Shown piece by piece: positions 1 to 64,000 of a stretch of 64,000 nucleotides of DNA (its first letter is position 1; every line of letters starts with the position of its first letter). Made by a program: the position numbers and the translations under genes. Below the pieces are notes generated by a model. That model was given only the letters and a program-made list of their open reading frames with translations. It made no database searches and had not been told where the DNA came from. The stretch spans positions 1-64,000 of the IMG/VR virus record IMGVR_UViG_3300031857_007934; one strand, given 5' to 3'. This stretch comes from a virus.

Positions 1-258
1 CCAACAACAGTAGATTTTAATCTATTGTTTGTTACACCGGCAATAGGGTATTCAGGAACCGATCCTACTTCAGTTACGCTACCGGCCGGTGTACCTGGAC
101 AACGTTTGGTTATTTTCAACGGTTATAACCTTGCTACCCTTACAGTAAATCCTGGACTGCTTGGCAGAGATATTTCAAGTGGCGTTGTGGCAGAGTTTAT
201 CTACTCCGGTTTTGACGGGTTATGGATACCGCTATATGGAACAAATAGTCCAACCTAA
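1..258 (+). CDS. C-terminal part of a tail-fibre-type structural protein (5' end outside window)
   Basis: The frame is open from base 1, so the gene starts upstream of the window and only about 85 C-terminal residues are present. The visible part is rich in Gly, Thr, Val and aromatic residues and includes TLPAGVPGQRLVIFNGYN, a beta-strand pattern common at the ends of phage fibre proteins. The next gene is a protease, followed by large structural proteins, which supports a virion role. The specific fibre cannot be named. Confidence 0.6.
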   Translation, partial: PTTVDFNLLFVTPAIGYSGTDPTSVTLPAGVPGQRLVIFNGYNLATLTVNPGLLGRDISSGVVAEFIYSGFDGLWIPLYGTNSPT

Positions 259-266
259 ATTTGAAC

Positions 267-326
267 ATGAGTACATTAATATTTACAGACGGCGCTTGGC
301 AAGCAGATAACGGATCGTGGGATTAA
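267..326 (+). CDS. Possible 19-residue peptide
   Basis: A short ATG-to-TAA frame fills most of the gap between the fibre gene and the protease. It encodes a peptide ending in QADNGSWD. It has no clear Shine-Dalgarno sequence, and it may be a remnant of a fibre C-terminus. It is listed because the gap is otherwise empty. Coding status is uncertain. Confidence 0.2.
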   Translation: MSTLIFTDGAWQADNGSWD

Positions 327-342
327 ATAAAGGTAAAAAAAG

Positions 343-1893
343 ATGAGTGATACTAAAGAATACATTGTAAGTTTAAATAGAGGCGTTGACTATGATTCTT
401 TTTGGAATCAAATAGAAAACGAATCAACAGAAGACGGATTTGTTCCTTCACGCAGAGTAGACATAGTTAATAATAGAGATGCTAGTTTAAGACTCTGTCA
501 TTATGCTCTAACAGATGCTGAAGCTGAACAGCTACGCAATGATCCTAGAGTCTATGACGTTGAAATTCCACCTGAACAGCGTGATGACATTATTATGAAA
601 CGTCGTGCTGTACAAACATCTGATTTTACAAAAACTACAAGTGATTCTGGTTCATATGTTAACTGGGGCTTACGTAGAATTATAGAAAATAATAATCCTT
701 ATGGTGCTCTTAATACTGTTAGCGGCGGATATAATTACACACTGGATGGTACCGGAGTTGATGTTGTAATTCAAGACAGTGGTATACAGGCTGATCATCC
801 TGAATTTCAAGATAGCAATGGTACTAGTAGAGTACAAGAAATAGATTGGTTCACAGCTAGCGGTGTGTTAGGATCTATGCCTAGTGGACACTATACAGAC
901 TATGATGGCCACGGAACACACGTTGCAGGAATATCCGCAGGAAAAAACTACGGCTGGGCGAAGAATGCAAGAATATATTCAATAAAGGTAGCAGGACTTG
1001 AAGGTGCTAGTGATCCAAATAATGGAATATCGGTTGCTGATTGCTTTGACGTTATTAAACAATGGCATGCAAATAAACCTATAGATTCAACTACAGGATT
1101 CAAGAGACCTACTATTGTTAACATGAGTTGGGGATATTACGCTGTATATTCTACTGTTACAAGCATCAACTATAGGGGTACAACGTACTCGGATGTTGCA
1201 ATAGACACAGGAGCAGAACGTTGGGCATTAGGATTACCTCCGCTAACTGACGGCGCCTTTTTTTACACTAATACAAGAATTTCAAGTGTAGACGTTGACA
1301 TACAAGAATTAATAGATGCGGGAGTACATGTTGTTATTGCAGCAGGTAATCAGTATCATAAAATAGATGTAGCTAGCGGTGTTGATTATAACAATTATGC
1401 TGTTACAAATACAGGAACAAAATATTATCATAGAGGTTCTAGCCCATTTGATGATGAAGCAATCAAAGTAGGAAATGTTGACAGTGCCGTAGACGGTGGC
1501 GGCCTTGAACAAAAAGCTGCATCTAGCGAAACTGGACCTGGCGTAGATATATATGCGCCTGGTACTGATATCATGAGTTCCACCAGTAATACAAATATAC
1601 ACAACGGTCAAGGCTATTTTGCAGACGGGGATTTTAAACAGTGTAATATAAGTGGGACTAGCATGAGTGCTCCACAAGTTGTAGGAGTTGGAGCACTTTA
1701 TCTGCAATTAAATCCACATCTAACTCCTAGTCAATTAAAAACATGGTTACAGTCTCAGGCTAGAACAAATAAACTACTGTCAACAGGCCTAAACAATGAC
1801 TATACTAACGTTAGAAGTTTATTAGGATCTGCTAATTATTTCCTATATAATCCATTTAACAGTGCAATACAGTTAAGAATAATTGGAAGCTAA
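343..1893 (+). CDS. Subtilisin-like serine protease (S8 family)
   Basis: The 516-residue protein carries the S8 catalytic triad in order: Asp145 in VVIQDSGI, His190 in DGHGTHVAG, and Ser440 in SGTSMSAP. About 110 residues precede the catalytic domain and could be a propeptide. No signal peptide is visible, so it is probably not exported by the host Sec system. It lies between structural genes. Related subtilases occur in marine T4-like phages, and virion attachment or processing of a structural protein are both possible. The start is preceded by an AAGGT-like site. Family identification is firm; the substrate is unknown. Confidence 0.9.
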   Translation: MSDTKEYIVSLNRGVDYDSFWNQIENESTEDGFVPSRRVDIVNNRDASLRLCHYALTDAEAEQLRNDPRVYDVEIPPEQRDDIIMKRRAVQTSDFTKTTSDSGSYVNWGLRRIIENNNPYGALNTVSGGYNYTLDGTGVDVVIQDSGIQADHPEFQDSNGTSRVQEIDWFTASGVLGSMPSGHYTDYDGHGTHVAGISAGKNYGWAKNARIYSIKVAGLEGASDPNNGISVADCFDVIKQWHANKPIDSTTGFKRPTIVNMSWGYYAVYSTVTSINYRGTTYSDVAIDTGAERWALGLPPLTDGAFFYTNTRISSVDVDIQELIDAGVHVVIAAGNQYHKIDVASGVDYNNYAVTNTGTKYYHRGSSPFDDEAIKVGNVDSAVDGGGLEQKAASSETGPGVDIYAPGTDIMSSTSNTNIHNGQGYFADGDFKQCNISGTSMSAPQVVGVGALYLQLNPHLTPSQLKTWLQSQARTNKLLSTGLNNDYTNVRSLLGSANYFLYNPFNSAIQLRIIGS

Positions 1894-1914
1894 ATATAGT
1901 AGACGGAGAAAATA

Positions 1915-2628
1915 ATGGCACTTCAGCTTATTAATATAGGATTTGCGGCTAACGACGGAACCGGAGACGATCTTCGAGAAGCGTTTATCAAAGTAAACAA
2001 TAACTTTGAAGAACTAGATCTTCGCGACTACGAAGAAACTTCAGCTGTAAACCTAGGAGCACAGGGCGAAGGTATATTTGCAAATATTGTAAACTATCAA
2101 CTTCAGTTTAAAAAACTAATAGCTGGCAATGATGTAACACTAACAGCAACAGATCAAAATATCACAATTGACGCAAACGGCGGCGTTAAGATTGTAACGG
2201 TTAATACTGATTTAGGTTCCCCCATTGAACTAACTGAAGATGCTGTGCTTAATGTATTTGGTGGTACAGATATTACTACTAGAGTAGTAGGAAATAACTT
2301 AGTAATTGATTATACAGGCCTATCAGAACTATCTGGTGATACTAGTCCGCAGCTTGGCGGTATTTTAGACGGGCAGGGTTTTGATTTAACAAACATAGGC
2401 GACATAGATGCTGCACAAATATCGGGATCATTTGTTGGAAATCTTACTGGTTTAGTGCATGGCGTTGACATACGTACAATAGCCCAGTATTTTACAAACT
2501 ATTGGGATCTTGGTACTATTGATGGTACCTATAACAACGTAATAGATTGGTTAATTTCAGACGCTAACTTTGATTTTGGAACTATCACTGCTCCTTCTTT
2601 ACGCAATATTGACGCTGGATCTTTATAA
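1915..2628 (+). CDS. Structural (tail/fibre-associated) protein
   Basis: The 237-residue protein begins with NIGFAANDGTGDDLREAF and then a KVNNNFEEL helix. This 'NDGTGD..R.AF.K.N.NF' module opens many virion proteins of marine T4-like phages (recalled). The rest is beta-strand rich with Gly/Asp turns. The gene at 6220 has a related opening, so the two may share an assembly partner. It is separated from the protease gene by a short spacer containing a TAAATA motif and an AGACGGAG ribosome site. Exact position in the virion is unknown. Confidence 0.6.
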   Translation: MALQLINIGFAANDGTGDDLREAFIKVNNNFEELDLRDYEETSAVNLGAQGEGIFANIVNYQLQFKKLIAGNDVTLTATDQNITIDANGGVKIVTVNTDLGSPIELTEDAVLNVFGGTDITTRVVGNNLVIDYTGLSELSGDTSPQLGGILDGQGFDLTNIGDIDAAQISGSFVGNLTGLVHGVDIRTIAQYFTNYWDLGTIDGTYNNVIDWLISDANFDFGTITAPSLRNIDAGSL

Positions 2629-2640
2629 GTTCTTTTCCGA

Positions 2641-2648
2641 TAAATACT
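2641..2648 (+). promoter_or_regulatory. TAAATACT late-promoter-like motif
   Basis: The octamer lies 17 nt before the ATG at 2665, with an AAAGGAT ribosome site between them. It resembles the T4 late -10 element TATAAATA. It is one of seven exact copies in the window, each just upstream of a gene. Confidence 0.5.
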
Positions 2649-2664
2649 GCAAAGGATGATTTAA

Positions 2665-5600
2665 ATGGCAGATTTATCACTGTGGAATATTCCAAATGGC
2701 TATCAGATAGGTATCTTAACAGAAAGAAATCCTATCAACATCGCATTGCCTGTAGCTAACGGGTATTCAAACATTGAACTTGAAATAATTAGCGGAAGTC
2801 TTCCTACCGGTACAAGAATTCAAGACATAAACATAGTAGGCACTCCATTTGAAGTTGCTATTGATACTGTATATACCGTCGTTATTAGAGCACATTGGGA
2901 AGGTCACTATGATGACAGAACCCTCAAATTTATTATTACAGGAGCAGACGAACCGCAGTGGCTAACTGCTTCTGGACTTCTACCTGTAGGCGGAACCAAC
3001 ACTTATTTTATATTAGATAACGAAATTATTGATTTTCAATTATTAGCTACAGATAACGATTTACCTGCTGGTGACGAACTAGAATACTTTATTGCAGACG
3101 GAGATGGAAATTTACCTCCAGGCATTTCTCTAACTAGAGATGGTAGATTAGTAGGAACTGTAGATCCTATATTAAGTTTAGATAAAAGATTCCAAGGCGG
3201 ACAGTATGATACAATGCCTTATGGAGACTTTCCGTTTGACTATGCTGTTCTGTCAGGTAATGGCTACGGAAGTTTTTATTATGATACACAAACATTTGAC
3301 TTTTTCGAAGCAACACAGAGCTTAAGAAAACTTAATAGATATTTTCCGTTTGCGGTTACTGTTACAGACGGTGACACTTTCAAACGAAGAGAATTTAAAA
3401 TATATGTTGTTGGAGATGATTTTCTAAGAGCAGACAACACCGTGATGAGATCGAGTACTGGTGTATTCACCGCTGATACTACTCATGTTAGAACTCCAGT
3501 ATGGATAACTCCAAGAGATCTAGGCTATAAGAGAGCAAACAATTATGTAACTCTATATCTAGATATAATTGATAACGATACACTAACTGGTGCAGTTGTA
3601 TATACACTAGAAGACGTTAACGATGACGGTACAGTATCTGAACTTCCTCCTGGTTTAAGTTTAGACAGTGTCTCTGGTGAAATAACAGGACGCATTCCTT
3701 ATCAACCTGCTATAACTCAAAATTATAGATTTACAGTAAGAGCAACTAGATTTGAAGGAGCATTAGAAAGTGCTACAATCTTTGCTAACTTTTATGAAGA
3801 CACCATGTTGGGTAAGAACGTCTTCAAAGTTTATAAGTTAGATCTTACTGGTAGTACAGATGATGTACTTGATCTACAAGAACTTCGTGGTAGAAAAATT
3901 CTTCTAAATAGTAGAGAATACACTGTAACTAATATTGATAATAGAGACCCCGAGTTTGATTTAATATATGTAGACGACACAATTGGTCCAAATATATCTT
4001 TAATAATGAGTCGAACTGCTATTATAGGACAGGATCACATCTATGTGAACAGGTTGGGAGAACAAGAACTTAACAAATACCAGGGAAGAGAATTTAGATT
4101 CAGTGACACTGAAGTTTATGCAGTGCAGGATATTTTACCTTATATTGAATATGAAATTACACAGACTACTCCTGCAAACGATCCCATAAGACCTAGAGCT
4201 GTTCCAAGAACTATTGATCTTTATGAAAATTATTTTGCTAATGATCTTGCAATTTATACTGCAGAATCAGGAGGCGATGGAAAAATTTATCGTTGTACAG
4301 TAGCACATAATATACAGCCTCAAACAAATATTGACGGCAATATTATAACAGACGAAGATGGAAATCCTCAAATTATTTTTGAAAGTTCAAAATGGACAGA
4401 AGTAGCTGAGACCATTAGCGATCTAACGTCAGAGGATGTGTTAGATGCTACCAAACAAGCCCTGGAAGCAGAATTTGGTGGTACAGCATATATTGAAGTA
4501 ATAAACGAAAACAAATGGAGAATAAAACTTCTTAGTACGTCTATAACAAGAATTATTTCTACCGTAAGAGATTTCTTTGCACTTGATAGCAGTAGTACAC
4601 AAATACAGGTAAGATTACTGCGTGACAACGAACATAGAATAAGTTTTACTACCAGTCTATCTAGGCAGTTAAATGCTGGTAGAAATATTGGTATCGCTTT
4701 ATTTAAAAATGACTTTTTCTCTAAAAGTATTGTTCTTACTAGTACAGATGAAACTGTTATACCAAGTAAAGCAAAAACATTTGAATTAAATGTTATAGGG
4801 GAAATTGATTCTAAAATTTCTTGGATTACAGAATCTTATCTAGGAAAAATAAATGCAAACTTTACCAGCACTCTTAAAGTACAAGCAACAACTACTGTTC
4901 CTGACACTAAGATGTTGTATTTCTTAGTAGATGGAAGACTTCCTTTTGGAATGAGATTAAATTATTATGGAGAAATTGTAGGAACTGCACGTCAGTTTCC
5001 CGAAAATGGTAATCCTGGTTTGACTACATTTGATTCTAAATCTACAACTTGGGACGGTTCATTTCCTGGAATAACTTCGTTTGACAGACAATATAGATTT
5101 ACTGTCGAGGCTAGAGACAGATTTAATCTAGTAGCAGTTCGTAGAGAATTTGTGCTCGATGTAGAAGATTTAGATAATACGTTATATACTGACATATATG
5201 CTACTCCGTATATGAAACAAAATCATAGAGATGTTTATAGAAACTTTATTTCAACACCAGAGATATTTACAACAGAAAATATATACAGACCAGACGATCC
5301 AGCATTTGGCATACAGAAGAAAATGAAAATGTTAGTATACGCAGGTATTGAGGCTAAACAGGTTCAACATTTTGTAGCTGCATCGGCTAAAAATCATAAG
5401 AAAAAGAGATATGCTCTTGGTGAAATTAAAAAAGCTATTGCTAGAGAACCAGGCACATTAGACACTGTGTACGAAGTTATATATGTTGAGGTTATAGATA
5501 GAGCTAAACCTAAAAAAGGAAAAACTCAAAAAGATTTTACTATTAACACAACAAATCGTTTAACTGTTGATAGTTTGCTGTATCCTGCTGTTGATGACTC

Positions 5601-6189
5601 GACATCAACAAACTTGGGTTACAACCAATTGCCAATATATGCTAGAAACACTATCAGTTTCTTGTTTCCTACTGATGACAGAATTATAATTAATACTAGA
5701 GACGGTGATGTTGTACTTGATGTTGATAACAATGATTTCTTTGTTGAACTGGTTAACACAAACGAAGTACAGGTTATTTTACAGGTAGGCGACAGCGAAC
5801 CAATGCGTAGAAGACCAGTATACGCTAATACAGTAAAAGCAGACAGTGATGCAGTTAAAGTATCGGACGGTAACGATAGAAAAAGATATATATCTAGCAT
5901 AGATAATATGCGTAGAAATATTAAAGAAATTGGAAAAAATGAAAGAAATTACTTGCCGCTTTGGATGCGAACTCCGCAAGCAGGCTTCCAAGAACTAGAC
6001 TATGTTAGTGCTATTCCAATAGTGTACTGTAAACCGGGTCTAGGAGACGAAATACTTCTAAACATTAAAAATAATGGGTTTGATTTCAAAGATTTAGATT
6101 TTGAAATAGATAGATACATAGTACAAAGAACTGAGGGCAATAGCCAGGAACAGTACATACTGTTCGCAAATTATCAGTTCAACGTATAA
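2665..6189 (+). CDS. Large virion protein with repeated putative Ig (He_PIG-like) domains
   Basis: This 1174-residue protein is the largest in the window. Near residues 120-180, 300-380 and 740-830 it has the pattern 'LPxG(I/L/M)xLxxxGxxxG', for example ELPPGLSLDSVSGEITG and LPFGMRLNYYGEIVG, which is typical of putative Ig (He_PIG) domains. Between them are Asp/Asn-rich beta segments and RxFxFTVEARD-type strands. Such domains occur in phage tail and baseplate-associated proteins and in adhesins. No enzyme motif or signal peptide is evident. It sits between two smaller structural genes, so a tail or fibre component is likely. Confidence 0.65.
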   Translation: MADLSLWNIPNGYQIGILTERNPINIALPVANGYSNIELEIISGSLPTGTRIQDINIVGTPFEVAIDTVYTVVIRAHWEGHYDDRTLKFIITGADEPQWLTASGLLPVGGTNTYFILDNEIIDFQLLATDNDLPAGDELEYFIADGDGNLPPGISLTRDGRLVGTVDPILSLDKRFQGGQYDTMPYGDFPFDYAVLSGNGYGSFYYDTQTFDFFEATQSLRKLNRYFPFAVTVTDGDTFKRREFKIYVVGDDFLRADNTVMRSSTGVFTADTTHVRTPVWITPRDLGYKRANNYVTLYLDIIDNDTLTGAVVYTLEDVNDDGTVSELPPGLSLDSVSGEITGRIPYQPAITQNYRFTVRATRFEGALESATIFANFYEDTMLGKNVFKVYKLDLTGSTDDVLDLQELRGRKILLNSREYTVTNIDNRDPEFDLIYVDDTIGPNISLIMSRTAIIGQDHIYVNRLGEQELNKYQGREFRFSDTEVYAVQDILPYIEYEITQTTPANDPIRPRAVPRTIDLYENYFANDLAIYTAESGGDGKIYRCTVAHNIQPQTNIDGNIITDEDGNPQIIFESSKWTEVAETISDLTSEDVLDATKQALEAEFGGTAYIEVINENKWRIKLLSTSITRIISTVRDFFALDSSSTQIQVRLLRDNEHRISFTTSLSRQLNAGRNIGIALFKNDFFSKSIVLTSTDETVIPSKAKTFELNVIGEIDSKISWITESYLGKINANFTSTLKVQATTTVPDTKMLYFLVDGRLPFGMRLNYYGEIVGTARQFPENGNPGLTTFDSKSTTWDGSFPGITSFDRQYRFTVEARDRFNLVAVRREFVLDVEDLDNTLYTDIYATPYMKQNHRDVYRNFISTPEIFTTENIYRPDDPAFGIQKKMKMLVYAGIEAKQVQHFVAASAKNHKKKRYALGEIKKAIAREPGTLDTVYEVIYVEVIDRAKPKKGKTQKDFTINTTNRLTVDSLLYPAVDDSTSTNLGYNQLPIYARNTISFLFPTDDRIIINTRDGDVVLDVDNNDFFVELVNTNEVQVILQVGDSEPMRRRPVYANTVKADSDAVKVSDGNDRKRYISSIDNMRRNIKEIGKNERNYLPLWMRTPQAGFQELDYVSAIPIVYCKPGLGDEILLNIKNNGFDFKDLDFEIDRYIVQRTEGNSQEQYILFANYQFNV

Positions 6190-6219
6190 GAAAAATAAAT
6201 ATATAAAAGAGGATTAAAA

Positions 6220-6804
6220 ATGGCCAGCAATATTACAAGCGATACAATTGACGCAACATATCCGGTAGCAGGTGTTGATAACGATACACAGGGTTTTCGT
6301 GACAATTTTGGTATCATAAAGCAGAACTTTCAGTATGCAGCTACTGAAATTACAGACCTTCAGAATAATGCTGCTAGATTAGATTCTAGCAGTAATTTCC
6401 AAGGATCACACATTATTGATGCACAGTTTGAAACCTGTACAGAATCTTTTATTGCAAAGGGTAATTTTGCAAGCGGTAGTGAAATTAGTTTTACAGAAGG
6501 AAGATACCAAACTATTGGATTATCTCTCCCTGCAGAAACGCCCAGTGCTACTTTCCAATTATCTAATTGGCCATCCACTGAAGATGAAAATCGTTTAGCT
6601 AAAATTACTGTAGAAATAAAACTAGCAACTGCTGGAGACAGTAAGACTGTTGAATTTACTTCAGAGGGCGGCGGCACTATAAAGAAAAATAGTTCTTGGC
6701 CAGGCACTGTTACTATAGGATCTATTAATCCTACTATTTTTGAGTTTTGGTCCTATGACGGCGGCGAAACAGTATACGCCGAATACAAGGGTCTCTTTAG
6801 CTAA
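6220..6804 (+). CDS. Structural protein with 'DNDTQGFRDNF' N-terminal module
   Basis: The 194-residue protein has an N-terminal segment, VAGVDNDTQGFRDNFGIIKQ, that recurs in marine T4-like virion proteins and resembles the opening of the gene at 1915. The remainder is a beta-rich domain ending FWSYDGGETVYAEYKG. A GAGG ribosome site follows a TAAATA motif at 6196. It is most likely a tail or fibre accessory protein; no closer assignment is possible. Confidence 0.55.
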   Translation: MASNITSDTIDATYPVAGVDNDTQGFRDNFGIIKQNFQYAATEITDLQNNAARLDSSSNFQGSHIIDAQFETCTESFIAKGNFASGSEISFTEGRYQTIGLSLPAETPSATFQLSNWPSTEDENRLAKITVEIKLATAGDSKTVEFTSEGGGTIKKNSSWPGTVTIGSINPTIFEFWSYDGGETVYAEYKGLFS

Positions 6805-6805
6805 T

Positions 6806-7048
6806 ATGATACATCCGTTGGTTAACAATCTCAGTGAGTTTACTGATTCGCAGTTAGAAGATAAAGCTCAAGAGCTCCAGCGGAAGTATTTCAAAACAAA
6901 CAATCCTCAACTGCAAGTCCAAATAGCAAATATTTTGGACATATATAAAGACGAACTAAACACTAGAAGATCCATCGCTGCTCAAAAGCAGAGAGAACAA
7001 ATGGACTCAAACGGAAAAGATCTTGACAGTTTAATAAATGTAAGTTAA
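6806..7048 (+). CDS. Conserved small phage protein, unknown function
   Basis: The 80-residue helical protein begins MIHPLVNNLSEFTDSQLE. It starts one base after the stop of the preceding structural gene. An upstream in-frame ATG at 6740 would overlap that gene by 65 nt and is less likely. The sequence is charged and predicted helical, with no cysteines or membrane segment. Its context suggests a late structural or assembly role. Confidence 0.6.
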   Translation: MIHPLVNNLSEFTDSQLEDKAQELQRKYFKTNNPQLQVQIANILDIYKDELNTRRSIAAQKQREQMDSNGKDLDSLINVS

Positions 7049-7057
7049 ACTGTTAGC

Positions 7058-7579
7058 ATGTTAATGAAAACTGATAATTTAGGTATACCCAGATTCTCTA
7101 ATCGCGACTTAATTGATATGATCTATAGCGGACATATTGATAAATGTCACGTGGTTCTCTGCGAGCCCAGTGACGAAATTGATAAGTTTAACTCTGCTAT
7201 GAAAGAGCAGGGACTTCCTGAACTTACCAAATATATTCCACTAGACGTTGACAAGGCACAATTTGACGAGGCTTTACGTTCAGAATGGTTTATGCCGGAT
7301 GGATATAAGAACGTAGACGTTTATAACTACGTTAGCAGTAAATGTAAAACAGATAAAGAACTGATTCGAGCTCTAGAAGAATTAGAAGAATTTGAAAAAC
7401 GTGGACTACTTGATCTACTGCGCTATATGATTTATCTTGTAGATTTTATGCGCGAAAACAAAATAGTTTGGGGTGTGGGTAGAGGTTCAAGCGTAGCAAG
7501 TTATGTGCTATACCTCATAGGAGTACACAGGGTAAATAGTATTAACTATAATCTAGACTGGCGTGAATTTTTACGCTAA
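7058..7579 (+). CDS. Isolated fragment of a DNA polymerase III alpha (DnaE)-like palm region
   Basis: The 173-residue protein ends with a segment that closely matches the conserved part of bacterial DnaE leading into the palm: WGVGRGSSVASYVLYLIG followed by a Y-NLDWREFLR ending, compared with GPGRGSGAGSLVAYAL..YDLLFERFL in DnaE. In DnaE the catalytic PDxDxD motif follows almost immediately, but here the protein stops just before it. It therefore lacks the acidic triad and cannot polymerise on its own. The phage has its own family B polymerase at 31418. The N-terminal 100 residues are not recognised. The alternative ATG at 7064 would remove two residues. Possible roles are decoy, regulator or nucleic-acid binding. 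Confidence 0.65.
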   Translation: MLMKTDNLGIPRFSNRDLIDMIYSGHIDKCHVVLCEPSDEIDKFNSAMKEQGLPELTKYIPLDVDKAQFDEALRSEWFMPDGYKNVDVYNYVSSKCKTDKELIRALEELEEFEKRGLLDLLRYMIYLVDFMRENKIVWGVGRGSSVASYVLYLIGVHRVNSINYNLDWREFLR

Positions 7580-7593
7580 ACAAGGAGAAGTGT

Positions 7594-7935
7594 ATGTTAA
7601 AAAGAATAGCAGCAGGTATTTTAGCCTTAAGTTTAATAGTGCCTAGCGTAGCACTAGCAGACGGACGACATCATAATAGGCATCAACAACACCGCCATCA
7701 TCATCATTATCATAACAGCCATAATTGGGTAGCACCGCTAGTGGGCGGCCTAGTTATTGGAGGGATAATTGCAAATCAAAATCGCAGTTATTACTATACT
7801 CCTCCACCGCCAGTTTACTATCAGCCTCAGCCAAGGTATGATTATTCGTATCCAGTACAATGTGTAGAACGTTGGATTACAGAATATGACGGTTGGGGTA
7901 ATAGATATCAAACCTTAATTAGAGAATGCTATTAA
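7594..7935 (+). CDS. Secreted histidine-rich envelope protein
   Basis: The 113-residue protein has a clear signal peptide: MLKR, then a hydrophobic core, then a VALA-DG cleavage site near residue 22. A histidine-rich stretch at about residues 24-45 follows (HHHHYHNSHN). Next are a short glycine-zipper-like hydrophobic segment, WVAPLVGGLVIGGII, a Tyr/Pro-rich linker, and a C-terminal domain with two Cys. Similar proteins are encoded by proteobacteria, so this looks host-derived. It would be periplasmic or outer-membrane facing. Metal binding by the His run is an inference. It has a strong AAGGAG ribosome site 9 nt upstream. Confidence 0.6.
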   Translation: MLKRIAAGILALSLIVPSVALADGRHHNRHQQHRHHHHYHNSHNWVAPLVGGLVIGGIIANQNRSYYYTPPPPVYYQPQPRYDYSYPVQCVERWITEYDGWGNRYQTLIRECY

Positions 7936-7966
7936 GAGATAAGTACGTATATATTAGGAGAACAAT

Positions 7967-8311
7967 ATGTCTAAAATGCAAGTAGGGCGTAAACAGTATC
8001 ACTCAATGAGAGGTCTCCCTGTTGACATGGAACTGTTACGTAAAAAGAATGAATTAACACCCGCCGTAGGCAACGCTAGGGTCAATGCTCGAGGCGACGA
8101 ACTAGGCCCAGGTGGAAAGATTATTAAAAAGCGTGAAGAGATAATTAAAGAATTTTATAATCAACACCCTAAGACAGCAAAAGAAGGTTCGGGAGTTTTT
8201 AAAGAATCTAAGATTGCTAAAGAAGATCTAGCGCCGAACGAAGCAGAAATGTTAGAAGACGACGAATGGATCGAAGATGAAAATGGAAACTTTGTAAGAA
8301 AAGGTCAGTAA
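7967..8311 (+). CDS. Conserved T4-like phage protein, unknown function
   Basis: The 114-residue charged protein contains VGRKQYHSMRGLPVDMELL and NARGDELGPGGKIIKK. I recall this pattern from marine T4-like phages, next to the GroES-like gene. It ends with an acidic stretch, EDDEWIEDENGNFVRK. It has no membrane segment or cysteine. It overlaps the next gene by one base (TAATG), which suggests translational coupling. Confidence 0.55.
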   Translation: MSKMQVGRKQYHSMRGLPVDMELLRKKNELTPAVGNARVNARGDELGPGGKIIKKREEIIKEFYNQHPKTAKEGSGVFKESKIAKEDLAPNEAEMLEDDEWIEDENGNFVRKGQ

Positions 8312-8712
8312 TGTCAATTTCAACATCTGTTGCAAAAGGCCGAGTAAGAGCTTTACATAATAGAGTTCTTGTTTCAGAAATGCATTTTGGTGAACAAAAG
8401 ACTGCTAGTGGTCTTATCATTAAAAGTGACGACGGCACTACTCGAGGAATATATCCTCGATGGGCTAAGGTACATAATAAAGGTCCTGAAAACAAAGACG
8501 ACTATGAAATAGGTGACTGGATTCTTATAGAACACGGTCGATGGACTAGAAGTTTTAATGTTGACGAAGGTGAAGGCAATGTAGAACTTCGCATGGTTGA
8601 CCCTGATTGTGTATTAATGTACAGTAAGGAAAAGCCAGAAGGCGTACAAATAGGTAATGAATATTCAAATGGTCAAGGTACTGACATTAGACCAGAAGAT
8701 TTTATGCGATAA
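8311..8712 (+). CDS. GroES-like co-chaperonin (T4 gp31 type)
   Basis: The 133-residue protein begins its fold with VRALHNRVLVSEM, matching the GroES 'IRPLxDRVxV' strand. The segment at residues 24-40, including TASGLIIKSDDG, corresponds to the mobile loop that contacts GroEL. The later GDWILIEHGRWTR resembles the GroES 'GDxVLxxxxxG' strand. In T4, gp31 replaces host GroES so that the major capsid protein can fold. The same role with host GroEL is inferred here. The start overlaps the end of the preceding gene. Confidence 0.75.
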   Translation: MSISTSVAKGRVRALHNRVLVSEMHFGEQKTASGLIIKSDDGTTRGIYPRWAKVHNKGPENKDDYEIGDWILIEHGRWTRSFNVDEGEGNVELRMVDPDCVLMYSKEKPEGVQIGNEYSNGQGTDIRPEDFMR

Positions 8713-8721
8713 GAGGCAAAA

Positions 8722-9117
8722 TTGACAAATCCATTTAAAGATCAAGAACGATTTATGCAGGCCTGTGATCAAAGCACAGACTTTTTTAACACACCCCAAT
8801 ACAGTATGTACCAAAAGTTAATTGTTGAGGAGTTCTGGGAATTTCAAGATGCAGTTAAAGCCAACAACAAAGTTGAACAACTAGATGCACTAGTTGATAT
8901 ACTTGTTGTTACTATTGGTGCTATCCACAGCATGGGAGCTGACGGAGAAGGTGCTTGGAACGAAGTTATGAGAACTAACTTTGCTAAAATTGATCCTACT
9001 ACTGGTAAGGTGCGCAAGCGCGAAGACGGTAAGGTTCTTAAGCCAGAAGGTTGGGTTCCACCGGCATTGGATTCATTTGTAACTAAAGAACAAGATATAG
9101 TCGGTCATCCAGTTTAA
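8722..9117 (+). CDS. MazG / PRA-PH-superfamily nucleotide pyrophosphohydrolase-like protein
   Basis: The 131-residue all-alpha protein has the superfamily metal-binding pattern: LIVEEFWEFQDA (ExxE) and then LDALVDILVV (DxxxD) about 25 residues later. The C-terminal KVRKREDGKVLKPEGWVPP tail is typical of phage members. Such enzymes hydrolyse NTPs or dNTPs to monophosphate and pyrophosphate, or relate to alarmone control. The substrate here is unknown. Translation starts at TTG behind an AAGAGG ribosome site. A hairpin and T run follow the stop codon at 9129-9180. Confidence 0.7.
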   Translation: MTNPFKDQERFMQACDQSTDFFNTPQYSMYQKLIVEEFWEFQDAVKANNKVEQLDALVDILVVTIGAIHSMGADGEGAWNEVMRTNFAKIDPTTGKVRKREDGKVLKPEGWVPPALDSFVTKEQDIVGHPV

Positions 9118-9125
9118 TAAAACAC

Positions 9126-9154
9126 TTGACTCCTTAGATATAATCTGCTATACT
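9126..9154 (+). promoter_or_regulatory. Sigma70-type promoter embedded in a hairpin
   Basis: TTGACT at 9126-9131 and TATACT at 9149-9154 are separated by exactly 17 nt, so transcription should start near 9160. The promoter lies inside the inverted repeat at 9129-9172, which hides the AAGGAG site of the next gene. Transcripts starting here lack the 5' arm of that hairpin. Confidence 0.7.
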
Positions 9155-9180
9155 GTGATTATACTAAGGAGTTTTCTTTT
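9129..9180 (+). terminator. Terminator-like / RBS-sequestering hairpin
   Basis: ACTCCTTAG (9129-9137) pairs with CTAAGGAGT (9164-9172). TATAAT (9139-9144) pairs with ATTATA (9158-9163), leaving one bulged A and a 13-nt loop. The stem is followed by TTTTCTTTT, as in an intrinsic terminator. The 3' arm contains AAGGAG, the ribosome site of the ORF at 9181. In read-through RNA the hairpin should terminate transcription or block translation. Confidence 0.6.
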
Positions 9181-9345
9181 ATGCGAATACCCACACCACA
9201 AAGCAGTGGAATAGGTACCAGTGGCGCAACCGGTATTGCGTTAATGATTCTACATATTACCGATTATCTTACAGGTTGGGGCTGGCCCATTCTGTATGTC
9301 TTTTTAATACTAGCAGGCATTGGACAGGAAAATAGGAAACAATAA
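9181..9345 (+). CDS. Small membrane protein (54 residues)
   Basis: Starting at an ATG 9 nt after AAGGAG, this ORF encodes a 54-residue protein. Its N-terminus is Gly/Ser-rich, and its hydrophobic segments IALMILHITDYL and WPILYVFLILAGIG are long enough for one or two membrane helices. Its own promoter and hairpin suggest a regulated product. Size and topology would suit a small holin, antiholin or membrane-acting effector, but no family is recognised. It ends one base before the next start codon. Confidence 0.55.
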   Translation: MRIPTPQSSGIGTSGATGIALMILHITDYLTGWGWPILYVFLILAGIGQENRKQ

Positions 9346-9346
9346 A

Positions 9347-9883
9347 ATGGCCACACACGCAATGATTGATTTGGAAACACTTGATACTTGCCCTCAGTGT
9401 ACAATTCTAACACTAGGAGCAGTTAAGTTTAATCCTAACAGTAAGTCAGAACCCTACAGTGAATTTTATGTAAAGTTTGATATAGACGAACAAGATCGCC
9501 TTGGTAGGACAGTGTCAGATGCTACAGTTGAATGGTGGGGTAAACAAGACCCTGCTATTCAGGAAGAAGCGTTTGATACAGAGAATAGATTACCAGTAGG
9601 TGATATTCTAACAGAACTAAACAAATGGCTAGTTGGTGTTGACGTTATTTGGGGTCACGGATACGGATTTGATATCACTATCCTTGAAGACCTTTATCGC
9701 AATGTTAAACGCCCAATCCCTTGGCAGTTTTGGCAAGTCAAGGACAGCCGCACACTATTTGGTTGTTTATCTGAAGATCCTAGAAAGAGTATGCAGAGCG
9801 ATCTTCACAACGCACTTGCTGATGCTTACTATCAAGCTAAGGCAGTACAAATTGCTTACGAAAAGCTAGGGATAACAAGATGA
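9347..9883 (+). CDS. DEDD-family 3'-5' exonuclease (T4 DexA / RNase T-like)
   Basis: The 178-residue protein has the DEDDh exonuclease signature. MIDLETLD holds the first Asp/Glu pair, GHGYGFDITIL holds the second Asp, and LHNALADAYYQA holds the final His/Asp. The family removes nucleotides from 3' ends; T4 DexA is the closest phage counterpart by length and context. The ATG at 9347 is preferred over an upstream in-frame TTG at 9320 because it directly follows the previous stop. It overlaps the next gene by ATGA. Confidence 0.8.
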   Translation: MATHAMIDLETLDTCPQCTILTLGAVKFNPNSKSEPYSEFYVKFDIDEQDRLGRTVSDATVEWWGKQDPAIQEEAFDTENRLPVGDILTELNKWLVGVDVIWGHGYGFDITILEDLYRNVKRPIPWQFWQVKDSRTLFGCLSEDPRKSMQSDLHNALADAYYQAKAVQIAYEKLGITR

Positions 9884-10248
9884 TTACTAACATAACTGGT
9901 AGTGAATATATACAAGTATCAGGCGGTGGGTCGACGCCACCGTTCATCAGTACAAGTGCAATAGGTGCTGGTATGATGCGTTGGAACCCTAATATGAACT
10001 GTATAGAAGTTAGTGACGGAGTATCTTGGAAGCAGATAGTGCCGTCATACCCTGCTATTGATCTTACGCCAGATGTTAAAAATTTATTAGAATGGGCTAG
10101 AGCACAGCGTACTATGTATATGCGTAGGCTTGAGGCTGCACAAAAGAATCCAGCATTGCTGAAAGCACTAGAAGCCATTAAGCGGGCAGAAGAAAACTTC
10201 GAGTTGCTAGACTCTATTTCTAAAGACTACAAAGAAGAGATATTATGA
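9880..10248 (+). CDS. Small virion-type protein with helical C-terminus
   Basis: The 122-residue protein has a Gly/Ser-rich, beta-type N-terminus (YIQVSGGGSTPPF, then a VSDGVSWKQI strand) like phage structural proteins. Its C-terminal helical half contains NPALLKALEAIKRAEENF. The proteins at 41594 and 42346 share this two-part design. It overlaps both neighbours by four bases. Function is unknown; a minor structural protein is likely. Confidence 0.5.
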   Translation: MITNITGSEYIQVSGGGSTPPFISTSAIGAGMMRWNPNMNCIEVSDGVSWKQIVPSYPAIDLTPDVKNLLEWARAQRTMYMRRLEAAQKNPALLKALEAIKRAEENFELLDSISKDYKEEIL

Positions 10249-10436
10249 TACACATAAAAAAAACATTAGACAATGTTTCAGAAGAAGCAATACAAGAGTT
10301 TCTTAATAAAGGTGGAGTAATTCAAAAAATTCCATACGGAAAAAGATCGGAAGAGGCTGTGCTTTCTAGTACTAGCTTTTATGGTAAGCGTAAGAAGCAA
10401 CCACCTGCTAAGGAAAATGATGAATCCGCTAGCTAA
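10245..10436 (+). CDS. Conserved small phage protein, unknown function
   Basis: The 63-residue basic protein contains NKGGVIQKIPYGKRSEE and a C-terminal KRKKQPP segment, a pattern I recall from T4-like phages upstream of the clamp loader. It is soluble and has no cysteine. It is coupled to the previous gene by an ATGA overlap and overlaps the following small ORF in another frame. Confidence 0.5.
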   Translation: MIHIKKTLDNVSEEAIQEFLNKGGVIQKIPYGKRSEEAVLSSTSFYGKRKKQPPAKENDESAS

Positions 10437-10521
10437 AGAAATAATCAATGACAAATACAAAGCTAGATATTATAATCTAGCTAAGGCTATTAGAAACTTA
10501 TATTTGAGGTTAAAATCATGA
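10420..10521 (+). CDS. Small basic peptide (33 residues) before gp44
   Basis: ATG codons at 10417 and 10420 open a frame ending in a TGA that overlaps the ATG of the clamp-loader gene. The product (MNPLAKEIINDKYKARY...) is a lysine/tyrosine-rich helix. Overlapping stop and start codons on both sides match the coupling of this operon and support translation. Function is unknown; it may serve mainly to couple translation of gp44. Confidence 0.45.
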   Translation: MNPLAKEIINDKYKARYYNLAKAIRNLYLRLKS

Positions 10522-11432
10522 AAGAATTATGGGTAGAAAAGTATCGCCCTAAGACTGTAGATGGTTATGTCTTTAGAGATGATGCACAAAAGAAACAAGT
10601 AATGCAGTGGATCAAAGATCAAACGATCCCGCACTTACTGTTTAGTGGAAATGCTGGTATTGGTAAGACTACGCTGGCACGTATTCTTTTTAATGAGCTA
10701 GACATTAACGATCTAGACATTATGGAGATTAACGCAAGCCGCGAAAACAATGCAGACACTATTCGTGACAAGATCACTAACTTTGTTCAGATGATTCCTT
10801 TTGGTCCGTTTAAGGTTGTGCTATTAGACGAAGCAGACTATCTTACTCCCAATGCTCAGGCTATCCTGCGTGGCGTTATGGAAGAGTATCACACTACAGC
10901 AAGATTTGTACTAACCTGTAACTACCCAAATAGAATCATTCCTGCTATTCACAGTCGCTGTCAGGGCTTTCATATTGCTAAAGTAGATCAAACAGAATTT
11001 ACTGCTAGGGTTGCAGAAATTCTCATAACTGAATCAGTTGAAATGGATATAGATACCCTTGACACTTATGTTAAAGCATCGTATCCAGATCTTCGCAAAT
11101 GCATTAATATGGTGCAAATGAACAGTCAGGATGGTGTACTGATCAAACCGCACGAAGGTGACAGTGGTACAGCAGATTGGAAAATCAACATGGTTGAGCT
11201 GTTTAAAGCAGGCAAAATCCTTGAAGCACGTAAACTACTGTGTGGCAGTGTTCGCCCAGAAGAAATGGAAGAAATCTATCGTTGGCTCTATGACAACATT
11301 GAGCTGTTCGGTGATGAAGAAAGACAGCATAGCGCAATACTTGTTATCAAACAGGGATTAGTGGATCATACGCTTGTAGTTGATCCAGAGATTAATTTGT
11401 CAGCAACACTGATTAGGTTAGCAAGACTATGA
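10518..11432 (+). CDS. 44: Sliding clamp loader ATPase subunit (T4 gp44)
   Basis: The 304-residue protein is an RFC/gp44-type AAA+ ATPase. Walker A is GNAGIGKTT at residues 44-52, Walker B is VVLLDEAD ending near residue 107, and the SRC arginine-finger motif is at 146-148. Length matches T4 gp44 (about 319). It loads the gp45 clamp (here at 36843) onto primer-template junctions. In T4, genes 45, 44 and 62 are adjacent; here 44 and 45 are 25 kb apart and no gene 62 product was recognised. The stop overlaps the ferredoxin start. Confidence 0.9.
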
Positions 11433-11776
11433 CATATCTAGTAACTGAAAACTGTATTAAATGCAAGCATATGGACTGTGTAACAGTCTGCCCTGTTGAC
11501 TGTTTCTATGAAGGTGAAAACTTCCTAGTGATTAATCCAGATGAGTGCATTGATTGCGGTGTATGTCAACCAGAATGTCCTATAGATGCTATCCACCCTG
11601 AAGCTGCTGTTGAAGATGTAGATCGTTGGATGGAAATCAATAAAAAGTATAGTAAACTGTGGCCAAACATAACCAAACGAAGAGAGTTTGATGTTCCTAA
11701 GGATGCAGAAGAATGGAACGGAGTTCCTAATAAATTTGTAGAACACTTTTCTACGAAGCCAGGAAAGGGAGACTAA
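11429..11776 (+). CDS. fdxA: FdxA-type 7Fe ferredoxin
   Basis: The 115-residue protein is a full-length bacterial FdxA ferredoxin. It has nine Cys in the N-terminal half: 9, 12, 17, 21, 25, 40, 43, 46 and 50. The stretch [18 protein letters not shown] binds a [4Fe-4S] cluster, and the first group binds a [3Fe-4S] cluster. The C-terminal extension ends [10 protein letters not shown], as in proteobacterial FdxA. It is unusual in phages and looks host-derived. As a low-potential electron carrier it could reduce the phage's radical SAM enzymes, desaturase or nucleotide enzymes. It overlaps gp44 by four bases and dhfr by one. Confidence 0.9.
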
Positions 11777-12264
11777 TGATTAGAGCTATTATGGCCTGTG
11801 ACGATGCAGGTGGTATCAGTAATTCAGGAACACTTCCTTGGCCTCACAATTCAAAAGATTTAAAATGGTTTAAAGAAAATACTAAAGGCCATGTAGTCGT
11901 TATGGGATCTACTACATGGATTGATCCTCACATGCCACGCCCATTACCTCTAAGGACTAATGTCTTAGTTACTAATAATAAAGATTCGTATCCTGGAGCA
12001 GATGAATACATCTTAGGAAATCTAGTAAACGAATTATTAAAACTAAAGGAAAAATATCCTGGTCAATTTGTTTGGATTATTGGTGGAGCAAAAGTTGTTG
12101 AACAATGCTTGGGTGTTATTGACGAGTTTTATCTTAGTAAAATACCAGGTGTTTATAACTGCGACACTTTCTTACCAAATAGAAAAATTGATACCTTATT
12201 CAAAGTTGACTGGGAAGAAGTTCATGAAGATGTTACCTTTCAGATATTAAAGAAGAGAAAATGA
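11776..12264 (+). CDS. Dihydrofolate reductase
   Basis: The 162-residue protein is a normal-length DHFR. It has [12 protein letters not shown] near the N-terminus (substrate/NADPH site), the MGSTTW motif, and IIGGAKV near residue 102 for NADPH binding. It regenerates tetrahydrofolate after thymidylate synthase, the next gene, and the two overlap by four bases. Together they boost dTMP supply for phage DNA synthesis. Confidence 0.9.
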
Positions 12265-13127
12265 AACAGTACATTGATGCACTAAAATTTATTTTAGAAA
12301 ATGGCAAAGATAGAGATGACCGAACTGGTGTAGGTACACGGGGAGTATTTGGTTATCAAATGCGGTTTGACCTGCGTGAGAGCTTTCCTGCGGTTACAAC
12401 AAAGAAGCTGGCTTGGAAAAGTGTAGTTTCGGAACTGCTATGGATGCTTGAAGGAAGTTCAGATGAGAGACGTCTAGCTGAAATACACTATGGAAAGAAC
12501 CGTGAAGAACTTGTAGGAAAAACAACTATTTGGACTGCTAATGCTGACAAGCAGGCTAAAGATTTAGGTTACACTAATACTGATATAGAAAAAGATCTAG
12601 GACCAGTATATGGACACCAATGGCGTAGTTGGGATGCACAAATTGGATATGTTGACCAGATAGCTGAAGTTCTCGAAAACATGTATTACAATCCTAACAG
12701 TCGCAGGCACATTGTAAGTGCATGGAACGCTGATAAGGTTAATGTTATGGCGTTGCCTCCGTGTCATACATTATTTCAGTTTCATATTCAAGACGGCGAA
12801 CTAAGCTGTCAACTGTATCAGCGTAGTGCTGATATGTTCTTAGGTGTTCCGTTTAACATTGCATCTTATAGTCTACTAACTCATATGATGGCGCAGTTAT
12901 TAAATCTAAAGGTAGGCGATTTTGTATGGACTGGCGGAGACTGTCATATCTATCAAAATCATTTTGAGCAGGTTAAGTTGCAAATAACAAGAGAACCTGC
13001 GTCTGGGCCTACTTTAGAAATGCCTAAGTTTAAAGATCTTGAAGAATTAGTAAAGACAAAACCCGAACAGTATAAACTAATTAACTATTTTCCTATGGAC
13101 AGTATTACTGCACCTATGGCTGTATGA
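12261..13127 (+). CDS. thyA: Thymidylate synthase (ThyA)
   Basis: The 288-residue protein has the ThyA hallmarks. They are the dUMP phosphate-binding Arg in [12 protein letters not shown], the catalytic Cys168 in [26 protein letters not shown], and GDCHIYQNH near the C-terminus. It converts dUMP to dTMP with methylene-tetrahydrofolate. It forms a tight nucleotide cluster with DHFR upstream and dCMP deaminase downstream. The C-terminal ITAPMAV is the expected active-site-closing tail. Confidence 0.95.
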
Positions 13128-13333
13128 CCTATAATATACTTGATGAGCGTTGGTACGAAAAATATGCATGGCTCCCTGTGCGCAGTACATGGAGCAAAAA
13201 ACTAATTTGGTTAAACATGTATCACGCATATGAATATCAGTATATGAAAAAAGATAAGATTTTTAAGAATAGATTTATCTATACTAAAAATGAATACATA
13301 ATGATGATCTTAAACAATCGGTATGAAGAATAA
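13124..13333 (+). CDS. Small aromatic-rich protein, unknown function
   Basis: The 69-residue basic protein is rich in Tyr, Trp and Lys ([20 protein letters not shown]). It overlaps thyA by ATGA and the next gene by 11 bases. It has no membrane signature despite its aromatic content. I recall similar small ORFs in T4-like phages but no function. Confidence 0.5.
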
Positions 13334-13772
13334 AAAACCTGATCAAGTAGCAGATCATCCTAATATAATGCCTTATCCTACAAATGTAGGAGCACCAAAG
13401 TTTGAACCTTTGCCTATTGCTACTATAAAGGATAAGGCTAAAAATATTGCTCGCTATCACGCTAATGAAAAATTAGAAGAATTAAATGAGCAATATCAGT
13501 TAGTATTAAAACAAGCAGAACTAATACAAAAACAAGCACAGAAAATTATTGATAGATTGTCTGTAACAGATAAAGTATTAGAGTCAGAATACCAATTTGT
13601 TACAGTTCCATATAAAACATATTATCTAATATGGGACAAAAGAAAAGAATTTTATAGATTAGCTATTTTAGGTCCTAATGATTGGTGTACCGGTGTTCCT
13701 ATTGATTACGTATACGAACATGCTGTTAGATTATTAGGAGATGGCACATGGGAGATTGTAAGTGAAGAATAA
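13323..13772 (+). CDS. DUF2452-like conserved phage protein
   Basis: The 149-residue protein has the layout I associate with DUF2452: a 'NIMPYPTNVGAPKFEP' opening, a central amphipathic helix (YQLVLKQAELIQKQAQKI), and a C-terminal aromatic beta domain (YYLIWDKRKEFYRLAILGPNDW). The central helix may form a coiled coil. Family assignment is from memory. It lies in the nucleotide-metabolism cluster and overlaps the deaminase gene by 11 bases. Confidence 0.5.
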   Translation: MKNKKPDQVADHPNIMPYPTNVGAPKFEPLPIATIKDKAKNIARYHANEKLEELNEQYQLVLKQAELIQKQAQKIIDRLSVTDKVLESEYQFVTVPYKTYYLIWDKRKEFYRLAILGPNDWCTGVPIDYVYEHAVRLLGDGTWEIVSEE

Positions 13773-14211
13773 ATTTATTCAAGCATATATGAAAACTGCT
13801 GAAACATTTGCAGAGCTTAGTCATGCACGTAGACTTCATGTAGGCGCTATCATTGTAAAAGATGACAGAATTATTTCAATTGGTTACAACGGTATGCCTG
13901 CTGGTTGGGATAACAACTGTGAAGATGAGATTGTGAGAGAAGCTGAAGTAGGCGAAGATATCATTTTAAAAACTAAACCGGAGGTTTTGCATGCAGAAAC
14001 TAACGCGATTGCTAAGTTGGCTAGAGGAACGGAATCTGGATTTGGTGCTGACCTATTCGTCACTCACAGTCCTTGTTTGGATTGTGCCAAGCTCATTTAT
14101 CAAAGCGGCATTAAGCGTGTGTTTTATAGCACTGCTTATCGCAGCTCTGAAGGTACGGAGTTCCTCGAAAAATCCGGAATCGAAGTTGTAAAAGTAGAAA
14201 AGGACCATTAA
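13762..14211 (+). CDS. dCMP deaminase
   Basis: The 149-residue protein has the zinc cytidine/deoxycytidylate deaminase site: HAE at residues 77-79 and PCLDC at 104-108. It converts dCMP to dUMP, the substrate of the nearby thymidylate synthase. An insertion at residues 53-75 before the HAE motif matches phage T4-type dCMP deaminases, which bind allosteric dCTP. The stop codon lies in the loop of the terminator hairpin. Confidence 0.92.
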   Translation: MKNKFIQAYMKTAETFAELSHARRLHVGAIIVKDDRIISIGYNGMPAGWDNNCEDEIVREAEVGEDIILKTKPEVLHAETNAIAKLARGTESGFGADLFVTHSPCLDCAKLIYQSGIKRVFYSTAYRSSEGTEFLEKSGIEVVKVEKDH

Positions 14212-14220
14212 GGTCCTTTT
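14198..14220. terminator. Bidirectional intrinsic terminator
   Basis: AAAAGGACC (14198-14206) and GGTCCTTTT (14212-14220) form a perfect 9-bp stem with an ATTAA loop. It lies between the convergent dCMP deaminase and phoH genes. The A/T ends give a U tract in both directions. Confidence 0.8.
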
Positions 14221-14223
14221 CCT

Positions 14224-14949
14224 TTATTCGTCGCCGTAGACGCTGAGTACTTCTTTTACTGCTTCGTGTCTTTCAATATCCCCTTGTGTAAATTGGACTA
14301 TGTCCAGCCTTGTTGCGTTCTTATTCTCAAGCTGTTTGATAAAATCAATAAGACCGTTGTCTTTTAATCTGTCTGCTTGATTAAGGTCTCCTGTGACAGC
14401 CATTTTAGAGCCTTCACCTATTCTTGTTAGCAACATTTTCATTTGATTGGGTGTTGCGTTTTGCATTTCATCAGCAAGAATAAATGCGTTCTTAAATGTT
14501 CGGCCGCGCATATAAGCTAGTGGTGCGATTTCAATAATACCTTCTTCTATCATCCCTTCTATTTCACGTGAGTTAAAATACTCTCTTAACACATCAAAAA
14601 TTGGTCTTGTCCACGGAGCCATTTTTTGTTCTAGTGTACCTGGCAGAAATCCTAGATCTTCGTCTACAGACACGGCTGGTCTTGTGACGATAATCTTATC
14701 TATCTTTTCTTCTTTAAAATATTTTACTGCTACCTGCACAGCTAAGAGTGTCTTACCTGTTCCTGCTGGACCAATACCGAAGACTATGTCTTTCTTTGGA
14801 TCCAGTAATGTTAGCACGTAGGCTTCTTGATTTCTATTCCTTGGAATAATGTGGACTGTTTTCTGCTTTTGGAAAGTATTGATATTTACTACATTGCTGT
14901 AGTTGAAAGTTGCGCTGTTTTGCTTCTTAGAAGCACGTCTTGCACCCAT
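14224..14949 (-). CDS. phoH: PhoH-like P-loop ATPase
   Basis: The 241-residue protein contains Walker A GIGPAGTGKTLLAVQ near residue 58 and Walker B AFILADEMQNATP near residue 154. It also has the PhoH motifs ARPAVSVDEDLGFLPG-type (here TRPAVSVDEDLGFLPG) and MTGDLNQ-like AVTGDLNQ. PhoH is very common in marine phages; in bacteria it is linked to RNA metabolism and phosphate stress, and its phage role is unsettled. It is one of only three minus-strand genes in the window and the only one before 56 kb. A strong AAGGAGGACA ribosome site and a hairpin-containing leader precede it. Confidence 0.92.
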   Translation of the reverse strand: MGARRASKKQNSATFNYSNVVNINTFQKQKTVHIIPRNRNQEAYVLTLLDPKKDIVFGIGPAGTGKTLLAVQVAVKYFKEEKIDKIIVTRPAVSVDEDLGFLPGTLEQKMAPWTRPIFDVLREYFNSREIEGMIEEGIIEIAPLAYMRGRTFKNAFILADEMQNATPNQMKMLLTRIGEGSKMAVTGDLNQADRLKDNGLIDFIKQLENKNATRLDIVQFTQGDIERHEAVKEVLSVYGDE

Positions 14950-14975
14950 TAAATGTCCTCCTTAAGGGTAGTTTT

Positions 14976-15020
14976 GTGTAAGGACTGTCTTTCCAGCAAG
15001 GGAAAATACATCCCTTACAC
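14976..15020 (-). repeat. Inverted repeat in the phoH leader
   Basis: GTGTAAGG (14976-14983) is the reverse complement of CCTTACAC (15013-15020). A smaller TTTCC/GGAAA pair lies inside. On the minus strand this forms a hairpin about 30 nt before the phoH start. A TAAATA motif on the same strand (15024-15029) would place transcription start near the beginning of the 5' arm. Confidence 0.5.
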
Positions 15021-15095
15021 AGTTATTTAGTAAACATTAAAAATGATAAAAACGCTTGTTAACTTTTTAGATACGATAAATAAGTATAGGAAACT

Positions 15096-15650
15096 ATGGA
15101 AACAGCTATGCAAGACGTTCTTGATATTATAAACAACATTGAAAATATATACGATTCTAACACAGCGTTTGAAGTACTTAAAGACTTCGAAAGAGTTCTT
15201 GATGAGCTAGATATCTATGTGTATGCTAACTGGGCAGAAGGCGAGCTTGCTAGTGGCCCAACGATCGAAAGACACTGGGTTACTTGTACGTTTATGTGGC
15301 CAAAAGATAAGATGCCTGATCCTATGGGCGGCAAACGTTTGCTAGATTATGATTGTAAAGTCAAATACATTCGTTCTAATCTAATTGAACCTAGAAAAAT
15401 ACGCGAACCTGATGACATACGTCCAGGTACTAAAAAAGGTAAATTAGACCTACATCCTATCTGGTTAGTAGAAATACAGATGCCTAAATCTCTTATAGCT
15501 GATATTTACTCAGGTTATAAAGAAGCAGCCGTTGAACCAGCTAAGGATACTAAAATTCCTTCAACATCTCAAAACGCTGATGAGTTAACATCTGGTGCAG
15601 TAGCACCTGAAGCTGTTGCAGCAGCACCTGAAGAAGGGGCTGTACAATGA
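15096..15650 (+). CDS. Conserved T4-like phage protein, unknown function
   Basis: The 184-residue protein has a helical N-terminus. Its conserved core includes ANWAEGELASGPTIERHW and VTCTFMWPKDKMPDP, a pattern I recall from T4-like cyanophages, where this gene is paired with the next one. The C-terminal 35 residues are Ala/Glu-rich and probably disordered. A TAAATA motif at 15077 precedes it. Pairing and late-type promoter suggest a structural or assembly role. Confidence 0.55.
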   Translation: METAMQDVLDIINNIENIYDSNTAFEVLKDFERVLDELDIYVYANWAEGELASGPTIERHWVTCTFMWPKDKMPDPMGGKRLLDYDCKVKYIRSNLIEPRKIREPDDIRPGTKKGKLDLHPIWLVEIQMPKSLIADIYSGYKEAAVEPAKDTKIPSTSQNADELTSGAVAPEAVAAAPEEGAVQ

Positions 15651-16363
15651 CACTAAGACAAAGCGATCTGCGTGATTTAGTCTATCACATTATGGAGATA
15701 GACAGTTATAAAAGTAAAATGGGGTCTGATCAAGATATTATCACTATGAGCTTTAGTGTTAAAACTAAAGAAGCTGCTGATGATTTAGAAACTTTTTTAG
15801 AAAAAGGTTACAGCTTTGTTCTTGATGCAGATGCTACTAGCGGAGAAACAAGTGACGGTACATACAAAGTGTTTGTTGAAATTGAACGACATAAGGATGC
15901 ACCTAGTCAAATTTTAGAAATTGCTAACGGTATTAAAAACTTGTGCGACATGGATAATCTAAAATTTAGATACTATAAGAATTGGCGCAGTCTAGCAGTT
16001 GATGAAAAGAATCTTTCTGAAATGATCCCAGTTGAGCCAGATCAATATGGGTTAACTGTTACAGAATCAAATTTAGAAAATTATAAGAATTTCTTTAATA
16101 GAAGTTATGTTGAATCAGTAGAAATGATAGACGATATACTCACTATCAAGAAACCATGGGCAGATCCTGTAAAATTTAGATTTGTAGACTTTGGTGATGC
16201 TGAAGAAACAATAACTAATATTAATGAAGGTTTTAATGCTAATGACTTTGCAGAAATTATATTTTTGACTAAGTACATTGGAGATTATAACATTACCAAA
16301 TACGGTGACAAGCTGACGCTGGAAAACAAAGACAAAGTCGTTGTTCTAAAGCGCATTTTTTAA
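15647..16363 (+). CDS. Conserved T4-like phage protein paired with preceding gene
   Basis: The 238-residue protein opens TLRQSDLRDLVYHIMEIDSY. It has a mixed alpha/beta composition including VFVEIERHKDAPSQILE and KFRYYKNWRSLAVD. I recall homologues next to the preceding gene's homologue in marine T4-like phages. It overlaps that gene by ATGA. It has no cysteine motif or membrane helix. Function is unknown. Confidence 0.55.
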   Translation: MTLRQSDLRDLVYHIMEIDSYKSKMGSDQDIITMSFSVKTKEAADDLETFLEKGYSFVLDADATSGETSDGTYKVFVEIERHKDAPSQILEIANGIKNLCDMDNLKFRYYKNWRSLAVDEKNLSEMIPVEPDQYGLTVTESNLENYKNFFNRSYVESVEMIDDILTIKKPWADPVKFRFVDFGDAEETITNINEGFNANDFAEIIFLTKYIGDYNITKYGDKLTLENKDKVVVLKRIF

Positions 16364-16378
16364 AGGAAGGTAATTGCA

Positions 16379-17257
16379 ATGGGTGCAGAACATTTTAAGT
16401 TTAAGTTTACAGTAGATCAAGTAAGAGAACTACTGCATGGAAATAAAGAAGCTGATGCATGGTACGAAGCTATGTGTGAAGTACTACCGCTTTGGCAAAT
16501 TAATACTGTAGAACGTGTAGCCGGATTCGTCGCACAGTGCGCACACGAATCAGCAGGCTTTAAGGTACTTTCAGAAAATCTAAACTATTCAGCTGATGGT
16601 TTGAATAAGATTTTCCCTAAGTATTTTAAGAATGCAGGTAGAGATGCTAACGCATATGCTCGCCAGCCAGAGAAAATTGCTAACGTAGTCTATTCGAGCA
16701 GAATGGGCAACGGTGATGAAGCTTCTGGTGATGGTTTCCGCTATCGTGGTCGTGGATTGATTCAGTTGACTGGTAAGAGTAACTATTCAGGTTTTGCCAA
16801 GGCAATGGAAATGGATCTTGGCGAAGCTGTAGATTATATCGGAACTAAGAAGGGTGCTCTTGACAGTGCTGCTTGGTTCTGGGATACTAACAACATTAAC
16901 AAGTTCTGTGATGCTGGCGATATTGTAGGCATGACTAAGAAAATCAATGGCGGAACTATTGGTCTAGAAGATCGTAAGAAGCATTTTAATCATGCAATAG
17001 AAGTTTTAGGCAGCGGTGGCGGATCTTCTTCACATAACGAAGATCACGATGACAGTGGTGAGGTAAATTTCAATCAAGTACTAAAGGAAGGTTCAAGAGG
17101 CCCTTTAGTACAGCAGCTACAGGAAGCTCTTGGTTTAAACGCGGATGGAGATTTTGGTCCGGGAACCAAGCGAGCTCTACAAAACTGGCAAGCACAAAAT
17201 GGGTTGTCGGCGGATGGAGTAGCTGGACCAAAAACCTTACAGGCTTTATTGGGATAA
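16379..17257 (+). CDS. Endolysin: GH19 chitinase-like muramidase with peptidoglycan-binding domain
   Basis: The 292-residue protein has an N-terminal GH19-type domain with catalytic Glu57 in CAHESAGF and the FRYRGRGLIQLTG motif near residue 125. After a His/Asp/Ser linker at about 212-230, the last 60 residues are a PG_binding_1 domain (SRGPLVQQLQEALG and DGDFGPGTKRALQNW). Phage GH19 domains cleave peptidoglycan glycan strands. It has no signal peptide, so export needs a holin. The spanins follow immediately. Confidence 0.9.
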   Translation: MGAEHFKFKFTVDQVRELLHGNKEADAWYEAMCEVLPLWQINTVERVAGFVAQCAHESAGFKVLSENLNYSADGLNKIFPKYFKNAGRDANAYARQPEKIANVVYSSRMGNGDEASGDGFRYRGRGLIQLTGKSNYSGFAKAMEMDLGEAVDYIGTKKGALDSAAWFWDTNNINKFCDAGDIVGMTKKINGGTIGLEDRKKHFNHAIEVLGSGGGSSSHNEDHDDSGEVNFNQVLKEGSRGPLVQQLQEALGLNADGDFGPGTKRALQNWQAQNGLSADGVAGPKTLQALLG

Positions 17258-17262
17258 ACTCC

Positions 17263-17724
17263 ATGGGATTTAAACTTGCAGGTATAATGCTAGTAGTCAT
17301 GCTCGTCTTAGGTGGTGCTGGCTACTGGTATTATAAAGACAGTCAGGACAGAATACGAATCCTGACTGAGAACAATGCAAAGTTAGACACTGCTGTTAAA
17401 TTAAACGAGCAAACGATCGATACTATGAAAAAAGACTTTGCTCGTGTAACAACTGAAATTAAGCAGACTAATGAAGAGTTTAGTAGAATTAGAGCACAGA
17501 ATCAAGTTCTTGCTGAGAAACTAGAGCGTCATGACCTAGGACAAACTGCTGCCGCAAAACCAGAAGCTATACAACGTGTAGTCAATGCGGCCAGTGCTAA
17601 AGCAGGTAGATGCTTTGAGCTGTTGTCAGGTGCAGAACTAACTAAGACAGAGAAGGAGGCAAAAGATGGCCGTTCGTTCAATAGCGAGTGTCCTTGGCTT
17701 TTTGATAATCTCGTTAAGCGTTAG
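17263..17724 (+). CDS. Inner-membrane spanin (Rz-like)
   Basis: The 153-residue protein has one N-terminal membrane helix (LAGIMLVVMLVLGGAGYWYY) and then a long charged coiled-coil region at about residues 30-90 (ENNAKLDTAVKLNEQ). This is the i-spanin layout. It starts 5 nt after the endolysin stop. The last 59 bases overlap the lipoprotein gene in another frame, as in Rz/Rz1 pairs. It would act in the last lysis step by fusing inner and outer membranes. Confidence 0.8.
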   Translation: MGFKLAGIMLVVMLVLGGAGYWYYKDSQDRIRILTENNAKLDTAVKLNEQTIDTMKKDFARVTTEIKQTNEEFSRIRAQNQVLAEKLERHDLGQTAAAKPEAIQRVVNAASAKAGRCFELLSGAELTKTEKEAKDGRSFNSECPWLFDNLVKR

Positions 17725-18073
17725 TGGTTGCGCTTTACTAACTCCCAAGCCAAGAGAGATTCAAATCTCAACTACTCCAGTTGAGAAACCTAAATTAGAA
17801 TTACCCAAAGCTGATCGAGTTCGTATGAGAAACATCGAATGGGTAGTTATTACTAAAGATAACTATAAAGAAGTTTTTGACGAGTTGTCTAAGTCAGGAA
17901 GACCTATTGCTGTATTTGGTCTAACTGACAAAGGCTATGCAGATCTAGGATTAAATCTTTCAGACATTAGAGCCTATGTTCAACAGCAACAGGCAATTAT
18001 TGCAGCGTATGAAAGATATTATAAAGAAGCTGATTCAAAACTAAACGAAGCTGTTAAGATAGATAAAAAATAA
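17666..18073 (+). CDS. Outer-membrane spanin lipoprotein (Rz1-like)
   Basis: The 135-residue protein starts with a hydrophobic signal ending in the lipobox LSVSGC, with the lipidated Cys at about residue 22. A proline-containing linker (TPVEKPKLELPK) and a small helical domain follow. The gene begins inside the i-spanin frame. It is longer than classical Rz1 but fits o-spanins of larger phages. Partnership with the preceding gene is inferred from overlap. Confidence 0.8.
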   Translation: MAVRSIASVLGFLIISLSVSGCALLTPKPREIQISTTPVEKPKLELPKADRVRMRNIEWVVITKDNYKEVFDELSKSGRPIAVFGLTDKGYADLGLNLSDIRAYVQQQQAIIAAYERYYKEADSKLNEAVKIDKK

Positions 18074-18076
18074 ATT

Positions 18077-18472
18077 ATGGCATATTCTGATAAAGTTCTT
18101 GATCATTATGAAAACCCCAGAAACGTGGGTAGTTTTTCTACTAGTGATGCTTCCATTGGTACTGGTATGGTTGGCGCACCTGCTTGCGGCGATGTAATGA
18201 AATTACAAATAAAGGTTGATAATGATACAGGTATTATTACAGATGCAAAATTTAAAACGTATGGCTGCGGATCGGCTATCGCGAGCTCGAGCCTTGTCAC
18301 AGAGTGGGTCAAAGGAAGAACACTCCAACAAGCTAAAGAAATTAAAAATTCAGAAATTGCAGAAGAACTAGCTCTACCGCCAGTTAAAATACACTGCTCA
18401 ATTCTTGCAGAAGATGCAATTAAAGCAGCTATACACGATTACGAAACAAAATGTTCCTGTAAGGAAAACTAA
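18077..18472 (+). CDS. iscU: IscU-type Fe-S cluster scaffold
   Basis: The 131-residue, full-length protein has the three IscU ligand cysteines: Cys37 in GAPACGDV, Cys64 in YGCGSAIASSS, and Cys107 in KIHCSILAEDAI. Asp39 and His106 are also conserved. The LPPVK motif, which binds the HscA chaperone, is intact (LALPPVKIHCS). Two extra Cys sit at the C-terminus. It assembles [2Fe-2S]/[4Fe-4S] clusters. It is unexpected inside a lysis cassette and is probably host-derived. It may support the phage's many Fe-S enzymes. Confidence 0.92.
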   Translation: MAYSDKVLDHYENPRNVGSFSTSDASIGTGMVGAPACGDVMKLQIKVDNDTGIITDAKFKTYGCGSAIASSSLVTEWVKGRTLQQAKEIKNSEIAEELALPPVKIHCSILAEDAIKAAIHDYETKCSCKEN

Positions 18473-18473
18473 T

Positions 18474-18866
18474 ATGATAAAACTACTTGCAACAGTTGCA
18501 CTAGCTGTAACACTTTCAGGGTGTGCTAGCTTAACCAGCAAGATCCCCAGCTTTAGTGATTCTAATCAATCTGCACGTATTATAGACGTAAGACAGAGTG
18601 TAGCACAGCTGGATTGCAAACAGCCACATGCAGCACAGGTTAAGAAAATATCAGACAACCTAGAATGGTTTGATATGTACAGTGAAAGCAAAGGTTTAAG
18701 ACAGACTGACGTAAGAACACTAATAAAGCCTATGCGTGAAACTGTAGACGATTTTTATAAACGCAGTGTAGAGAAAGAGGGTTCTCCTGCATATTGCGAA
18801 GCCAAGAAAAAGATAATGTCAGCACAAGCAGAAAAGGCAGCTGCCGCAGTTCTATCAAGATTCTAA
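18474..18866 (+). CDS. Small lipoprotein
   Basis: The 130-residue protein has a signal sequence ending in the lipobox TLSGCASL with the lipidated Cys near residue 17. The mature part has two more Cys and a helical, Ala-rich C-terminus. An in-frame start at 18405 would lie inside iscU and disrupt the signal peptide, so the ATG at 18474 is chosen. It is an outer-membrane or periplasmic lipoprotein, possibly a second o-spanin-like protein or an exclusion factor; no family is recognised. Confidence 0.65.
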   Translation: MIKLLATVALAVTLSGCASLTSKIPSFSDSNQSARIIDVRQSVAQLDCKQPHAAQVKKISDNLEWFDMYSESKGLRQTDVRTLIKPMRETVDDFYKRSVEKEGSPAYCEAKKKIMSAQAEKAAAAVLSRF

Positions 18867-18875
18867 GGAGGGAAG

Positions 18876-19439
18876 ATGGCTATACAAGACTCTATTTTAA
18901 AATTAATCAATAAAGAACCTAAAGATCCGGATGCTCCAAAGCCGGCTCCCGGATCTCGTTCTGAGCGCGAAGCAAAAATCAAAGACAAAGCAGGTATGGT
19001 TATATCTGTGTTTGCACTATTCCTTGCAGTAAATGCATGGTATGGTGGTAAGTTAAGTTCTACAGTTCTTAACAATACACTGGGTGCTAACAATGCATGG
19101 GCACAATATCAAGCAAAGAATAATCGTCTAGTCAGTTTTGAAATTGCTAGTAAGACAACCAACGACCCTGCATTGAAGAAAGAATTCCGTGCAGAAGCAG
19201 AGCGTATGGAATCTGACAAGAAAGAAATCTCTATCAATGCACGTAAGATGGAAGCAGAACGTGAGATTGCTAAAAAATCTAGTCCGTGGATTGGCTACGC
19301 AAGTACAGCATATCAGTTAGCTATTGTAGTTCTTTCTGCAAGTATTCTTGCAGTTAGTATGCCAATGTTCTGGGCCAGCTTTGCTGTAGCAGGTGTTGGG
19401 TTACTGTTAAGTGCCCAGGGCCTATTCTTATTCATGTAA
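18876..19439 (+). CDS. DUF4337-like membrane protein
   Basis: The 187-residue protein has one membrane helix near residue 40 (MVISVFALFLAVNAWYGG) and two close to the C-terminus. Between them is a long charged helix (KKEFRAEAERMESDKKEI). The motif NAWAQYQAKN matches DUF4337 as I recall it. Its place between spanins and holin suggests a role in lysis or envelope change, but this is not shown. It has a strong AAGGAGGG ribosome site. Confidence 0.65.
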   Translation: MAIQDSILKLINKEPKDPDAPKPAPGSRSEREAKIKDKAGMVISVFALFLAVNAWYGGKLSSTVLNNTLGANNAWAQYQAKNNRLVSFEIASKTTNDPALKKEFRAEAERMESDKKEISINARKMEAEREIAKKSSPWIGYASTAYQLAIVVLSASILAVSMPMFWASFAVAGVGLLLSAQGLFLFM

Positions 19440-19460
19440 TATTACAAAGGAGAGGGTATT

Positions 19461-19583
19461 ATGTTAGAAACATTATTTTGGTTAGCAATAGGGGCATTTG
19501 TAGGTTGGAATTTTCCTCAACCACAATTCGCTAAAAATATACAAGCAAGATTTATGACAATGTTTAAAAAGGATACATTATGA
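19461..19583 (+). CDS. Small membrane peptide (40 residues)
   Basis: An ATG behind AAAGGAGAGG opens a 40-residue ORF. It has a short hydrophobic start (LETLFWLAIGAFVGWNF) and a basic C-terminus (FMTMFKKDTL), consistent with a single-pass membrane peptide. The stop overlaps the next ATG (ATGA). It lies in the lysis region and is too short for family assignment. Confidence 0.55.
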   Translation: MLETLFWLAIGAFVGWNFPQPQFAKNIQARFMTMFKKDTL

Positions 19584-19630
19584 ACACAGTAGAAGAATGC
19601 CCAATTTGCGGCGGCAATCACAAGAGATAA
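19580..19630 (+). CDS. Tiny CPxCG peptide (16 residues)
   Basis: A 16-residue ORF overlaps the previous stop by ATGA and ends 3 nt before the next start codon. It contains CPICGGNHK, half of a zinc-ribbon or zinc-knuckle motif. It may be a real micropeptide, a remnant of a zinc-finger protein, or only a coupling ORF. Confidence 0.3.
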   Translation: MNTVEECPICGGNHKR

Positions 19631-19633
19631 ATC

Positions 19634-19864
19634 ATGAAAGCGTTGAGAGAACTAGCAAACTGCGATAGACCCTGGGCTGCTGAAAGAGCTCAGATAGCAC
19701 TAGATCTAGCAGCTCAGTATGAGAACGATGAACTAAGTGCTGACGAGTTTAAAGAACTGTTAGAAGACCTAGTTCGCACAGATAGACTAGATGACGAAGC
19801 AGATGACATTGAAGTTAAAGCTCTGCTAGTAGCTGGAGTTTACGCACTCACTAAAATGATTTAA
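19634..19864 (+). CDS. Small acidic helical protein, unknown function
   Basis: The 76-residue acidic protein has successive helices: LRELANCDRPWAAERAQIAL, LSADEFKELLEDLVR and VKALLVAGVYALTKM. It has no membrane segment. The pattern looks like a small helical-bundle regulator or chaperone, but no family is recognised. It starts 3 nt after the preceding micro-ORF. Confidence 0.5.
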   Translation: MKALRELANCDRPWAAERAQIALDLAAQYENDELSADEFKELLEDLVRTDRLDDEADDIEVKALLVAGVYALTKMI

Positions 19865-19872
19865 GAACACAC

Positions 19873-19956
19873 CTTGGGACCGTTACTCAGTTATCTGAGC
19901 CTAAGGCGTTAGGCGGCTGCTGCCTTTAAAACCGGATTCGCTACCCTAAGTTTTAA
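19873..19956 (+). ncRNA. Structured RNA candidate in the desaturase leader
   Basis: The 113-nt gap before the desaturase contains a series of hairpins. CTCAG(19886)-TTAT-CTGAG is followed directly by GCCTAA(19899)-GGCG-TTAGGC and then GGC-TGCT-GCC(19924). CTTGGG (19873) can pair with CCCTAAG (19944-19950) to close a multibranch structure. A competing stem TTAAAAC (19926)/GTTTTAA (19950-19956) would break that closing helix. Alternative closing helices suggest a regulatory leader. Neither strand folds as a standard tRNA, and no known riboswitch class was recognised. Confidence 0.45.
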
Positions 19957-19967
19957 GAAGTGAGCAC

Positions 19968-19975
19968 TAAATACT
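19968..19975 (+). promoter_or_regulatory. TAAATACT late-promoter-like motif
   Basis: An exact TAAATACT copy ends 2 nt before the desaturase ATG. If used as a T4-like late -10 element, transcription would begin at about the start codon and give a leaderless mRNA that bypasses the structured leader. Confidence 0.4.
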
Positions 19976-19977
19976 AG

Positions 19978-20682
19978 ATGATAACTTTATTACTCGCGAC
20001 CCTTATTATGACACATATTACTATTATATGTGTTACCCTTTATCTGCACCGTAGCCAAGCACATAAATTAATTATATTTCATCCAATTGTTGAGCATTTC
20101 ATGCGCTTTTGGCTATGGCTTACAACAGGTATGACTACTAAAGCATGGGTGGCTGTACATCGTAAACATCATCAAAGCACTGATATAAACGGTGATCCGC
20201 ATAGTCCTCATGTATTTGGCATTTGGAAATTATTATTTGGCGGTTGGAGTCTTTATCACGAAGCTACCAAAGATCCGCAGTTTGTACTTAGATATGGTGT
20301 TGGTACTCCAAAAGATTGGATTGAAAGAAAATTATATACTCCGCATCATCGACTAGGCATTTTTTTAATGCTAATTATAGATCTGTTATTATTTGGGCTA
20401 TGGGGTTTTCTAGTATGGGGTGTACAGATGATATGGATTCCATTCTGGGCAGCAGGCTTTATTAATGGTATAGGACACTGGTGGGGTTATCGCAATGGTA
20501 ACACTAAGGATCATAGTCGTAACGTAAGTCCTTGGGGCATTATAATAGGCGGTGAAGAACTTCATAATAATCATCATTTAGATCCTGCAAACCCTAAACT
20601 TAGCCGTCGTTGGTTTGAATTTGATATAGGATGGATGTGGTTCTGCATTTTCAGAGCATTTAAATTAGCCAAATTGCGCTAA
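19978..20682 (+). CDS. Acyl-lipid / acyl-CoA delta-9-type fatty acid desaturase
   Basis: The 234-residue membrane protein carries the three histidine boxes of the desaturase superfamily: HRSQAH (24-29), HRKHH (61-65) and HNNHH (196-200). Hydrophobic pairs of helices lie near residues 1-20, 40-55 and 125-165. It introduces a double bond into fatty acyl chains using a di-iron site and electrons from ferredoxin or similar. It is shorter than many bacterial enzymes but has all ligand motifs. It lies next to the holin gene, so membrane-fluidity change during infection or lysis is possible. Confidence 0.9.
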   Translation: MITLLLATLIMTHITIICVTLYLHRSQAHKLIIFHPIVEHFMRFWLWLTTGMTTKAWVAVHRKHHQSTDINGDPHSPHVFGIWKLLFGGWSLYHEATKDPQFVLRYGVGTPKDWIERKLYTPHHRLGIFLMLIIDLLLFGLWGFLVWGVQMIWIPFWAAGFINGIGHWWGYRNGNTKDHSRNVSPWGIIIGGEELHNNHHLDPANPKLSRRWFEFDIGWMWFCIFRAFKLAKLR

Positions 20683-20687
20683 ATACT
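20680..20687 (+). promoter_or_regulatory. TAAATACT late-promoter-like motif
   Basis: An exact TAAATACT overlaps the stop codon of the desaturase gene and lies 26 nt before the holin start. The palindrome CTTGCGCAAG (20686-20695) follows directly. An AAGGAGGG ribosome site lies between this palindrome and the start codon. Confidence 0.5.
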
Positions 20688-20713
20688 TGCGCAAGGGTAA
20701 TTAAGGAGGGAAC

Positions 20714-21190
20714 ATGCCTAGATTAAAGCCAGAAGATCTAGAACCTGCTAACAGTTTTGGTTCTAGTTCAACATCATCAAGTTTTTCAGCAGCAGCTTCA
20801 GCACCTAAGTATGAAGAAACTGTAATTACAACACGTAGGGGGGACAGTGACTCTGTCAGTGGATTTAGAAATACCCCGCCAGCAGCGAGGGCAGATATGA
20901 GTAATAATGTAGGGGACGCGGACGTCCTAGTTAAGAACACAAACGAAGATTGGATCAACAAGAAATGGCGTCCAGCTATGGGTTGGTTGTACATGGGAAC
21001 TTGTACATTTGACTTTGTTATATTCCCAATCCTTTGGAGCCTATTACAGGCAGTACAAGGCGGGCAAGTAACAAGCCAATGGCAACCGCTAACGCTTCAG
21101 GGCGCAGGCCTATATCACATTGCTATGGGTGCTGTACTTGGTATTGCTGCATACGGTCGTACTAAAGAAAAAGTAGAAGGTAGAAACTAA
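20714..21190 (+). CDS. Holin (GTA-type 3-TM-like)
   Basis: The 158-residue protein has a long Ser/Ala-rich N-terminus and then a WRPAMGWLYMGTCTFDFVI segment. Two further hydrophobic stretches follow (FPILWSLLQAV and LYHIAMGAVLGIAAYG), ending RTKEKVEG. The WRP..G opening and G.RT.EK ending match 3-TM holins of gene-transfer agents and marine phages as I recall them. It would time lysis and release the GH19 endolysin. It has a strong AAGGAGGG ribosome site. Confidence 0.75.
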   Translation: MPRLKPEDLEPANSFGSSSTSSSFSAAASAPKYEETVITTRRGDSDSVSGFRNTPPAARADMSNNVGDADVLVKNTNEDWINKKWRPAMGWLYMGTCTFDFVIFPILWSLLQAVQGGQVTSQWQPLTLQGAGLYHIAMGAVLGIAAYGRTKEKVEGRN

Positions 21191-21205
21191 TCTTTCACTA
21201 ACACC

Positions 21206-21263
21206 ACGCCCAGCGTACAGGTCAGCTAAGTATTAGCATGGATCACTACAGTACGCTGGGCGT
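21206..21263 (+). promoter_or_regulatory. 13-bp hairpin enclosing the dnaJ start codon
   Basis: ACGCCCAGCGTAC (21206-21218) and GTACGCTGGGCGT (21251-21263) are perfect reverse complements. The 32-nt loop between them contains the ATG of dnaJ at 21238 and its upstream region. The 3' arm lies inside the coding sequence. A G+C-rich stem of this length should be stable in mRNA and could control initiation. Confidence 0.65.
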
Positions 21264-22065
21264 CTCACGAACAGCTTCGCCAGAAGAAATAAAAAGAGCA
21301 TATCGCAAACTAGCGATGCAGCATCATCCCGACCGCGGCGGGGATCACAATACATTTGCTAAAATAAATGAAGCATATGACACACTAGGCGATCCTGATA
21401 AAAAAGCTAACTACGATAATCCGCAAACACAATGGCAAAATCCTGGCTGGGCTAATCAAAATCCTTTTGGGAATGGCAGTCCTTTTGGAGATATATTTTC
21501 ACAATTTGGTATGGGTCGAGGCGCTCCTAAAAACAGAGACCTCACAGTTCTCGCTAGAATTGATTTAAAAGATGTTATACTTGGAAAACAACTAATAGTA
21601 TCTTATAGACTTCGTTCTGGAAAACAAGAAACTGTAGAAGTTGATATTCCACCAGGTGCAAGAAACGGTGACACAGTGCGCTATACTGGACTAGGTGATG
21701 ACGGAGATCCTAGATTTCAACGCGGTGATCTTTTTATTAAAATACAAGTTTTTGATATAGATGGATGGCGGAGAGATGGCAATGATTTGTACACATCTCA
21801 ACAAGTATTTTTGTTTGACATTTTGTTAGGTTGTGTTATACTAGTGACAACGTTAGATGAAAGAACAGTTCAACTAACAATACCTAAAGGCACCAAACCA
21901 GGCACAACTTTTAGTATAGCAGATTATGGTATTCCAGATTTGCATACTAGAAAAAAAGGTAAAGTATTTGTAAAAATTGATCCGATAATGCCTGATATGT
22001 CAGATCCAGAAGTGTATCAAAAGTTGCAGGACTTAAATAAAAGTATAAAAAAGGAAAACGATTAA
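21238..22065 (+). CDS. dnaJ: DnaJ/CbpA-type J-domain co-chaperone
   Basis: The 275-residue protein has an N-terminal J domain with HPD at residues 30-32 and then a Gly/Phe/Asn-rich linker (about 65-95). Two substrate-binding beta domains follow, with VDIPPGARNGDTVRYTG and LTIPKGTKPGTTF. There is no CxxCxGxG zinc finger, so it is a class II (CbpA-like) protein. It would recruit host DnaK. It lies 1 nt before clpA, which suggests one proteostasis operon. Confidence 0.92.
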   Translation: MDHYSTLGVSRTASPEEIKRAYRKLAMQHHPDRGGDHNTFAKINEAYDTLGDPDKKANYDNPQTQWQNPGWANQNPFGNGSPFGDIFSQFGMGRGAPKNRDLTVLARIDLKDVILGKQLIVSYRLRSGKQETVEVDIPPGARNGDTVRYTGLGDDGDPRFQRGDLFIKIQVFDIDGWRRDGNDLYTSQQVFLFDILLGCVILVTTLDERTVQLTIPKGTKPGTTFSIADYGIPDLHTRKKGKVFVKIDPIMPDMSDPEVYQKLQDLNKSIKKEND

Positions 22066-22066
22066 T

Positions 22067-24313
22067 ATGGTCGAACCATCAGAAGAGTTAACATTAGTAT
22101 TTGATAAAGCAGTTAAAGATGCTCAGAAGTTAAAGCATGAATATGTTACTCTAGAGCATCTTCTCTATGCTATGCTCTGTGAGGAAAATTTTGTCAATGT
22201 ATTGTCCATGTATGGCAGTGACGTTAACTTTATCAAAACAAATTTAGAGCATCATTTAAAGACTAATTGTGATGACTTAAAGACAGAGCTAGAAAAGTTT
22301 AAGCCTAAGAAAACACAAGCAGTTGAGCGTGTGCTTAATAGAGCATTTACGCAAACATTGTTTAATGGTCGAAATCATATTAATTTATCCGACGTACTTC
22401 TTAGCATGCTAACTGAAAAACGTAGCATAGCTGTATATTATCTTAATGAGGCTAACATTGTAAAAGACAAGTTTGCTGAATTTCTTAATAACGAAGTTGA
22501 AGAGGAAGTTGAAGAGGATAATTCTATCAGCAGCGAAGCTCGAAGGGCATTGAGAGCGTTTACTACTAATCTAAATGACGAAGTAAAGCGTAACAAGATT
22601 GATCCTATTATTGGTCGTAGTGAAGAATTAGATTCTATTGCACTAGCACTAGGACGTCGTTCAAAGAACAATGTGCTAATGGTCGGTGATCCCGGTGTAG
22701 GTAAAACTGCCATTGCAGAAGGACTTGCATATAAGATTGTAAACAAGGACGTACCGGAGTTTCTGCAGGACTACAGTGTTTATGTACTAGACATTGGTTC
22801 AATGCTGGCAGGATCTAAGTATCGAGGCGACTTTGAAGAACGCTTCAAGTTAGTGCTACAGGCTCTAACTAAGCAGGGTAAGACTATCATGTTCATCGAC
22901 GAAGCACACATGATGAGTGGTGCTGGTGCTGGTGGCAGCGGTGGTGCTAATGATCTCGCTAACATGCTCAAGCCAGCTCTTACCAAAGGCGACTTGAAGG
23001 TAGTAGCAAGTACTACTTGGGAAGAATACCGCAAGTACTTTGAAAAGGATCGTGCGCTGATGCGCAGATTCCAGAGAGTAACTGTAGATGAGCCTTCTCC
23101 AGAAACTACTAAAGATATCCTACAAGGTATTAAGAAGTATTATGAAGACTATCACAAGACAGAAATTACTGACGCTGCAATTGAAGCAGCAGTCAAACTC
23201 AGTGTGAAGTATCAGAGTGATAAGAAGCTGCCGGACAAGGCTATTGACCTCATTGACGTTGCTTGTTCAAGATTCAAGCTCAAGAATCAAAAGGACAATA
23301 AGGTTGTAGGCGCTGCTGAAATTCAATACGAACTGGCTAAGATTGTTAATCTTCCTGCTGAACAAGTAGCAGAAAGAGAAACAGAAAATCTTGTGAATCT
23401 AGAAAACAACCTCAAGCAGGGTGTATATGGACAGGATGATGCTATTGAAAGCATTGTTGACAAGATACTTGTTAGCCAAGCTGGTCTAAAAGCAGATGAC
23501 AAGCCCGTAGGTGCATTTGTGTTTATGGGTCCAACAGGTACAGGTAAGACCGAAACAGCCAAACAGCTATCTAAACATCTCGGTGTCAAGCTAGTAAGAT
23601 TTGATATGAGTGAATATCAAGAGAAGCATGCTGTTAGCAAGTTGATTGGTTCACCTCCTGGTTATGTTGGTTTTGAAGAAAATGCAGGCTTGCTGATTAC
23701 CAAGCTACAGGAAAATCCAAACTGTGTATTACTGCTAGATGAAATTGAAAAGGCACACCCTGATGTTAGCCAAATCCTACTACAGTTGATGGATAACGGT
23801 AAAGTAACAGGTTCAAATGGCAAGGAAGCTGATGGTAGAAACTGTATCCTAATCCTTACTACTAACCTAGGCGCTAAGGAAGCTGAAAAGAACAAGATTG
23901 GATTTAATGATTCAATTGAAGGCAACTACAATGACAGCGAGCTTAAGAAATTCTTTGCACCTGAATTCCGCAACAGACTAGACGGTGTAATTACGTTTGC
24001 TAAGTTGAGCAAGGAAACTATGATGAAGATTGTAGGCAAGTTCCTGTTAGAACTCAAGCAAATGGTCAAGGAAAAGAACATTGCTATCTCAATCACTGAC
24101 GAAGCATTAGACTATCTAGTAGACAAGGGATTTGACCCTAAGATGGGTGCAAGACCTCTACAGCGTGTTATTGACAAAGAGATTAAGCGTCCCTTGTCAA
24201 GACAGATACTGTTTGGTGATTTAAAGAATGGGGGCAGTGTAACTGTTGACTATCGTGAAAACGAAATCAAATTGGACTGTGTAGTAAATGAAGCAGCTAA
24301 TGAGACTGTTTGA
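22067..24313 (+). CDS. clpA: ClpA-type AAA+ unfoldase
   Basis: The 748-residue protein matches ClpA in length and layout. It has an N-terminal Clp repeat domain (EHLLYAMLCEEN), a first AAA module with GDPGVGKTAIAEG (from residue 207), and a second with GPTGTGKTETAK (from residue 488). After the second Walker B, KNKIGFND places an IGF tripeptide at residues 611-613, in the loop that ClpA and ClpX use to dock on ClpP. No phage clpP was seen, so it would use host ClpP. The long ClpB middle domain is absent. It is co-transcribed with dnaJ. Confidence 0.9.
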   Translation: MVEPSEELTLVFDKAVKDAQKLKHEYVTLEHLLYAMLCEENFVNVLSMYGSDVNFIKTNLEHHLKTNCDDLKTELEKFKPKKTQAVERVLNRAFTQTLFNGRNHINLSDVLLSMLTEKRSIAVYYLNEANIVKDKFAEFLNNEVEEEVEEDNSISSEARRALRAFTTNLNDEVKRNKIDPIIGRSEELDSIALALGRRSKNNVLMVGDPGVGKTAIAEGLAYKIVNKDVPEFLQDYSVYVLDIGSMLAGSKYRGDFEERFKLVLQALTKQGKTIMFIDEAHMMSGAGAGGSGGANDLANMLKPALTKGDLKVVASTTWEEYRKYFEKDRALMRRFQRVTVDEPSPETTKDILQGIKKYYEDYHKTEITDAAIEAAVKLSVKYQSDKKLPDKAIDLIDVACSRFKLKNQKDNKVVGAAEIQYELAKIVNLPAEQVAERETENLVNLENNLKQGVYGQDDAIESIVDKILVSQAGLKADDKPVGAFVFMGPTGTGKTETAKQLSKHLGVKLVRFDMSEYQEKHAVSKLIGSPPGYVGFEENAGLLITKLQENPNCVLLLDEIEKAHPDVSQILLQLMDNGKVTGSNGKEADGRNCILILTTNLGAKEAEKNKIGFNDSIEGNYNDSELKKFFAPEFRNRLDGVITFAKLSKETMMKIVGKFLLELKQMVKEKNIAISITDEALDYLVDKGFDPKMGARPLQRVIDKEIKRPLSRQILFGDLKNGGSVTVDYRENEIKLDCVVNEAANETV

Positions 24314-25001
24314 AACTAAAAAACTGCATCACGGAAAGTACCTGTACAAACTGGTACTTTCCAATCCGCTGGCTACAATTTTTAGATCAGATTCAAATTC
24401 TGATAAAAAGTTAGCTCATGCTAAAGTTAGATTAGATACTCTAACAGCACAGCATAAAGCAGGTGAACCCTTAACTAAGACCACATATAGATCTACAGTA
24501 GAAATAACTGAGGACGCATTTTTTGATGCTAAGGATATTTACAATATCTTAAAAAAAGCCAGTGACTATAAAGTAAGATGCGAATCTAATACACTTAACA
24601 TATACAGTAGCAATAGAAGTCTTTTAATGAAGATTTCTAATAAAATGCGTGTAAGTGTTAAGGAGTTTTGGGAACCAAGCCCGGAAGCAGTTGATCTTCT
24701 TTCGCGCAAAGAAAACTTAATAATTGTAAATTATCCCAGTTCTTATCAATATCAAGTACACTTATCCTACAAGAGGCTTGATGCTAATGCTTACAACTGG
24801 TTAAAATCTAACACTGACAAAGTAAAAGTAGGTCCTAAAACACTTAAGGATATTGGTAATGGATTTGCGAACGGAAGTTACATTTATGTACGTGACGACC
24901 GTGTTATGTCGCTAGTTGAGATGCTTATAGGTCATGCAATACGCAAAGTAGACAAAATAGTCTACAAGGGCGATATTGATAAATATAAGTATGACGACTA
25001 A
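24300..25001 (+). CDS. Conserved T4-like phage protein, unknown function
   Basis: The 233-residue protein begins MRLFETKKLHHGKYLYKLVL. It includes VKEFWEPSPEAVDLL and a C-terminal MLIGHAIRKVDKIVYK. I recall homologues in marine T4-like phages with no assigned function. The ATG at 24300 overlaps the clpA stop; an in-frame ATG at 24288 is an alternative. It is basic, without membrane segments. Confidence 0.55.
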   Translation: MRLFETKKLHHGKYLYKLVLSNPLATIFRSDSNSDKKLAHAKVRLDTLTAQHKAGEPLTKTTYRSTVEITEDAFFDAKDIYNILKKASDYKVRCESNTLNIYSSNRSLLMKISNKMRVSVKEFWEPSPEAVDLLSRKENLIIVNYPSSYQYQVHLSYKRLDANAYNWLKSNTDKVKVGPKTLKDIGNGFANGSYIYVRDDRVMSLVEMLIGHAIRKVDKIVYKGDIDKYKYDD

Positions 25002-25335
25002 CAGTGAAATTATACTATCAGAATATACACATACGCCAGCTAACAGCGATTTAGCTACTGTTGTGGGTCTCCCTTTTAAGGGTGACGGTTATTACGGACG
25101 CAGCGATGGATTGCACACAGTCCAATATACATATACTGGACTTTCTGGTGATATTATAATCCAAGCTACTCTAGTACTGGATCCAATAGAAGATGATTGG
25201 TTTGAAGTGCATTCATATTCTGCTAACGACGAAACTGGCAGTAGAATTGCTAACTTTACAGGAAACTATGTATGGCTTAGAGCAAAGCTACTGTTCACTG
25301 ACGGGACTGTCAACAGCATAAGATTAAATCACTAA
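24991..25335 (+). CDS. Small beta-sandwich structural protein
   Basis: The 114-residue protein contains GDGYYGRSDGLHTVQYTY, IIIQATLVLDPIEDDWFEV and a GNYVWLRAKLLFTDGTVNSI ending. This pattern recurs in small virion proteins of marine T4-like phages (recalled). The ATG at 24991, inside the end of the preceding gene, is preferred over 24976. It is probably a tail or decoration component. Confidence 0.55.
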   Translation: MTTNSEIILSEYTHTPANSDLATVVGLPFKGDGYYGRSDGLHTVQYTYTGLSGDIIIQATLVLDPIEDDWFEVHSYSANDETGSRIANFTGNYVWLRAKLLFTDGTVNSIRLNH

Positions 25336-25345
25336 GGCTACAGCT

Positions 25346-25906
25346 ATGGAACATTTTATTAGAGTAATAATGGAAAAGACAGATCTAGCGCAGAAGTTAG
25401 ATGAATCAATTTTCCCAAACAATCTAGTGTATGAATCAGACAGGGGTGCTACAGTTGTAGATATACCCCTTCCACGTCAGCTTTCAGAAGAAGAAGCTGA
25501 TAAGTTTGCAGAACATCTAACTAGTTATCTTCAAGACGAAGGCTATGATGATTTTGATATAGAGATGTCTGTAGAAGGTGAACCTGTAGACGAAGAAACG
25601 TACGACGGCGATAATTTCTTTTTAGAATACGGCGTAATGTGGTTCAATGAAGATGACGCTTTGGACGAAGCTGAATATCAAGGTCGCTCGGTTCCATTAG
25701 GCAAGCCTATGAGAGGCGATGTTAAGAAATTTAAAGTATATGTTCGTAAGCCGGGCGGCAATGTAGTTAAGGTAAACTTTGGTGACCCTAACATGAAGAT
25801 TAAAAAGTCAAATCCAGCTCGTAGACGCAGCTTCCGTGCTCGTCACAACTGCGACAATCCAGGACCACGCCATAAGGCACGCTACTGGTCCTGCCGTAAG
25901 TGGTAA
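25346..25906 (+). CDS. Phage protein with acidic middle and basic Cys-containing tail
   Basis: The 186-residue protein has an acidic central region (EGEPVDEETYDGDNFFLEYG). Its strongly basic C-terminal domain includes KPGGNVVKVNFGDPNMKIKK and RARHNCDNPGPRHKARYW, ending SCRKW. This tail recurs in T4-like and jumbo phages as I recall. The gene opens a run of small proteins ending near 30.4 kb that look virion- or prohead-associated. Function is unknown; DNA or core-protein binding is a guess from the charge. Confidence 0.55.
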   Translation: MEHFIRVIMEKTDLAQKLDESIFPNNLVYESDRGATVVDIPLPRQLSEEEADKFAEHLTSYLQDEGYDDFDIEMSVEGEPVDEETYDGDNFFLEYGVMWFNEDDALDEAEYQGRSVPLGKPMRGDVKKFKVYVRKPGGNVVKVNFGDPNMKIKKSNPARRRSFRARHNCDNPGPRHKARYWSCRKW

Positions 25907-25915
25907 GGATTAAAC

Positions 25916-26248
25916 ATGCGCATTGAAGAATTTTCTAAAATAGAAAATGACAAGTTACCATTTGACGTAGTTGATGACTTGTCTGTGTATATGAGAAACG
26001 ATCCTGTGTTTTATAGAAAGGAAATGTTTCCTGCCATTATAAGCATGAAGGCATCTCATGACAAAAAAGAATCTGTTAGTCCTGAATCTATTTTTGGATC
26101 AATGATTAATAAAGCCGCACATAGTTACTGCAAGAAATTTAAAATCAACAAACACCCCGATGATCTATTAACCAACGAAGACAAAAAAGGGTTGATACAG
26201 AAATTATATTCTGAAGAGTTAAACAACATTCAGAAGGGGGTTTACTAA
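25916..26248 (+). CDS. Small phage protein with capsid-targeting-like N-terminus
   Basis: The 110-residue protein begins MRIEEFSKIEND, similar to T4 capsid-targeting peptides (MKTYQEFIAE type). The rest is helical and basic and includes NKAAHSYCKKFKI. It shares one base with the next start codon. No family is recognised. Confidence 0.5.
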   Translation: MRIEEFSKIENDKLPFDVVDDLSVYMRNDPVFYRKEMFPAIISMKASHDKKESVSPESIFGSMINKAAHSYCKKFKINKHPDDLLTNEDKKGLIQKLYSEELNNIQKGVY

Positions 26249-27339
26249 TGCGATTAAGACAGATTTTTGAAGCGGAAGGCAAAACAGCAGCAATAGCCTT
26301 TGGTAGAATGAACCCTCCTACCATCGGACATGAAAAGCTAGTTAATGTTATTGCAAGTCAAAAGGCAGACCCTTTTTTGTTTGTAACACAAACTCAAAAG
26401 CCCAAAACCGACCCGCTTCCTTTTAATATCAAACTAGAGTTTGCACAAGCAGCATTTCCTAATGTAACTGTGGGCGATGCAAATGTAAAAACAATTATTC
26501 AAGCTCTACAAAAAATTGAGTCAATGGGCTACGACAATCTAATATATGTAGCAGGTTCAGATAGACTTGATAGTTTCTCTGAAATGCTTAACAAATATAA
26601 CGGCAAAGACTATACCTTTAAATCAATCAAAGTAATCAGTGCAGGTGAGCGTGATCCCGATGCAGAAGGTGCAGAAGGAATGAGTGCTAGTAAGATGCGC
26701 GAAGCTGCAATGAAAGGTAACTTTGAAGCATTTGCACAAGGCCTACCGCGAGGTTTACAAAACAATGCTAAGAATGTTTACAGTGCTGTGCGTACTGGTA
26801 TGGGTGTAAAAGAATTAGAACCTGCGGAGGGTGTGGCGGAAGGAACGCCCGGCAATGACTTCCGTGTTGGACAACGAGTAATATTCAAAAGTTCAAATGG
26901 CCAAGAGTTTCCTTCTATAGTCACTGCTGTTGACTTTGACGAAGATGCTGTTAAAATTAAAAGCGCAAACAACAAACCATTTCCTAATAGCGGCGGCGAT
27001 ATTGAAATTGTAGTTGATCCAGGTTGGAAATTTTTAACAGTTGAACCAAGAGTTGATCCTGATTCTATTATTGCTGTATCACCGAGTATGAGAAAAACTA
27101 CAGAACGAGTAAGAGATCCTGAAGATTGGGACGAAGGCAATACAGAGCCCGGAAATAACTTTGCTGTTTATATTAATGGTAAAAAGTGGAAAGTATTTCC
27201 AGGACCTTACGGTGCATATGCTGACAGTCCTGAAGAAGAAAGAGAATACTATAGATTAAAATCTATGGCTCAAAAGAAGTCTCAAGCTACGGGCAAGAAG
27301 TGGGAAGTTTTTAAAACTGGAGAGCCTGCTTCAAAATGA
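26248..27339 (+). CDS. Nucleotidyltransferase with C-terminal accessory domain
   Basis: The 363-residue protein begins MRLRQIFEAEGK. It then has a cytidylyl/adenylyltransferase domain with AFGRMNPPTIGHEKLV (HxGH-type motif GHEK at the T/HIGH position), a VAGSDRLDSF strand and EGMSASKMREAA in place of the ISTSxxR motif, covering residues 12-180. The remaining 170 residues form two beta-rich modules (VGQRVIFKSSNGQEF and FAVYINGKKWKVFPG). It is common in marine T4-like phages; the substrate is unknown. The N-terminal peptide may direct packaging into the prohead. Confidence 0.75.
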   Translation: MRLRQIFEAEGKTAAIAFGRMNPPTIGHEKLVNVIASQKADPFLFVTQTQKPKTDPLPFNIKLEFAQAAFPNVTVGDANVKTIIQALQKIESMGYDNLIYVAGSDRLDSFSEMLNKYNGKDYTFKSIKVISAGERDPDAEGAEGMSASKMREAAMKGNFEAFAQGLPRGLQNNAKNVYSAVRTGMGVKELEPAEGVAEGTPGNDFRVGQRVIFKSSNGQEFPSIVTAVDFDEDAVKIKSANNKPFPNSGGDIEIVVDPGWKFLTVEPRVDPDSIIAVSPSMRKTTERVRDPEDWDEGNTEPGNNFAVYINGKKWKVFPGPYGAYADSPEEEREYYRLKSMAQKKSQATGKKWEVFKTGEPASK

Positions 27340-27629
27340 AACAGTATAGAATCACTACAGAACATTTAAATCAGGCTAGTCCAGAAGACTGTGTACTTCC
27401 GCCTAACGATCCTATACACGAAATTAAATCAATGCAGTATCTAGCAGGTCTAGGACATGCAGCAAGACTACACGAATACCAAGGCAGCAATATATCTGTT
27501 ACTGGTAATGAAAAAGGTAGAATTCAAAGAGAAAAAAATATACAGCCAGGAACACCTGAATGGTTTCAGCTTTGGTTTAGCCTTCCATATATGACAGGAG
27601 AAAAACCTGTTAAAGGGAGTAAAAAATGA
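27336..27629 (+). CDS. Small phage protein, unknown function
   Basis: The 97-residue protein contains YRITTEHLNQASPEDCVLPP, a helical HEIKSMQYLAGLGHAARL segment and an aromatic C-terminus (PEWFQLWFSLPYM). It overlaps both neighbours by ATGA. It is part of the presumed virion-associated run at 25-30 kb. Confidence 0.5.
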   Translation: MKQYRITTEHLNQASPEDCVLPPNDPIHEIKSMQYLAGLGHAARLHEYQGSNISVTGNEKGRIQREKNIQPGTPEWFQLWFSLPYMTGEKPVKGSKK

Positions 27630-28714
27630 AATCAAAAGATGTACTTCCTGAAAAATGGAGCGACAAATACAAGCGTTCTATAAACTGCTCTAATCCAAAA
27701 GGGTTTAGTCAACGTGCTCACTGTGCTGGTCGTAATGAAAATGAAGATCAGCATCCTAATGATCCTCCTATGGGTCCGGAAACTAAACCTACTATGCCCA
27801 AAGGCACTGTAAAAATAGATGTAAGCGATGTGTATGATTGGTACAAGCTAGGACAACACATTAGCAATTTAAAAGGTCTAGGCAAACATGATTTTGGCAA
27901 GGGGCCTCCTAGTGCTATTATATCATTTGGCAGTGAAGATATAGAACACGAGTTTATAAAAGATTTATTAAAACTTGGTTTAACAACTACTGATATTGAT
28001 CCTGCTGGACACAGTGCTAAAAAAGGTCAAAAGACAGATCCTACATACAATGTTGAAAGTCGTAAGAAGAAACGTAAGAGCACACGTAAACTACGCAGTG
28101 CAGCTTATGGTCCAGGACCTTACGGCTTATATGGTTATTATCCGGGCTATAGCGGAGATGGAGGCAGTGACGGTATGACTGAAGGTGAATTTAGAGCTAA
28201 CGATGTTGAGGAATTCAAACCTTCTAATGATGCACTAGATAATTTAAAAAGCAAATATCTTCCAGACTGGGAAATGTTAGACCATAGAACGCTACAAGCA
28301 AAATATGCAGCAGACGATCATAGAGCTGCTGTAGCATTTGTTAAGATTATTAACATGCTCAGCGAAAAAATGGATCACTTCTGTGAAGTAACACAGGATG
28401 TTGCAGAAGTTACTGTAAAGACCAGCACGTCTGATGTTAAAGGTCTAACACTGTTAGACTTTCAAATTGCAATGGTTATAGATCGTTTTGCAAGTGATGT
28501 TGGTATTAAACAGATGCCTATGAGTGGAAACTTTGGCATGCACGAAAACTTTGCTGATGGTAAGAATCCGGGACGCAAAGGACTAGCCAAACGTAGTGGT
28601 GTTAACTGTAAACAAAGTGTTACAAAACTTCGCAGTGTAGCAAAGAACAGCTCAGGTGAGAAAGCTCGCATGGCTCATTGGTGCGCTAATATGAAATCAG
28701 GGCGTAGCAAATGA
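27626..28714 (+). CDS. Modular phage protein with Cys-containing basic end domains
   Basis: The 362-residue protein has conserved basic modules at both ends. The N-terminus includes KRSINCSNPKGFSQRAHC, and the C-terminus includes NPGRKGLAKRSGVNCKQS and GEKARMAHWCANMK. In between are a YGPGPYGLYGYYPGYSG low-complexity segment and helical regions. The terminal motif resembles DUF5872-type modules of large phages as I recall. A prohead-core or injected-protein role is plausible but unproven. Confidence 0.55.
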   Translation: MKSKDVLPEKWSDKYKRSINCSNPKGFSQRAHCAGRNENEDQHPNDPPMGPETKPTMPKGTVKIDVSDVYDWYKLGQHISNLKGLGKHDFGKGPPSAIISFGSEDIEHEFIKDLLKLGLTTTDIDPAGHSAKKGQKTDPTYNVESRKKKRKSTRKLRSAAYGPGPYGLYGYYPGYSGDGGSDGMTEGEFRANDVEEFKPSNDALDNLKSKYLPDWEMLDHRTLQAKYAADDHRAAVAFVKIINMLSEKMDHFCEVTQDVAEVTVKTSTSDVKGLTLLDFQIAMVIDRFASDVGIKQMPMSGNFGMHENFADGKNPGRKGLAKRSGVNCKQSVTKLRSVAKNSSGEKARMAHWCANMKSGRSK

Positions 28715-28884
28715 GACTAAGAGAATTAATAGAAACTGCTAGTGCAGGTGCTACTAGCGCAGGAAGTGTAGCCGCAGTAGCTAACCCTCACAGTAAAAAG
28801 AAACCTAAAAAACAAAAACCTACAGATAATGCTCTAGATATGAAGGGTGTTAGTTTATTTGGTGGCAAGTTAGTTAAACGATAA
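28711..28884 (+). CDS. Short protein with capsid-targeting-like N-terminus (57 residues)
   Basis: An ATG overlapping the previous TGA opens a 57-residue ORF. It starts MRLRELIETASAG, continues through an Ala/Ser-rich part and a very basic KKKPKKQKP stretch, and ends SLFGGKLVKR. Its first residues match those of the nucleotidyltransferase at 26248 (MRLRQIFEAEG). The size, Lys content and targeting-like peptide fit a small internal head protein. The stop codon overlaps a TAAATACT motif. Confidence 0.55.
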   Translation: MRLRELIETASAGATSAGSVAAVANPHSKKKPKKQKPTDNALDMKGVSLFGGKLVKR

Positions 28885-28889
28885 ATACT
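28882..28889 (+). promoter_or_regulatory. TAAATACT late-promoter-like motif
   Basis: An exact TAAATACT lies 28 nt before the ATG at 28918. A small hairpin (CAATG-CCT-CATTG, 28894-28906) follows at the predicted transcript 5' end and abuts the GGAG ribosome site. Confidence 0.5.
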
Positions 28890-28917
28890 ACATCAATGCC
28901 TCATTGGAGTTAAAAAT

Positions 28918-29580
28918 ATGACAGATAAAATTAAAGAAGGTTTAGCTGATCTAGCTGGCGCTGCTGAAAGAGACCATGAAGTACAAATGGCTCGTGCAGA
29001 GCTTTATAAAATTGCCAAGTACGCTATCAAACTGCACGAAATGCTTAAGAATGTTTCTGAAGAACAGGGTCTTGAAGGTTGGGTACAAAGCAAGATCACC
29101 AAGTCAGCAGATTACATTGGCTCAGTATATCACAATCTAGACTACGAAATGAAGTTTGGTGCTGACGGTGGCGGAGCAGGTCCTGAAATGGAAATACAGG
29201 TAGGCGAAGCTGCTAGCCATCAGTCTAAAACTACAATGAAGCATGTTAAAGATCCAACAGCAGGCGAGAAGAAGGCTGCTAAAGATATTAAGCCAGGTAT
29301 CAAAGGTTACAAAGATCGTGTTGCTATGCTCAAGAGTGCAGAAAAGGATGGCCGCCTAAAGGAAGATCCTTTCAAAGCAAGACTACACGCTCAAGTAACA
29401 GAAAAAGCAAAGAGTAAGGCTCAACAAAAGTTCATGGGTATGGTATATGCTGCTAAGAAAGGTGAACCAGCTGCAAGTCCTGATGTTGCTAAAGCTGCTA
29501 AAGGTATGAGCAAGGCAGATGCTAAAGATTATGCTGCTACCAAGCACAAAGGTAAGCCTGAGCACGTTAAGAAGGATTAA
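28918..29580 (+). CDS. Phage protein with DUF3008-like C-terminus
   Basis: The 220-residue protein has a helical N-terminal half and a Gly-rich middle. Its C-terminal module contains AKSKAQQKFMGMVYAAKKGE and a DYAATKHKGKPEH ending, the signature of DUF3008 as I recall it. The whole protein is Lys/Ala-rich. Its function is unknown; it lies in the run of presumed head-associated proteins. Confidence 0.6.
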   Translation: MTDKIKEGLADLAGAAERDHEVQMARAELYKIAKYAIKLHEMLKNVSEEQGLEGWVQSKITKSADYIGSVYHNLDYEMKFGADGGGAGPEMEIQVGEAASHQSKTTMKHVKDPTAGEKKAAKDIKPGIKGYKDRVAMLKSAEKDGRLKEDPFKARLHAQVTEKAKSKAQQKFMGMVYAAKKGEPAASPDVAKAAKGMSKADAKDYAATKHKGKPEHVKKD

Positions 29581-29582
29581 TC

Positions 29583-30392
29583 ATGGACTTCCATGCACTG
29601 CAACGTAAACTATTTGAAATAGATCCTAGTGATCCTAGAGAAGATTTGAAAAAGTTGCAGGAAGCAGCTAGAGGTCCTGCGAATGTCCCCCCAACTAAAG
29701 ATTACCTAAACGAAACAGTAAATGTTTCCAAAGGTTCGTTGCCATTAGAGATTGACAGCATAGCAGACTTTGCTAAACTAGCAGGTGTTGCTATTAATGA
29801 AAGCCAGCAAAAAGCTGCTGATAAGGTTAGAGGTAATGAACCAAAACCCAAAGCAGAACCAGGCAGAACCAAGCATCCATTTAAAGACAGACTAGTAGGT
29901 GAAGGTCCTCTAGATCAAATACAACAGGGTGTAAAAGATTACGACCCTGGTGCTTTAGAAAAAGGCGTTGGAGATTTCTTTACAGGCGGCAACGTTAAAC
30001 GACCTGCTACGGCAAAGCAGAGTAGCTCATCTAGCGTACTGCATCCTAAGCTACAGTCAAAATTAGAACCTTTTAAGTATGCTCTAGAAAAAATCTTTAC
30101 CAGTGAAAGAGAGCTTAAAAGAGAGTTCATAGAACTAATGAAAAAGGCTGATCCAAAACTATACGTTAAAGATGAAGGCATAGAAGAGGCAGATAACATG
30201 AAAGTGCAAGCACCTAAGCAGAGAGATCCTAACTGGCGCACTATGTTAGCAAAGCGTACCAGTGGCGCTGGTGGCACTCATAAAGACAAGAAGTATGATG
30301 CAAAGATAGGCAAAGAAAAGCATAAGAAAGATTATGCTACTGAATCTATCAAAGACAGACTGTGGGCAGCGTTGAATAAAGACGATGTTTGA
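29583..30392 (+). CDS. Basic phage protein, possible prohead-associated
   Basis: The 269-residue protein starts MDFHALQRKLFEIDPSDP and has a C-terminal segment, PNWRTMLAKRTSGAGGTHKD, followed by Lys-rich repeats. Both recur in marine T4-like phage proteins (recalled). It is largely charged and low in aromatics. The N-terminal FEID could fit a T4-type prohead protease consensus (L/I-x-E) only loosely. Function is unknown. Confidence 0.5.
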   Translation: MDFHALQRKLFEIDPSDPREDLKKLQEAARGPANVPPTKDYLNETVNVSKGSLPLEIDSIADFAKLAGVAINESQQKAADKVRGNEPKPKAEPGRTKHPFKDRLVGEGPLDQIQQGVKDYDPGALEKGVGDFFTGGNVKRPATAKQSSSSSVLHPKLQSKLEPFKYALEKIFTSERELKREFIELMKKADPKLYVKDEGIEEADNMKVQAPKQRDPNWRTMLAKRTSGAGGTHKDKKYDAKIGKEKHKKDYATESIKDRLWAALNKDDV

Positions 30393-30996
30393 TCTTGTTG
30401 TCAATAATTTTACAAAAGATATAACCTGTACCAAAACTGCAAATCTAATACCTGAAGATTTTCGTTGGTACGACAAAGACGGTTTTGAACTATGTGCAGC
30501 AGAAAAAAAATTATATGCTGCAATGAATTTTCCCCTTACTGAATGTTTGTATCACTTGTGTTGGCAAGACACATGGATGAATATTCAGCATCCTAAATTT
30601 ATTCTAGATCATTGTATGCTATTACATCGCTGTGACTTTGCAGATGATGCAAGAAATGAAATTACAGATCTTATGACTCAAAATCCAAAAGCTCAGATGT
30701 TGTTAAAATCAAAAAAGAAGTGGGGCTTTGACTTTGCACTTGACTATATTGATGACCGCGGAAGCATTTGGGAAATAGTGCATATCGAATGGGACAGTTA
30801 TCATTTTAACGAAATAGTTGAAATGAAAGAATCTATTCAAGAAAAAATTCTCAGCACAGACTGGGAAAGCATAAGTAAACACATTATAGCAAAAGAAAGT
30901 GAATGGTCCAATCTTGAAGGTTTCAAACAGAATGATTGGAAAGCCAAAGAGATATTTGGCTGGACATTTGCTGAGAGAACTCTTAAGTCTCTTTAA
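30385..30996 (+). CDS. Conserved phage protein, unknown function
   Basis: The 203-residue Trp-rich soluble protein contains FRWYDKDGFELCAAEKKLY and WEIVHIEWDSYHFNEIVE. It has no recognised motif. It overlaps the preceding gene by 8 bases and ends the run that began near 24.3 kb. It is followed by a promoter. Confidence 0.5.
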   Translation: MFDLVVNNFTKDITCTKTANLIPEDFRWYDKDGFELCAAEKKLYAAMNFPLTECLYHLCWQDTWMNIQHPKFILDHCMLLHRCDFADDARNEITDLMTQNPKAQMLLKSKKKWGFDFALDYIDDRGSIWEIVHIEWDSYHFNEIVEMKESIQEKILSTDWESISKHIIAKESEWSNLEGFKQNDWKAKEIFGWTFAERTLKSL

Positions 30997-31004
30997 AATA
31001 TCTC

Positions 31005-31033
31005 TTGCTCTAAATACTAAATCACTATATAAT
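31005..31033 (+). promoter_or_regulatory. Sigma70-type promoter before the DsbA-like gene
   Basis: TTGCTC (31005-31010) and a perfect TATAAT (31028-31033) are 17 nt apart. The spacer also contains a TAAATACT late motif (31011-31018), so this gene may have both an early-type and a late-type start. Confidence 0.55.
31011..31018 (+). promoter_or_regulatory. TAAATACT late-promoter-like motif
   Basis: An exact TAAATACT copy lies 40 nt before the ATG at 31059, inside the spacer of the -35/-10 promoter. Confidence 0.45.
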
Positions 31034-31058
31034 TATTACTATTAACGGAGGATTACCG

Positions 31059-31319
31059 ATGAGCGATCGTACCTATGGTGCAGAAGAAAAGGCAAAGCTA
31101 GAGCGTCTAGTTAGAGAAGGCATTACTGTACTTCAAGAAATTGAAGACTTGCAGGAAGGTCTTAAGGAAACTGTTAAGGCAGTTGCAGAAGAATTAGACA
31201 TTAAACCAGCACTAATTACTAAGGCAATTAAGATTGCCCAAAAGCGTGACTGGGACAAGTATGCCGATTCGTTTGAAGATCTAGAAACACTAGTTTCAAC
31301 ACTTGGCTATGACAAATAA
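31059..31319 (+). CDS. DsbA-like double-stranded DNA-binding / late-transcription protein
   Basis: The 86-residue, mostly helical protein has LVREGITVLQEIEDLQEGLKE-type heptads, then a C-terminal KPALITKAIKIAQKRDWDKY segment. The latter resembles T4 DsbA and its cyanophage homologues, placed just before DNA polymerase. T4 DsbA binds DNA near late promoters and aids late transcription. Identification rests on size, pattern and position. GGAGG lies 7 nt upstream of the ATG. Confidence 0.65.
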   Translation: MSDRTYGAEEKAKLERLVREGITVLQEIEDLQEGLKETVKAVAEELDIKPALITKAIKIAQKRDWDKYADSFEDLETLVSTLGYDK

Positions 31320-31389
31320 TTTTAGTGCCGTGTAACAGCGGTACTAAATATTTCAGAGTCGCTCACTTTACGAGCATGTAGTACGGCAG

Positions 31390-31412
31390 CGTTGGCCACA
31401 AGCAACGGGAGG
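31390..31412 (+). promoter_or_regulatory. Operator-like hairpin at the DNA polymerase ribosome site
   Basis: CGTTG (31390-31394) and CAACG (31403-31407) form a 5-bp stem with an 8-nt loop (GCCACAAG). The 3' end of the stem touches the Shine-Dalgarno GGGAGG (31407-31412). T4 gp43 represses its own translation through a hairpin of the same geometry, also overlapping its ribosome site, though the loop sequence differs. The upstream leader has further pairing (GCCGT 31327 / ACGGC 31383; GCTC 31361 / GAGC 31372) and a TAAATA motif (31345-31350). Confidence 0.55.
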
Positions 31413-31417
31413 CAGAT

Positions 31418-34108
31418 TTGAGTTACGTAGATGCAATTTTTGACAGAGATTCTGATATCATCAGAATCGTTGAACGTAAAGACGGTAAAAGACGCTTTAC
31501 AGAACACCCAGTAAAATACACCTTTTACTATGAAGACCCCAAGGGCAAATATAAGAGTGTGTATGGTACTCAGCTAAGTCGTATTGTTTGTAAAAACACT
31601 AAAGACTTCCGCAAAGAACTAGCTATCAACAACAGTAAGAAGTTGTATGAAAGCGATATCAACCCTATATTCCAATGTCTCAGTGAGAACTATCTCAATC
31701 AGGATGCACCAAAGCTAAACATTGCATTCTGGGATATTGAGACGGACTTTGATCCGGAACGAGGATTCGCTGATCCTTCAGACCCATTCATGCCCATTAC
31801 AGCTATCACTGTATGCCTACAGTGGCTCAATGCATTGATTACTCTAGCAGTTCCACCCAAAGGACTGACTATGGATCAAGCTAGAGAAATGTGTACGGAA
31901 TGGGGTGACAACATTATTCTCTTTGAGAATGACAAGGATGGCAACGGCGAGCGAGAAATGCTTAAAACATTTCTTGACTTGATTGAGGATGCAGACATTG
32001 TAAGCGGTTGGAACTCAGAAGGCTATGACGTTCCTTATACTGTAAATCGTGTTGCTAGGATGTTAAGCAAGGATGATACACGCAGATTCTGCTTGTGGGG
32101 TCAATTACCTAAGAAACGTGAATACGAAAAGTATGGCAAGACTGCTGAAACATTTGACTTTGTAGGTCGTGTACACTTAGACAGTCTTGAACTGTATCGC
32201 AAGTATACTTATGAAGAACGTCACAGCTATCGACTAGATGCCATTGGCGAAATGGAGATTGGTGAAAACAAGACTGTTTATGAAGGCACACTGGATCAGT
32301 TGTACAACAACGATTTTAGAACGTTCATTGAATACAACAGACAGGACGTTGCACTACTGGACAAACTTGATAAGAAGCTAAGGTTCATTGATTTATCAAA
32401 CGAACTTGCTCATGCAAATACTGTACTACTACAAACTACAATGGGTGCTGTAGCTGTTACAGAACAGGCTATTATCAATGAAGCTCACAACAGAGGACTA
32501 CAGGTTCCTAATCGTCCCAAACAGGATGACGAGAATACTCAAGCCGCAGGTGCGTATGTTGCTTATCCAAAAGTAGGATTACATAAATGGATTGCGTCAA
32601 TGGACTTGAACAGTCTGTATCCATCCGTAATTCGTGCGCTAAACATGGCACCAGAGACAATCGTTGGGCAGTTACGTTCTACACTTACTGATGCACGTAT
32701 CCACGAAGACACAAATCTTAAAAAGATGAGCTTTGCTAATAGCTGGGAAGGTAGGTTTGGTTCTGAAGAATACGAAGCAGTAATTACCCAACGTAAAGAT
32801 GTTGCAATTACAGTTGACTGGGAAGATGGCAGAAGTGACGTACTAAGTGGTGCTGAAATATTCAAGCTAATCTTTGACAGTCACATGCCTTGGATGCTCA
32901 GTGCCAACGGAACTATTTTTACAACAGAATATGAAGGTGTTATCCCTGGACTACTAAAGCGTTGGTACGCTGAACGTAAAGAACTCCAGGCTATGAAAAA
33001 GAAGGCTCAGGAGGCCGGTAATGATACAGAAATTGCGTTCTGGGATAAGCGGCAGCTTGTTAAAAAGATTAACCTTAACAGTTTGTATGGTGCTATTCTT
33101 AACCCTGGTTGCAGGTTCTTTGATAAACGCATTGGACAATCAACTACGCTCACAGGACGTCAAATTGCCAAGCACATGGCTTCTAAGGTAAATGAAATCA
33201 TTACAGGCACATATGATCACGTAGGTAACGCTGTTATCTATGGTGATACTGACTCTGTATACTTTAGTGCTTATACAACACTCAAAGAAGACATTGATGC
33301 AGGACGTATACCTTGGAGTAAAGAAAATATCACAATGCTTTACGATCAAGTAAGTGAAGAAGCTAATAAGACGTTCCCAGAATTTATGGGCAAGGCGTTT
33401 CACTGTCCTAAGAGTCGTGCAGATGTTATTGCAGCAGGCAGAGAAATTGTAGCAGAAAGCGGATTGTATATTACTAAGAAACGCTATGCAGCATTAGTAT
33501 ACGATCAAGAAGGTACTAGAAAAGATGTGGATGGCAAACCAGGCAAAGTAAAAGCTATGGGTTTAGATCTTCGTCGATCAGATACTCCTGTGTTTATGCA
33601 GGAGTTTCTAAGTGAAGTACTTCTAATGGTATTGACCGGTAAGGAAGAAAAGGAAGTTATTGAACGTATTACTGCTTTTAGACAGGTGTTCAAAGAACGT
33701 CCAGGATGGGAAAAAGGTTCACCAAAGAGAGCAAACAAAATTGGTCACTATCAGAGAGAAGAGCAAAAGAAAGGCAAAGCTAACATGCCTGGACATGTCC
33801 GTGCAAGTATCAACTGGAATACACTAAAACGTATGAACGGTGATAGATACTCAATGGAAATTGTTGACGGTATGAAGGTAATTGTATGTAAAGTAAAGGA
33901 CAATCCGTTAGGATATACTTCAGTTGCATACCCAGTTGATGAACTAAGATTGCCTGATTGGTTCAAAGAACTTCCATTTGATGATAGTGCTATGGAAGAA
34001 ACAATTATTGACAATAAGTTGGATAACTTGATTGGAGTTCTAAACTATAGTTTAGAAGATACAAAGCAGCACAATACTTTCTCAAGTTTATTTGACTTCG
34101 GAGAATAA
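31418..34108 (+). CDS. 43: DNA polymerase, family B (T4 gp43)
   Basis: The 896-residue protein is a full-length gp43-type replicase. Exonuclease motifs are FWDIET (Asp106, Glu108), NSEGYDVP (Asp204) and YNRQDVALL (Asp310). Polymerase motif A is MDLNSLYPSV (Asp396), motif B includes KINLNSLYGAI, and motif C is YGDTDSVYF (Asp610 and Asp612). All catalytic acids are present, so both activities should be intact. The start is TTG, 5 nt after GGGAGG. No split or intein is seen. Confidence 0.97.
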   Translation: MSYVDAIFDRDSDIIRIVERKDGKRRFTEHPVKYTFYYEDPKGKYKSVYGTQLSRIVCKNTKDFRKELAINNSKKLYESDINPIFQCLSENYLNQDAPKLNIAFWDIETDFDPERGFADPSDPFMPITAITVCLQWLNALITLAVPPKGLTMDQAREMCTEWGDNIILFENDKDGNGEREMLKTFLDLIEDADIVSGWNSEGYDVPYTVNRVARMLSKDDTRRFCLWGQLPKKREYEKYGKTAETFDFVGRVHLDSLELYRKYTYEERHSYRLDAIGEMEIGENKTVYEGTLDQLYNNDFRTFIEYNRQDVALLDKLDKKLRFIDLSNELAHANTVLLQTTMGAVAVTEQAIINEAHNRGLQVPNRPKQDDENTQAAGAYVAYPKVGLHKWIASMDLNSLYPSVIRALNMAPETIVGQLRSTLTDARIHEDTNLKKMSFANSWEGRFGSEEYEAVITQRKDVAITVDWEDGRSDVLSGAEIFKLIFDSHMPWMLSANGTIFTTEYEGVIPGLLKRWYAERKELQAMKKKAQEAGNDTEIAFWDKRQLVKKINLNSLYGAILNPGCRFFDKRIGQSTTLTGRQIAKHMASKVNEIITGTYDHVGNAVIYGDTDSVYFSAYTTLKEDIDAGRIPWSKENITMLYDQVSEEANKTFPEFMGKAFHCPKSRADVIAAGREIVAESGLYITKKRYAALVYDQEGTRKDVDGKPGKVKAMGLDLRRSDTPVFMQEFLSEVLLMVLTGKEEKEVIERITAFRQVFKERPGWEKGSPKRANKIGHYQREEQKKGKANMPGHVRASINWNTLKRMNGDRYSMEIVDGMKVIVCKVKDNPLGYTSVAYPVDELRLPDWFKELPFDDSAMEETIIDNKLDNLIGVLNYSLEDTKQHNTFSSLFDFGE

Positions 34109-34109
34109 A

Positions 34110-34220
34110 ATGAAAATTAAAATAGAAATAGAAATAGACACAGACCAAGATCGTGACCTTAATGTAATTGAGGAAATTATCGCGGCGCTGAGAAATTTAG
34201 CAGATAAAATGAAACTATGA
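34110..34220 (+). CDS. Small acidic/basic peptide after DNA polymerase (36 residues)
   Basis: A 36-residue ORF starts 1 nt after the polymerase stop and overlaps the next ATG by ATGA. The product, beginning MKIKIEIEIDTD and ending LADKMKL, is a beta strand plus a helix. I recall similar tiny ORFs in marine T4-like phages. No function is known; coupling of the downstream sugar cassette to gene 43 is likely. Confidence 0.5.
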   Translation: MKIKIEIEIDTDQDRDLNVIEEIIAALRNLADKMKL

Positions 34221-34642
34221 AAGTAGGATTTACTTGTTCAACTTTTGACCTATTACATGCAGGTCATGTTCAAATGCTTAGAGAAGCTAAGGAGCAGTGT
34301 GATTATTTGATATGTGGATTACAGTTTGATCCTAGCTTAGATAGGCCAACTAAAAATTCACCAATTCAAACTGTAGTTGAAAGATATACTCAACTTAAAG
34401 CAGTTGGTTATGTAGATGAAATAATTCCTTATTCATCAGAAGGTGATCTTGAAGATATATTATCAATGTATCATATTGACGTTAGGATTTTAGGTGAAGA
34501 ATATAGAGATAAAGATTTTACAGGTAAGGATATCTGTAAGAAAAGAGGAATACAACTTTATTTCAATAAACGAGAACATCGATTCAGCTCTAGTGATTTA
34601 AGAAAAAGAGTAGTAGATAGGGAAATGAAAAATTCACAATGA
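34217..34642 (+). CDS. Glycerol-3-phosphate cytidylyltransferase-like (TagD/RfaE type) enzyme
   Basis: The 141-residue protein has the cytidylyltransferase fold signature LLHAGHVQML (HxGH at residues 14-17). A C-terminal RFSSSDLRKRV stands at the position of the RTxGISTT motif. Length matches TagD-type enzymes, which couple CTP to glycerol-phosphate, sugar-phosphate or related substrates. The substrate is unknown. It starts a four-gene sugar-nucleotide cassette with ATGA overlaps. Confidence 0.8.
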   Translation: MKVGFTCSTFDLLHAGHVQMLREAKEQCDYLICGLQFDPSLDRPTKNSPIQTVVERYTQLKAVGYVDEIIPYSSEGDLEDILSMYHIDVRILGEEYRDKDFTGKDICKKRGIQLYFNKREHRFSSSDLRKRVVDREMKNSQ

Positions 34643-35346
34643 ATCAATTTATTTTTGACGTAGACGGAACTTTGACTGAAAGTAGAAGCAGCATTGACGG
34701 AATGTTTCAGTCTTACTTTTTAGACTTTTGTTTTGCTAATGAAGTCTATCTAGTAACTGGTAGTGATTATCCTAAAACGGTTGAGCAATTAGGTTTAAAA
34801 ATATGTGAAACTGTTAGAAAAGTATATAACTGTTCAGGGAATGATATCTGGGAGTCAGGTATTAACACTCATACAAATGAATGGCATTTACCAGACGCAG
34901 CAGAAACGTTTTTGATAGAATATTTAAAGACTAGCGATTTTAAAGTTAGAACAGGAACTCATTTTGAACATCGTCCCGGTATGTGTAATTTTAGCATTGT
35001 TGGTAGAGGTGCCAATAAACTGCAAAGAGCAGAATATGTTAAATGGGATAATAGTTCCGATGAAAGAATTAAAATAGCAAAAGATTTTAATTCATTGTTT
35101 CTAAAACTTGAAGCAAAAGTAGGCGGAGAAACAGGAATTGATATTTTTCCAAAAGGTTTAGATAAATCTCAAATTTTAAAAGACTTTGAAGATATTAGTA
35201 ACATTTATTTTTTCGGTGATAGATGTGATATAAATGGTAATGATTACCCTATTGCAAAAGTTGTTACAAATACATTCTATGTAAAATCCTGGAGAGAAAC
35301 TTTTAAAACTCTTCGAGAATTACAATCAAAAGGTATAGCACTATGA
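34639..35346 (+). CDS. Phosphomannomutase-like HAD enzyme (eukaryotic PMM type)
   Basis: The 235-residue protein is a HAD-fold enzyme with FDVDGTLTESR (Asp7 nucleophile, Asp9). Its later motifs are those of PMM-type phosphomannomutases: RPGMCNFSIVGR, GGETGIDIFPKGLDKSQ and FFGDR..GNDYPIA. This family is best known in eukaryotes and interconverts mannose-6-P and mannose-1-P. In the cassette it would feed nucleotide-sugar synthesis. The type is unusual for a phage gene. Confidence 0.75.
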   Translation: MNQFIFDVDGTLTESRSSIDGMFQSYFLDFCFANEVYLVTGSDYPKTVEQLGLKICETVRKVYNCSGNDIWESGINTHTNEWHLPDAAETFLIEYLKTSDFKVRTGTHFEHRPGMCNFSIVGRGANKLQRAEYVKWDNSSDERIKIAKDFNSLFLKLEAKVGGETGIDIFPKGLDKSQILKDFEDISNIYFFGDRCDINGNDYPIAKVVTNTFYVKSWRETFKTLRELQSKGIAL

Positions 35347-36092
35347 ACATCACAATAGCAGGATACGGATTTGTTGGTAAGTCTCATGTTGAATTAATGA
35401 AGCAACATTTTACTATCAATATAGTAGATCCTAAAATTAGTACTGATAAAATTAAAGACAATCCCACTGATGCCGTTATTATATGTGTTAATACACCTCA
35501 GCATCCTTCAGGTGCTTGCAACATAAACAATGTATATGAAGTTATTACAGATACACCTAAAGATATACCAATTCTAATACGCAGTACTATTAGTTTAGAA
35601 GGTTGGCTTTATCTTAAAGAAACATTTTCAGAACGTAGCTTAACATATAGTCCAGAATTTCTTAGAGCAGAAACTGCTGAAAGAGATTTTAGAAATACAC
35701 AGTATATGTACTATGCAGGAGATGATATTACATTTTGGGAAGCTACCTTTAGAAAAGTATTTCCTAAGGTAATTTCAGTTCATATGCAGCCTGAAGAGTT
35801 AATACTTGTAAAATATTTTAGAAATGCATTTCTAGCCACCAAGGTAAGTTTCTTTAATCAAGTTTATGACCTATGCCAAGCATTCGGAGTTAATTATAAA
35901 AATGTTGCTGCTGGTGTGGGTCAAGATCTAAGGATTGGTGCTAGTCACACTGATGTTACTTCTGCAAGAGGTTGGGGAGGACATTGTTTTCCTAAAGACA
36001 CTGCTGCTTTACTGCACACCGCAGAACTAGAAGGTGTTGAGTTAAGTGTTATGCAAGAAGCAATAAACTATAATAATAAAATAAGAAAATAA
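35343..36092 (+). CDS. Shortened UDP-glucose/GDP-mannose dehydrogenase-like enzyme
   Basis: The 249-residue protein has the N-terminal NAD fold (TIAGYGFVGKSH), ICVNTPQ, the SPEFLRAETA motif and the catalytic Cys215 in WGGHCFPKD. Typical family members have about 390-430 residues; the C-terminal UDP-sugar-binding domain is missing. Activity therefore needs another partner or a different substrate, or the enzyme has changed function. It has ATGA overlap with the PMM-like gene. Confidence 0.8.
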   Translation: MNITIAGYGFVGKSHVELMKQHFTINIVDPKISTDKIKDNPTDAVIICVNTPQHPSGACNINNVYEVITDTPKDIPILIRSTISLEGWLYLKETFSERSLTYSPEFLRAETAERDFRNTQYMYYAGDDITFWEATFRKVFPKVISVHMQPEELILVKYFRNAFLATKVSFFNQVYDLCQAFGVNYKNVAAGVGQDLRIGASHTDVTSARGWGGHCFPKDTAALLHTAELEGVELSVMQEAINYNNKIRK

Positions 36093-36093
36093 T

Positions 36094-36846
36094 ATGCGTA
36101 TATTGTTAACAGGCCATAAAGGATTTGTTGGCTCAAGACTAAAAGAAGTCTTGGAAAAAGATCATGTAGTATATGGCATTGATCTAGCAGACGGCAAAGA
36201 TATCAATACCTGTAGTTTAGACTACGAAGTTGATCTAGTAATACATCTAGCAGGAAAGAGCGGCGTTCGTCAAAGCCTTAAGAATCCTAGTGCATATTGG
36301 TATAACAACGTAGAAGGTAGTAGACGAATCTTTGAAGTATTTAAGAATACTAGAATTATCTATGCTAGTTCTAGTTCTGCGTATGAACCCGAACGTAACC
36401 CGTATGCCGCAACAAAATTATTAGTTGAATATATAGGTGCCAAACATTCTAATTCATTAGGAATTAGACTACACACTGTATACAGCGACACACCCCGTAA
36501 AGACATGTTTTTTGACAAACTACTAAATGGAGGATTAGAATATGCAACTAAGCATTATAGAGATTTTATTCATTTGGAAGATGTTTGTTCTGCTTTCCTA
36601 TACCTTATTGAAAATACTGACTTAAAAGGTGTTGTAGATGTTGGAACTGGCACTAGTATCTATATCCCTAGCATCGCACCAAATCTTAAAATTAAAGAAT
36701 ATACACCCCACGAAAGAACACACACTCAGGCAGATATAAAATTTTTAACCAGTTTAGGCTTCAAACCTAAATACACCGTAGAAAACTTCTTGACAAATAA
36801 AGGCATAGACGTTAAACTACAATATATTACAGGAGAAAACCCATGA
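36094..36846 (+). CDS. NAD-dependent sugar epimerase/dehydratase (short SDR)
   Basis: The 250-residue protein has the Rossmann GHKGFVGS motif, IHLAGKSGVRQS, IYASSSSAY, and the catalytic YxxxK as YAATK (Tyr104, Lys108). It is shorter than usual (about 310-340), with a reduced C-terminal substrate domain. It would act on a nucleotide sugar. Nearest context: UDP-sugar dehydrogenase upstream, sliding clamp downstream. Confidence 0.82.
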   Translation: MRILLTGHKGFVGSRLKEVLEKDHVVYGIDLADGKDINTCSLDYEVDLVIHLAGKSGVRQSLKNPSAYWYNNVEGSRRIFEVFKNTRIIYASSSSAYEPERNPYAATKLLVEYIGAKHSNSLGIRLHTVYSDTPRKDMFFDKLLNGGLEYATKHYRDFIHLEDVCSAFLYLIENTDLKGVVDVGTGTSIYIPSIAPNLKIKEYTPHERTHTQADIKFLTSLGFKPKYTVENFLTNKGIDVKLQYITGENP

Positions 36847-37586
36847 AAGACATTTTACAAGACATCGTAGCTCATACACATTCACTAGGCTTCTTATCCC
36901 TAGTTAAGGTTACTAGCGAAAATGGCGCAACTACTATTGACGCAATGGCAGAAGATCGTTCCGTTATTCTTACATCGTCAACACACAAGGCAGTAACTGA
37001 ATTTACAGGTACGTTTGGTATGCCTAACCTAGACAAGCTAGCACTTCACTTAAAGAATCCGGAGTACAAGGATAATGCAAAGATTGAAGTTGTTAGTGCG
37101 GATAGGAACGGTGAAACTATTCCTACGCATATTCACTTTGAAAATGCAACAGGCGACTTTGAAAACGACTATCGTTTTATGAACAAGGCAATTATTGAAG
37201 AAAAGCTCAAGACTGTTAAGTTCAAAGGTGCTAGCTGGGATGTTCAATTTAAGCCATCAATGGCAGCTATTCAGCGTATGAAGCTAATGAGTACAGCACA
37301 CTCTGAAGAGCCAATCTTTACAGTTAAGACTGAAGTAACAGGCGGAGTAACTGATCTAGTATTCTACTTTGGTGATGCTAGCACACATGCTGGTAAGTTT
37401 GTATTCCAAAACAACGTATCGGGTAGTTTGAAGCATGCATGGAGTTGGCCAGTAAGTCAAATGCAGGCTATTTTAAATTTAGACGGTGAGTCAACTGTAA
37501 GCATTTCAGACCAAGGTGCTATGATGATTTCCGTAGATAGCGGATTGGCCAAGTACGATTACATCCTTCCAGCACAGAGCAAATAA
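36843..37586 (+). CDS. 45: DNA polymerase sliding clamp (T4 gp45)
   Basis: The 247-residue protein corresponds to gp45-type clamps (T4: 228) in length and in segments such as FKGASWDVQFKPSMAAIQRM and SVSISDQGAMMISVDSG. It forms a ring tethering gp43 to DNA, and in T4 it also activates late transcription. Identification rests on overall pattern and its replication-gene context. It is separated from gene 43 by the sugar cassette and overlaps dpdA by one base. Confidence 0.85.
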   Translation: MKDILQDIVAHTHSLGFLSLVKVTSENGATTIDAMAEDRSVILTSSTHKAVTEFTGTFGMPNLDKLALHLKNPEYKDNAKIEVVSADRNGETIPTHIHFENATGDFENDYRFMNKAIIEEKLKTVKFKGASWDVQFKPSMAAIQRMKLMSTAHSEEPIFTVKTEVTGGVTDLVFYFGDASTHAGKFVFQNNVSGSLKHAWSWPVSQMQAILNLDGESTVSISDQGAMMISVDSGLAKYDYILPAQSK

Positions 37587-39145
37587 TGAATAAAGACTTA
37601 ACAGCGACACAAAACGATTACGCACACTTTTTACCAGCACTAAGTGGTTTCTATGCGACTTATGTGGGCAAGCAACGTTTTCCTGATCCTGTTAAAGGTC
37701 CTTACATTGAAGATGCTCGTATTCCTGCTAACTTCCAACACGGTGTAGAAAGTCTAAACTATCTTAATGCACAAGAAGGAGCGTTTACTTACAAGTGGAC
37801 GCTTTACTCTGCAGGACATGCTGATTTAGATACAACTAAGATTGTGCCTAAAGAAGACATGGTTCGTAATAGAGATAGACAGAACACTTGGTTGCTGGGT
37901 GACTCAGGCGGCTTCCAGATTGGTAAGGGTGTTTGGGAAGGTGATTGGAAAGATCCTAATTGCCCTAAGGCTCAAAAGAAACGAGATGGTGTATTGCGTT
38001 GGATGGACGCTTATATGGACTATGGCATGGTACTTGATATCCCAGCCTGGGTTGCTCGTTCACCTGAAGGCGCAAAGGCTACTGGTATCAGCACTTATCA
38101 AGAAGCCGTTAAAGCAACACGCATTAATAATGACTATTGGTTAAAGCATCGTACAGGAGCATGTAAGTTCTTAAATGTTCTGCAAGGTGAAAATCACACT
38201 GATGCAGAAGATTGGTATCAGCAGATGAAAGATTACTGCGACCCTAACATCTATCCTGACAATCACTTTAATGGGTGGAGTATGGGTGGACAGAACATGT
38301 GTGATGTACACTTAGTACTCAAACGTATTGTTGCTCTGCACTATGACGGCTTGTTACAAAGCGGTGTACATGATGTAATGCATTTCTTGGGCACTAGTAA
38401 ATTAGAGTGGGCATGTTTGCTTACAGACTTACAACGTGCTATTCGCAAGTATTATAATCCTACTATGATGCTGACGTTTGACTGTGCTAGCCCGTTCTTA
38501 GCAACTGCTAATGGACAGATTTACATTCAAAATGAAACACCTGATAGAGGCAAGTGGACCTATCGAATGGTTCCAAGCATTGACCATAAAAAGTATGCAA
38601 CCGATACTAGAACTTTTAAACAAGCAGTATTGCAAGACGGTATCTTCAAGAACTTTGAAGACAGTCCAATTACATCAGAAATGAAAGTATCTGATGTATG
38701 CATTTATAAACCAGGCGATTTGAATAAGATTGGCAAGGAAGGGCGCACCAGTTGGGATAGTTTTAGTTATGCTATTCAGATGGGTCATAATGTATGGAGT
38801 CACATCAATGCTGTGCAAGAAGCAAATAGACAGTATGATGCAGGTGTTGTTCCAAACATGTTGGTACAAGAAAAGTTTGATAGACTGTTCTTTAGAGATG
38901 TTGTAGAAGAAATATTTTCAAAGACAACTCGAGAAGAATCATTAGAAGTAATTGAAAAGTATTCAAAGTTTTGGATTGCTATTCCCGGTACTCGCGGTGC
39001 AATTGGAAAGAAAACTGTGAACTCTAGTACATACTTCGATGCGCTGTTTGAAGTAGAGCAAACGACAGAGCAAGAACTAGAAGCAGGTGAGTTTACGGAA
39101 GAACAAGAACATAAACTGGAGGAGTTGGAGGATGAACAACTTTGA
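37586..39145 (+). CDS. dpdA: DpdA-like DNA-guanine transglycosylase
   Basis: The 519-residue protein belongs to the tRNA-guanine transglycosylase superfamily. LLGDSGGFQIGKG carries Asp106, matching the proton-acceptor Asp of TGT. GWSMGGQ matches the substrate-binding loop. TFDCASPF carries Asp299, matching the TGT nucleophile. The tRNA-type C-terminal zinc site is not evident. DpdA enzymes exchange guanine in DNA for preQ0 or derivatives, which protects phage DNA from restriction. FolE, QueE and a QueD-like gene lie within 8 kb, supporting this role. Confidence 0.85.
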   Translation: MNKDLTATQNDYAHFLPALSGFYATYVGKQRFPDPVKGPYIEDARIPANFQHGVESLNYLNAQEGAFTYKWTLYSAGHADLDTTKIVPKEDMVRNRDRQNTWLLGDSGGFQIGKGVWEGDWKDPNCPKAQKKRDGVLRWMDAYMDYGMVLDIPAWVARSPEGAKATGISTYQEAVKATRINNDYWLKHRTGACKFLNVLQGENHTDAEDWYQQMKDYCDPNIYPDNHFNGWSMGGQNMCDVHLVLKRIVALHYDGLLQSGVHDVMHFLGTSKLEWACLLTDLQRAIRKYYNPTMMLTFDCASPFLATANGQIYIQNETPDRGKWTYRMVPSIDHKKYATDTRTFKQAVLQDGIFKNFEDSPITSEMKVSDVCIYKPGDLNKIGKEGRTSWDSFSYAIQMGHNVWSHINAVQEANRQYDAGVVPNMLVQEKFDRLFFRDVVEEIFSKTTREESLEVIEKYSKFWIAIPGTRGAIGKKTVNSSTYFDALFEVEQTTEQELEAGEFTEEQEHKLEELEDEQL

Positions 39146-39338
39146 AACAGACCACGATAAACTTGTGGCACATCTACAAGAACTTTATAAAAAGCATAGA
39201 GAGCTTGACGACGAGATAAACTTGTTATATAATAAGTTTGCTCCCGACTCAACAGTTAACATGCTTAAAACTAAAAAACTTTGGATCAAAGACGAAATCA
39301 ACCTTTACGAAACTAAATTAAGAGCATTAGCATTATGA
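39132..39338 (+). CDS. DUF465/YdcH-like small coiled-coil protein
   Basis: The 68-residue helical protein includes HLQELYKKHRELDDEINLLY and MLKTKKLWIKDEINLYETKL, the two-helix pattern of DUF465 (YdcH/SlyX-like) as I recall it. The start at 39132 overlaps the end of dpdA. Its function is unknown. It overlaps the next gene by ATGA. Confidence 0.55.
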   Translation: MNNFETDHDKLVAHLQELYKKHRELDDEINLLYNKFAPDSTVNMLKTKKLWIKDEINLYETKLRALAL

Positions 39339-39853
39339 AAAGAGATTATATCGACGGAGTAGAAGATGACGCTGTATTCTTCTACGGTGAAGAAGTAGAA
39401 CACACTCCTGCATATGGAATGGACACACTGTTTGTAGTAGGTGTTCATTCTGTTCATGTTATAGAATCTAAACTCAAGCATCACATACAGCATATCTTCT
39501 TTGGTGCTAATCACAGTTTTAATCCTGGCAGCACCTACGAAGAATGGAAAGTATGGGAAGATATGATTATGTATTTTCTTAAAAAGGATTATTTTTGTAG
39601 TTTAGATATTCCAATTCATTGTGTTGAAGAATTTAACGATGGTGGGTTAAACGAACAAGATAATTTTATTCCACAAATACGTGTTCCAATTCCTTATATC
39701 CGTCTTTGGAATTATAACACTATGCTCAAGATCGATGACAAGGACTTTAAGGCAACTAACCCAGGTGTTTGGAGTCATAGTCTTCATGAACTAATGGATA
39801 GAACAAAATTTACTGATTGGTCCAAATATACACTTGACAAGGTAGTTAAGTGA
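39335..39853 (+). CDS. Conserved T4-like phage protein, unknown function
   Basis: The 172-residue protein contains FFGANHSFNPGSTYEEW, FIPQIRVPIPYIRLWNYN and KIDDKDFKATNPGVWSHSL. I recall this combination from marine T4-like phages next to the queD-like gene. It has no recognised catalytic motif. Its 3' end contains the -35 element of the next promoter. Confidence 0.55.
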   Translation: MKRDYIDGVEDDAVFFYGEEVEHTPAYGMDTLFVVGVHSVHVIESKLKHHIQHIFFGANHSFNPGSTYEEWKVWEDMIMYFLKKDYFCSLDIPIHCVEEFNDGGLNEQDNFIPQIRVPIPYIRLWNYNTMLKIDDKDFKATNPGVWSHSLHELMDRTKFTDWSKYTLDKVVK

Positions 39854-39865
39854 ACATATACTTAA
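39834..39865 (+). promoter_or_regulatory. Sigma70-type promoter with dyad before the queD-like gene
   Basis: TTGACA (39834-39839) and TATACT (39857-39862) are exactly 17 nt apart. An inverted repeat TTAAGT (39846-39851)/ACTTAA (39860-39865) overlaps the -10 box and could be an operator. Transcription would start about 20 nt before the ATG at 39891. Confidence 0.65.
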
Positions 39866-39890
39866 AATATAACAAAAACAAAGGCAACAA

Positions 39891-40283
39891 ATGAGTCAAC
39901 CTATTTCAAAGAGTGTTTGGGTTACTTTCCGTAAAGAAGGTATCCACTGCTATCCTGCCGCAAGCGTAGATCCTAAGCTAGCAACAGGTGATGAATATGA
40001 TGTGAGTTTTCTAGCTACTCCACATCGACATATCTTTCACTTTAAGGTTCGTATCGAAGTTTTCCATGATGACCGAGATATTGAATTCATTCAATTCAAG
40101 CGTTGGCTTGAAAATCTATATAACCAAGGTACACTAGAACTTAATCACAAGTCTTGCGAAATGATTTCGGATGACTTGTATAAGGAAATTTCTACAAAGT
40201 TTCCGGGCCGATTTGTAGAAATTGAAGTCTCCGAAGATGGAGAAAATGGCTCACTTATCTATTATCCTTACAACTTGATTTAA
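39891..40283 (+). CDS. QueD / 6-pyruvoyl-tetrahydropterin synthase-like protein
   Basis: The 130-residue protein contains LATPHRHIFHFKVRIEV, comparable to the zinc-binding HGHxYxxxV strand of QueD. FIQFKRWLENLY, NHKSCEMISDDLYKEI and the C-terminal strand VEIEVSEDGENG (glutamate at the pterin-binding position) follow. The usual N-terminal Cys is not clear, so assignment is tentative. QueD makes carboxytetrahydropterin, the step between FolE and QueE, both of which the phage encodes. It has its own promoter. Confidence 0.5.
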   Translation: MSQPISKSVWVTFRKEGIHCYPAASVDPKLATGDEYDVSFLATPHRHIFHFKVRIEVFHDDRDIEFIQFKRWLENLYNQGTLELNHKSCEMISDDLYKEISTKFPGRFVEIEVSEDGENGSLIYYPYNLI

Positions 40284-40297
40284 AGGAAAAAACAACA

Positions 40298-40504
40298 ATG
40301 TCTATCACTAATCCCGTTATCAACAAGGTATTTAATGATCTCGATAGTTATCGCGATTATTGCCGCTTTGAAGGTAAGGTATTCAACGAACGGGCTCTTT
40401 ATAATAAGGAAGATCCTAATTGGCAGGCATACGAACGCTATCGCGGATGGCAACGTTCGAAATTTAAGAACACACGACGTTTTGAGAAAAATACACACCA
40501 ATGA
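40298..40504 (+). CDS. Conserved small phage protein, unknown function
   Basis: The 68-residue basic protein contains VFNDLDSYRDYCRFEGKVF and ALYNKEDPNWQAYERYRG. This recurs in marine T4-like phages as I recall. It overlaps the glycosyltransferase gene by ATGA, which suggests coupling. No function is known. Confidence 0.5.
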   Translation: MSITNPVINKVFNDLDSYRDYCRFEGKVFNERALYNKEDPNWQAYERYRGWQRSKFKNTRRFEKNTHQ

Positions 40505-41604
40505 CTATATACATCGTAGATATTGAAGCAGTAGATACACGCTACACTAAACAGTGGAAGGACTATCTTCCACAACAGCTTCGCCATGCTACGAATGAAA
40601 AAGTTGTTGTAATTAGTGGTGGTGAAACGCCTCAGGCTACTACGCCTGGGGCTTTTCTCAATTTTGGCGGTACCAATGTGTATAAGAGCAAACAGCTCGA
40701 ACAGATTGGTGAAATGTTCTGCAAAGGAGAAATTAAAAATGGCGACTATTTTCTTTACACAGATGCTTGGAACCCCACGGTTATACAGCTTCGGTACATG
40801 GCTGAGCTCTTGGGCATCGACATTCGAATTGGCGGTTTATGGCATGCTGGTTCTTATGATGAGGCAGACTTCCTAGGAAGACTTATAGGCCCAGCAAGCT
40901 GGGTCAGGAATGCTGAGAAGAGCATGTTTCACTGTTATGATCAAAACTTTTTTGCAACAGAGTTTCATGTAAAGATGTTGTTTGATGAACTGCTACATGA
41001 TGGCATCCCATTAGAAAATCCCTGGTATCATGAGGAATGGGAAGATCGATACAACGATGGGAAGATTGTACGTGTTGGTTGGCCCATGGAGTATCTTGCA
41101 AACAGTCTAAGTCAATATAAAGGTATGGAGAAGAAAGATTTAATTCTTTTCCCGCATCGTATTGCTCCAGAAAAGCAGGTTGATATTTTTAGAGATCTAG
41201 CAGAACAACTTCCACAGTACGAATTTGTAATCTGTCAAGAACGCAGTTTAACAAAGAACGAATATCATAACTTACTAGGACAAGCTAAGTTAGTGTTCAG
41301 TGCTAACTTGCAGGAAACATTAGGCATCAGTTGGTATGAAGGCGCACTAGTAGATGCTATTCCTATGGTTCCTGATAGGCTTAGTTACAGCGAGATGTCT
41401 CTACCAGAGTTTAAATATCCGTCTGACTGGACTACTGACTTCCTGTCTTATAAAGACAATAGAGCTAAGATAGTAGCTCAAATAGTAGAATATATGGAAC
41501 ACTACGAAGACTTTCTAGTTAGTCTAGATAAGCAGGTCGCTAAGTTAAAGAAAGAATTCTTTAATGGTAAGGATCTCTATGAGGCGATAAAGAATGGAAA
41601 ATAA
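40501..41604 (+). CDS. GT-B glycosyltransferase-like protein
   Basis: The 367-residue protein has the C-terminal half of a GT4-like GT-B fold. LFPHRIAPEKQVDIFRDLAE is followed by YEFVICQERS, and KLVFSANLQETLGISWYEGA by a VPMVPDR-type strand (here IPMVPDRLSY). The N-terminal half has the matching Rossmann layout (YIVDIEAVDTRY). Similar proteins occur in T4-like and jumbo phages. Possible acceptors are the modified DNA base, virion proteins or host surface glycans; DNA is suggested only by neighbouring dpdA and queD. Confidence 0.7.
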   Translation: MTIYIVDIEAVDTRYTKQWKDYLPQQLRHATNEKVVVISGGETPQATTPGAFLNFGGTNVYKSKQLEQIGEMFCKGEIKNGDYFLYTDAWNPTVIQLRYMAELLGIDIRIGGLWHAGSYDEADFLGRLIGPASWVRNAEKSMFHCYDQNFFATEFHVKMLFDELLHDGIPLENPWYHEEWEDRYNDGKIVRVGWPMEYLANSLSQYKGMEKKDLILFPHRIAPEKQVDIFRDLAEQLPQYEFVICQERSLTKNEYHNLLGQAKLVFSANLQETLGISWYEGALVDAIPMVPDRLSYSEMSLPEFKYPSDWTTDFLSYKDNRAKIVAQIVEYMEHYEDFLVSLDKQVAKLKKEFFNGKDLYEAIKNGK

Positions 41605-41968
41605 AGACGATGAATTTGTTTTTACATCCACAGGCGACGTAACTATTACTGTTGATAGCAACTATGCAGCTCAAGATGTTTTTACAGTGTCAACTATGGC
41701 AGGTGGTATAGAAACTATTACGCTATCCGGCACAGATTATATTTTATCAACTGATACAGCAATTAATCTAGACGGTCTTAGCAGCAGTACATTTGTATTT
41801 GATAGAACTGAATGGAAGGACTGCTTTCCAGACTTTGATACTGTAGAAAAGATGTGTGAAGAATATCCCGGACTAGCTAAAGCATTTGAAAATTTTAAAA
41901 CTGTTTACAAAATGGTCGAACAAGACTGGAAAGGTAAAATGAAAGATGATCAAACGTCTCTTTTTTAA
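41594..41968 (+). CDS. Small structural-type protein with helical C-terminus
   Basis: The 124-residue protein has a beta-rich, Thr/Ser/Asp-rich N-terminal half (VTITVDSNYAAQDVFTV). Its helical C-terminus includes CEEYPGLAKAFENFKTVY and a VEQDWKGK ending. Its two-part design resembles the genes at 9880 and 42346. It overlaps both neighbours. A minor virion component is likely. Confidence 0.5.
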   Translation: MENKDDEFVFTSTGDVTITVDSNYAAQDVFTVSTMAGGIETITLSGTDYILSTDTAINLDGLSSSTFVFDRTEWKDCFPDFDTVEKMCEEYPGLAKAFENFKTVYKMVEQDWKGKMKDDQTSLF

Positions 41969-42386
41969 ACTGCTAGAAAAAACTGACCGCAAGCGTATCA
42001 TTATGGACAGACTAAGTTCTGAGCCATACCTTGAACGCTATTATCTTTTCTTAAAAGAAAGAGAACGATTTCCGTTTAACGTCTTTCTACACAAGTTTCT
42101 AAAAGGTGATCCTGACGATCTTCATGATCATCCTTGGCCTTATGCTACGCTGATCCTTAAAGGTGGCTATTGGGAAACTACTCCAGAAGGTCGTTTTTGG
42201 AGAGGTGCAGGACATTTTAGAACCTGCAGGGCAAACAGTTATCATAGAGTAGAATTAGAACCTGGGGTTGATTGTTGGACCTTGTTTATGCCTGGTCCTA
42301 AGCAAAAAGACTGGGGTTTTGATGTAAACGGAGAATGGATACAGCATGAGCGATACCTTAGAGAAAAATACTCCGCTAATAACTGA
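41946..42386 (+). CDS. Cupin-like phage protein
   Basis: The 146-residue protein contains DDLHDHPWPYATLILKGGY, a run of strands, then a second half with SYHRVELEPGVDCWTLFMPG. The His/His...His arrangement matches cupin metal-binding motifs. I recall homologues in T4-like phages. It might be a sugar-modifying epimerase or isomerase, or a dioxygenase; the glycosyltransferase nearby favours sugar chemistry. It overlaps the next gene by 41 bases. Confidence 0.6.
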   Translation: MIKRLFFKLLEKTDRKRIIMDRLSSEPYLERYYLFLKERERFPFNVFLHKFLKGDPDDLHDHPWPYATLILKGGYWETTPEGRFWRGAGHFRTCRANSYHRVELEPGVDCWTLFMPGPKQKDWGFDVNGEWIQHERYLREKYSANN

Positions 42387-42798
42387 GTTAACCGCTGGCG
42401 CTACAGTTGGTGGTTTCTTACAGGGCTATGGACCTGTTCCTTCTGTTAGTGGTGTTAACATTTCAGCAGTGGGCGGCGGAGGTGGCGGTAGTGGACTGGT
42501 AACTACACCCGGTCTTAATGGAGTTTCATGGGTATCAAGTCCAGTTTACTCTTTAAACTCCGTAACTCAAGATACTACAGTTAGTATAGGACCGTCTGTA
42601 ACAAAAATTACTACACCATTAGAAGTTAATGGTAGAGATATCTTAAAAGAGCTTGACGAAATGCGTGATGCTCTGTTATTATTAAAGCGTGACATTCGCA
42701 TGGAAGAGAAGTATCCTAAGCTCAAAGAACTTAAAGATGCTTACGAACGTGCTTTAGAAAAATATAAAACCTTTGACGCCATTAAGGACTCAAAATGA
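42346..42798 (+). CDS. Structural-type protein with Gly-rich N-terminus and helical C-terminus
   Basis: The 150-residue protein begins with a Gly/Val-rich part (AVGGGGGGSGLVTTPGLNG). It then has a VNGRDILKELDEMRDALL helix and a PKLKELKDAYERALEKYK helix. This C-terminal pair recurs in marine T4-like phages as I recall. It is most likely a small virion protein. Confidence 0.55.
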   Translation: MSDTLEKNTPLITELTAGATVGGFLQGYGPVPSVSGVNISAVGGGGGGSGLVTTPGLNGVSWVSSPVYSLNSVTQDTTVSIGPSVTKITTPLEVNGRDILKELDEMRDALLLLKRDIRMEEKYPKLKELKDAYERALEKYKTFDAIKDSK

Positions 42799-43070
42799 CA
42801 GAAGAAAAGAAAATGCGAGTTGAATTTGCACCAGGGTGCTTTGACAACTTTGAAGGCACACAGGAAGAACTTGATGCTTTCATTAAAGAATTAACTAACA
42901 TGTTTGAAGGCAAAACTTCTGACGAAATTGAATCTCTAGGTGCTAGGCCAGTAGATGTTGACGATCTTCCTCCAGAAGTTCTAGCACAAATTGCAGAACA
43001 CTTCTTTGATGAAGATGAGTTAGAAGAACTTGAACGTGCGGGCATGCCTCGTAAAAGGACACTACAATGA
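42795..43070 (+). CDS. Conserved small acidic phage protein
   Basis: The 91-residue protein contains RVEFAPGCFDNFEGTQEEL and LTNMFEGKTSDEIESLG, with an acidic C-terminal half (FFDEDELEELERAG). The pattern is familiar from T4-like phages, without known function. It overlaps both neighbours by ATGA. Confidence 0.55.
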   Translation: MTEEKKMRVEFAPGCFDNFEGTQEELDAFIKELTNMFEGKTSDEIESLGARPVDVDDLPPEVLAQIAEHFFDEDELEELERAGMPRKRTLQ

Positions 43071-43609
43071 ATAAACATTTCTACTCTTGGCAAGATGTAG
43101 AACAGATGTGTATTGACATTGTTCTGCAGATGTACAAAGACCTTTGGCGTCCTGATTACATTGTTGGCTTAACTCGTGGCGGAAACATTCCTGCTACTAT
43201 TATTTCTCATATGATTGATGTACGTTGCGAATCGCTAAAGGTTAGTCTGCGTGACGGTGGAGAGTGTGAAAGTAACTGCTGGATGGCAGAAGATGCGTTT
43301 GGATGCGTTGCCCTTGAAGAACAAGAACTTTACAAAAGCAGGTGGGATCCTGCACGTAGATCAAACATACTAATTGTTGACGACATTAACGATACAGGTG
43401 CAACACTGGAATGGATTGAAAAGGATTGGCGCAGTAGTTGTTTACCCAACGAAGATGCTGGTTGGAGTAATGTATTTGGCGGTAATGTACGATTCGCAGT
43501 TTTAACAAACAATCTGTCCAGTAACTTTGACAATATCTCATACTACTCGCATGAGGTTAATAAAATTGAAAATGATGTTTGGCTAGTATATCCTTGGGAG
43601 AAAAAATGA
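43067..43609 (+). CDS. Phosphoribosyltransferase
   Basis: The 180-residue protein has the PRPP-binding motif ILIVDDINDTGATLEW and an upstream YIVGLTRGGNIPATIISH loop, as in hypoxanthine/xanthine-type enzymes. It would salvage a purine base or a related base onto PRPP. Its position among 7-deazaguanine genes raises the possibility that it acts on a modified base, but this is speculative. ATGA links join it to both neighbouring genes. Confidence 0.8.
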   Translation: MNKHFYSWQDVEQMCIDIVLQMYKDLWRPDYIVGLTRGGNIPATIISHMIDVRCESLKVSLRDGGECESNCWMAEDAFGCVALEEQELYKSRWDPARRSNILIVDDINDTGATLEWIEKDWRSSCLPNEDAGWSNVFGGNVRFAVLTNNLSSNFDNISYYSHEVNKIENDVWLVYPWEKK

Positions 43610-43866
43610 CGCTGCCTGACGAAAGATATCGTTCTGTAATAAACACTGGAAAATTTTTACACGATCTTCTTGATCCTAAGAAGACGCCTCGTGTTCCTAA
43701 AGCAATTCGTAAACAAGCATATTACTGCCTGCGTCATTATCCTAGCAAGTATCATATGGATATTGTTGGCAGTGTAGCCACTCATGTTTTTGAAACTAAT
43801 GATAAATTAGACGACTTGTCTATGTTAATATACGACTACGAGAAAAAGAAAAATGATACTAGATGA
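43606..43866 (+). CDS. BPSL0761-like small protein
   Basis: The 86-residue protein reads LPDERYRSVINTGKFLHDLL, then TPRVPKAIRKQAYYCLRHYP. This matches the small BPSL0761-type family of proteobacteria and phages as I recall. The ATG at 43606 overlaps the previous stop and is preferred to 43579. Function is unknown. Confidence 0.55.
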   Translation: MTLPDERYRSVINTGKFLHDLLDPKKTPRVPKAIRKQAYYCLRHYPSKYHMDIVGSVATHVFETNDKLDDLSMLIYDYEKKKNDTR

Positions 43867-44449
43867 CTTCGTTGTCGTTGATAATGCTATATCTACAACT
43901 TTTCAAAATCAAATTGAAGAGTATATGCACAACAAACAACCCTGGTGGTTTCAGTCTGATATAACTTTTTCTGATTTGCAGATTAATGAGTTTTTAAAAG
44001 TTGGTGTTCCATTAAAAAAGAGATTTGGCTGGGGTAGTATGATTTTTGACAAAGAAAAAAATTATGGTACTACTAATCACCTAGTAACTTCTGTGTTGTA
44101 TAATGCTGTTGATGCTGCAAATATAAAATTAAACGACATCACTCTTATAAGAGGGTTTATGTCTTCTCCAATTAACAATCAGAAAGTTGATAGACCTCAT
44201 GTTGATCGCCCAGGAATGCATCTTGTGTGTATCTATTATGTAAACGACAGCGACGGCGATACTGTTATTTTTGATAAAATGAACGACGACAGTGATATAA
44301 ATCAACATTTAAATCCTAACGAACAGAAAGTTTTAACTAAAATATCTCCTAAAAAAGGAAGATGTTTAATATTTGACGGAAGACATTATCATGCTAGTAC
44401 GCCCCCTAGTAGTGATGTTAGGACCGTTATAAATTTTAATTTTATATGA
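43853..44449 (+). CDS. 2-oxoglutarate/Fe(II)-dependent oxygenase
   Basis: The 198-residue protein has the double-stranded beta-helix iron site. RPHVDRPGMHLVCIYYVN gives the HxD pair, and GRHYHASTPPSSDVRTVINF gives the distal His and the 2OG-binding Arg. The LIFDGRHYHAS part is typical of prolyl-4-hydroxylase-like phage oxygenases. The substrate is unknown. It lies between a nucleotide-salvage gene and a HIT-family gene. Confidence 0.8.
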   Translation: MILDDFVVVDNAISTTFQNQIEEYMHNKQPWWFQSDITFSDLQINEFLKVGVPLKKRFGWGSMIFDKEKNYGTTNHLVTSVLYNAVDAANIKLNDITLIRGFMSSPINNQKVDRPHVDRPGMHLVCIYYVNDSDGDTVIFDKMNDDSDINQHLNPNEQKVLTKISPKKGRCLIFDGRHYHASTPPSSDVRTVINFNFI

Positions 44450-44458
44450 GAGTAAGAT

Positions 44459-44812
44459 ATGCCAGGACCTTGGACTAATGTTTTATTAGATACTAAAGAT
44501 TTTACCGTCTATAAGGACGGATTTCCTGTTACAGAAGGACATGTACTTTTTGTACCAAAAGTTGAAGATTGGCAACACATGGTAAAATGCTGGGAAGCTG
44601 CTTACAAGTGGGGCTATGATTGGGTTGATCGCGGATACTGCGATGCGTTCAACATTGGTCAAAATGTAGGGGAGGCTGCAGGACAAACTGTTATGTATCC
44701 TCATATACACTTAATACCACGTCGCAAGGGTGACATGGAAGATCCAAGGGGAGGCGTAAGACACGTTATCCCAGAAAAAGGCAACTATAGAAAAGGAGAG
44801 CCTCATGCGTAA
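44459..44812 (+). CDS. HIT-family hydrolase
   Basis: The 117-residue protein has the histidine-triad motif as YPHIHLIPRR, plus FNIGQNVGEAAGQTV upstream and PRGGVRHVIPEKGNY downstream, as in bacterial Hint/HIT proteins. The first triad position is His-Ile-His, so the catalytic pair is present. It would hydrolyse AMP- or nucleotide-linked substrates. The exact substrate is unknown. Confidence 0.85.
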   Translation: MPGPWTNVLLDTKDFTVYKDGFPVTEGHVLFVPKVEDWQHMVKCWEAAYKWGYDWVDRGYCDAFNIGQNVGEAAGQTVMYPHIHLIPRRKGDMEDPRGGVRHVIPEKGNYRKGEPHA

Positions 44813-45008
44813 AGAAATTTTAGAAACATCCAAAGTTCATTTTGAGTCGCATATTCTAAAGCACAAGATGAATGTTGAAGTAATGCTTAACAATCCAATT
44901 GCTATTCCAGAGCATACTGATATAATGGATGCTATTGAAAAGGAATTGGCAATTATGGCAGAGTACAGCGACAAGTTAGAAATGCTAAAAAAATATTTTA
45001 GTGTTTAA
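44805..45008 (+). CDS. Conserved small helical phage protein
   Basis: The 67-residue helical protein contains SKVHFESHILKHKMNVEVML and IMDAIEKELAIMAEYSDKLE, familiar from T4-like phages but without known function. It overlaps the HIT gene by 8 bases and is the last gene before the folE promoter. Confidence 0.5.
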   Translation: MRKEILETSKVHFESHILKHKMNVEVMLNNPIAIPEHTDIMDAIEKELAIMAEYSDKLEMLKKYFSV

Positions 45009-45010
45009 TC

Positions 45011-45057
45011 TTGACAAAAACCTAAATAAAGTGTATACTATAACATATAGTATATAC
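45011..45057 (+). promoter_or_regulatory. Sigma70-type folE promoter with operator-like dyad
   Basis: TTGACA (45011-45016) and TATACT (45034-45039) are 17 nt apart. TATACTATA (45034-45042) and TATAGTATA (45046-45054) form a perfect 9-bp dyad with a 3-nt centre. It extends by three more pairs, one of them G-T, and overlaps the -10 box. A dyad at this place is a plausible repressor site, or an RNA hairpin near the transcript start. Confidence 0.65.
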
Positions 45058-45092
45058 GGCAATCCTCTGCCTCAACATCGGAGAAAGAAATA

Positions 45093-45791
45093 ATGACTCA
45101 AGAAAAGAACCTATCACAGGTAATTAGAAATAGAATTAAGAATGAAGGCGGTCGCTTTTGGGCTGGTGACAACATTAGCCAATGGCTTGCTCCTAGTGAA
45201 CGAGATCAGTTAATTGATGAAATTACTGAAAAGTTTGAAGGTGTGCTAGACGCACTAGTTATTGACAGACATACAGATCCTAACAGTCGAGGCACCGCAA
45301 GGCGTCTTGCTAAGATGTACGTGAATGAAATTATGGCAGGAAGATATGACCCAGCACCAGACGCAACAGCATTTCCCAACGATTCGGAGGACCGCTACGA
45401 AGGTATGCTGGTTGTTCGTAGCGAGCTTCGCAGTATGTGTAGCCATCATCACCAACCCGTTGCTGGCGTTGCTTATATTGGCATTATTGCTGCCGAGAAA
45501 CTCATCGGACTCAGCAAGTACACACGCATCGCACAGTGGTGTGCAAGACGTGGAACTCTCCAGGAGGAACTTTGTAATGATATTGCTAGGGAGATCAGCA
45601 AAGCAACAAACTCCAAAAACGTAGCAGTCTATATTCAAGCAACACATGGATGTTGTGAAAATCGCGGCATTATGGCGCACAGTTCACTAACTCAAACTAC
45701 AGTACTCAAAGGTGCATTTAAAGATGACCCAGGTACTAAGAAAGAGTTTTTTGACAACATTAAACTACAGCAAGAATTTGCACCACGATAA
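45093..45791 (+). CDS. folE: GTP cyclohydrolase I (FolE)
   Basis: The 232-residue protein has the FolE zinc and catalytic sites: MCSHHHQPVAG (Cys116, His118-120) and THGCCENRG (His185, Cys187/188). ARRGTLQEEL and a C-terminal helix lie where expected. It converts GTP to dihydroneopterin triphosphate, the first step of both folate and 7-deazaguanine synthesis. With QueE, the QueD-like protein and DpdA nearby, the 7-deazaguanine role is favoured. Confidence 0.92.
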   Translation: MTQEKNLSQVIRNRIKNEGGRFWAGDNISQWLAPSERDQLIDEITEKFEGVLDALVIDRHTDPNSRGTARRLAKMYVNEIMAGRYDPAPDATAFPNDSEDRYEGMLVVRSELRSMCSHHHQPVAGVAYIGIIAAEKLIGLSKYTRIAQWCARRGTLQEELCNDIAREISKATNSKNVAVYIQATHGCCENRGIMAHSSLTQTTVLKGAFKDDPGTKKEFFDNIKLQQEFAPR

Positions 45792-45793
45792 TT

Positions 45794-46168
45794 ATGGGAA
45801 CATCAATGTACGCAGTTGAAGAAGCAAAAATGCCATCACAACTTGACGAAGGTTACAACAAGCCTAGAAAGATAAATTGGTTTAAACGTATGATACTACG
45901 TTGGGTTAGGGAAGATTGGGAAAATGCTTCCAGAACAAATCGTGTACAACGTACAAGCGATGGACCAATTAGTCTTGAGAGAGACACTCCGGAACAAGAC
46001 CCTAAATTAAATTTTAGGGTCTATCCTGCTATTGGTGGTACTATTGTTGAATTTCGTAGGATGGATCGTAAGATTGACAGAAGTGAATCTACGCTGTATA
46101 TTATAGGTAAGGATGAAGATTTTGGCGAAAAGATTGCTAGGATCGCTACATTGGAGAACTTGAAGTGA
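45794..46168 (+). CDS. Conserved T4-like phage protein, unknown function
   Basis: The 124-residue protein has a charged N-terminus (INWFKRMILRWVREDWEN). Its C-terminal domain includes FRVYPAIGGTIVEFRRMD and LYIIGKDEDFGEKIARI. I recall this from marine T4-like phages in the same position. It overlaps queE by ATGA. Confidence 0.55.
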   Translation: MGTSMYAVEEAKMPSQLDEGYNKPRKINWFKRMILRWVREDWENASRTNRVQRTSDGPISLERDTPEQDPKLNFRVYPAIGGTIVEFRRMDRKIDRSESTLYIIGKDEDFGEKIARIATLENLK

Positions 46169-47037
46169 AATTAAGATATAGCGAAGCATTTTATTCTATT
46201 CAAGGTGAAGGTCGTTACGTAGGAGTACCTAGTGTGTTCCTACGTACTTTTGGTTGTAACTTTCGTTGTATGAACTTTGGTTTACCTAGAGGAACTGTTA
46301 ACGATAAGTACAATCCGGAAGTAAAAGAACTACTAGACAGTGGACGTCTTGAATCTATTGTAGAGTTTAAAGACTTACCTATCATAGGCACAGGCTGTGA
46401 TACCTATGCTAGCATCTATCCTGAATTTAAAAAGTTTATGCAGGATAAGACTGTAGACGAAGTTGTAGATCACTTGTTGAGTCTTACTCCTACGGGCAAG
46501 TGGACGATGGACAATGGGCAGGACATTCATTTTATTATCACAGGCGGAGAACCTTTGCTAGGATGGCAAAAGTTTTATCAAGAATTGTTTGAACATCCTA
46601 GAATGAAAGATTTAAAAAATGTTACTTTTGAAACAAATACTACACAAGCTCTCAGACCTGATTTTAGAGACTATCTCTGTCAACAGAGCAAACTCAGAAT
46701 TACTTGGTCCTGCTCACCGAAGCTTTCTGTTTCGGGGGAGTCTTGGAATGATGCTATCAAACCTGATATTGCTCTGTCTTATAGTACCGTACCTAACAGT
46801 GACATTTACTTCAAGTTTGTTGTTGCTGATGAAGTGGACGTGGACGAAGTTGAAAAGGCTGTTAGAGAATATCGCAGTGCTGGTATCGAATGTCCAGTCT
46901 ATGTTATGCCAGTTGGTGGAAAAGATGGGCTTTACCAGCAAAACACCAAGCGAGTCGCAAACCTCGCAATGGAGCGGGGATGGAGATATACGCCCCGTCT
47001 CCATGTCGACATATTCGGAAATGCGTGGGGCACCTAA
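46165..47037 (+). CDS. queE: 7-carboxy-7-deazaguanine synthase (QueE), phage type
   Basis: The 290-residue radical SAM enzyme starts with the QueE motif FYSIQGEGRYVGVPSVFLR. The cluster ligands are Cys31 and Cys35 in FGCNFRCM and probably Cys78 in GTGCDTYAS. About 42 residues are inserted before the third Cys, unlike the compact CxxxCxxC of typical radical SAM proteins. IITGGEPLLGW is the SAM-binding GGE motif. It converts carboxytetrahydropterin to CDG, the preQ0 precursor. FdxA and IscU in this window could support it. Confidence 0.9.
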   Translation: MKLRYSEAFYSIQGEGRYVGVPSVFLRTFGCNFRCMNFGLPRGTVNDKYNPEVKELLDSGRLESIVEFKDLPIIGTGCDTYASIYPEFKKFMQDKTVDEVVDHLLSLTPTGKWTMDNGQDIHFIITGGEPLLGWQKFYQELFEHPRMKDLKNVTFETNTTQALRPDFRDYLCQQSKLRITWSCSPKLSVSGESWNDAIKPDIALSYSTVPNSDIYFKFVVADEVDVDEVEKAVREYRSAGIECPVYVMPVGGKDGLYQQNTKRVANLAMERGWRYTPRLHVDIFGNAWGT

Positions 47038-47101
47038 GCCTGCGCTTCCATCAACTATCAAATCAGACGAAGAATTTAAGAGAATACGGGAGATGTTATG
47101 A
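46925..47101 (+). CDS. Possible overlapping small protein at queE 3' end
   Basis: In the +1 frame relative to queE, a 58-residue ORF runs past the queE stop and overlaps the next ATG by ATGA. The part beyond queE (KPALPSTIKSDEEFKRIREM) looks coding. Inner ATGs at 47003 and 47021 would give shorter products. Without it a 60-nt gap remains in an otherwise overlapping operon. Length is uncertain. Confidence 0.35.
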   Translation: MGFTSKTPSESQTSQWSGDGDIRPVSMSTYSEMRGAPKPALPSTIKSDEEFKRIREML

Positions 47102-47556
47102 AACAATGGCTTAAGAAAGTTACAGGTATTGAAGCTAAAGAACAAGCTCTTGCCGCTGAAGCTAGACGTATTGAAGAAGAAAAAATCCGTGTAGCAGAAG
47201 ATGCAGAAGCAAAGCGTAAGGCTATCGAAGAAGCTGAACTCGAAATACTTAAAAAGAGAGATCCAAAGGCCTATGCAACACGCAAGGGCGAACCTTGGGT
47301 CAGTGTATTAGATGTAAAAATTAACAAAGACAATATTAGAAATGGATTCTTTGAGCTAGACTGGAATGATATCTTTATCAAAGAATTAATCCAAAACGGC
47401 TATGGTGTTGACAATGATCCGCAAGAAGAAGTAGTAGATCGATGGTTTAGAGACATAATCTACCAAATGTTAGATGAAGAAGGACTTGACAAATCACGAA
47501 ATGCCGGGTATATTAATGTTATACCAATTAGTAAAGGCAAATCACAAGTATCATGA
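47098..47556 (+). CDS. Conserved T4-like phage protein with coiled-coil N-terminus
   Basis: The 152-residue protein has a long charged helix at residues 10-60 (AAEARRIEEEKIRVAEDAEA). Its conserved C-terminal domain includes IRNGFFELDWNDIFIKEL and VVDRWFRDIIYQM. The C-terminal domain recurs in marine T4-like phages as I recall. Function is unknown. Confidence 0.55.
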   Translation: MKQWLKKVTGIEAKEQALAAEARRIEEEKIRVAEDAEAKRKAIEEAELEILKKRDPKAYATRKGEPWVSVLDVKINKDNIRNGFFELDWNDIFIKELIQNGYGVDNDPQEEVVDRWFRDIIYQMLDEEGLDKSRNAGYINVIPISKGKSQVS

Positions 47557-48539
47557 GCAATTACATTCTAGTAGACACTGCTAACACTTTCTTTCGTGCT
47601 AGACACGTAATCCGTGGCGACCTTGATACAAAAGTAGGTATGGCGCTGCATATTACGCTAAACAGCATTAAGAAGGCGTGGACTGATTTTAATGGTAGTC
47701 ATGTAGTGTTCTTCTTAGAAGGGCGCAGTTGGCGAAAGGATTATTACGAGCCATATAAGCGCAATCGCAGTGATGCTCGTTCTGCTCTAAGTCCTAGAGA
47801 AGCAGAAGAAGATCGTGTATTTTGGGAAATCTTTGATGAGTTTAAAGATTTTGTTCATACTAAAACAAACTGTACAGTATTGCAGAATCCTGTACTAGAA
47901 GCTGATGATCTTATTGCAGGCTGGGTTGCAAATCATCCTAATGACAATCACATTATTATTTCTACAGATGGTGACTTTGCACAATTAATTGCGCCTAATG
48001 TCAAGCAATATAACGGTGTTAGTAATACTACTATTACCCATGAAGGTTATTTTGACGAGAAGGGTAGACCTGTCGTAGATAAGAAAACAAAAGAAACTAA
48101 ACCTGCACCTGATCCACAATGGTTATTGTTTGAGAAATGCATGCGTGGAGACACTAGTGACAACGTCTTTTCAGCCTATCCCGGTGTGCGCATTAAAGGC
48201 ACTAAGAACAAAGTAGGTCTTACTGAAGCATTCCAAGATAAAAAAACAAAGGGGTTTGCTTGGAACAATCTCATGCTTCAACGCTGGGTAGATCACGAAG
48301 GTGTTGAACACAGAGTCCTTGACGACTACAACAGAAATGTAACACTATGTGATCTAACTGCACAGCCAGATAATATTAAAGAAATTATTAACAACACAAT
48401 TAAGCAGGCTTGTTTTCCAAAGTCTGTTACACAAGTAGGCATGAAGCTGATCAAATTTTGCGGTAAATGGAACATGCAAAAAATTGCTGATCAATCTTCA
48501 CTTTATTCAGAATCACTTAATGCAAGGTACCCAGAATGA
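47553..48539 (+). CDS. rnh: RNase H / 5'-3' flap exonuclease (T4 Rnh-like)
   Basis: The 328-residue protein is a FEN1/T4 RNase H-type nuclease. LVDTANTFFRARHVI holds the first acid, LEADDLIAGWV the central acids and IISTDGDFAQLI the next. RGDTSDNVFSAYPGV is the helix-hairpin-helix region acid. It removes RNA primers at lagging-strand 5' ends. Length is close to T4 RNase H (305). It overlaps both neighbours by ATGA. Confidence 0.9.
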   Translation: MSNYILVDTANTFFRARHVIRGDLDTKVGMALHITLNSIKKAWTDFNGSHVVFFLEGRSWRKDYYEPYKRNRSDARSALSPREAEEDRVFWEIFDEFKDFVHTKTNCTVLQNPVLEADDLIAGWVANHPNDNHIIISTDGDFAQLIAPNVKQYNGVSNTTITHEGYFDEKGRPVVDKKTKETKPAPDPQWLLFEKCMRGDTSDNVFSAYPGVRIKGTKNKVGLTEAFQDKKTKGFAWNNLMLQRWVDHEGVEHRVLDDYNRNVTLCDLTAQPDNIKEIINNTIKQACFPKSVTQVGMKLIKFCGKWNMQKIADQSSLYSESLNARYPE

Positions 48540-49006
48540 CAGTAAAAGCAAAATCAGTTTTAAAAGACAAATTTTGGATCGTTGAAAATGATGGCGAAAA
48601 GATAGGAACGCTATCTTGGAACGATGATCGTTACATGTTTTCTAGTAGTGCAGAAACATGTTTCTTTGATAACAAGAAACAACTTAAGAAAAGATTTGGT
48701 GTAGACATAATCTGGGCAGAGGTCGAGAAAGAGGTTATTTCAGACAAAGATTATGAAGTTCATGGATATAAAGCCAGTGTTGAACCATTTAACTCAATGT
48801 ATGACATTAAACGGAAACTACCACTGTTCACTAAGTCTTTAAAATCAAAAAGTCTTTACTGTGCTGGTTATTATATTATTAAATTTGAAAAAGGTTGGGT
48901 TAAAAGTTTTTGTCCAAAACTAATTACAGTTGAACGATACGAAACTCGTGGACCTTTTAAAACTGAATTAGAAATGCGACAGGAACTAGCAAATGCAAAC
49001 CATTGA
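48536..49006 (+). CDS. Conserved T4-like phage protein, unknown function
   Basis: The 156-residue protein contains PFNSMYDIKRKLPLFTKS, LKSKSLYCAGYYIIKF and KGWVKSFCPKLITVERYE. It is highly conserved in marine T4-like phages as I recall, next to RNase H, but has no known function. It is basic and soluble, with several Cys not in a metal-binding pattern. Confidence 0.6.
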   Translation: MTVKAKSVLKDKFWIVENDGEKIGTLSWNDDRYMFSSSAETCFFDNKKQLKKRFGVDIIWAEVEKEVISDKDYEVHGYKASVEPFNSMYDIKRKLPLFTKSLKSKSLYCAGYYIIKFEKGWVKSFCPKLITVERYETRGPFKTELEMRQELANANH

Positions 49007-49235
49007 ACCGTTAAACACAATACCACTACAGCAATTTATTCAGCAAGTTAAGGCTGCTGAAAATAGTCGTTCGAAAGAAGTTAAACTTACTATTGAACAG
49101 GCTAAGAATTTAGCCTTTACTATAGGTATTGTTATGAGTCGTTTAGAAGGCGACTTAGAAAAGCTGATTTCTAACGCTAAAAGCGGTACAGATGACGTAA
49201 TTCAAGTGCAAATTGGCTCTAATTCTAGCTGGTAA
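48993..49235 (+). CDS. Conserved small T4-like phage protein
   Basis: The 80-residue helical protein contains PLNTIPLQQFIQQVKAAENS and ends VIQVQIGSNSSW. This pattern is familiar from T4-like phages. It overlaps the previous gene by 14 bases. Function is unknown. Confidence 0.55.
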   Translation: MQTIEPLNTIPLQQFIQQVKAAENSRSKEVKLTIEQAKNLAFTIGIVMSRLEGDLEKLISNAKSGTDDVIQVQIGSNSSW

Positions 49236-49263
49236 AACTGCGTAGATAACCCCCAAAGAAAGA

Positions 49264-49302
49264 TAAATATATGCGTACTTAAATAACAAGGATACGCATA
49301 TG
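49264..49302 (+). promoter_or_regulatory. TAAATA motif merging into a hairpin that covers the start codon
   Basis: TAAATA (49264-49269) runs into ATATGCGTA (49269-49277), which is perfectly complementary to TACGCATAT (49293-49301). The 9-bp hairpin holds the CAAGGA ribosome site in its loop and two bases of the ATG at 49300 in its 3' arm. A late transcript starting near 49275 would lack most of the 5' arm and be open for translation. Confidence 0.55.
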
Positions 49303-49620
49303 AGTCGGCCAAAGCCAACTATAATATTAGAACATACAAATAACAAAACCTATAAGACTGAACAGGTACTAGAGGCTGATGCTATTTGGGCAGTCTTTTA
49401 TAAGGGCCAGCCGTTCAATTTAAAGAGTTCAAATTCTCTTACCAATTATCCAGGACCTAAATATAAAAAGGTCTCCTTCTCAAATCCAGGCCATGCCTTT
49501 AACCTTGCAAAAAAATTGAACACTATGTTCAAATGCGAGGACTTTGCCGTACATAAATTAGTGTCAGGAGATGTAGTGTCTGAGAACACAATAGTGTCTA
49601 ACGGCATTGACGAAGAATGA
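49300..49620 (+). CDS. Conserved T4-like phage protein, unknown function
   Basis: The 106-residue basic protein begins SRPKPTIILEHTNNKTYK. It contains EADAIWAVFYKGQPFNLK and PGPKYKKVSFSNPGHAFNL. I recall it as common in marine T4-like phages. The start-codon hairpin suggests stage-dependent translation. ATGA overlap with the next gene. Confidence 0.6.
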   Translation: MSRPKPTIILEHTNNKTYKTEQVLEADAIWAVFYKGQPFNLKSSNSLTNYPGPKYKKVSFSNPGHAFNLAKKLNTMFKCEDFAVHKLVSGDVVSENTIVSNGIDEE

Positions 49621-50006
49621 ATTGGAAAGAAACATATACCAAAATATTTTTGAAGCAGCTTGACAAGAGTACAGACGAATCAACTGTCAAGCAGTATCTT
49701 CCAATTTGGTGGAAGAACACACGAGAAAAAGATTCAGGCGGACTACGTCTAACTGAAGTAGGGTATGAAACTGTTATGGAAATTGGATTAGCTACTTATG
49801 ATATTCCATTTCCAAAAGACATGGTACTCACTGTTCAAGTTATTGTATTTTTAGACAATTACATTGACTGTCCATATTATCTTTTTGATCATAGCATAGT
49901 GGTTACTAACGAGCGCAAGGCCGTAGAACTCACTCTGTTCTCGGGCGATGTCCGTAAACTTGGACTCATAAAAGCTATGAAAAAAGCCCAAAAAGATCTA
50001 GATTAA
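49617..50006 (+). CDS. Conserved T4-like phage protein, unknown function
   Basis: The 129-residue protein contains QYLPIWWKNTREKDSGGLRL and a C-terminal ERKAVELTLFSGDVRKLG. This is familiar from T4-like phages without known function. It is coupled to the previous gene and followed by the moxR promoter. Confidence 0.55.
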   Translation: MNWKETYTKIFLKQLDKSTDESTVKQYLPIWWKNTREKDSGGLRLTEVGYETVMEIGLATYDIPFPKDMVLTVQVIVFLDNYIDCPYYLFDHSIVVTNERKAVELTLFSGDVRKLGLIKAMKKAQKDLD

Positions 50007-50009
50007 CTC

Positions 50010-50037
50010 TTGACAATATGCTTAAAGGTGCTATTAT
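50010..50037 (+). promoter_or_regulatory. Sigma70-type promoter before moxR-like gene
   Basis: TTGACA (50010-50015) and TATTAT (50032-50037) are 16 nt apart. Further TATA-rich sequence follows, and a GAGGG ribosome site lies before the ATG at 50074. Confidence 0.6.
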
Positions 50038-50073
50038 ATATATGTAGACACTGTTTAAAAGAGGGAATACTAC

Positions 50074-51162
50074 ATGGCACATTCAGACGTAATTCGTACA
50101 GTTAGCCCAAACAAGGCTAAGGCAAGTATCAAACACGCTATCGCTAAGAAGCGTCCAATCTTCCTGTGGGGTCCTCCAGGTATTGGTAAGTCAGATATCG
50201 TTCACCAGATTGCAGACAGCATTGATGCTCATGTCATTGATGTACGTTTGAGCCTTTGGGAACCCACTGACATTAAGGGCATTCCGTATTTTGATAGCAA
50301 TGCTAACAAAATGGTTTGGGCGCCTCCTATGGAACTTCCAGATGAGGAACTAGCATCCAAACACGAAGCTATCGTTCTATTTTTGGACGAAATGAACTCA
50401 GCGGCTCCTGCTGTACAGGCAGCTGCCTATCAGCTGATCCTCAACCGCAAGGTTGGTACTTATCGCCTGCCAGACAACGTATTCATTGTTGCCGCTGGTA
50501 ACCGTGAAGCAGACAAGGGTGTTACTTATCGTATGCCTGCTCCACTGGCTAACCGTTTTGTTCACTTGGAAATGGCTGTCAGTTTTGAAGACTGGTTCCA
50601 GTGGGCAGTTGAAAACAAGATTCACAAGGACGTAGTAGGTTACTTGCAATTTGCAAAGCAGGACCTTTACGACTTTGATCCAAAGTCAGCAAGCCGTTCA
50701 TTTGCTACTCCTCGTTCTTGGAGTTTTGTTAGCGAGCTGTTGGAAGACGATTTGGAACACAGCACTATCACTGATCTAGTTAGTGGCTCCGTCGGTGAAG
50801 GTCTTGCTGTTAAGTTTATGGCTCACCGCAAGGTTGCTGGCAATATGCCTAATCCAACTGACATTTTGGATGGTAAGGTAAAAGAGCTGAAGGCTAAAGA
50901 AATCAGTGCCATGTATTCCTTGACTATTTCGCTCTGCTACGAACTTAAAGAAGCAAGTGACAAGGGCGACAAGAAGTTTGACGAAAAGGTTCATAACTTC
51001 CTGCGTTTTGCAATGGACAATTTTGAAACTGAATTGGTTGTAATGGGCATTAAGGTTGCTCTTACCCAATACAATCTTCCAATTGATCCGGATGCTGTAC
51101 CTTGCTTTGATGAGTTCCATGATCGATTTGGTAAGTATATTAAGGCAGCACAGTCTGCGTAA
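50074..51162 (+). CDS. MoxR-type AAA+ ATPase
   Basis: The 362-residue protein has Walker A WGPPGIGKSD (33-41), Walker B VLFLDEMNSA (Asp105, Glu106) and an AAGNREADKG sensor-1 loop, typical of MoxR/RavA-like AAA+ proteins. MoxR ATPases usually act with a VWA-domain partner, and the next gene is one. They commonly drive metal insertion or conformational maturation of a target. Codon use is richer in GC than in neighbouring genes. It has its own promoter and terminator. Confidence 0.88.
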   Translation: MAHSDVIRTVSPNKAKASIKHAIAKKRPIFLWGPPGIGKSDIVHQIADSIDAHVIDVRLSLWEPTDIKGIPYFDSNANKMVWAPPMELPDEELASKHEAIVLFLDEMNSAAPAVQAAAYQLILNRKVGTYRLPDNVFIVAAGNREADKGVTYRMPAPLANRFVHLEMAVSFEDWFQWAVENKIHKDVVGYLQFAKQDLYDFDPKSASRSFATPRSWSFVSELLEDDLEHSTITDLVSGSVGEGLAVKFMAHRKVAGNMPNPTDILDGKVKELKAKEISAMYSLTISLCYELKEASDKGDKKFDEKVHNFLRFAMDNFETELVVMGIKVALTQYNLPIDPDAVPCFDEFHDRFGKYIKAAQSA

Positions 51163-51168
51163 AGAGTC

Positions 51169-51196
51169 AAAAGTGGGTCCAAAAGGCCCACTTTTT
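51169..51196 (+). terminator. Intrinsic terminator after moxR-like gene
   Basis: AAAAGTGGG (51169-51177) pairs with CCCACTTTT (51188-51196). The stem can extend by a CC/GG pair past one bulged base, and it is followed by a T-rich stretch. Confidence 0.8.
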
Positions 51197-51206
51197 CTAT
51201 TCTAGG

Positions 51207-51236
51207 TTGACATATCCTGTAAATATGTTATTATAC
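51207..51236 (+). promoter_or_regulatory. Sigma70-type promoter before the VWA gene
   Basis: TTGACA (51207-51212) is followed by TATTAT (16-nt spacing) or TTATAC (18-nt spacing). An AAGGAA site lies between it and the ATG at 51265. Confidence 0.6.
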
Positions 51237-51264
51237 AGTATAGGCACTGAATAAGGAACATGCT

Positions 51265-52536
51265 ATGACCGTAGCTAGCAAAAAGAAGAACTGGCAACCA
51301 GATCCAAACATTACTCCAGAAAAGCTAGAGTATATGCGCAAAGAAGTAGTTGATAGAATTATCACTGCTCGTATTGGACTACTGTTGCGTCACCCGTTTT
51401 TTGGTAATATGGCAACTCGTTTGCGTATTCAAGCAGCCGACGAATGGTTGCCTACTGCCGCTGTAGACGGCAGGAATCTATTCTTTAACACTCAATTCTT
51501 TAACGCTATGAACAATAAAGAAATTGAGTTTGTTATTGCACACGAAATTCTTCACTGCGTTTTTGATCACCTTAGTCGTAGAGAAGATCGTAACCCAATC
51601 TTACATAACATTGCATCTGACTACATTGTCAACAATCTTCTTGTAAGAGATCGAATTGGTGACAAGCCAAAGATAGTAGACTGCTATCAAGACTTCAAGT
51701 ACCAAGATTGGACTTCTGAAGAAGTATATGACGACTTGTTTAAGAAGACTAAGGAAGAGCTCGAAAAGCTAGGTGAGCTTCTTGACGAGCATATTGACTG
51801 GGAAGGTGACGACGAGGACGGCGACAGTGATCCAAAAGAAGGCAAGGGTAAGCGTCCAAAGTACAGCAAGGAAGAGCTTCGTAAGATTCGTGACGAGATT
51901 AAGGAAGGTATGATCAGTGCGGCACAGAGTGCTGGCGCTGGCAACGTACCCGGTGAAATCCGTCGGATGATCAAAGAGCTTACTGAGCCAAAGATGAATT
52001 GGCGACAGATGCTACGTCAGCAAATCCAAAGCACTATCCGTAATGACTACACTTTTGCTCGTCCAAGTCGCAAAGGATGGCATACTGGTGCTATCCTGCC
52101 CGGTATGAACTTTGACGAAACGATTGATATCTGCATTAGCTTAGATATGTCAGGATCAATTGGTGATGATCAAGCAAAAGATTTCTTAGGCGAGATTAAA
52201 GGCATTATGGACGAGTACAAAGACTACAATATTAAACTGTGGTGCTTTGACACTAAGGTCTATAACGAACAGGACTTTAGTGCTGATGGTGGTGACAGTC
52301 TACTAGACTATGAAATCAAAGGTGGCGGTGGTACTGACTTTATGGCCAATTGGGCATACATGCGCAATAACAATATCCAACCAAAAAAGTTTATCATGTT
52401 TACAGATGGTTACCCATTTGACAGTTGGGGTGAAGATAACTACTGCGATACTATCTTTATCGTACACGGACATCACGATAAGAATCTGCAGGCTCCATTT
52501 GGTGTAACTGCACATTATGAAGAGGCTAATGCGTAA
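51265..52536 (+). CDS. DUF2201-type VWA protein with HExxH metallopeptidase-like domain
   Basis: The 423-residue protein has an N-terminal helical domain with the zinc motif HEILHCVFDH (His93, Glu94, His97) and an acidic/Lys-rich linker at about 165-205. Its C-terminal von Willebrand A domain has the MIDAS motif SLDMSGSIGD (Asp294, Ser296, Ser298) and a conserved GGGGTD loop. This layout matches DUF2201/VWA-like proteins that partner MoxR ATPases. The pair may remodel or process a phage or host protein; the target is unknown. Confidence 0.85.
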   Translation: MTVASKKKNWQPDPNITPEKLEYMRKEVVDRIITARIGLLLRHPFFGNMATRLRIQAADEWLPTAAVDGRNLFFNTQFFNAMNNKEIEFVIAHEILHCVFDHLSRREDRNPILHNIASDYIVNNLLVRDRIGDKPKIVDCYQDFKYQDWTSEEVYDDLFKKTKEELEKLGELLDEHIDWEGDDEDGDSDPKEGKGKRPKYSKEELRKIRDEIKEGMISAAQSAGAGNVPGEIRRMIKELTEPKMNWRQMLRQQIQSTIRNDYTFARPSRKGWHTGAILPGMNFDETIDICISLDMSGSIGDDQAKDFLGEIKGIMDEYKDYNIKLWCFDTKVYNEQDFSADGGDSLLDYEIKGGGGTDFMANWAYMRNNNIQPKKFIMFTDGYPFDSWGEDNYCDTIFIVHGHHDKNLQAPFGVTAHYEEANA

Positions 52537-52810
52537 AGCACTTACAGTTAATCCATTAGAGGTGTTTGGGATTAGGAGGACTACTGTTCCTCCTATCCAT
52601 TTTGAATATGCGGATCTTGTACTTCCGTACAACATGAAAGATGCTCTTGAAAAATGGATAGAATATAATCTAAAGAGCAAGTATTATATTGGACGAAGTA
52701 CTATCATTGATTACGATAACAAATTAAATTATTCGCTAAGGATAGGATTTGAAGAACCAAAAGAGCTGTCCTATTTCATGTTGGCTTGTCCACATTTGAA
52801 GTACAAATAA
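52529..52810 (+). CDS. Small phage protein, unknown function
   Basis: The 93-residue protein contains TTVPPIHFEYADLVLPYN and a C-terminal FEEPKELSYFMLACPHLK. The ATG at 52529 overlaps the preceding stop and is preferred over 52517. The Cys/His at the end are too few for a zinc finger. Function is unknown. Confidence 0.5.
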   Translation: MRKALTVNPLEVFGIRRTTVPPIHFEYADLVLPYNMKDALEKWIEYNLKSKYYIGRSTIIDYDNKLNYSLRIGFEEPKELSYFMLACPHLKYK

Positions 52811-52846
52811 ATAAACTGCGCATATATAATATTATAGGAGATTCAT

Positions 52847-53080
52847 ATGAGCGACGAACAAAAGAACGAAACTGCACAGAAGACTGAGACCACTGCTACC
52901 CAAACAAAGCAGGAACAAGGACCTGATCTAACTGTACAGGATCTTCAAGCACTAAGAAGCATTATTGATGTAGCAAGCTCTAGAGGTGCTTTTAAGCCCA
53001 ATGAGATGACTGCTGTAGGAACTGTTTATACCAAGCTAGACACTTTCCTAAAGGCAGTAGCTGCACCACAAGCTAACTAA
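52847..53080 (+). CDS. Conserved small T4-like phage protein
   Basis: The 77-residue protein has a disordered Thr/Gln/Glu-rich N-terminus. Its conserved C-terminal helical part includes SIIDVASSRGAFKPNEM and YTKLDTFLKAV. This is familiar from T4-like phages. A GGAG ribosome site follows a TAAATA motif at 52808. Function is unknown. Confidence 0.55.
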   Translation: MSDEQKNETAQKTETTATQTKQEQGPDLTVQDLQALRSIIDVASSRGAFKPNEMTAVGTVYTKLDTFLKAVAAPQAN

Positions 53081-53093
53081 AAGGAAAAATAAA

Positions 53094-53690
53094 ATGGCTA
53101 ATATCAAACATGTAGGTCGTATTACTACAACAAAACGTAAAGTAATAGTTGCATACCGTGTAGTACCAAATGATCCGGATAATTGTATTGTAGTTACTAC
53201 AGAAAATCTTATGGCAGATGAACACGATGCTCTTATGAAGCTGGTTGAATCCGATGCTGGACAACAGTCTAATGAGCTAGCTGATGCTATGGCTAGAACT
53301 AGACTTCCGGACGGGCGTATTATGTTGGCTGCATTCCATGCTACAGGTAAGATGATCAAGATCAACACCAGTATGGTTGAAATGACTCCAAATATGCAGA
53401 CTACTATTTCTCTTAAGGAACTTAACGAGATTGTAGCTAAACAAAGAGGTGTATCAGTTGCTGATCTAGCAGTTAAGCCAGCTAATGCTAATGAAGCACC
53501 AAAAGCTGTATCAGCTGCTACAGAAACGTTTGAAGCACTTGCAGTAAACGAAGAACCTCTAACGGACGAAGCTCTTGCAACTAAGTATCGTAGTGATGCA
53601 GATAGACTATACAAGGAAGCAAAGCGTCTTAGAGAAGAAGCTGAAAAGCTGAGCCCTACCAAGAAGAAATCAACTGAAGCAAGTGCCTAA
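53094..53690 (+). CDS. Conserved T4-like phage protein, unknown function
   Basis: The 198-residue protein opens ANIKHVGRITTTKRKVIVAY. It contains LADAMARTRLPDGRIMLAAF and has a Lys/Glu-rich, probably coiled C-terminus. The N-terminal domain is conserved in marine T4-like phages as I recall. Its position before a small gene and the tail fibre suggests a late role. Confidence 0.55.
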   Translation: MANIKHVGRITTTKRKVIVAYRVVPNDPDNCIVVTTENLMADEHDALMKLVESDAGQQSNELADAMARTRLPDGRIMLAAFHATGKMIKINTSMVEMTPNMQTTISLKELNEIVAKQRGVSVADLAVKPANANEAPKAVSAATETFEALAVNEEPLTDEALATKYRSDADRLYKEAKRLREEAEKLSPTKKKSTEASA

Positions 53691-53994
53691 AAATAATAAG
53701 CTACCGCAAGAAATAATAGATCATTGGCCCGAAATATTTGAAGATGTTGAAATAAAAGCAATACCAATAGAGTATTTGCAAGGTGTAAATGTACACTTTA
53801 AAGACGGGCGTCAGTGGAATATTGATCTACGTAGAAAACGTGGAATTACTATAGAATCTGTAGAAGAGATTTTAGACGAGTTCTTTAAAGAACACGACGA
53901 GCTAATTGAAAGCGTAGACTTTAATCTTAATACAGCAAAAGTTAAAAAAGACGTACAGGATCGTACAAAACGCTTCATGAAACGTCGTAGGTAA
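53683..53994 (+). CDS. Conserved small T4-like phage protein
   Basis: The 103-residue protein contains PQEIIDHWPEIFEDVEIKAI, VHFKDGRQWNIDL and a basic C-terminal helix. It is recalled from T4-like phages near the fibre genes. It overlaps the previous gene by 8 bases. Confidence 0.55.
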   Translation: MPKNNKLPQEIIDHWPEIFEDVEIKAIPIEYLQGVNVHFKDGRQWNIDLRRKRGITIESVEEILDEFFKEHDELIESVDFNLNTAKVKKDVQDRTKRFMKRRR

Positions 53995-54008
53995 ATCCTA
54001 AAAAGGCA

Positions 54009-54043
54009 TAAATACTTGTAACATACTATACCGGGAGTTACAA
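54009..54043 (+). promoter_or_regulatory. TAAATACT motif overlapping a ribosome-site hairpin before the tail fibre
   Basis: TAAATACT (54009-54016) is followed by TTGTAAC (54016-54022), which is perfectly complementary to GTTACAA (54037-54043). The GGGAG ribosome site is partly in the loop and partly paired. A late transcript starting near 54020 would lose most of the 5' arm, so only read-through RNA would form the hairpin. Confidence 0.5.
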
Positions 54044-54045
54044 AG

Positions 54046-55770
54046 ATGGCCTTACGTCTCAGACGCGGAACTAATGCACAAAGATTACTAATTACGCCCA
54101 CAGAAGGCGAGCTTGTCTATACTACAGATACTAAACGTTTGTGGGTAGGTGACGGTAGCACTGTTGGCGGTATTGTAGTAAACTCTGGCATAGCTCAATC
54201 TCTTAATGATCTGTTAGACGTAGATCTTACACTTCCTGCGCTAACAGGACAAATACTAAAATTTAACGGTACAGCGTTTGTAGCAGCAGATGAAGGTGCT
54301 TTTACACCTGGTGGTGATTATCACATTGATATTACTAATGCAACTGATCAAATTGTTGTTGACTCAGTAACATCAAACTTTTATGGTACGCTTAATGGTA
54401 ATGTAATTGGTAACGTTACAGGTGATACAGACGGCACGCACATTGGAGATGTAGAAGCTACAGATAGTACAGTTTTAGTAAATTCTACTACAAAAACTCT
54501 TTCTACAGGTATATTAGACATTTCCGGATTTACTGTTAACAGTACTTCTGCAGCATTAGTATTCAAACACGATAACCCAGCAGTAACTCTAAACTTTATA
54601 CGAACAGCGCCTGACGGTGGATTCTCTGCTATTACAACGGGTATAAGCCAAGGATTTTTAGGACCAGGTGAAAGTTTTAGAGCGTCTCGCGGGACACTAG
54701 CTGCACCAACTAATCTTACAGTTGGTGATGCAATTAAAATTGATGTTGCTCTAGGCTACGACGGCGTATCAGTTGATGGTGAGGGCGATCCTGTATATAC
54801 ACTTTCAAGTGCTATTAGACACAGTGTAGATTATAATGTGTCAGTTGCTGCAGGAGAAATTCCAGGTAGCATACAGCTATTAACATTTGCAGATAGCAAT
54901 ACTAGTGCATATAAAGGTCTAATAATAGACTCTAGAGGATTTACTGCTATTAATCAACCTTTAGAGTTTTTTGCTAGAGCTGCTCTAGATGTTAATGGTA
55001 GTGCAGTGTTTGACGGCGAAGTTGAAGCTTCTGCATTTAAAGGATCATTCTTTGGTGATGATTCTACAGTACTAGTTGATGGTGTAAACTCGATCTTAAG
55101 AACATCAACGATGTCTTTTAGTAACAGTATTATCGAATCATCTATTCCAATTAGAATACAAAATACAGATCCAACAAGAACTACTCAAATTATAAGACTA
55201 TGCCCAGACGGTGATTTTGTTAATATCACTAACGGTATTACTCAAGGGTTCTTTGGCCCAGGCGAAACATTTAGATCATCACGTGGAACACTTAGTGCTC
55301 CTACAGCAATTCAAGTTGGTGATACAATTAAGATTGATGCTGCACTAGGTTACGACGGCATATCACTTACCGGTGAAGGCACTGCAAGTTACACGCTATC
55401 CAGCATCATTCTACGCAGTGTTGATCCTAATGCCGTAGTTGACGAAGGAGAAGTACCTGGAAGTATTTCTTTATTAACATTTACTGACGGTAATCCTTTA
55501 AATCCTAAAGGCGTTAATATTGATTCTCGAGGTTATACTTCAATTAATCACACACTAGGTTATGAAGCAGAAGCAACTCTTGACATCAACGGATTTGCCA
55601 AACTAGCAGTGTTAAGTGCTGCACCAGCAACACCAGTCAACGGTATGGTAGCTATTGCTGACGGTGACTCTGTAAGCGGATGGGATCCATTAGGCATTGG
55701 TGCTCCAGCTAAACAGCAGATGGTAGTTTATCTAGGCGGTGGTTGGAGACAAATGGCTGTTGAGCCTTAA
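54046..55770 (+). CDS. Tail fibre protein with internal duplication
   Basis: The 574-residue protein starts with RLRRGTNAQRLLITPTEGEL and a KRLWVGDGSTVGG motif, the N-terminal module of many phage fibres and receptor-binding proteins. Residues about 185-325 are repeated at about 383-523 (GFLGPGESFRASRGTL versus GFFGPGETFRSSRGTL; KIDVALGYDGVS versus KIDAALGYDGIS). The end contains VVYLGGGWRQMAVEP. It has a late-type promoter and hairpin. The stop codon lies in the palindrome GCCTTAATTAAGGC (55764-55777). Confidence 0.8.
   Translation: MALRLRRGTNAQRLLITPTEGELVYTTDTKRLWVGDGSTVGGIVVNSGIAQSLNDLLDVDLTLPALTGQILKFNGTAFVAADEGAFTPGGDYHIDITNATDQIVVDSVTSNFYGTLNGNVIGNVTGDTDGTHIGDVEATDSTVLVNSTTKTLSTGILDISGFTVNSTSAALVFKHDNPAVTLNFIRTAPDGGFSAITTGISQGFLGPGESFRASRGTLAAPTNLTVGDAIKIDVALGYDGVSVDGEGDPVYTLSSAIRHSVDYNVSVAAGEIPGSIQLLTFADSNTSAYKGLIIDSRGFTAINQPLEFFARAALDVNGSAVFDGEVEASAFKGSFFGDDSTVLVDGVNSILRTSTMSFSNSIIESSIPIRIQNTDPTRTTQIIRLCPDGDFVNITNGITQGFFGPGETFRSSRGTLSAPTAIQVGDTIKIDAALGYDGISLTGEGTASYTLSSIILRSVDPNAVVDEGEVPGSISLLTFTDGNPLNPKGVNIDSRGYTSINHTLGYEAEATLDINGFAKLAVLSAAPATPVNGMVAIADGDSVSGWDPLGIGAPAKQQMVVYLGGGWRQMAVEP
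54598..55610 (+). repeat. Internal duplication in the tail fibre gene
   Basis: Two copies of about 420 nt (54598-55020 and 55192-55610) are offset by 594 nt and encode about 140 residues each. Many residues are identical between copies, but the DNA has diverged, so the duplication is not recent. Confidence 0.75.
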
Positions 55771-55807
55771 TTAAGGCGGGTGAGTTAGAATAGGGTTAAA
55801 TATAAAC

Positions 55808-56371
55808 ATGGAAACATTTAAAGATTTTTACAAATACAGTAGTGACGGATATCCCGGCACTCCTAACGATGTTTATAAAGCCGAGTATAACAGTACTTCA
55901 TATTCTATGACATTCTTTGAGGAATTTTGGTTCCGCAGAGAATTATACGGATTAGATTTAATTGCAGGCAAAGATTACGCTCCTGAAATAGAATCAGTTG
56001 ACGAAGGCAACAGAAAAATAACTTTCAAATGGTATGACAGTAGTTTGAGCCATTTACTGTTTTTTGGTAGAGAGATGCCTAGCGATTGGGTACAGCAATT
56101 AAAATCCTTACTACAGGATCTAGAAAGTAATAATCTTTATAAACTAAATTTTTATCCGCATACAGTGTATGTTAAGGATAACAAATTAAAGATCCACGAT
56201 CTCTATGGCTGTTGCAAAGGCGACGAAAAGATTCCTCTCACTACAGTTAATGATGTAATTAGAAACTGGGATAGGTTCAAATTTACTGACGGATACCTAG
56301 ACATAGTAACAAGTTACAGACGTTCTATAGACAGCAATGCTGGCGATTGGCCTATTTCGCTGAATGCTTAA
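55808..56371 (+). CDS. Kinase-like-fold protein, unknown function (paralogue of 59690)
   Basis: The 187-residue protein has DWVQQLKSLLQDLESNNLYK, then NFYPHTVYVKDNKLKIHDL. The latter resembles the catalytic-loop and metal-binding part of small-molecule kinases (H...N...ikiiD), with changed residues, so it may be inactive or divergent. The gene at 59690 shares this block. It starts 5 nt after a TAAATA motif (55797-55802) with no clear ribosome site. It is the first gene of the post-fibre island. Confidence 0.45.
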   Translation: METFKDFYKYSSDGYPGTPNDVYKAEYNSTSYSMTFFEEFWFRRELYGLDLIAGKDYAPEIESVDEGNRKITFKWYDSSLSHLLFFGREMPSDWVQQLKSLLQDLESNNLYKLNFYPHTVYVKDNKLKIHDLYGCCKGDEKIPLTTVNDVIRNWDRFKFTDGYLDIVTSYRRSIDSNAGDWPISLNA

Positions 56372-56912
56372 ATTTATAGGTAATTGCAATCACATTATCA
56401 ATTGGAACGAAGTAATAGAGGCAGTTGATAATAGTATGCCTGGTTACTTAGGACCTAGACACGATGTAGGTTATGCAGTAGAGGGTGTAGAAGAAGTAGC
56501 TAGACCGCTAAGGAATGCTGGATATAAAATGAAGGCAGAAGGCGGCAATGCTAGCTGGGAAATGCATTTCCCAGGAAGACAATTTCCCCAAGAAGTAGTA
56601 GAAAAGTTTATGGACTTTATTGGCATGGACAGTTATATAAACTGCTGGATCAGTAAAGTACTACCGGGAGATGTAGCTCCCTGGCACTGGGACATCACTG
56701 ATGATGAAAATACTCTTAATGCTAAAGGTACAATTAGAAGATTTCATTGTCATATTGATATTCCAAGACCCGGACACATTGTAATAGTAGAAAATACCTG
56801 TCTTTACAACGAAGCACAAGGTAATGTCTATGAATGGCCTGACAGGAAAAGTTGGCATGCTGGGGCCAACGCAGGACTTACTCCAAAGTATCTTTTTAAT
56901 ATTTGGGGTTAA
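56364..56912 (+). CDS. Putative 2OG/Fe(II) oxygenase (Asp-hydroxylase-like)
   Basis: The 182-residue protein has PGDVAPWHWDITDDENTL with an HxD pair, an FHCHIDIPRPGHIVIVEN strand pair, and SWHAGANAGLTPKYLFNIW. The last includes a distal His and a basic residue in place of the 2OG-binding Arg. The layout matches the cupin-fold oxygenases. The substrate is unknown. The stop codon overlaps that of the convergent minus-strand gene (TTAA). Confidence 0.6.
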   Translation: MLKFIGNCNHIINWNEVIEAVDNSMPGYLGPRHDVGYAVEGVEEVARPLRNAGYKMKAEGGNASWEMHFPGRQFPQEVVEKFMDFIGMDSYINCWISKVLPGDVAPWHWDITDDENTLNAKGTIRRFHCHIDIPRPGHIVIVENTCLYNEAQGNVYEWPDRKSWHAGANAGLTPKYLFNIWG

Positions 56913-57724
56913 TAGTGAGTTAGGTGATCAATACCTAACTTCTTCTTTAAATCTAAACTAAATTTACAATCAATACGCAGTCCGTATTCAACTTCTTTAG
57001 ACTCTTCGCCGCCATGCCAATCTTGATCATTCCAAAAAGATGCATGGCAATTTAGATAGTGTTTATTCTGACTGTCTGGATCCCATATATAGAACCCTCT
57101 TTTAGTTCTATAGCGTATATGGATGAATTCATTGTTATGAGGTGTATACTGATTATTAGTATGTATACCATTTTTAGCATCTAAATCTCTATGTTCAAAT
57201 GCTTTACCGTTATGATCACAGTGAAAAAATATAACGCGACCTATACGATCAATTATACCTTGTTCCTGTAACCCTTCAACCCACTTAACTACACCTGGAA
57301 AGAATTTACTCTCTTCAGTACGTTGACGTTCAGCATTACGCTCATTCCAGTCGCCTTCATTCCAAAGAAAATAATAGATATAAGGGTCATTAGCACCTAA
57401 CGTGCTTTTTAAGTAACGTGTAAACAAATTACGCTGTTTATAATCTTTAAAATCATTAGGAAATATTTCATTGCCATGTATTTTAATAGGATCGGTATCA
57501 GGCAATTTTTGATATTCTTCAAATGCTTTGTAAATAGGTTTCCAATCTACAATATAGCTACAGTCTTTGGGGTCAAATCCTGGCTGCATCCAAGTTCCTT
57601 CTTTAGCATAGTCTCTAGCTTGTGCAAAGCCTTTGCAAATTTCAGGATGAAGTTGTTTAAATCCTTCTATGTCAATATAAGGATCTAGACTTACGTACGG
57701 TTTGTTATTAATTCCTCTAATCAT
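56909..57724 (-). CDS. Putative 2OG/Fe(II) oxygenase-like protein, minus strand
   Basis: The 271-residue protein has FFHCDHNGKAFEHRDLDAKN (HxD as EHRD), then RYRTKRGFYIWDPDSQNK. A later DWHGGEESKEVEYGLRIDCKF supplies a distal His and Arg. The spacing suits a double-stranded beta helix, but identification is tentative. It is transcribed against its neighbours. A TAAATA motif on its own strand (57730-57735) lies 5 nt before the ATG. Confidence 0.5.
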   Translation of the reverse strand: MIRGINNKPYVSLDPYIDIEGFKQLHPEICKGFAQARDYAKEGTWMQPGFDPKDCSYIVDWKPIYKAFEEYQKLPDTDPIKIHGNEIFPNDFKDYKQRNLFTRYLKSTLGANDPYIYYFLWNEGDWNERNAERQRTEESKFFPGVVKWVEGLQEQGIIDRIGRVIFFHCDHNGKAFEHRDLDAKNGIHTNNQYTPHNNEFIHIRYRTKRGFYIWDPDSQNKHYLNCHASFWNDQDWHGGEESKEVEYGLRIDCKFSLDLKKKLGIDHLTHY

Positions 57725-57766
57725 GAAAATATTTATGCCTACAATTTTAAAGGTAAATATTTCATG
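57722..57766. promoter_or_regulatory. Divergent pair of late-like motifs in a short inverted repeat
   Basis: The 39-bp gap between divergent genes has TAAATA on each strand (minus 57730-57735, plus 57754-57759), each 4-5 nt from its start codon. The flanks form an imperfect inverted repeat (CATGAAAATATTTA versus TAAATATTTCATG). It looks like a bidirectional promoter giving near-leaderless mRNAs. Confidence 0.45.
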
Positions 57767-58420
57767 TTTGAAGGTAGAGAATATTTTTTAAGTAATGCCA
57801 AATATCTAAAATTAAATTTAGATTTTCCTCACGAACTTATTGCACAAGAAGCTAGTGCTTTAAGATCTAAGTTTGTTGAATATAGATCAACATATAAAAC
57901 AAAAGGATGGTATTCATTACCTATTATAGGTAAGAGCAGCGAAGAACCATACGCATGGGATCAATACAAAGAGTTTAATACAGCTAGAGATGCCGCACCA
58001 TATATGCAGTATACAGACATAGCTGAGAAATGTCCAGTAACTGTTGAATGGCTTAAGAACGTTTATCCTAGCTCTAGTTATGCTAGGGTTAGATTTATGT
58101 TACTAGAACCAGGTGGTTATATAGAACCACATAAAGACACAGAATATCCAGTACTAGGTGCTATAAACATAGCAATAACAAACCCTCAAAATTGTAAATG
58201 GTATTGGGAGGATGGAGAATCGTTAGAATTTAAACCGGGTGATGCTTATGCTATGAACATTAGCTATACCCATTCTATTAAAAATGACAGTAACGAAGAT
58301 CGATATCATCTTATAGTACATCATTATGATTCTACGCCTAAATGGAAAAATTTATTTGAGTTAGCAATAAAGGAACAAAATGCACAAGGTCAATTTTCTT
58401 ATAGTACCGAGCTTTTCTAG
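57764..58420 (+). CDS. Aspartyl/asparaginyl beta-hydroxylase-like oxygenase
   Basis: The 218-residue protein has EPGGYIEPHKDTEYPVLGA with the HxD iron site and FKPGDAYAMNISYTHSIKND with the distal His. NEDRYHLIVHHYDS follows, with the 2OG-binding Arg, as in the Asp/Asn beta-hydroxylase family. It hydroxylates a protein or small substrate, which is unknown. It overlaps the next gene by 41 bases. Confidence 0.75.
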   Translation: MFEGREYFLSNAKYLKLNLDFPHELIAQEASALRSKFVEYRSTYKTKGWYSLPIIGKSSEEPYAWDQYKEFNTARDAAPYMQYTDIAEKCPVTVEWLKNVYPSSSYARVRFMLLEPGGYIEPHKDTEYPVLGAINIAITNPQNCKWYWEDGESLEFKPGDAYAMNISYTHSIKNDSNEDRYHLIVHHYDSTPKWKNLFELAIKEQNAQGQFSYSTELF

Positions 58421-59681
58421 TGATGATTGGTTGGATGAAAAGATGCTTCAGATTACGCAAGCATTTATCGATATTCTCAACATAGGCGAATATCCTGTCC
58501 ACACATTATCATCCTATAATGAAATAAACGATTATTTAACTTCAGCAGAGTTTCTTGTAGTAGCGTCTGCAGGTACTGTGATAGTAGAAAGAGATCACAT
58601 CTATAACAAGATGCATTCTATACCAGAGACTGTAGGTTTAATTGCAAACTTACTTCAATATGATTATGATACTACCCCGTACTTTCACGAACAATTTTTT
58701 ATATTGAGAACTGCTGCATTTAAAAAATTAGAATTTAATGGTGGCAAGGATCAAGGATTCAATTTAATTCGCAGTTACGAAGACATGCACGATGGTCATG
58801 CTCCGCTGTACATAACATTAGGCGGAAAGACTGTAAACAGAGATTTAAAATTTGGAACACGAGTTATCGAAGAATGTCTTAAAAATAATTTTGAGGTACG
58901 TAATTGGGATCAAGAATGGCGCTATCCTAAAACAGCTAATGATTACTTAAAAGATGTTGTACTACCTAGTAGAGGTTTTCTGTATCCAAAAAAGAGTACT
59001 GAAGCATTTGCAGAAGCACTTAAAAAAATAGAACTAGTAGAAGGGTTAGACGACTCTCAAGAACTGTTTATTAAAATAATACAACAGGTTTTAAAATTTA
59101 ATGTCCTTAACGGATGGCAATATGAATTTGCTCCGTCAGTGCCAGCAAAAAAAGTAATTTGTCCTGCTACAGGTTTTCTTGGAGAGCTGTGTGCAGTAAA
59201 TTCTGGAGCTAAAAATATTGTGTTGTATGATAAGAACTTACATAATTTAAACTTTAAGAAAAAACTATACACAGAATGGGACGGCAACGACTACGATTCG
59301 TTCATGCAGGATTATGCTAAAACTTGTAACTTACCAATTGAACCTACGTTTGACATTGATATAAAAAATTCGGTTGATACTAGAGATCTTGTTAGAGAAA
59401 AAATTCTTGCTAATTGGAAAGAATTTAAACAGTCTGTTACTGTTGAATTTATCGAATGTGATATTATAAAAGATTTTAGCAAACTTGAAACTCATTTTGA
59501 AGAAAATACACTATTAGGTACAAGCACAATTTTAACTGTGTATCCATTTACACATGTAATATATTCAAAAGAAGAAATTATTTCAACTAGAGAAAAAATT
59601 CAAAGACTACTTGATTCTACAAATAGTGTGTGGTTTGAAATGCCTTTCAATCTAAATCGTTCTAATAATCTAGTAGCATAA
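58380..59681 (+). CDS. Large island protein with possible SAM-methyltransferase-like C-terminal domain
   Basis: The 433-residue protein has an N-terminal region with VNFLIVPSFSSDDWLDEKML. From about residue 260 it has a Rossmann-like segment (VICPATGFLGELCAVNSG, then NIVLYDKNLHNLNFKKKLY) that resembles a methyltransferase motif I and II. The family cannot be named. It starts inside the hydroxylase gene behind an AAAGGA site. It may act on the product of the neighbouring oxygenase. Confidence 0.4.
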   Translation: MHKVNFLIVPSFSSDDWLDEKMLQITQAFIDILNIGEYPVHTLSSYNEINDYLTSAEFLVVASAGTVIVERDHIYNKMHSIPETVGLIANLLQYDYDTTPYFHEQFFILRTAAFKKLEFNGGKDQGFNLIRSYEDMHDGHAPLYITLGGKTVNRDLKFGTRVIEECLKNNFEVRNWDQEWRYPKTANDYLKDVVLPSRGFLYPKKSTEAFAEALKKIELVEGLDDSQELFIKIIQQVLKFNVLNGWQYEFAPSVPAKKVICPATGFLGELCAVNSGAKNIVLYDKNLHNLNFKKKLYTEWDGNDYDSFMQDYAKTCNLPIEPTFDIDIKNSVDTRDLVREKILANWKEFKQSVTVEFIECDIIKDFSKLETHFEENTLLGTSTILTVYPFTHVIYSKEEIISTREKIQRLLDSTNSVWFEMPFNLNRSNNLVA

Positions 59682-59689
59682 TTACTATT

Positions 59690-60385
59690 ATGAACACAGA
59701 ATTTGAATACTACTACAACAATGTTCCTGGTAAAGGACTTTGTAGAAACAACTTAATTTATACTAGTCTTATCAGTAAAGATAAGAAAACATTTGTACAA
59801 TGGTATCATAACGACACAGATTACCATAAAGGTCAGAATCAGGTAATTGATCCTGAACTTATGGAGGAAAAATGGGAAAGAGAAGTTAAATTTTTAACAG
59901 TGATGAACAATTCATTTCCAATGCATATTCCTCAAATACTAGATATAGACTATGTTCAAAAAAAGATTTATTTAAACATTGACGGATCTGATTTTTGGGA
60001 GCAAGCAGGTTGCCTTACAGAAAATTACTCTAAGGTATTGCCAAACTGGGAAGAACAAATGTTAGAAATTATTCAAGCCCATAAGTCTCTAAACTTATAC
60101 AAGTATTCAATGCATCCTAGCAGTTACTTTATAGTAGATGGTAAACTTAAAAGTATTAATTATTTCTTTACCTATCATCACAATGAAGGATTTATAAGTA
60201 TAGAGAAACATCAAAGTCATCTAAGTGAAGACAGAAAGGCCAATCTAAAACAAACAGTAGAGTCTTTAGGAATGAATTGGACTGCTCCGGCGCCGTTAAA
60301 TCAGCTAGAAAAACTTTGCTGGATGAGTTTTAGAACAAATTACCCGGACAACTTTGTTAGTAGAGTAAACGAATGTATAAAATAG
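59690..60385 (+). CDS. Kinase-like-fold protein, unknown function (paralogue of 55808)
   Basis: The 231-residue protein contains NWEEQMLEIIQAHKSLNLYK, then MHPSSYFIVDGKLKSINYF. This block aligns with the one at 55808. An N-terminal segment has KTFVQWYHNDTDYH and FPMHIPQILDIDY, which could form the kinase-like N-lobe. Catalytic residues are not clearly conserved. I recall this type in marine phages without function. Confidence 0.45.
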   Translation: MNTEFEYYYNNVPGKGLCRNNLIYTSLISKDKKTFVQWYHNDTDYHKGQNQVIDPELMEEKWEREVKFLTVMNNSFPMHIPQILDIDYVQKKIYLNIDGSDFWEQAGCLTENYSKVLPNWEEQMLEIIQAHKSLNLYKYSMHPSSYFIVDGKLKSINYFFTYHHNEGFISIEKHQSHLSEDRKANLKQTVESLGMNWTAPAPLNQLEKLCWMSFRTNYPDNFVSRVNECIK

Positions 60386-60924
60386 TTCCTTGGACTAAAG
60401 ACTTAGATCTAGATGAATTTTATACAAAAGCTGCTGCCAAAGGTTTTGAAAATAATGCTTCTCAAAAACTACTAGTTGATTGTTTTAAAAAAGAAAGAGA
60501 ATGGCAGGTATGGATACTCTACTATAATAACAAACCTGTAGGCAGTGTTGCAGCACACTCTTTTGACGAAATGGGAGAAAACTGCTATCGTATAGCTGCT
60601 AGGACTTGTGCATTCAGTGATGAAATTCCAGTAACCTCTCTTAGGACAGTTAACCAAATAATTACACATCAGCATGTTACTAGTCAGTTTTTAATTCCTA
60701 CCTGTATAGACTGGGCTCCTAAAGGTAGTAAGTTGTTTATAACTTCTAACGAAAATTCTGCAGGCACACAACGCCTAGTGCATAGAATATTTGGTCCTGC
60801 TATGGAAAAATCAGGACAAATGAAAAAAATAAAAGAGATATTCTATCGAGGAACTCAACAAACAGTATGGGAGTTATTTCCTGATAAGTTTTATGCTGAG
60901 CTTAACAAGTACCCAAGATGGTAG
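60373..60924 (+). CDS. GNAT-like acyltransferase candidate
   Basis: The 183-residue protein has WQVWILYYNNKPVGSVAAHS, resembling the central GNAT strand pair, and CYRIAARTCAFSDEIPV after it. The acetyl-CoA-binding loop is not typical, so the assignment is weak. It overlaps the previous gene by 13 bases, and its 3' end overlaps the convergent gene by 23 bases. Confidence 0.4.
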   Translation: MYKIVPWTKDLDLDEFYTKAAAKGFENNASQKLLVDCFKKEREWQVWILYYNNKPVGSVAAHSFDEMGENCYRIAARTCAFSDEIPVTSLRTVNQIITHQHVTSQFLIPTCIDWAPKGSKLFITSNENSAGTQRLVHRIFGPAMEKSGQMKKIKEIFYRGTQQTVWELFPDKFYAELNKYPRW

Positions 60925-61621
60925 TTAAAAATTCAGTTCCGCAAACTTCTAACAATTCATTAATCCTATCTACAGCAAGATCAAGCTGTACACCATTAGA
61001 AGTAATTTGAAAATTATCAATATCTCCATTTTTAGATGCTCTATTGAGCCACGGGCTTAGTGTTTGATCAAATCTGTATCTAGTGTCAAAACTTTTCTTT
61101 GTAGGAGTTATCTGAATTGATACTAAATCCTTTGTTGAACGATTTAAAAGTTTTCTAACTACTAACTGTACTCGCGGTTTATCTCCAAAATTAGCAGCAG
61201 AATGTAATCTGCCAGCATCCATTAAATACCATGTCATATCATTGTCAGTTTTGTGCAGCATATTTGTATCTAAATCTACAAGAAAACTATAAGTTCCGCA
61301 GATATTTAAGTGCCACCTATCATCAATGTCTGCGTGGCCAAAATAGTTTTTTCCAGAATCTAAAACTAAGAGTCTAGCTTCACCTTTAGGATATGGTAGT
61401 GTTTCTAATATTTCATTCCATATCGTATTTTTAAATTCTGGTTTAATTTCCCACGGATCATAAAAGAAATTACCCGTAGGAGTGTTAATGGTAAATTTTT
61501 CATCAATTGATTTTGGATCTATTGATGTACGATCCATTAATTCTTTTGGAACTGTATAACCTGTTTTAGTTAGCATCATATATTTATTATCTGCGCAGTT
61601 TATGTCGATAAATACTTGCAT
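60902..61621 (-). CDS. Asp/Asn beta-hydroxylase-like oxygenase, minus strand
   Basis: The 239-residue protein has KNYFGHADIDDRWHLNICG with the HxD iron site and YLMDAGRLHSAANFGDKPRV with distal His and Arg, followed by QLVVRKLL. This fits the Asp/Asn hydroxylase type. An AGAAGGA site lies before its start, inside the opposite gene. Its ATG overlaps that of the divergent plus-strand gene at 61620. Confidence 0.65.
   Translation of the reverse strand: MQVFIDINCADNKYMMLTKTGYTVPKELMDRTSIDPKSIDEKFTINTPTGNFFYDPWEIKPEFKNTIWNEILETLPYPKGEARLLVLDSGKNYFGHADIDDRWHLNICGTYSFLVDLDTNMLHKTDNDMTWYLMDAGRLHSAANFGDKPRVQLVVRKLLNRSTKDLVSIQITPTKKSFDTRYRFDQTLSPWLNRASKNGDIDNFQITSNGVQLDLAVDRINELLEVCGTEFLTTILGTC
61609..61616 (+). 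promoter_or_regulatory. TAAATACT late-promoter-like motif
   Basis: An exact TAAATACT lies 3 nt before the ATG at 61620. As a late -10 element it would start transcription at the start codon. It overlaps the first codons of the minus-strand gene. Confidence 0.4.
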
Positions 61622-62345
61622 GAATATTCCTTCTGTTAAATATGACGACGTAATCTTGCCTATTGATCCTAATTGGTCACGGATAGGAATAAGTTTAAGC
61701 GGTGGGGCAGATAGTGCCTTATTAGCTTATTTAATATGTATGAACACTAGTGCAGATATTCATATCATTACACAGATTCGTTGTTGGAAAACAAGACCCT
61801 GGCAAAGACAAAACAGTTTAGATGTGTATAATTGGCTTCAAAATAGATTTAAAAATCGTTTTTTTAGGCACGAAGGTTTTATACCTCCAGAACTAGAGTG
61901 GGGATCTACTGGTCCTAATATTGTTGACGAATACGGAAAATTAAAATCTGGTAATCAAATAATTCTTAGAGCTCATAACGAATATATTGCTCATAGAGAA
62001 CAACTAGATGCTTGGTTTGCTGCTGTTAATCTTAACCCCGATATTGAAATTGACGGATCTCTAGACGACAGAGATGAGGGTCATATAGATCCTATTATAC
62101 AACACATGGGAGTTACTGTATGTCATCCCTTTATTCATACAAGAAAAAATTGGATAATAAATCAGTATTTTAAAAATAACATAACAGACTTATTAAACTT
62201 GACTAGAAGCTGTGAAGGCGATAAAATAAACTATCCTGAAACTTTTGGTGACTTAGATTATAAAACTTATGTTTCAGGACAGTATGTTCCTGTTTGCGGA
62301 AAATGTTTCTGGTGTAAAGAAAGGGAGTGGGCTCTTGGAAAATAA
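61620..62345 (+). CDS. PP-loop ATPase (QueC / Asn-synthase-like)
   Basis: The 241-residue protein has the PP-loop motif ISLSGGADSALLAYL (SGGADS at residues 27-32). It ends with LTRSCEG and then CGKCFWCKEREWALG, resembling the QueC zinc site (CxxCxxC plus an upstream Cys). QueC turns CDG into preQ0, the missing step of the phage 7-deazaguanine pathway. However, the protein is divergent and lies 14 kb away beside oxygenases and radical SAM genes. It may instead adenylate another substrate. Confidence 0.65.
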   Translation: MNIPSVKYDDVILPIDPNWSRIGISLSGGADSALLAYLICMNTSADIHIITQIRCWKTRPWQRQNSLDVYNWLQNRFKNRFFRHEGFIPPELEWGSTGPNIVDEYGKLKSGNQIILRAHNEYIAHREQLDAWFAAVNLNPDIEIDGSLDDRDEGHIDPIIQHMGVTVCHPFIHTRKNWIINQYFKNNITDLLNLTRSCEGDKINYPETFGDLDYKTYVSGQYVPVCGKCFWCKEREWALGK

Positions 62346-63600
62346 ATCATGTACCTTCTGTATGCATCCTTTTACAGGACTTGCTACTAGAGAAGACGGA
62401 GCAATAAAAGTCTGTTGTCGTAGTCAACCTATAGGGTGGATTCAAAAAGAAAGTTTAGAAGAAGCGTGGAACAACAGTGAAATGCGCAAAGTTCGCCAAC
62501 AGGTTCTAAATAATGAAAGACCAGAAGTATGTAAACCCTGTTTTGATTTAGAAGATCAGGGCGTTGAAAGTTTAAGACAAAGACACATTAATGGAGTTAT
62601 TCCAGAAGCTAGAATTAATCTTTATCCTAATGCATTAGAAAATCTGTTAGAAGATTTTTCAATGCCTTTTGAATTTCCTACAATGGAAATTAAATTAAAC
62701 AATCTTTGCAATTTAAAATGCCGTATGTGCAATCCTCTAGATAGTACTAGTTGGAAAGATTGGGACCAAGTTACAGAATTTTATAAAAAAGAAAACAATT
62801 ATCTTATACCTACTATTGAAAAATTAGTTGATGTACCTGGTCAGTATATAGGACCCTTTGACAATAGCGATAACTGGTGGAATAGTTTTGAAAAGTTATT
62901 ACCGTACTTTCGTAGGGTAGAATTTGCTGGCGGCGAACCTCTAATGGATCCTTATCATTATAAAATATTAGATATGCTTGCACCTTATGGTTCTAATATT
63001 GAATTAAAATATGCTACTAATGGTACGACCTTAGGAATTAAGGGAGGAAGAACTATACATGATTATTGGCCGAAGTTTAAATCAATAGCTGTAAATGTAA
63101 GTATTGATGGTATACATGATGTTTATGAATACATAAGAGGTAATGGTAAGTTTTCCGAAATAGAAGAAAATGTTAAAGTGTTTAAGTCATTTCCTAACGT
63201 AAGCCGAGTAGTAGGAGCATTTACTGTACAGGCTAATAACATAATGCAGATAGATAAAGTTATAGACTACTTTATAAATGAAATGGGTATTGTGTTTTAT
63301 TCACATCGTGTAAACTATCCTAGAGCACTATCTGCTCAGACATTGCCAAGTGTATTAAAAGAACAAGTAATAGAAAAGTTAGAAGTTATGAAAACAAAAA
63401 TACTAGACTATCCTTTAGTGCAAAAACATGCTCTTCTTAAAACTGTAACACTACAACAAATACAAGATAATATTAATTTCCTTAAGGCTAACGATTTAAG
63501 TAGATTTTGGCCTGACTGTGTTGAATTTAATCGGCAACTAGATAAAACTAGAAATCAAAACTTTCTTACAACCAACCCAGAGTTTATAAATTATGTATAA
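62335..63600 (+). CDS. Twitch-domain radical SAM protein
   Basis: The 421-residue protein starts at TTG, 7 nt after GGGAG, inside the PP-loop gene. The N-terminal region has CTFCMHP, VCCRSQ and VCKPC (Cys6, 9, 27, 28, 66, 69), likely auxiliary Fe-S ligands. The radical SAM site NLCNLKCRMCNP holds Cys125, 129 and 132, and EFAGGEPLMD is the GGE motif. This layout matches N-terminal twitch radical SAM proteins as I recall. Such enzymes often modify peptides or sugars. Confidence 0.8.
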   Translation: MENKSCTFCMHPFTGLATREDGAIKVCCRSQPIGWIQKESLEEAWNNSEMRKVRQQVLNNERPEVCKPCFDLEDQGVESLRQRHINGVIPEARINLYPNALENLLEDFSMPFEFPTMEIKLNNLCNLKCRMCNPLDSTSWKDWDQVTEFYKKENNYLIPTIEKLVDVPGQYIGPFDNSDNWWNSFEKLLPYFRRVEFAGGEPLMDPYHYKILDMLAPYGSNIELKYATNGTTLGIKGGRTIHDYWPKFKSIAVNVSIDGIHDVYEYIRGNGKFSEIEENVKVFKSFPNVSRVVGAFTVQANNIMQIDKVIDYFINEMGIVFYSHRVNYPRALSAQTLPSVLKEQVIEKLEVMKTKILDYPLVQKHALLKTVTLQQIQDNINFLKANDLSRFWPDCVEFNRQLDKTRNQNFLTTNPEFINYV

Positions 63601-64000
63601 GATAACTAGTCGTTGGCCTCATCAAGAGTCTGTAAAGATTGAATGGAATCTTGGTAAACGTTGTAACTTTGATTGCGGATATTGTCCTGCTGAAATTCAT
63701 GACAACATAAGCCCGCACACAGATATAGCTATTTTAAAGAATACTGTAGACAAATTAACGGAAATTAATAAGCCAATTAGAATCAGCTTTACTGGTGGTG
63801 AACCGTGTGTTCATCCGGATATTGAAGAATTGTTAGCGTATGCTAAAGAACATGCTAGTTGGATCAATGTAACTACTAACGCTACTAGAACACCTGAATG
63901 GTACGCTAAACAACCTGTAAGTCATTATGTGTTTAGTTTACACTACGATAATGAACATTGGGAACGGTGTGCTATGACTATACTGTTGTTTTCTCAGTTG
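63593..64000 (+). CDS. Second radical SAM protein (3' end outside window)
   Basis: An ATG overlapping the end of the previous gene opens a frame that runs to the window edge without a stop (136 residues seen). LGKRCNFDCGYCPAEIH has the CxxxCxxC cluster motif (Cys24, 28, 31), and ISFTGGEPCVHPD the GGE motif. It is probably co-translated with the twitch enzyme. The C-terminal domain, which would hint at substrate, is not in the window. Confidence 0.8.
   Translation, partial: MYKITSRWPHQESVKIEWNLGKRCNFDCGYCPAEIHDNISPHTDIAILKNTVDKLTEINKPIRISFTGGEPCVHPDIEELLAYAKEHASWINVTTNATRTPEWYAKQPVSHYVFSLHYDNEHWERCAMTILLFSQL

Follow-up and report, generated by a model that had tools for sequence, protein, structure and literature searches.

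A gene core that encodes two radical SAM enzymes, a PP-loop ATPase and a predicted hydroxylase is found again, largely in one arrangement, across dozens of related viral sequences. We identified it in a window of 64,000 nucleotides, positions 1 to 64,000 of the 156-kb viral record IMGVR_UViG_3300031857_007934. The reading that we favour, plausible though held at somewhat short of even confidence, is that a conserved pathway core and a set of swappable tailoring enzymes would decorate a sugar-containing surface molecule.

Extent and composition of the island

The island lies to the right of what looks like a tail-fibre gene (54,046 to 55,770; genes are named below by their left end and lie on the plus strand unless noted). 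We take 54046 to be a fibre from its fibre-like N-terminus, a search of PHROGs giving no match, and the record's other fibre and tail genes are likewise named by assumption. The block is roughly 30 kb long and reaches about 85 kb of the record; the interval first described, 55,808 to 64,000, is only about a quarter of it. The record holds 13 radical SAM genes, 7 of them of the N-twitch type, and 2 of the 13 fall within the window. The open reading frames are as originally listed and the strand switching inside the window is real, but it does not set this region apart from the rest of the genome, since most genes past 64.5 kb, to about 126 kb, lie on the minus strand.

The G+C content is 0.326 between 55,808 and 88,904, compared with 0.385 between 1 and 55,770. 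From 55,771 to 89,262 the called ORFs are never more than 45 bases apart; ORFs in this count begin at the first start codon, and a RiPP precursor inside or overlapping an ORF could escape it. The 77-base overlap between 61602 and 62269 is probably a start-site effect, because some homologues align only from residues 20 to 27.

Recurrence of the core in related viruses

Related viral stretches number 308 for 62269, 419 for 56909 and at least 547 for 61602. The main scan was anchored on 62269, which is 76-100% identical in the 80 loci retained of 308, and yielded 45 non-redundant loci. A 63593-like gene is present in all 45, a 65459-like gene in 43, the PP-loop gene in 40 and the 60902 gene in 38, mostly in one arrangement, adjacent and convergent. 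The same company is seen from two further anchors, 56909 (47 non-redundant groups) and 61602 (43), whose record sets partly overlap with those of the main scan. Island genes also show less nonsynonymous than synonymous change (pN below pS). The initial annotation had supposed that these genes belong together, and co-occurrence, a largely conserved layout and pN below pS all support this; the opposite outcome, homologues that never co-occur, is contradicted by the 45 loci.

Around the core, accessory gene content varies among relatives, and a related phage contig has other contents at the same place. We thus observe gene content, co-occurrence and layout directly, and position for some relatives: the left flank of the island is reached in 13 of the 45 loci. 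A protein cluster with a 54046-like N-terminus is found in 12 of 46 group representatives, perhaps including its own group, and homologues of 54046 occur in 11 of the 47 loci anchored on 56909 and in 3 of the 43 anchored on 61602.

Core enzymes and accessory proteins

Both radical SAM proteins announced for the window match Radical_SAM. The first, 62269 (62,269 to 63,600), does so with an E-value of 5.4e-9 and has in addition an N-terminal SPASM match. It is an N-twitch enzyme by NF033640 (E 2.4e-97, 326.5 bits), whose curated cut-off of 170 is exceeded by 7 genes of the record. Its cluster cysteines C147/C151/C154 (CxxxCxxC) and the N-terminal auxiliary-cluster cysteines C31, C49, C88 and C91 are conserved. 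The second, 63593 (63,593 to the window end at 64,000, and to 64,483 of the record), matches PF04055 (3.7e-11). Of the 13 radical SAM proteins, 10 were scanned with Pfam, which listed an RRE/PqqD peptide-binding domain on none of them (76822, 79087 and 83520 lay outside the scan).

The PP-loop ATPase, 61602 (61,602 to 62,345), was also correctly recognized. It matches phrog_1550 (7.5e-6), and its model (pLDDT 92.5) resembles QueC (Z 14.5) and Cap9 (Z 13.7). With QueC/Cap9/QatC (PF06508) it shares the PP-loop fold, the SGGxDS loop and a C-terminal cysteine cluster; SGGADS, C204, C232, C235 and C238 are invariant in its family (30 sequences). The protein itself has no match to PF06508, while one orthologue, plus neighbouring matches, exceeds the cut-off. 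We rejected its identification as a canonical QueC. The zinc motif of the canonical enzyme is given as C(x)8CxxCxxC in a published account (PMC13329287), whereas the spacing here is C-x27-CxxCxxC, with a first gap of 27 residues instead of 8, and the QueC substrate motifs YxQxHxxE, VPxRN and YPDC are absent from the 61602 consensus when compared by eye. The protein is a putative amide-forming ligase.

Four Fe(II)/2OG oxygenases had been proposed, and all four candidates carry HxD...H. Three of them gain independent backing from a family match, a structural relative or a fold. The gene 60902 (60,902 to 61,621, minus strand) has the ligands H96/D98/H140, and its family profile finds Cpz10 (PDB 7v4f, E 1.3e-14), the HxD, H and R positions coinciding in the alignment, which identifies it as a predicted hydroxylase related to Cpz10; this homology does not imply a substrate. 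For 57764 (57,764 to 58,420; 9 of 45 loci), PF05118 (Asp_Arg_Hydrox) gives 1.6e-14 and 54.5 bits against a cut-off of 22.6, placing it in the Asp/Asn beta-hydroxylase family, and H123/D125/H170/R180 are invariant among 8 sequences. The protein 56909 (56,909 to 57,724, minus strand; 26 of 45 loci) has no family match, but its AF2 model (pLDDT 84.4) is closest to a 2OG-Fe(II) oxygenase (Z 11.0), followed by Cpz10 and PHD2 (10.9 each), and H178/D180/H237/R250 are invariant in 21 aligned sequences; it thus models as a 2OG oxygenase by its double-stranded beta-helix fold and its ligands, with the residues in their presumed roles, R250 as the arginine that would bind 2OG. The fourth, 56364 (56,364 to 56,912; 33 of 45 loci), is a putative oxygenase identified by its motif, H108/D110/H165 being invariant in 30 sequences, and had no match in Pfam, the AspH profile or the PDB comparison; some relatives have several copies of such a gene. 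The HxD...H ligands of 56364, 57764 and 60902 are each kept in at least 95% of aligned homologues. A loss of metal ligands, which would have spoken against the assignments, is therefore not what we see in the radical SAM proteins or in at least three of the four oxygenases.

The two kinase-like proteins, 55808 (55,808 to 56,371; 17 of 45 loci) and 59690 (59,690 to 60,385; 28 of 45), are indeed paralogous (E 2.6e-4) and their family profile matches the protein kinase TTK (5.3e-5), but the catalytic HRD aspartate is missing. It occurs in none of 28 aligned kinase-like sequences, the HRD place having been set by eye against the TTK loop, while the DFG-place aspartate is present in 9 of 28, among them 55808. 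The pair probably lacks standard kinase activity, judging from these alignments, and 59690 is best called pseudokinase-like.

Two further labels could not be confirmed. The GNAT assignment of 60373 (60,373 to 60,924; 15 of 45 loci) corresponds to a PF00583 score of 13 bits (E 0.13) below the cut-off of 20.7, leaving a possible N-acetyltransferase, and 58380 (58,380 to 59,681; 5 of 45), once labelled Rossmann/methyltransferase-like, has no match in Pfam, PHROGs or NCBIfam.

Relation to known systems

The initial annotation knew of no phage system with this set of genes. We found no description of this core in the literature searched, but islands of similar style do exist. Pelagimyophages carry such hypervariable islands beside fibre genes, and these are viewed as altering the host O-chain (PMC7029224). 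Their host recognition cluster (HRC) is, like the present island, hypervariable; it lies among structural genes next to those for fibres, a setting that the presumed fibre and tail genes would give the present island too. HRC contains LPS-type genes, and radical SAM cassettes distinguish two of the genomes that have it (PMC7029224). A variable island at a fixed place is also what we see here, given the related contig. HRC is described there as bordered by VrlC and gp14 (PMC7029224), whereas the border proteins of this record carry no such assignment. Unlike HRC, this record has 13 radical SAM genes and a recurrent ligase/radical SAM core, and this phage shares another gene, for an ATPase, at 53% with jumbo phages of the PA5oct group, a likeness of one gene and not a phylogeny.

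In the cultured Pelagibacter phage Mosig EXVC030M an island on both strands (MT647606.1, 54,701 to 72,519) lies between fibre and VrlC genes. It is annotated with AspH-type and TauD-type oxygenases, an N-acetyltransferase, a methyltransferase (27.8% to 66868 of this record), three MoaA-like proteins and an epimerase, as well as an ArnB-type aminotransferase and a carbamoyltransferase. It differs in having only three MoaA-like genes, a count of annotated genes and not of hypothetical proteins, and Mosig is absent among the phage-collection matches of 61602 (E 1e-3) and 62269 (E 1e-5). The T4-like metagenomic genome TARA_ERS488813_N000010 has 12 radical SAM genes, a similar number; the excerpt consulted presents them under iron-sulfur metabolism and not as a tailoring island (PMC5332604).

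Sugar-related genes

A sugar-nucleotide module at 34,217 to 36,846 encodes a nucleotidylyltransferase, presumably a HAD-like phosphatase, a UDP-glucose dehydrogenase-like protein and an epimerase (PF01370, 3.7e-24). A distance of 19 kb separates it from the island, to which it is tied indirectly, through related loci: the 45 loci contain 7 dehydrogenase-like and 7 epimerase-like ORFs in total. PF01370 exceeds the cut-off in 15 of 21 records, some of these epimerases, including that of this record, lying outside the island. A related phage island of 33 proteins has one each of carbamoyltransferase, GDP-mannose dehydratase, aminotransferase, FkbM methyltransferase and nucleotide-diphospho-sugar transferase. 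Ten neighbour proteins tested include UDP-glucose/GDP-mannose dehydrogenases, an epimerase and, below cut-off, a sulfotransferase; a tryptophan halogenase and a class III aminotransferase are also found in relatives. The family-2 glycosyltransferase PF00535 exceeds the cut-off in none of 21 records, its control matching 14 of 14 genomes, and PF03407 matched 1 of 7 records with a silent control. Proteins of the island itself that we take to be glycosyltransferases have no Pfam or PDB support.

A sugar reading is favoured by the fibre-like neighbour in part of the relatives, the sugar-nucleotide genes, the Mosig annotation and the published O-chain view. Against it stand the PF00535 result, the distance of the module and its homologues in a minority of loci. 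The halogenase, the class III aminotransferase and the relation to Cpz10 would also suit chemistry on amino acids or nucleosides, and in named bacterial isolates the N-twitch genes do not point clearly to sugars.

A possible pathway and its alternatives

In the reading that we propose, the island is a hypervariable locus of a large phage and lies between the fibre-like gene and genes taken for tail and baseplate. Its core comprises the Cpz10-like hydroxylase, the QueC/Cap9-like ligase, a methyltransferase-like protein and two radical SAM enzymes facing two on the other strand, and its changing part the oxygenases, more radical SAM enzymes and transferase-like proteins. The precursor would be a sugar nucleotide, either a uronic acid that the dehydrogenase and epimerase of the phage produce or one taken from the host. 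The ligase would activate a carboxylate of this precursor and form an amide; the radical SAM enzymes would then change unreactive carbons, which the 2OG enzymes would hydroxylate, and methyl- and acyl-transferase-like proteins would complete the unit. The finished unit might be joined to a surface polymer, most likely of the host envelope, and so keep other phages from adsorbing. What we infer is all of the substrates, the sequence of reactions, the carrier and the biological purpose.

It is rather unlikely that the island instead acts post-translationally on a fibre or adhesin of the virion itself, hydroxylation and radical changes tuning receptor binding. The island adjoins the fibre-like gene, as it does in part of the relatives, some known enzymes with AspH-family (as 57764) and PHD-like (as 56909) folds have protein substrates, and a relative encodes the tryptophan halogenase; however, the sugar-nucleotide genes of this genome and of relatives and the Pfam result for RRE/PqqD argue otherwise, and the core seems more conserved than a variable fibre substrate would lead one to expect. 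We regard as unlikely a diffusible small molecule, for example nucleoside- or amino-acid-derived, acting on host or competitors. Cpz10 is a beta-hydroxylase that hydroxylates an aminoacyl-glycyluridine en route to caprazamycin (PMC9814697). Its HxD...H...R ligands align with those of 60902, relatives carry the halogenase and aminotransferase, and a Bdellovibrionia genome carries this radical SAM family in arrays; but Cpz10 represents a single branch among AspH-like enzymes, so 60902 need not share its nucleoside substrate. In passing, no exporter, resistance gene or carrier protein stood out, and phages seldom make secondary metabolites.

A gene-acquisition hotspot collecting unrelated auxiliary genes, with no single pathway, would suit the low G+C content, the variable accessory genes and the spread of families, but appears improbable given that the core recurs with adjacency and convergent layout over 45 non-redundant loci and again from the two other anchors, with overlapping record sets. 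Least of all do we expect 7-deazaguanine modification of phage DNA to be the task of the ligase together with some of the radical SAM enzymes, a very improbable role despite the likeness of 61602 to QueC, the DSGGFQ protein at 37586 in the window, which we take to be DpdA-like, and a QueD/PTPS homologue in a near-identical longer record, because the canonical QueC motifs are missing, PF01702 has no match to the record at E 0.1 with its control matching, some 80 kb separate the QueD gene from the core of the island, and the 9 listed of 13 PF04055 matches in the longer record all lie within the island (Tet_JBP carries no weight, its control being as silent as the query).

Returning to the surface-decoration pathway, a broader claim is possible but doubtful: that large phages encode a dedicated multi-step pathway, undescribed in viruses in the literature searched, whose core would make a new unit bearing an amide, be it a sugar, a nucleoside or an amino acid. 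The swappable enzymes would decorate this unit differently in different phages, so marking the host surface or the virion with a chemical tag of identity. The chemistry of radical SAM and 2OG enzymes is demanding, and relatives of these genes are numerous in viral contigs. Since these genes keep the same company in the sampled loci, they point to a common molecule in phage-host contests, and the core names the genes with which that molecule may be found.

Co-occurrence and layout of the island

The initial annotation had read the genes right of the fibre-like gene 54046, from 55808 onward, as a joint tailoring pathway; the ORFs that it lists are present in the sequence, and their homologues do co-occur in groups of related viral loci read from three overlapping anchor sets. 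These groups support a recurrent multi-enzyme core within a variable locus, the core including 60902, 61602, 62269, 63593 and 65459-like genes (named by start coordinate). A viral scan with the N-twitch radical SAM gene 62269 gave 308 stretches, the best 80 of which fall into 46 groups when clustered by the 62269-like gene at 95% DNA identity; genes were assigned by best BLAST match to the proteins of our record, one missing from a locus may reflect a contig end, and the counts cover the 45 groups other than our own. Among these best 80 of 308, a 63593-like gene is found in 45/45 groups, a 65459-like gene in 43/45 and the PP-loop gene in 40/45, followed by 60902-, 66868- and 70180-like genes (38/45 each), 56364-, 64464- and 69204-like genes (33/45 each), and 59690- (28/45), 56909- (26/45), 71237- (23/45), 55808- (17/45), 60373- (15/45), 57764- and 67473- (9/45 each), 58380- and 68659- (5/45 each) and 84911-like genes (3/45). 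In the same groups the 63593-like gene lies at most 2 genes downstream of the 62269-like gene (45/45), the 65459-like gene lies on the facing strand within 7 genes of it (43/45), and the PP-loop gene stands directly upstream on the same strand (33/45). With the PP-loop gene 61602 as anchor (best 80 of at least 547; 43 groups), 62269- and 63593-like genes are both found in 43/43, 65459-like in 41/43 and 60902-like in 40/43, the very next gene being 62269-like in only 26/43. The 56909 anchor (best 80 of 419; 47 groups) retrieved 59690-like genes in 44/47, 56364-like in 42/47, 60373- and 60902-like in 38/47 each, 61602-like in 34/47 and 62269-like in 33/47. The three sets have records in common and are not independent, and all counts stand without a random-contig baseline.

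pN was below pS in all pairs run, with synonymous sites near saturation (chosen pairs: five of six for 62269, seven for 61602, six each for 60902 and 56909, five for 59690). The 62269 pairs gave pN 0.12-0.15 and pS 0.72-0.79, and the loosest, those of 60902, pN 0.35-0.40 and pS 0.68-0.81. Family alignments used a subset of references, drawn from a set without near-copies and locus L013 (A6, 32/34; A7, 20/21; A8, 29/44; A9, 7/7; A10, 29/33; A11, 26/42 plus both window proteins); the wide N-twitch alignment was too variable to serve as a scan query.

Extent and genomic position

Genes of the same kind continue past the window end to ~85.8 kb, and those from there to ~89 kb we take to be glycosyltransferase-like. 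The G+C content is 0.326 at 55808-88904, against 0.385 at 1-55770 and 0.372 at 90-140 kb. An N-twitch model has 13 matches in our record, seven above cut-off, the remaining six being Radical_SAM by Pfam. A 357,559-base virus record, with 13 PF04055 matches as well, matches ours at 99.5-99.9% over 21 kb, so our 156,456-base record, of which the window is bases 1-64000, probably covers only a portion of its genome. Twenty related records, hand-picked from 80 loci and including the near-identical record and some mutual near-duplicates, have 6-15 radical SAM matches apiece. In the radical SAM protein at 78107-79105 (contig G000:C1, locus L008) a SPASM-like segment is N-terminal, as if circularly permuted, unlike its paralogues 63593 and 80400, where it is C-terminal.

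In a contig of 108 kb assigned to a Gammaproteobacteria MAG, homologues of our flanking proteins keep their order to the left and right of a separate island, which occupies the same place but has other contents. A fixed place is shown for part of the relatives only, since a left-flank homologue is reached in 13/45 loci and a right-flank one in 1/45; the others stop sooner or lack one. The names 'fibre', 'tail' and 'baseplate' for genes of our record are our assumption. Homologues of the flanking proteins occur in a Gammaproteobacteria MED685 MAG (L101/L177-L181, contig G021:C3) and a Rickettsiales MED657 MAG (L123/L132, record G022), and because they carry them these contigs probably come from phages and ended up in bacterial MAGs through binning. 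An AAA ATPase at 50074-51162 of the window is 53% identical to those of PA5oct-group jumbo phages, a hint at kinship of the phage.

Predicted enzymes

The cysteines for the radical SAM and auxiliary clusters are conserved. The 61602 model is a QueC-like PP-loop enzyme, nearest to QueC (Z 14.5) and Cap9 (Z 13.7), which are tied, as are all rows differing by 1 Z unit or less. The family retains SGGADS and four cysteines, whereas the canonical QueC motifs listed in the available text of PMC13329287 are missing from 61602. One 61602 orthologue matches PF06508 above cut-off and our own 61602 does not; a PDB sequence search gave chance matches only, and its profile none. According to that same available text, some QueC relatives join carboxylates to ammonia or to the N-termini of proteins, and another is an LPS N-sugar amidotransferase; because of these relatives we read 61602 as a putative amide-forming ligase.

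Among the oxygenase candidates, 57764 is a member of the Asp/Asn hydroxylase family by Pfam. The 60902 family profile aligns with Cpz10 (E 1.3e-14), pairing the two His, the Asp and the Arg; in the caprazamycin pathway, Cpz10 is the hydroxylase of an aminoacyl-glycyluridine (PMC9814697, available part). The 56909 model (pLDDT 84.4) has Z ~10-11 to 2OG oxygenases, PHD2, Cpz10 and AspH, no family match being obtained, and 56364 was called on its motif alone. Profile-profile probabilities were 62 for 60902 and 57764, 15 for 56909 and 57764, 3 for 60902 and 56364, and 0.2 for 56364 and 57764; of these four comparisons, only that of 60902 with 57764 supports kinship. A viral scan with 57764 returned the near-identical record only. 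A TET/JBP search gave no match, but its control was equally silent, so this result carries no weight.

The kinase-like pair 55808/59690 resembles protein kinases by profile, and the Asp at the HRD place is absent from the aligned family. The labels GNAT for 60373 and Rossmann for 58380, proposed initially, were not borne out by Pfam, PHROGs and NCBIfam searches. A weak Methyltransf_25 match (0.0047) and weak PHROGs matches of unknown function were found for 66868, whose single phage relative is annotated 'putative methyltransferase'. Glycosyltransferase names for 67473/74399 and 87209/88047 found no support in the searches.

Elsewhere in the window, a 519-aa protein at 37586-39145 with a DSGGFQ motif, 32% identical to Pseudomonas jumbo phage proteins such as PA5oct's, is presumably DpdA/TGT-like; it has no PF01702 or PDB match. 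The near-identical longer record has a QueD/PTPS homologue (E 3.1e-13; G001:C1 269893-270234, locus L185), adjoined by what we take to be a further 2OG oxygenase.

Relatives in phages and bacteria

The available open-access literature yielded no description of the ligase/radical SAM core or its gene order. Its accessible parts do record radical SAM cassettes in pelagimyophage islands (PMC7029224), 12 radical SAM genes in a T4-like genome, treated under iron-sulfur metabolism (PMC5332604), and radical SAM with glycosyltransferase genes in some marine viromes (PMC7150976). The annotated island of Pelagibacter phage Mosig is similar in style to ours. Close relatives are lacking from a 50,697-record phage collection, where 62269 matches 17 Vibrio phage records at 22-26%, 65459 three at 23-25%, 66868 one, 57764 one (covering 44% of its length), and 56364 and 61602 none.

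Among cellular relatives (76 loci kept), the best match (35%) sits on a phage contig within a MAG, followed by Bdellovibrionia MAGs at 32-33% and then many groups. Bacteria have N-twitch arrays too: a Bdellovibrionia contig of 917 kb has 13 genes above cut-off within 29 kb (island at G024:C1 735-795 kb, L182-L184), with AspH-family proteins for 2/19 neighbours scanned, of 34 listed. In named bacterial isolates (82 of 154 listed neighbours scanned; for a further neighbour listing, 80 of 131), the N-twitch neighbourhoods had no clear common theme among 82 proteins, glycosyltransferase 2 occurring in 4/82 and epimerase in 2/82.

Discussion

We favour a sugar-containing surface molecule as the product for two reasons: in some of the relatives sugar-nucleotide genes accompany the core, and comparable islands already known are given this reading in the available part of PMC7029224. 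Ten neighbour proteins scanned in related loci comprised an epimerase, two UDP-glucose/GDP-mannose dehydrogenases, a sulfotransferase match below cut-off, a class III aminotransferase, a tryptophan halogenase, two other radical SAM proteins and two without match. In a related phage island (33 of 50 listed proteins scanned) we found a carbamoyltransferase, two TauD-type oxygenases, an aminotransferase, an FkbM methyltransferase, a GDP-mannose dehydratase and a nucleotide-diphospho-sugar transferase. Our own genome has a sugar-nucleotide module at 34217-36846 (nucleotidylyltransferase, UDP-glucose dehydrogenase-like gene, epimerase), whose nucleotidylyltransferase is 79% identical to proteins of Vibrio phages that bear the annotation glycerol-3-phosphate cytidylyltransferase or heptose enzyme. 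Counted against a glycan product, PF00535 glycosyltransferases above cut-off are found in 0/21 records and PF03407 matches in 1/7. This lack of recognised glycosyltransferases, with the Cpz10 and halogenase matches, leaves modification of the fibre and a small molecule as near rivals of the surface sugar molecule. A homologue of 84911 in locus L122 matches Glyco_tranf_2_3 at 1.3e-3, below cut-off. A RiPP product is made less likely by the absence of gaps: within 55771-89262, neighbouring called ORFs are at most 45 bases apart.

A 120-aa protein at 266369 of G001:C1 (L185), which by its Cys pattern we take to be an A-type iron-sulfur carrier, could feed clusters to the radical SAM enzymes. Vibrio phage K566 (L356), in which three annotated radical SAM genes lie near one another at 161548-165950, may offer a model for the radical SAM family.
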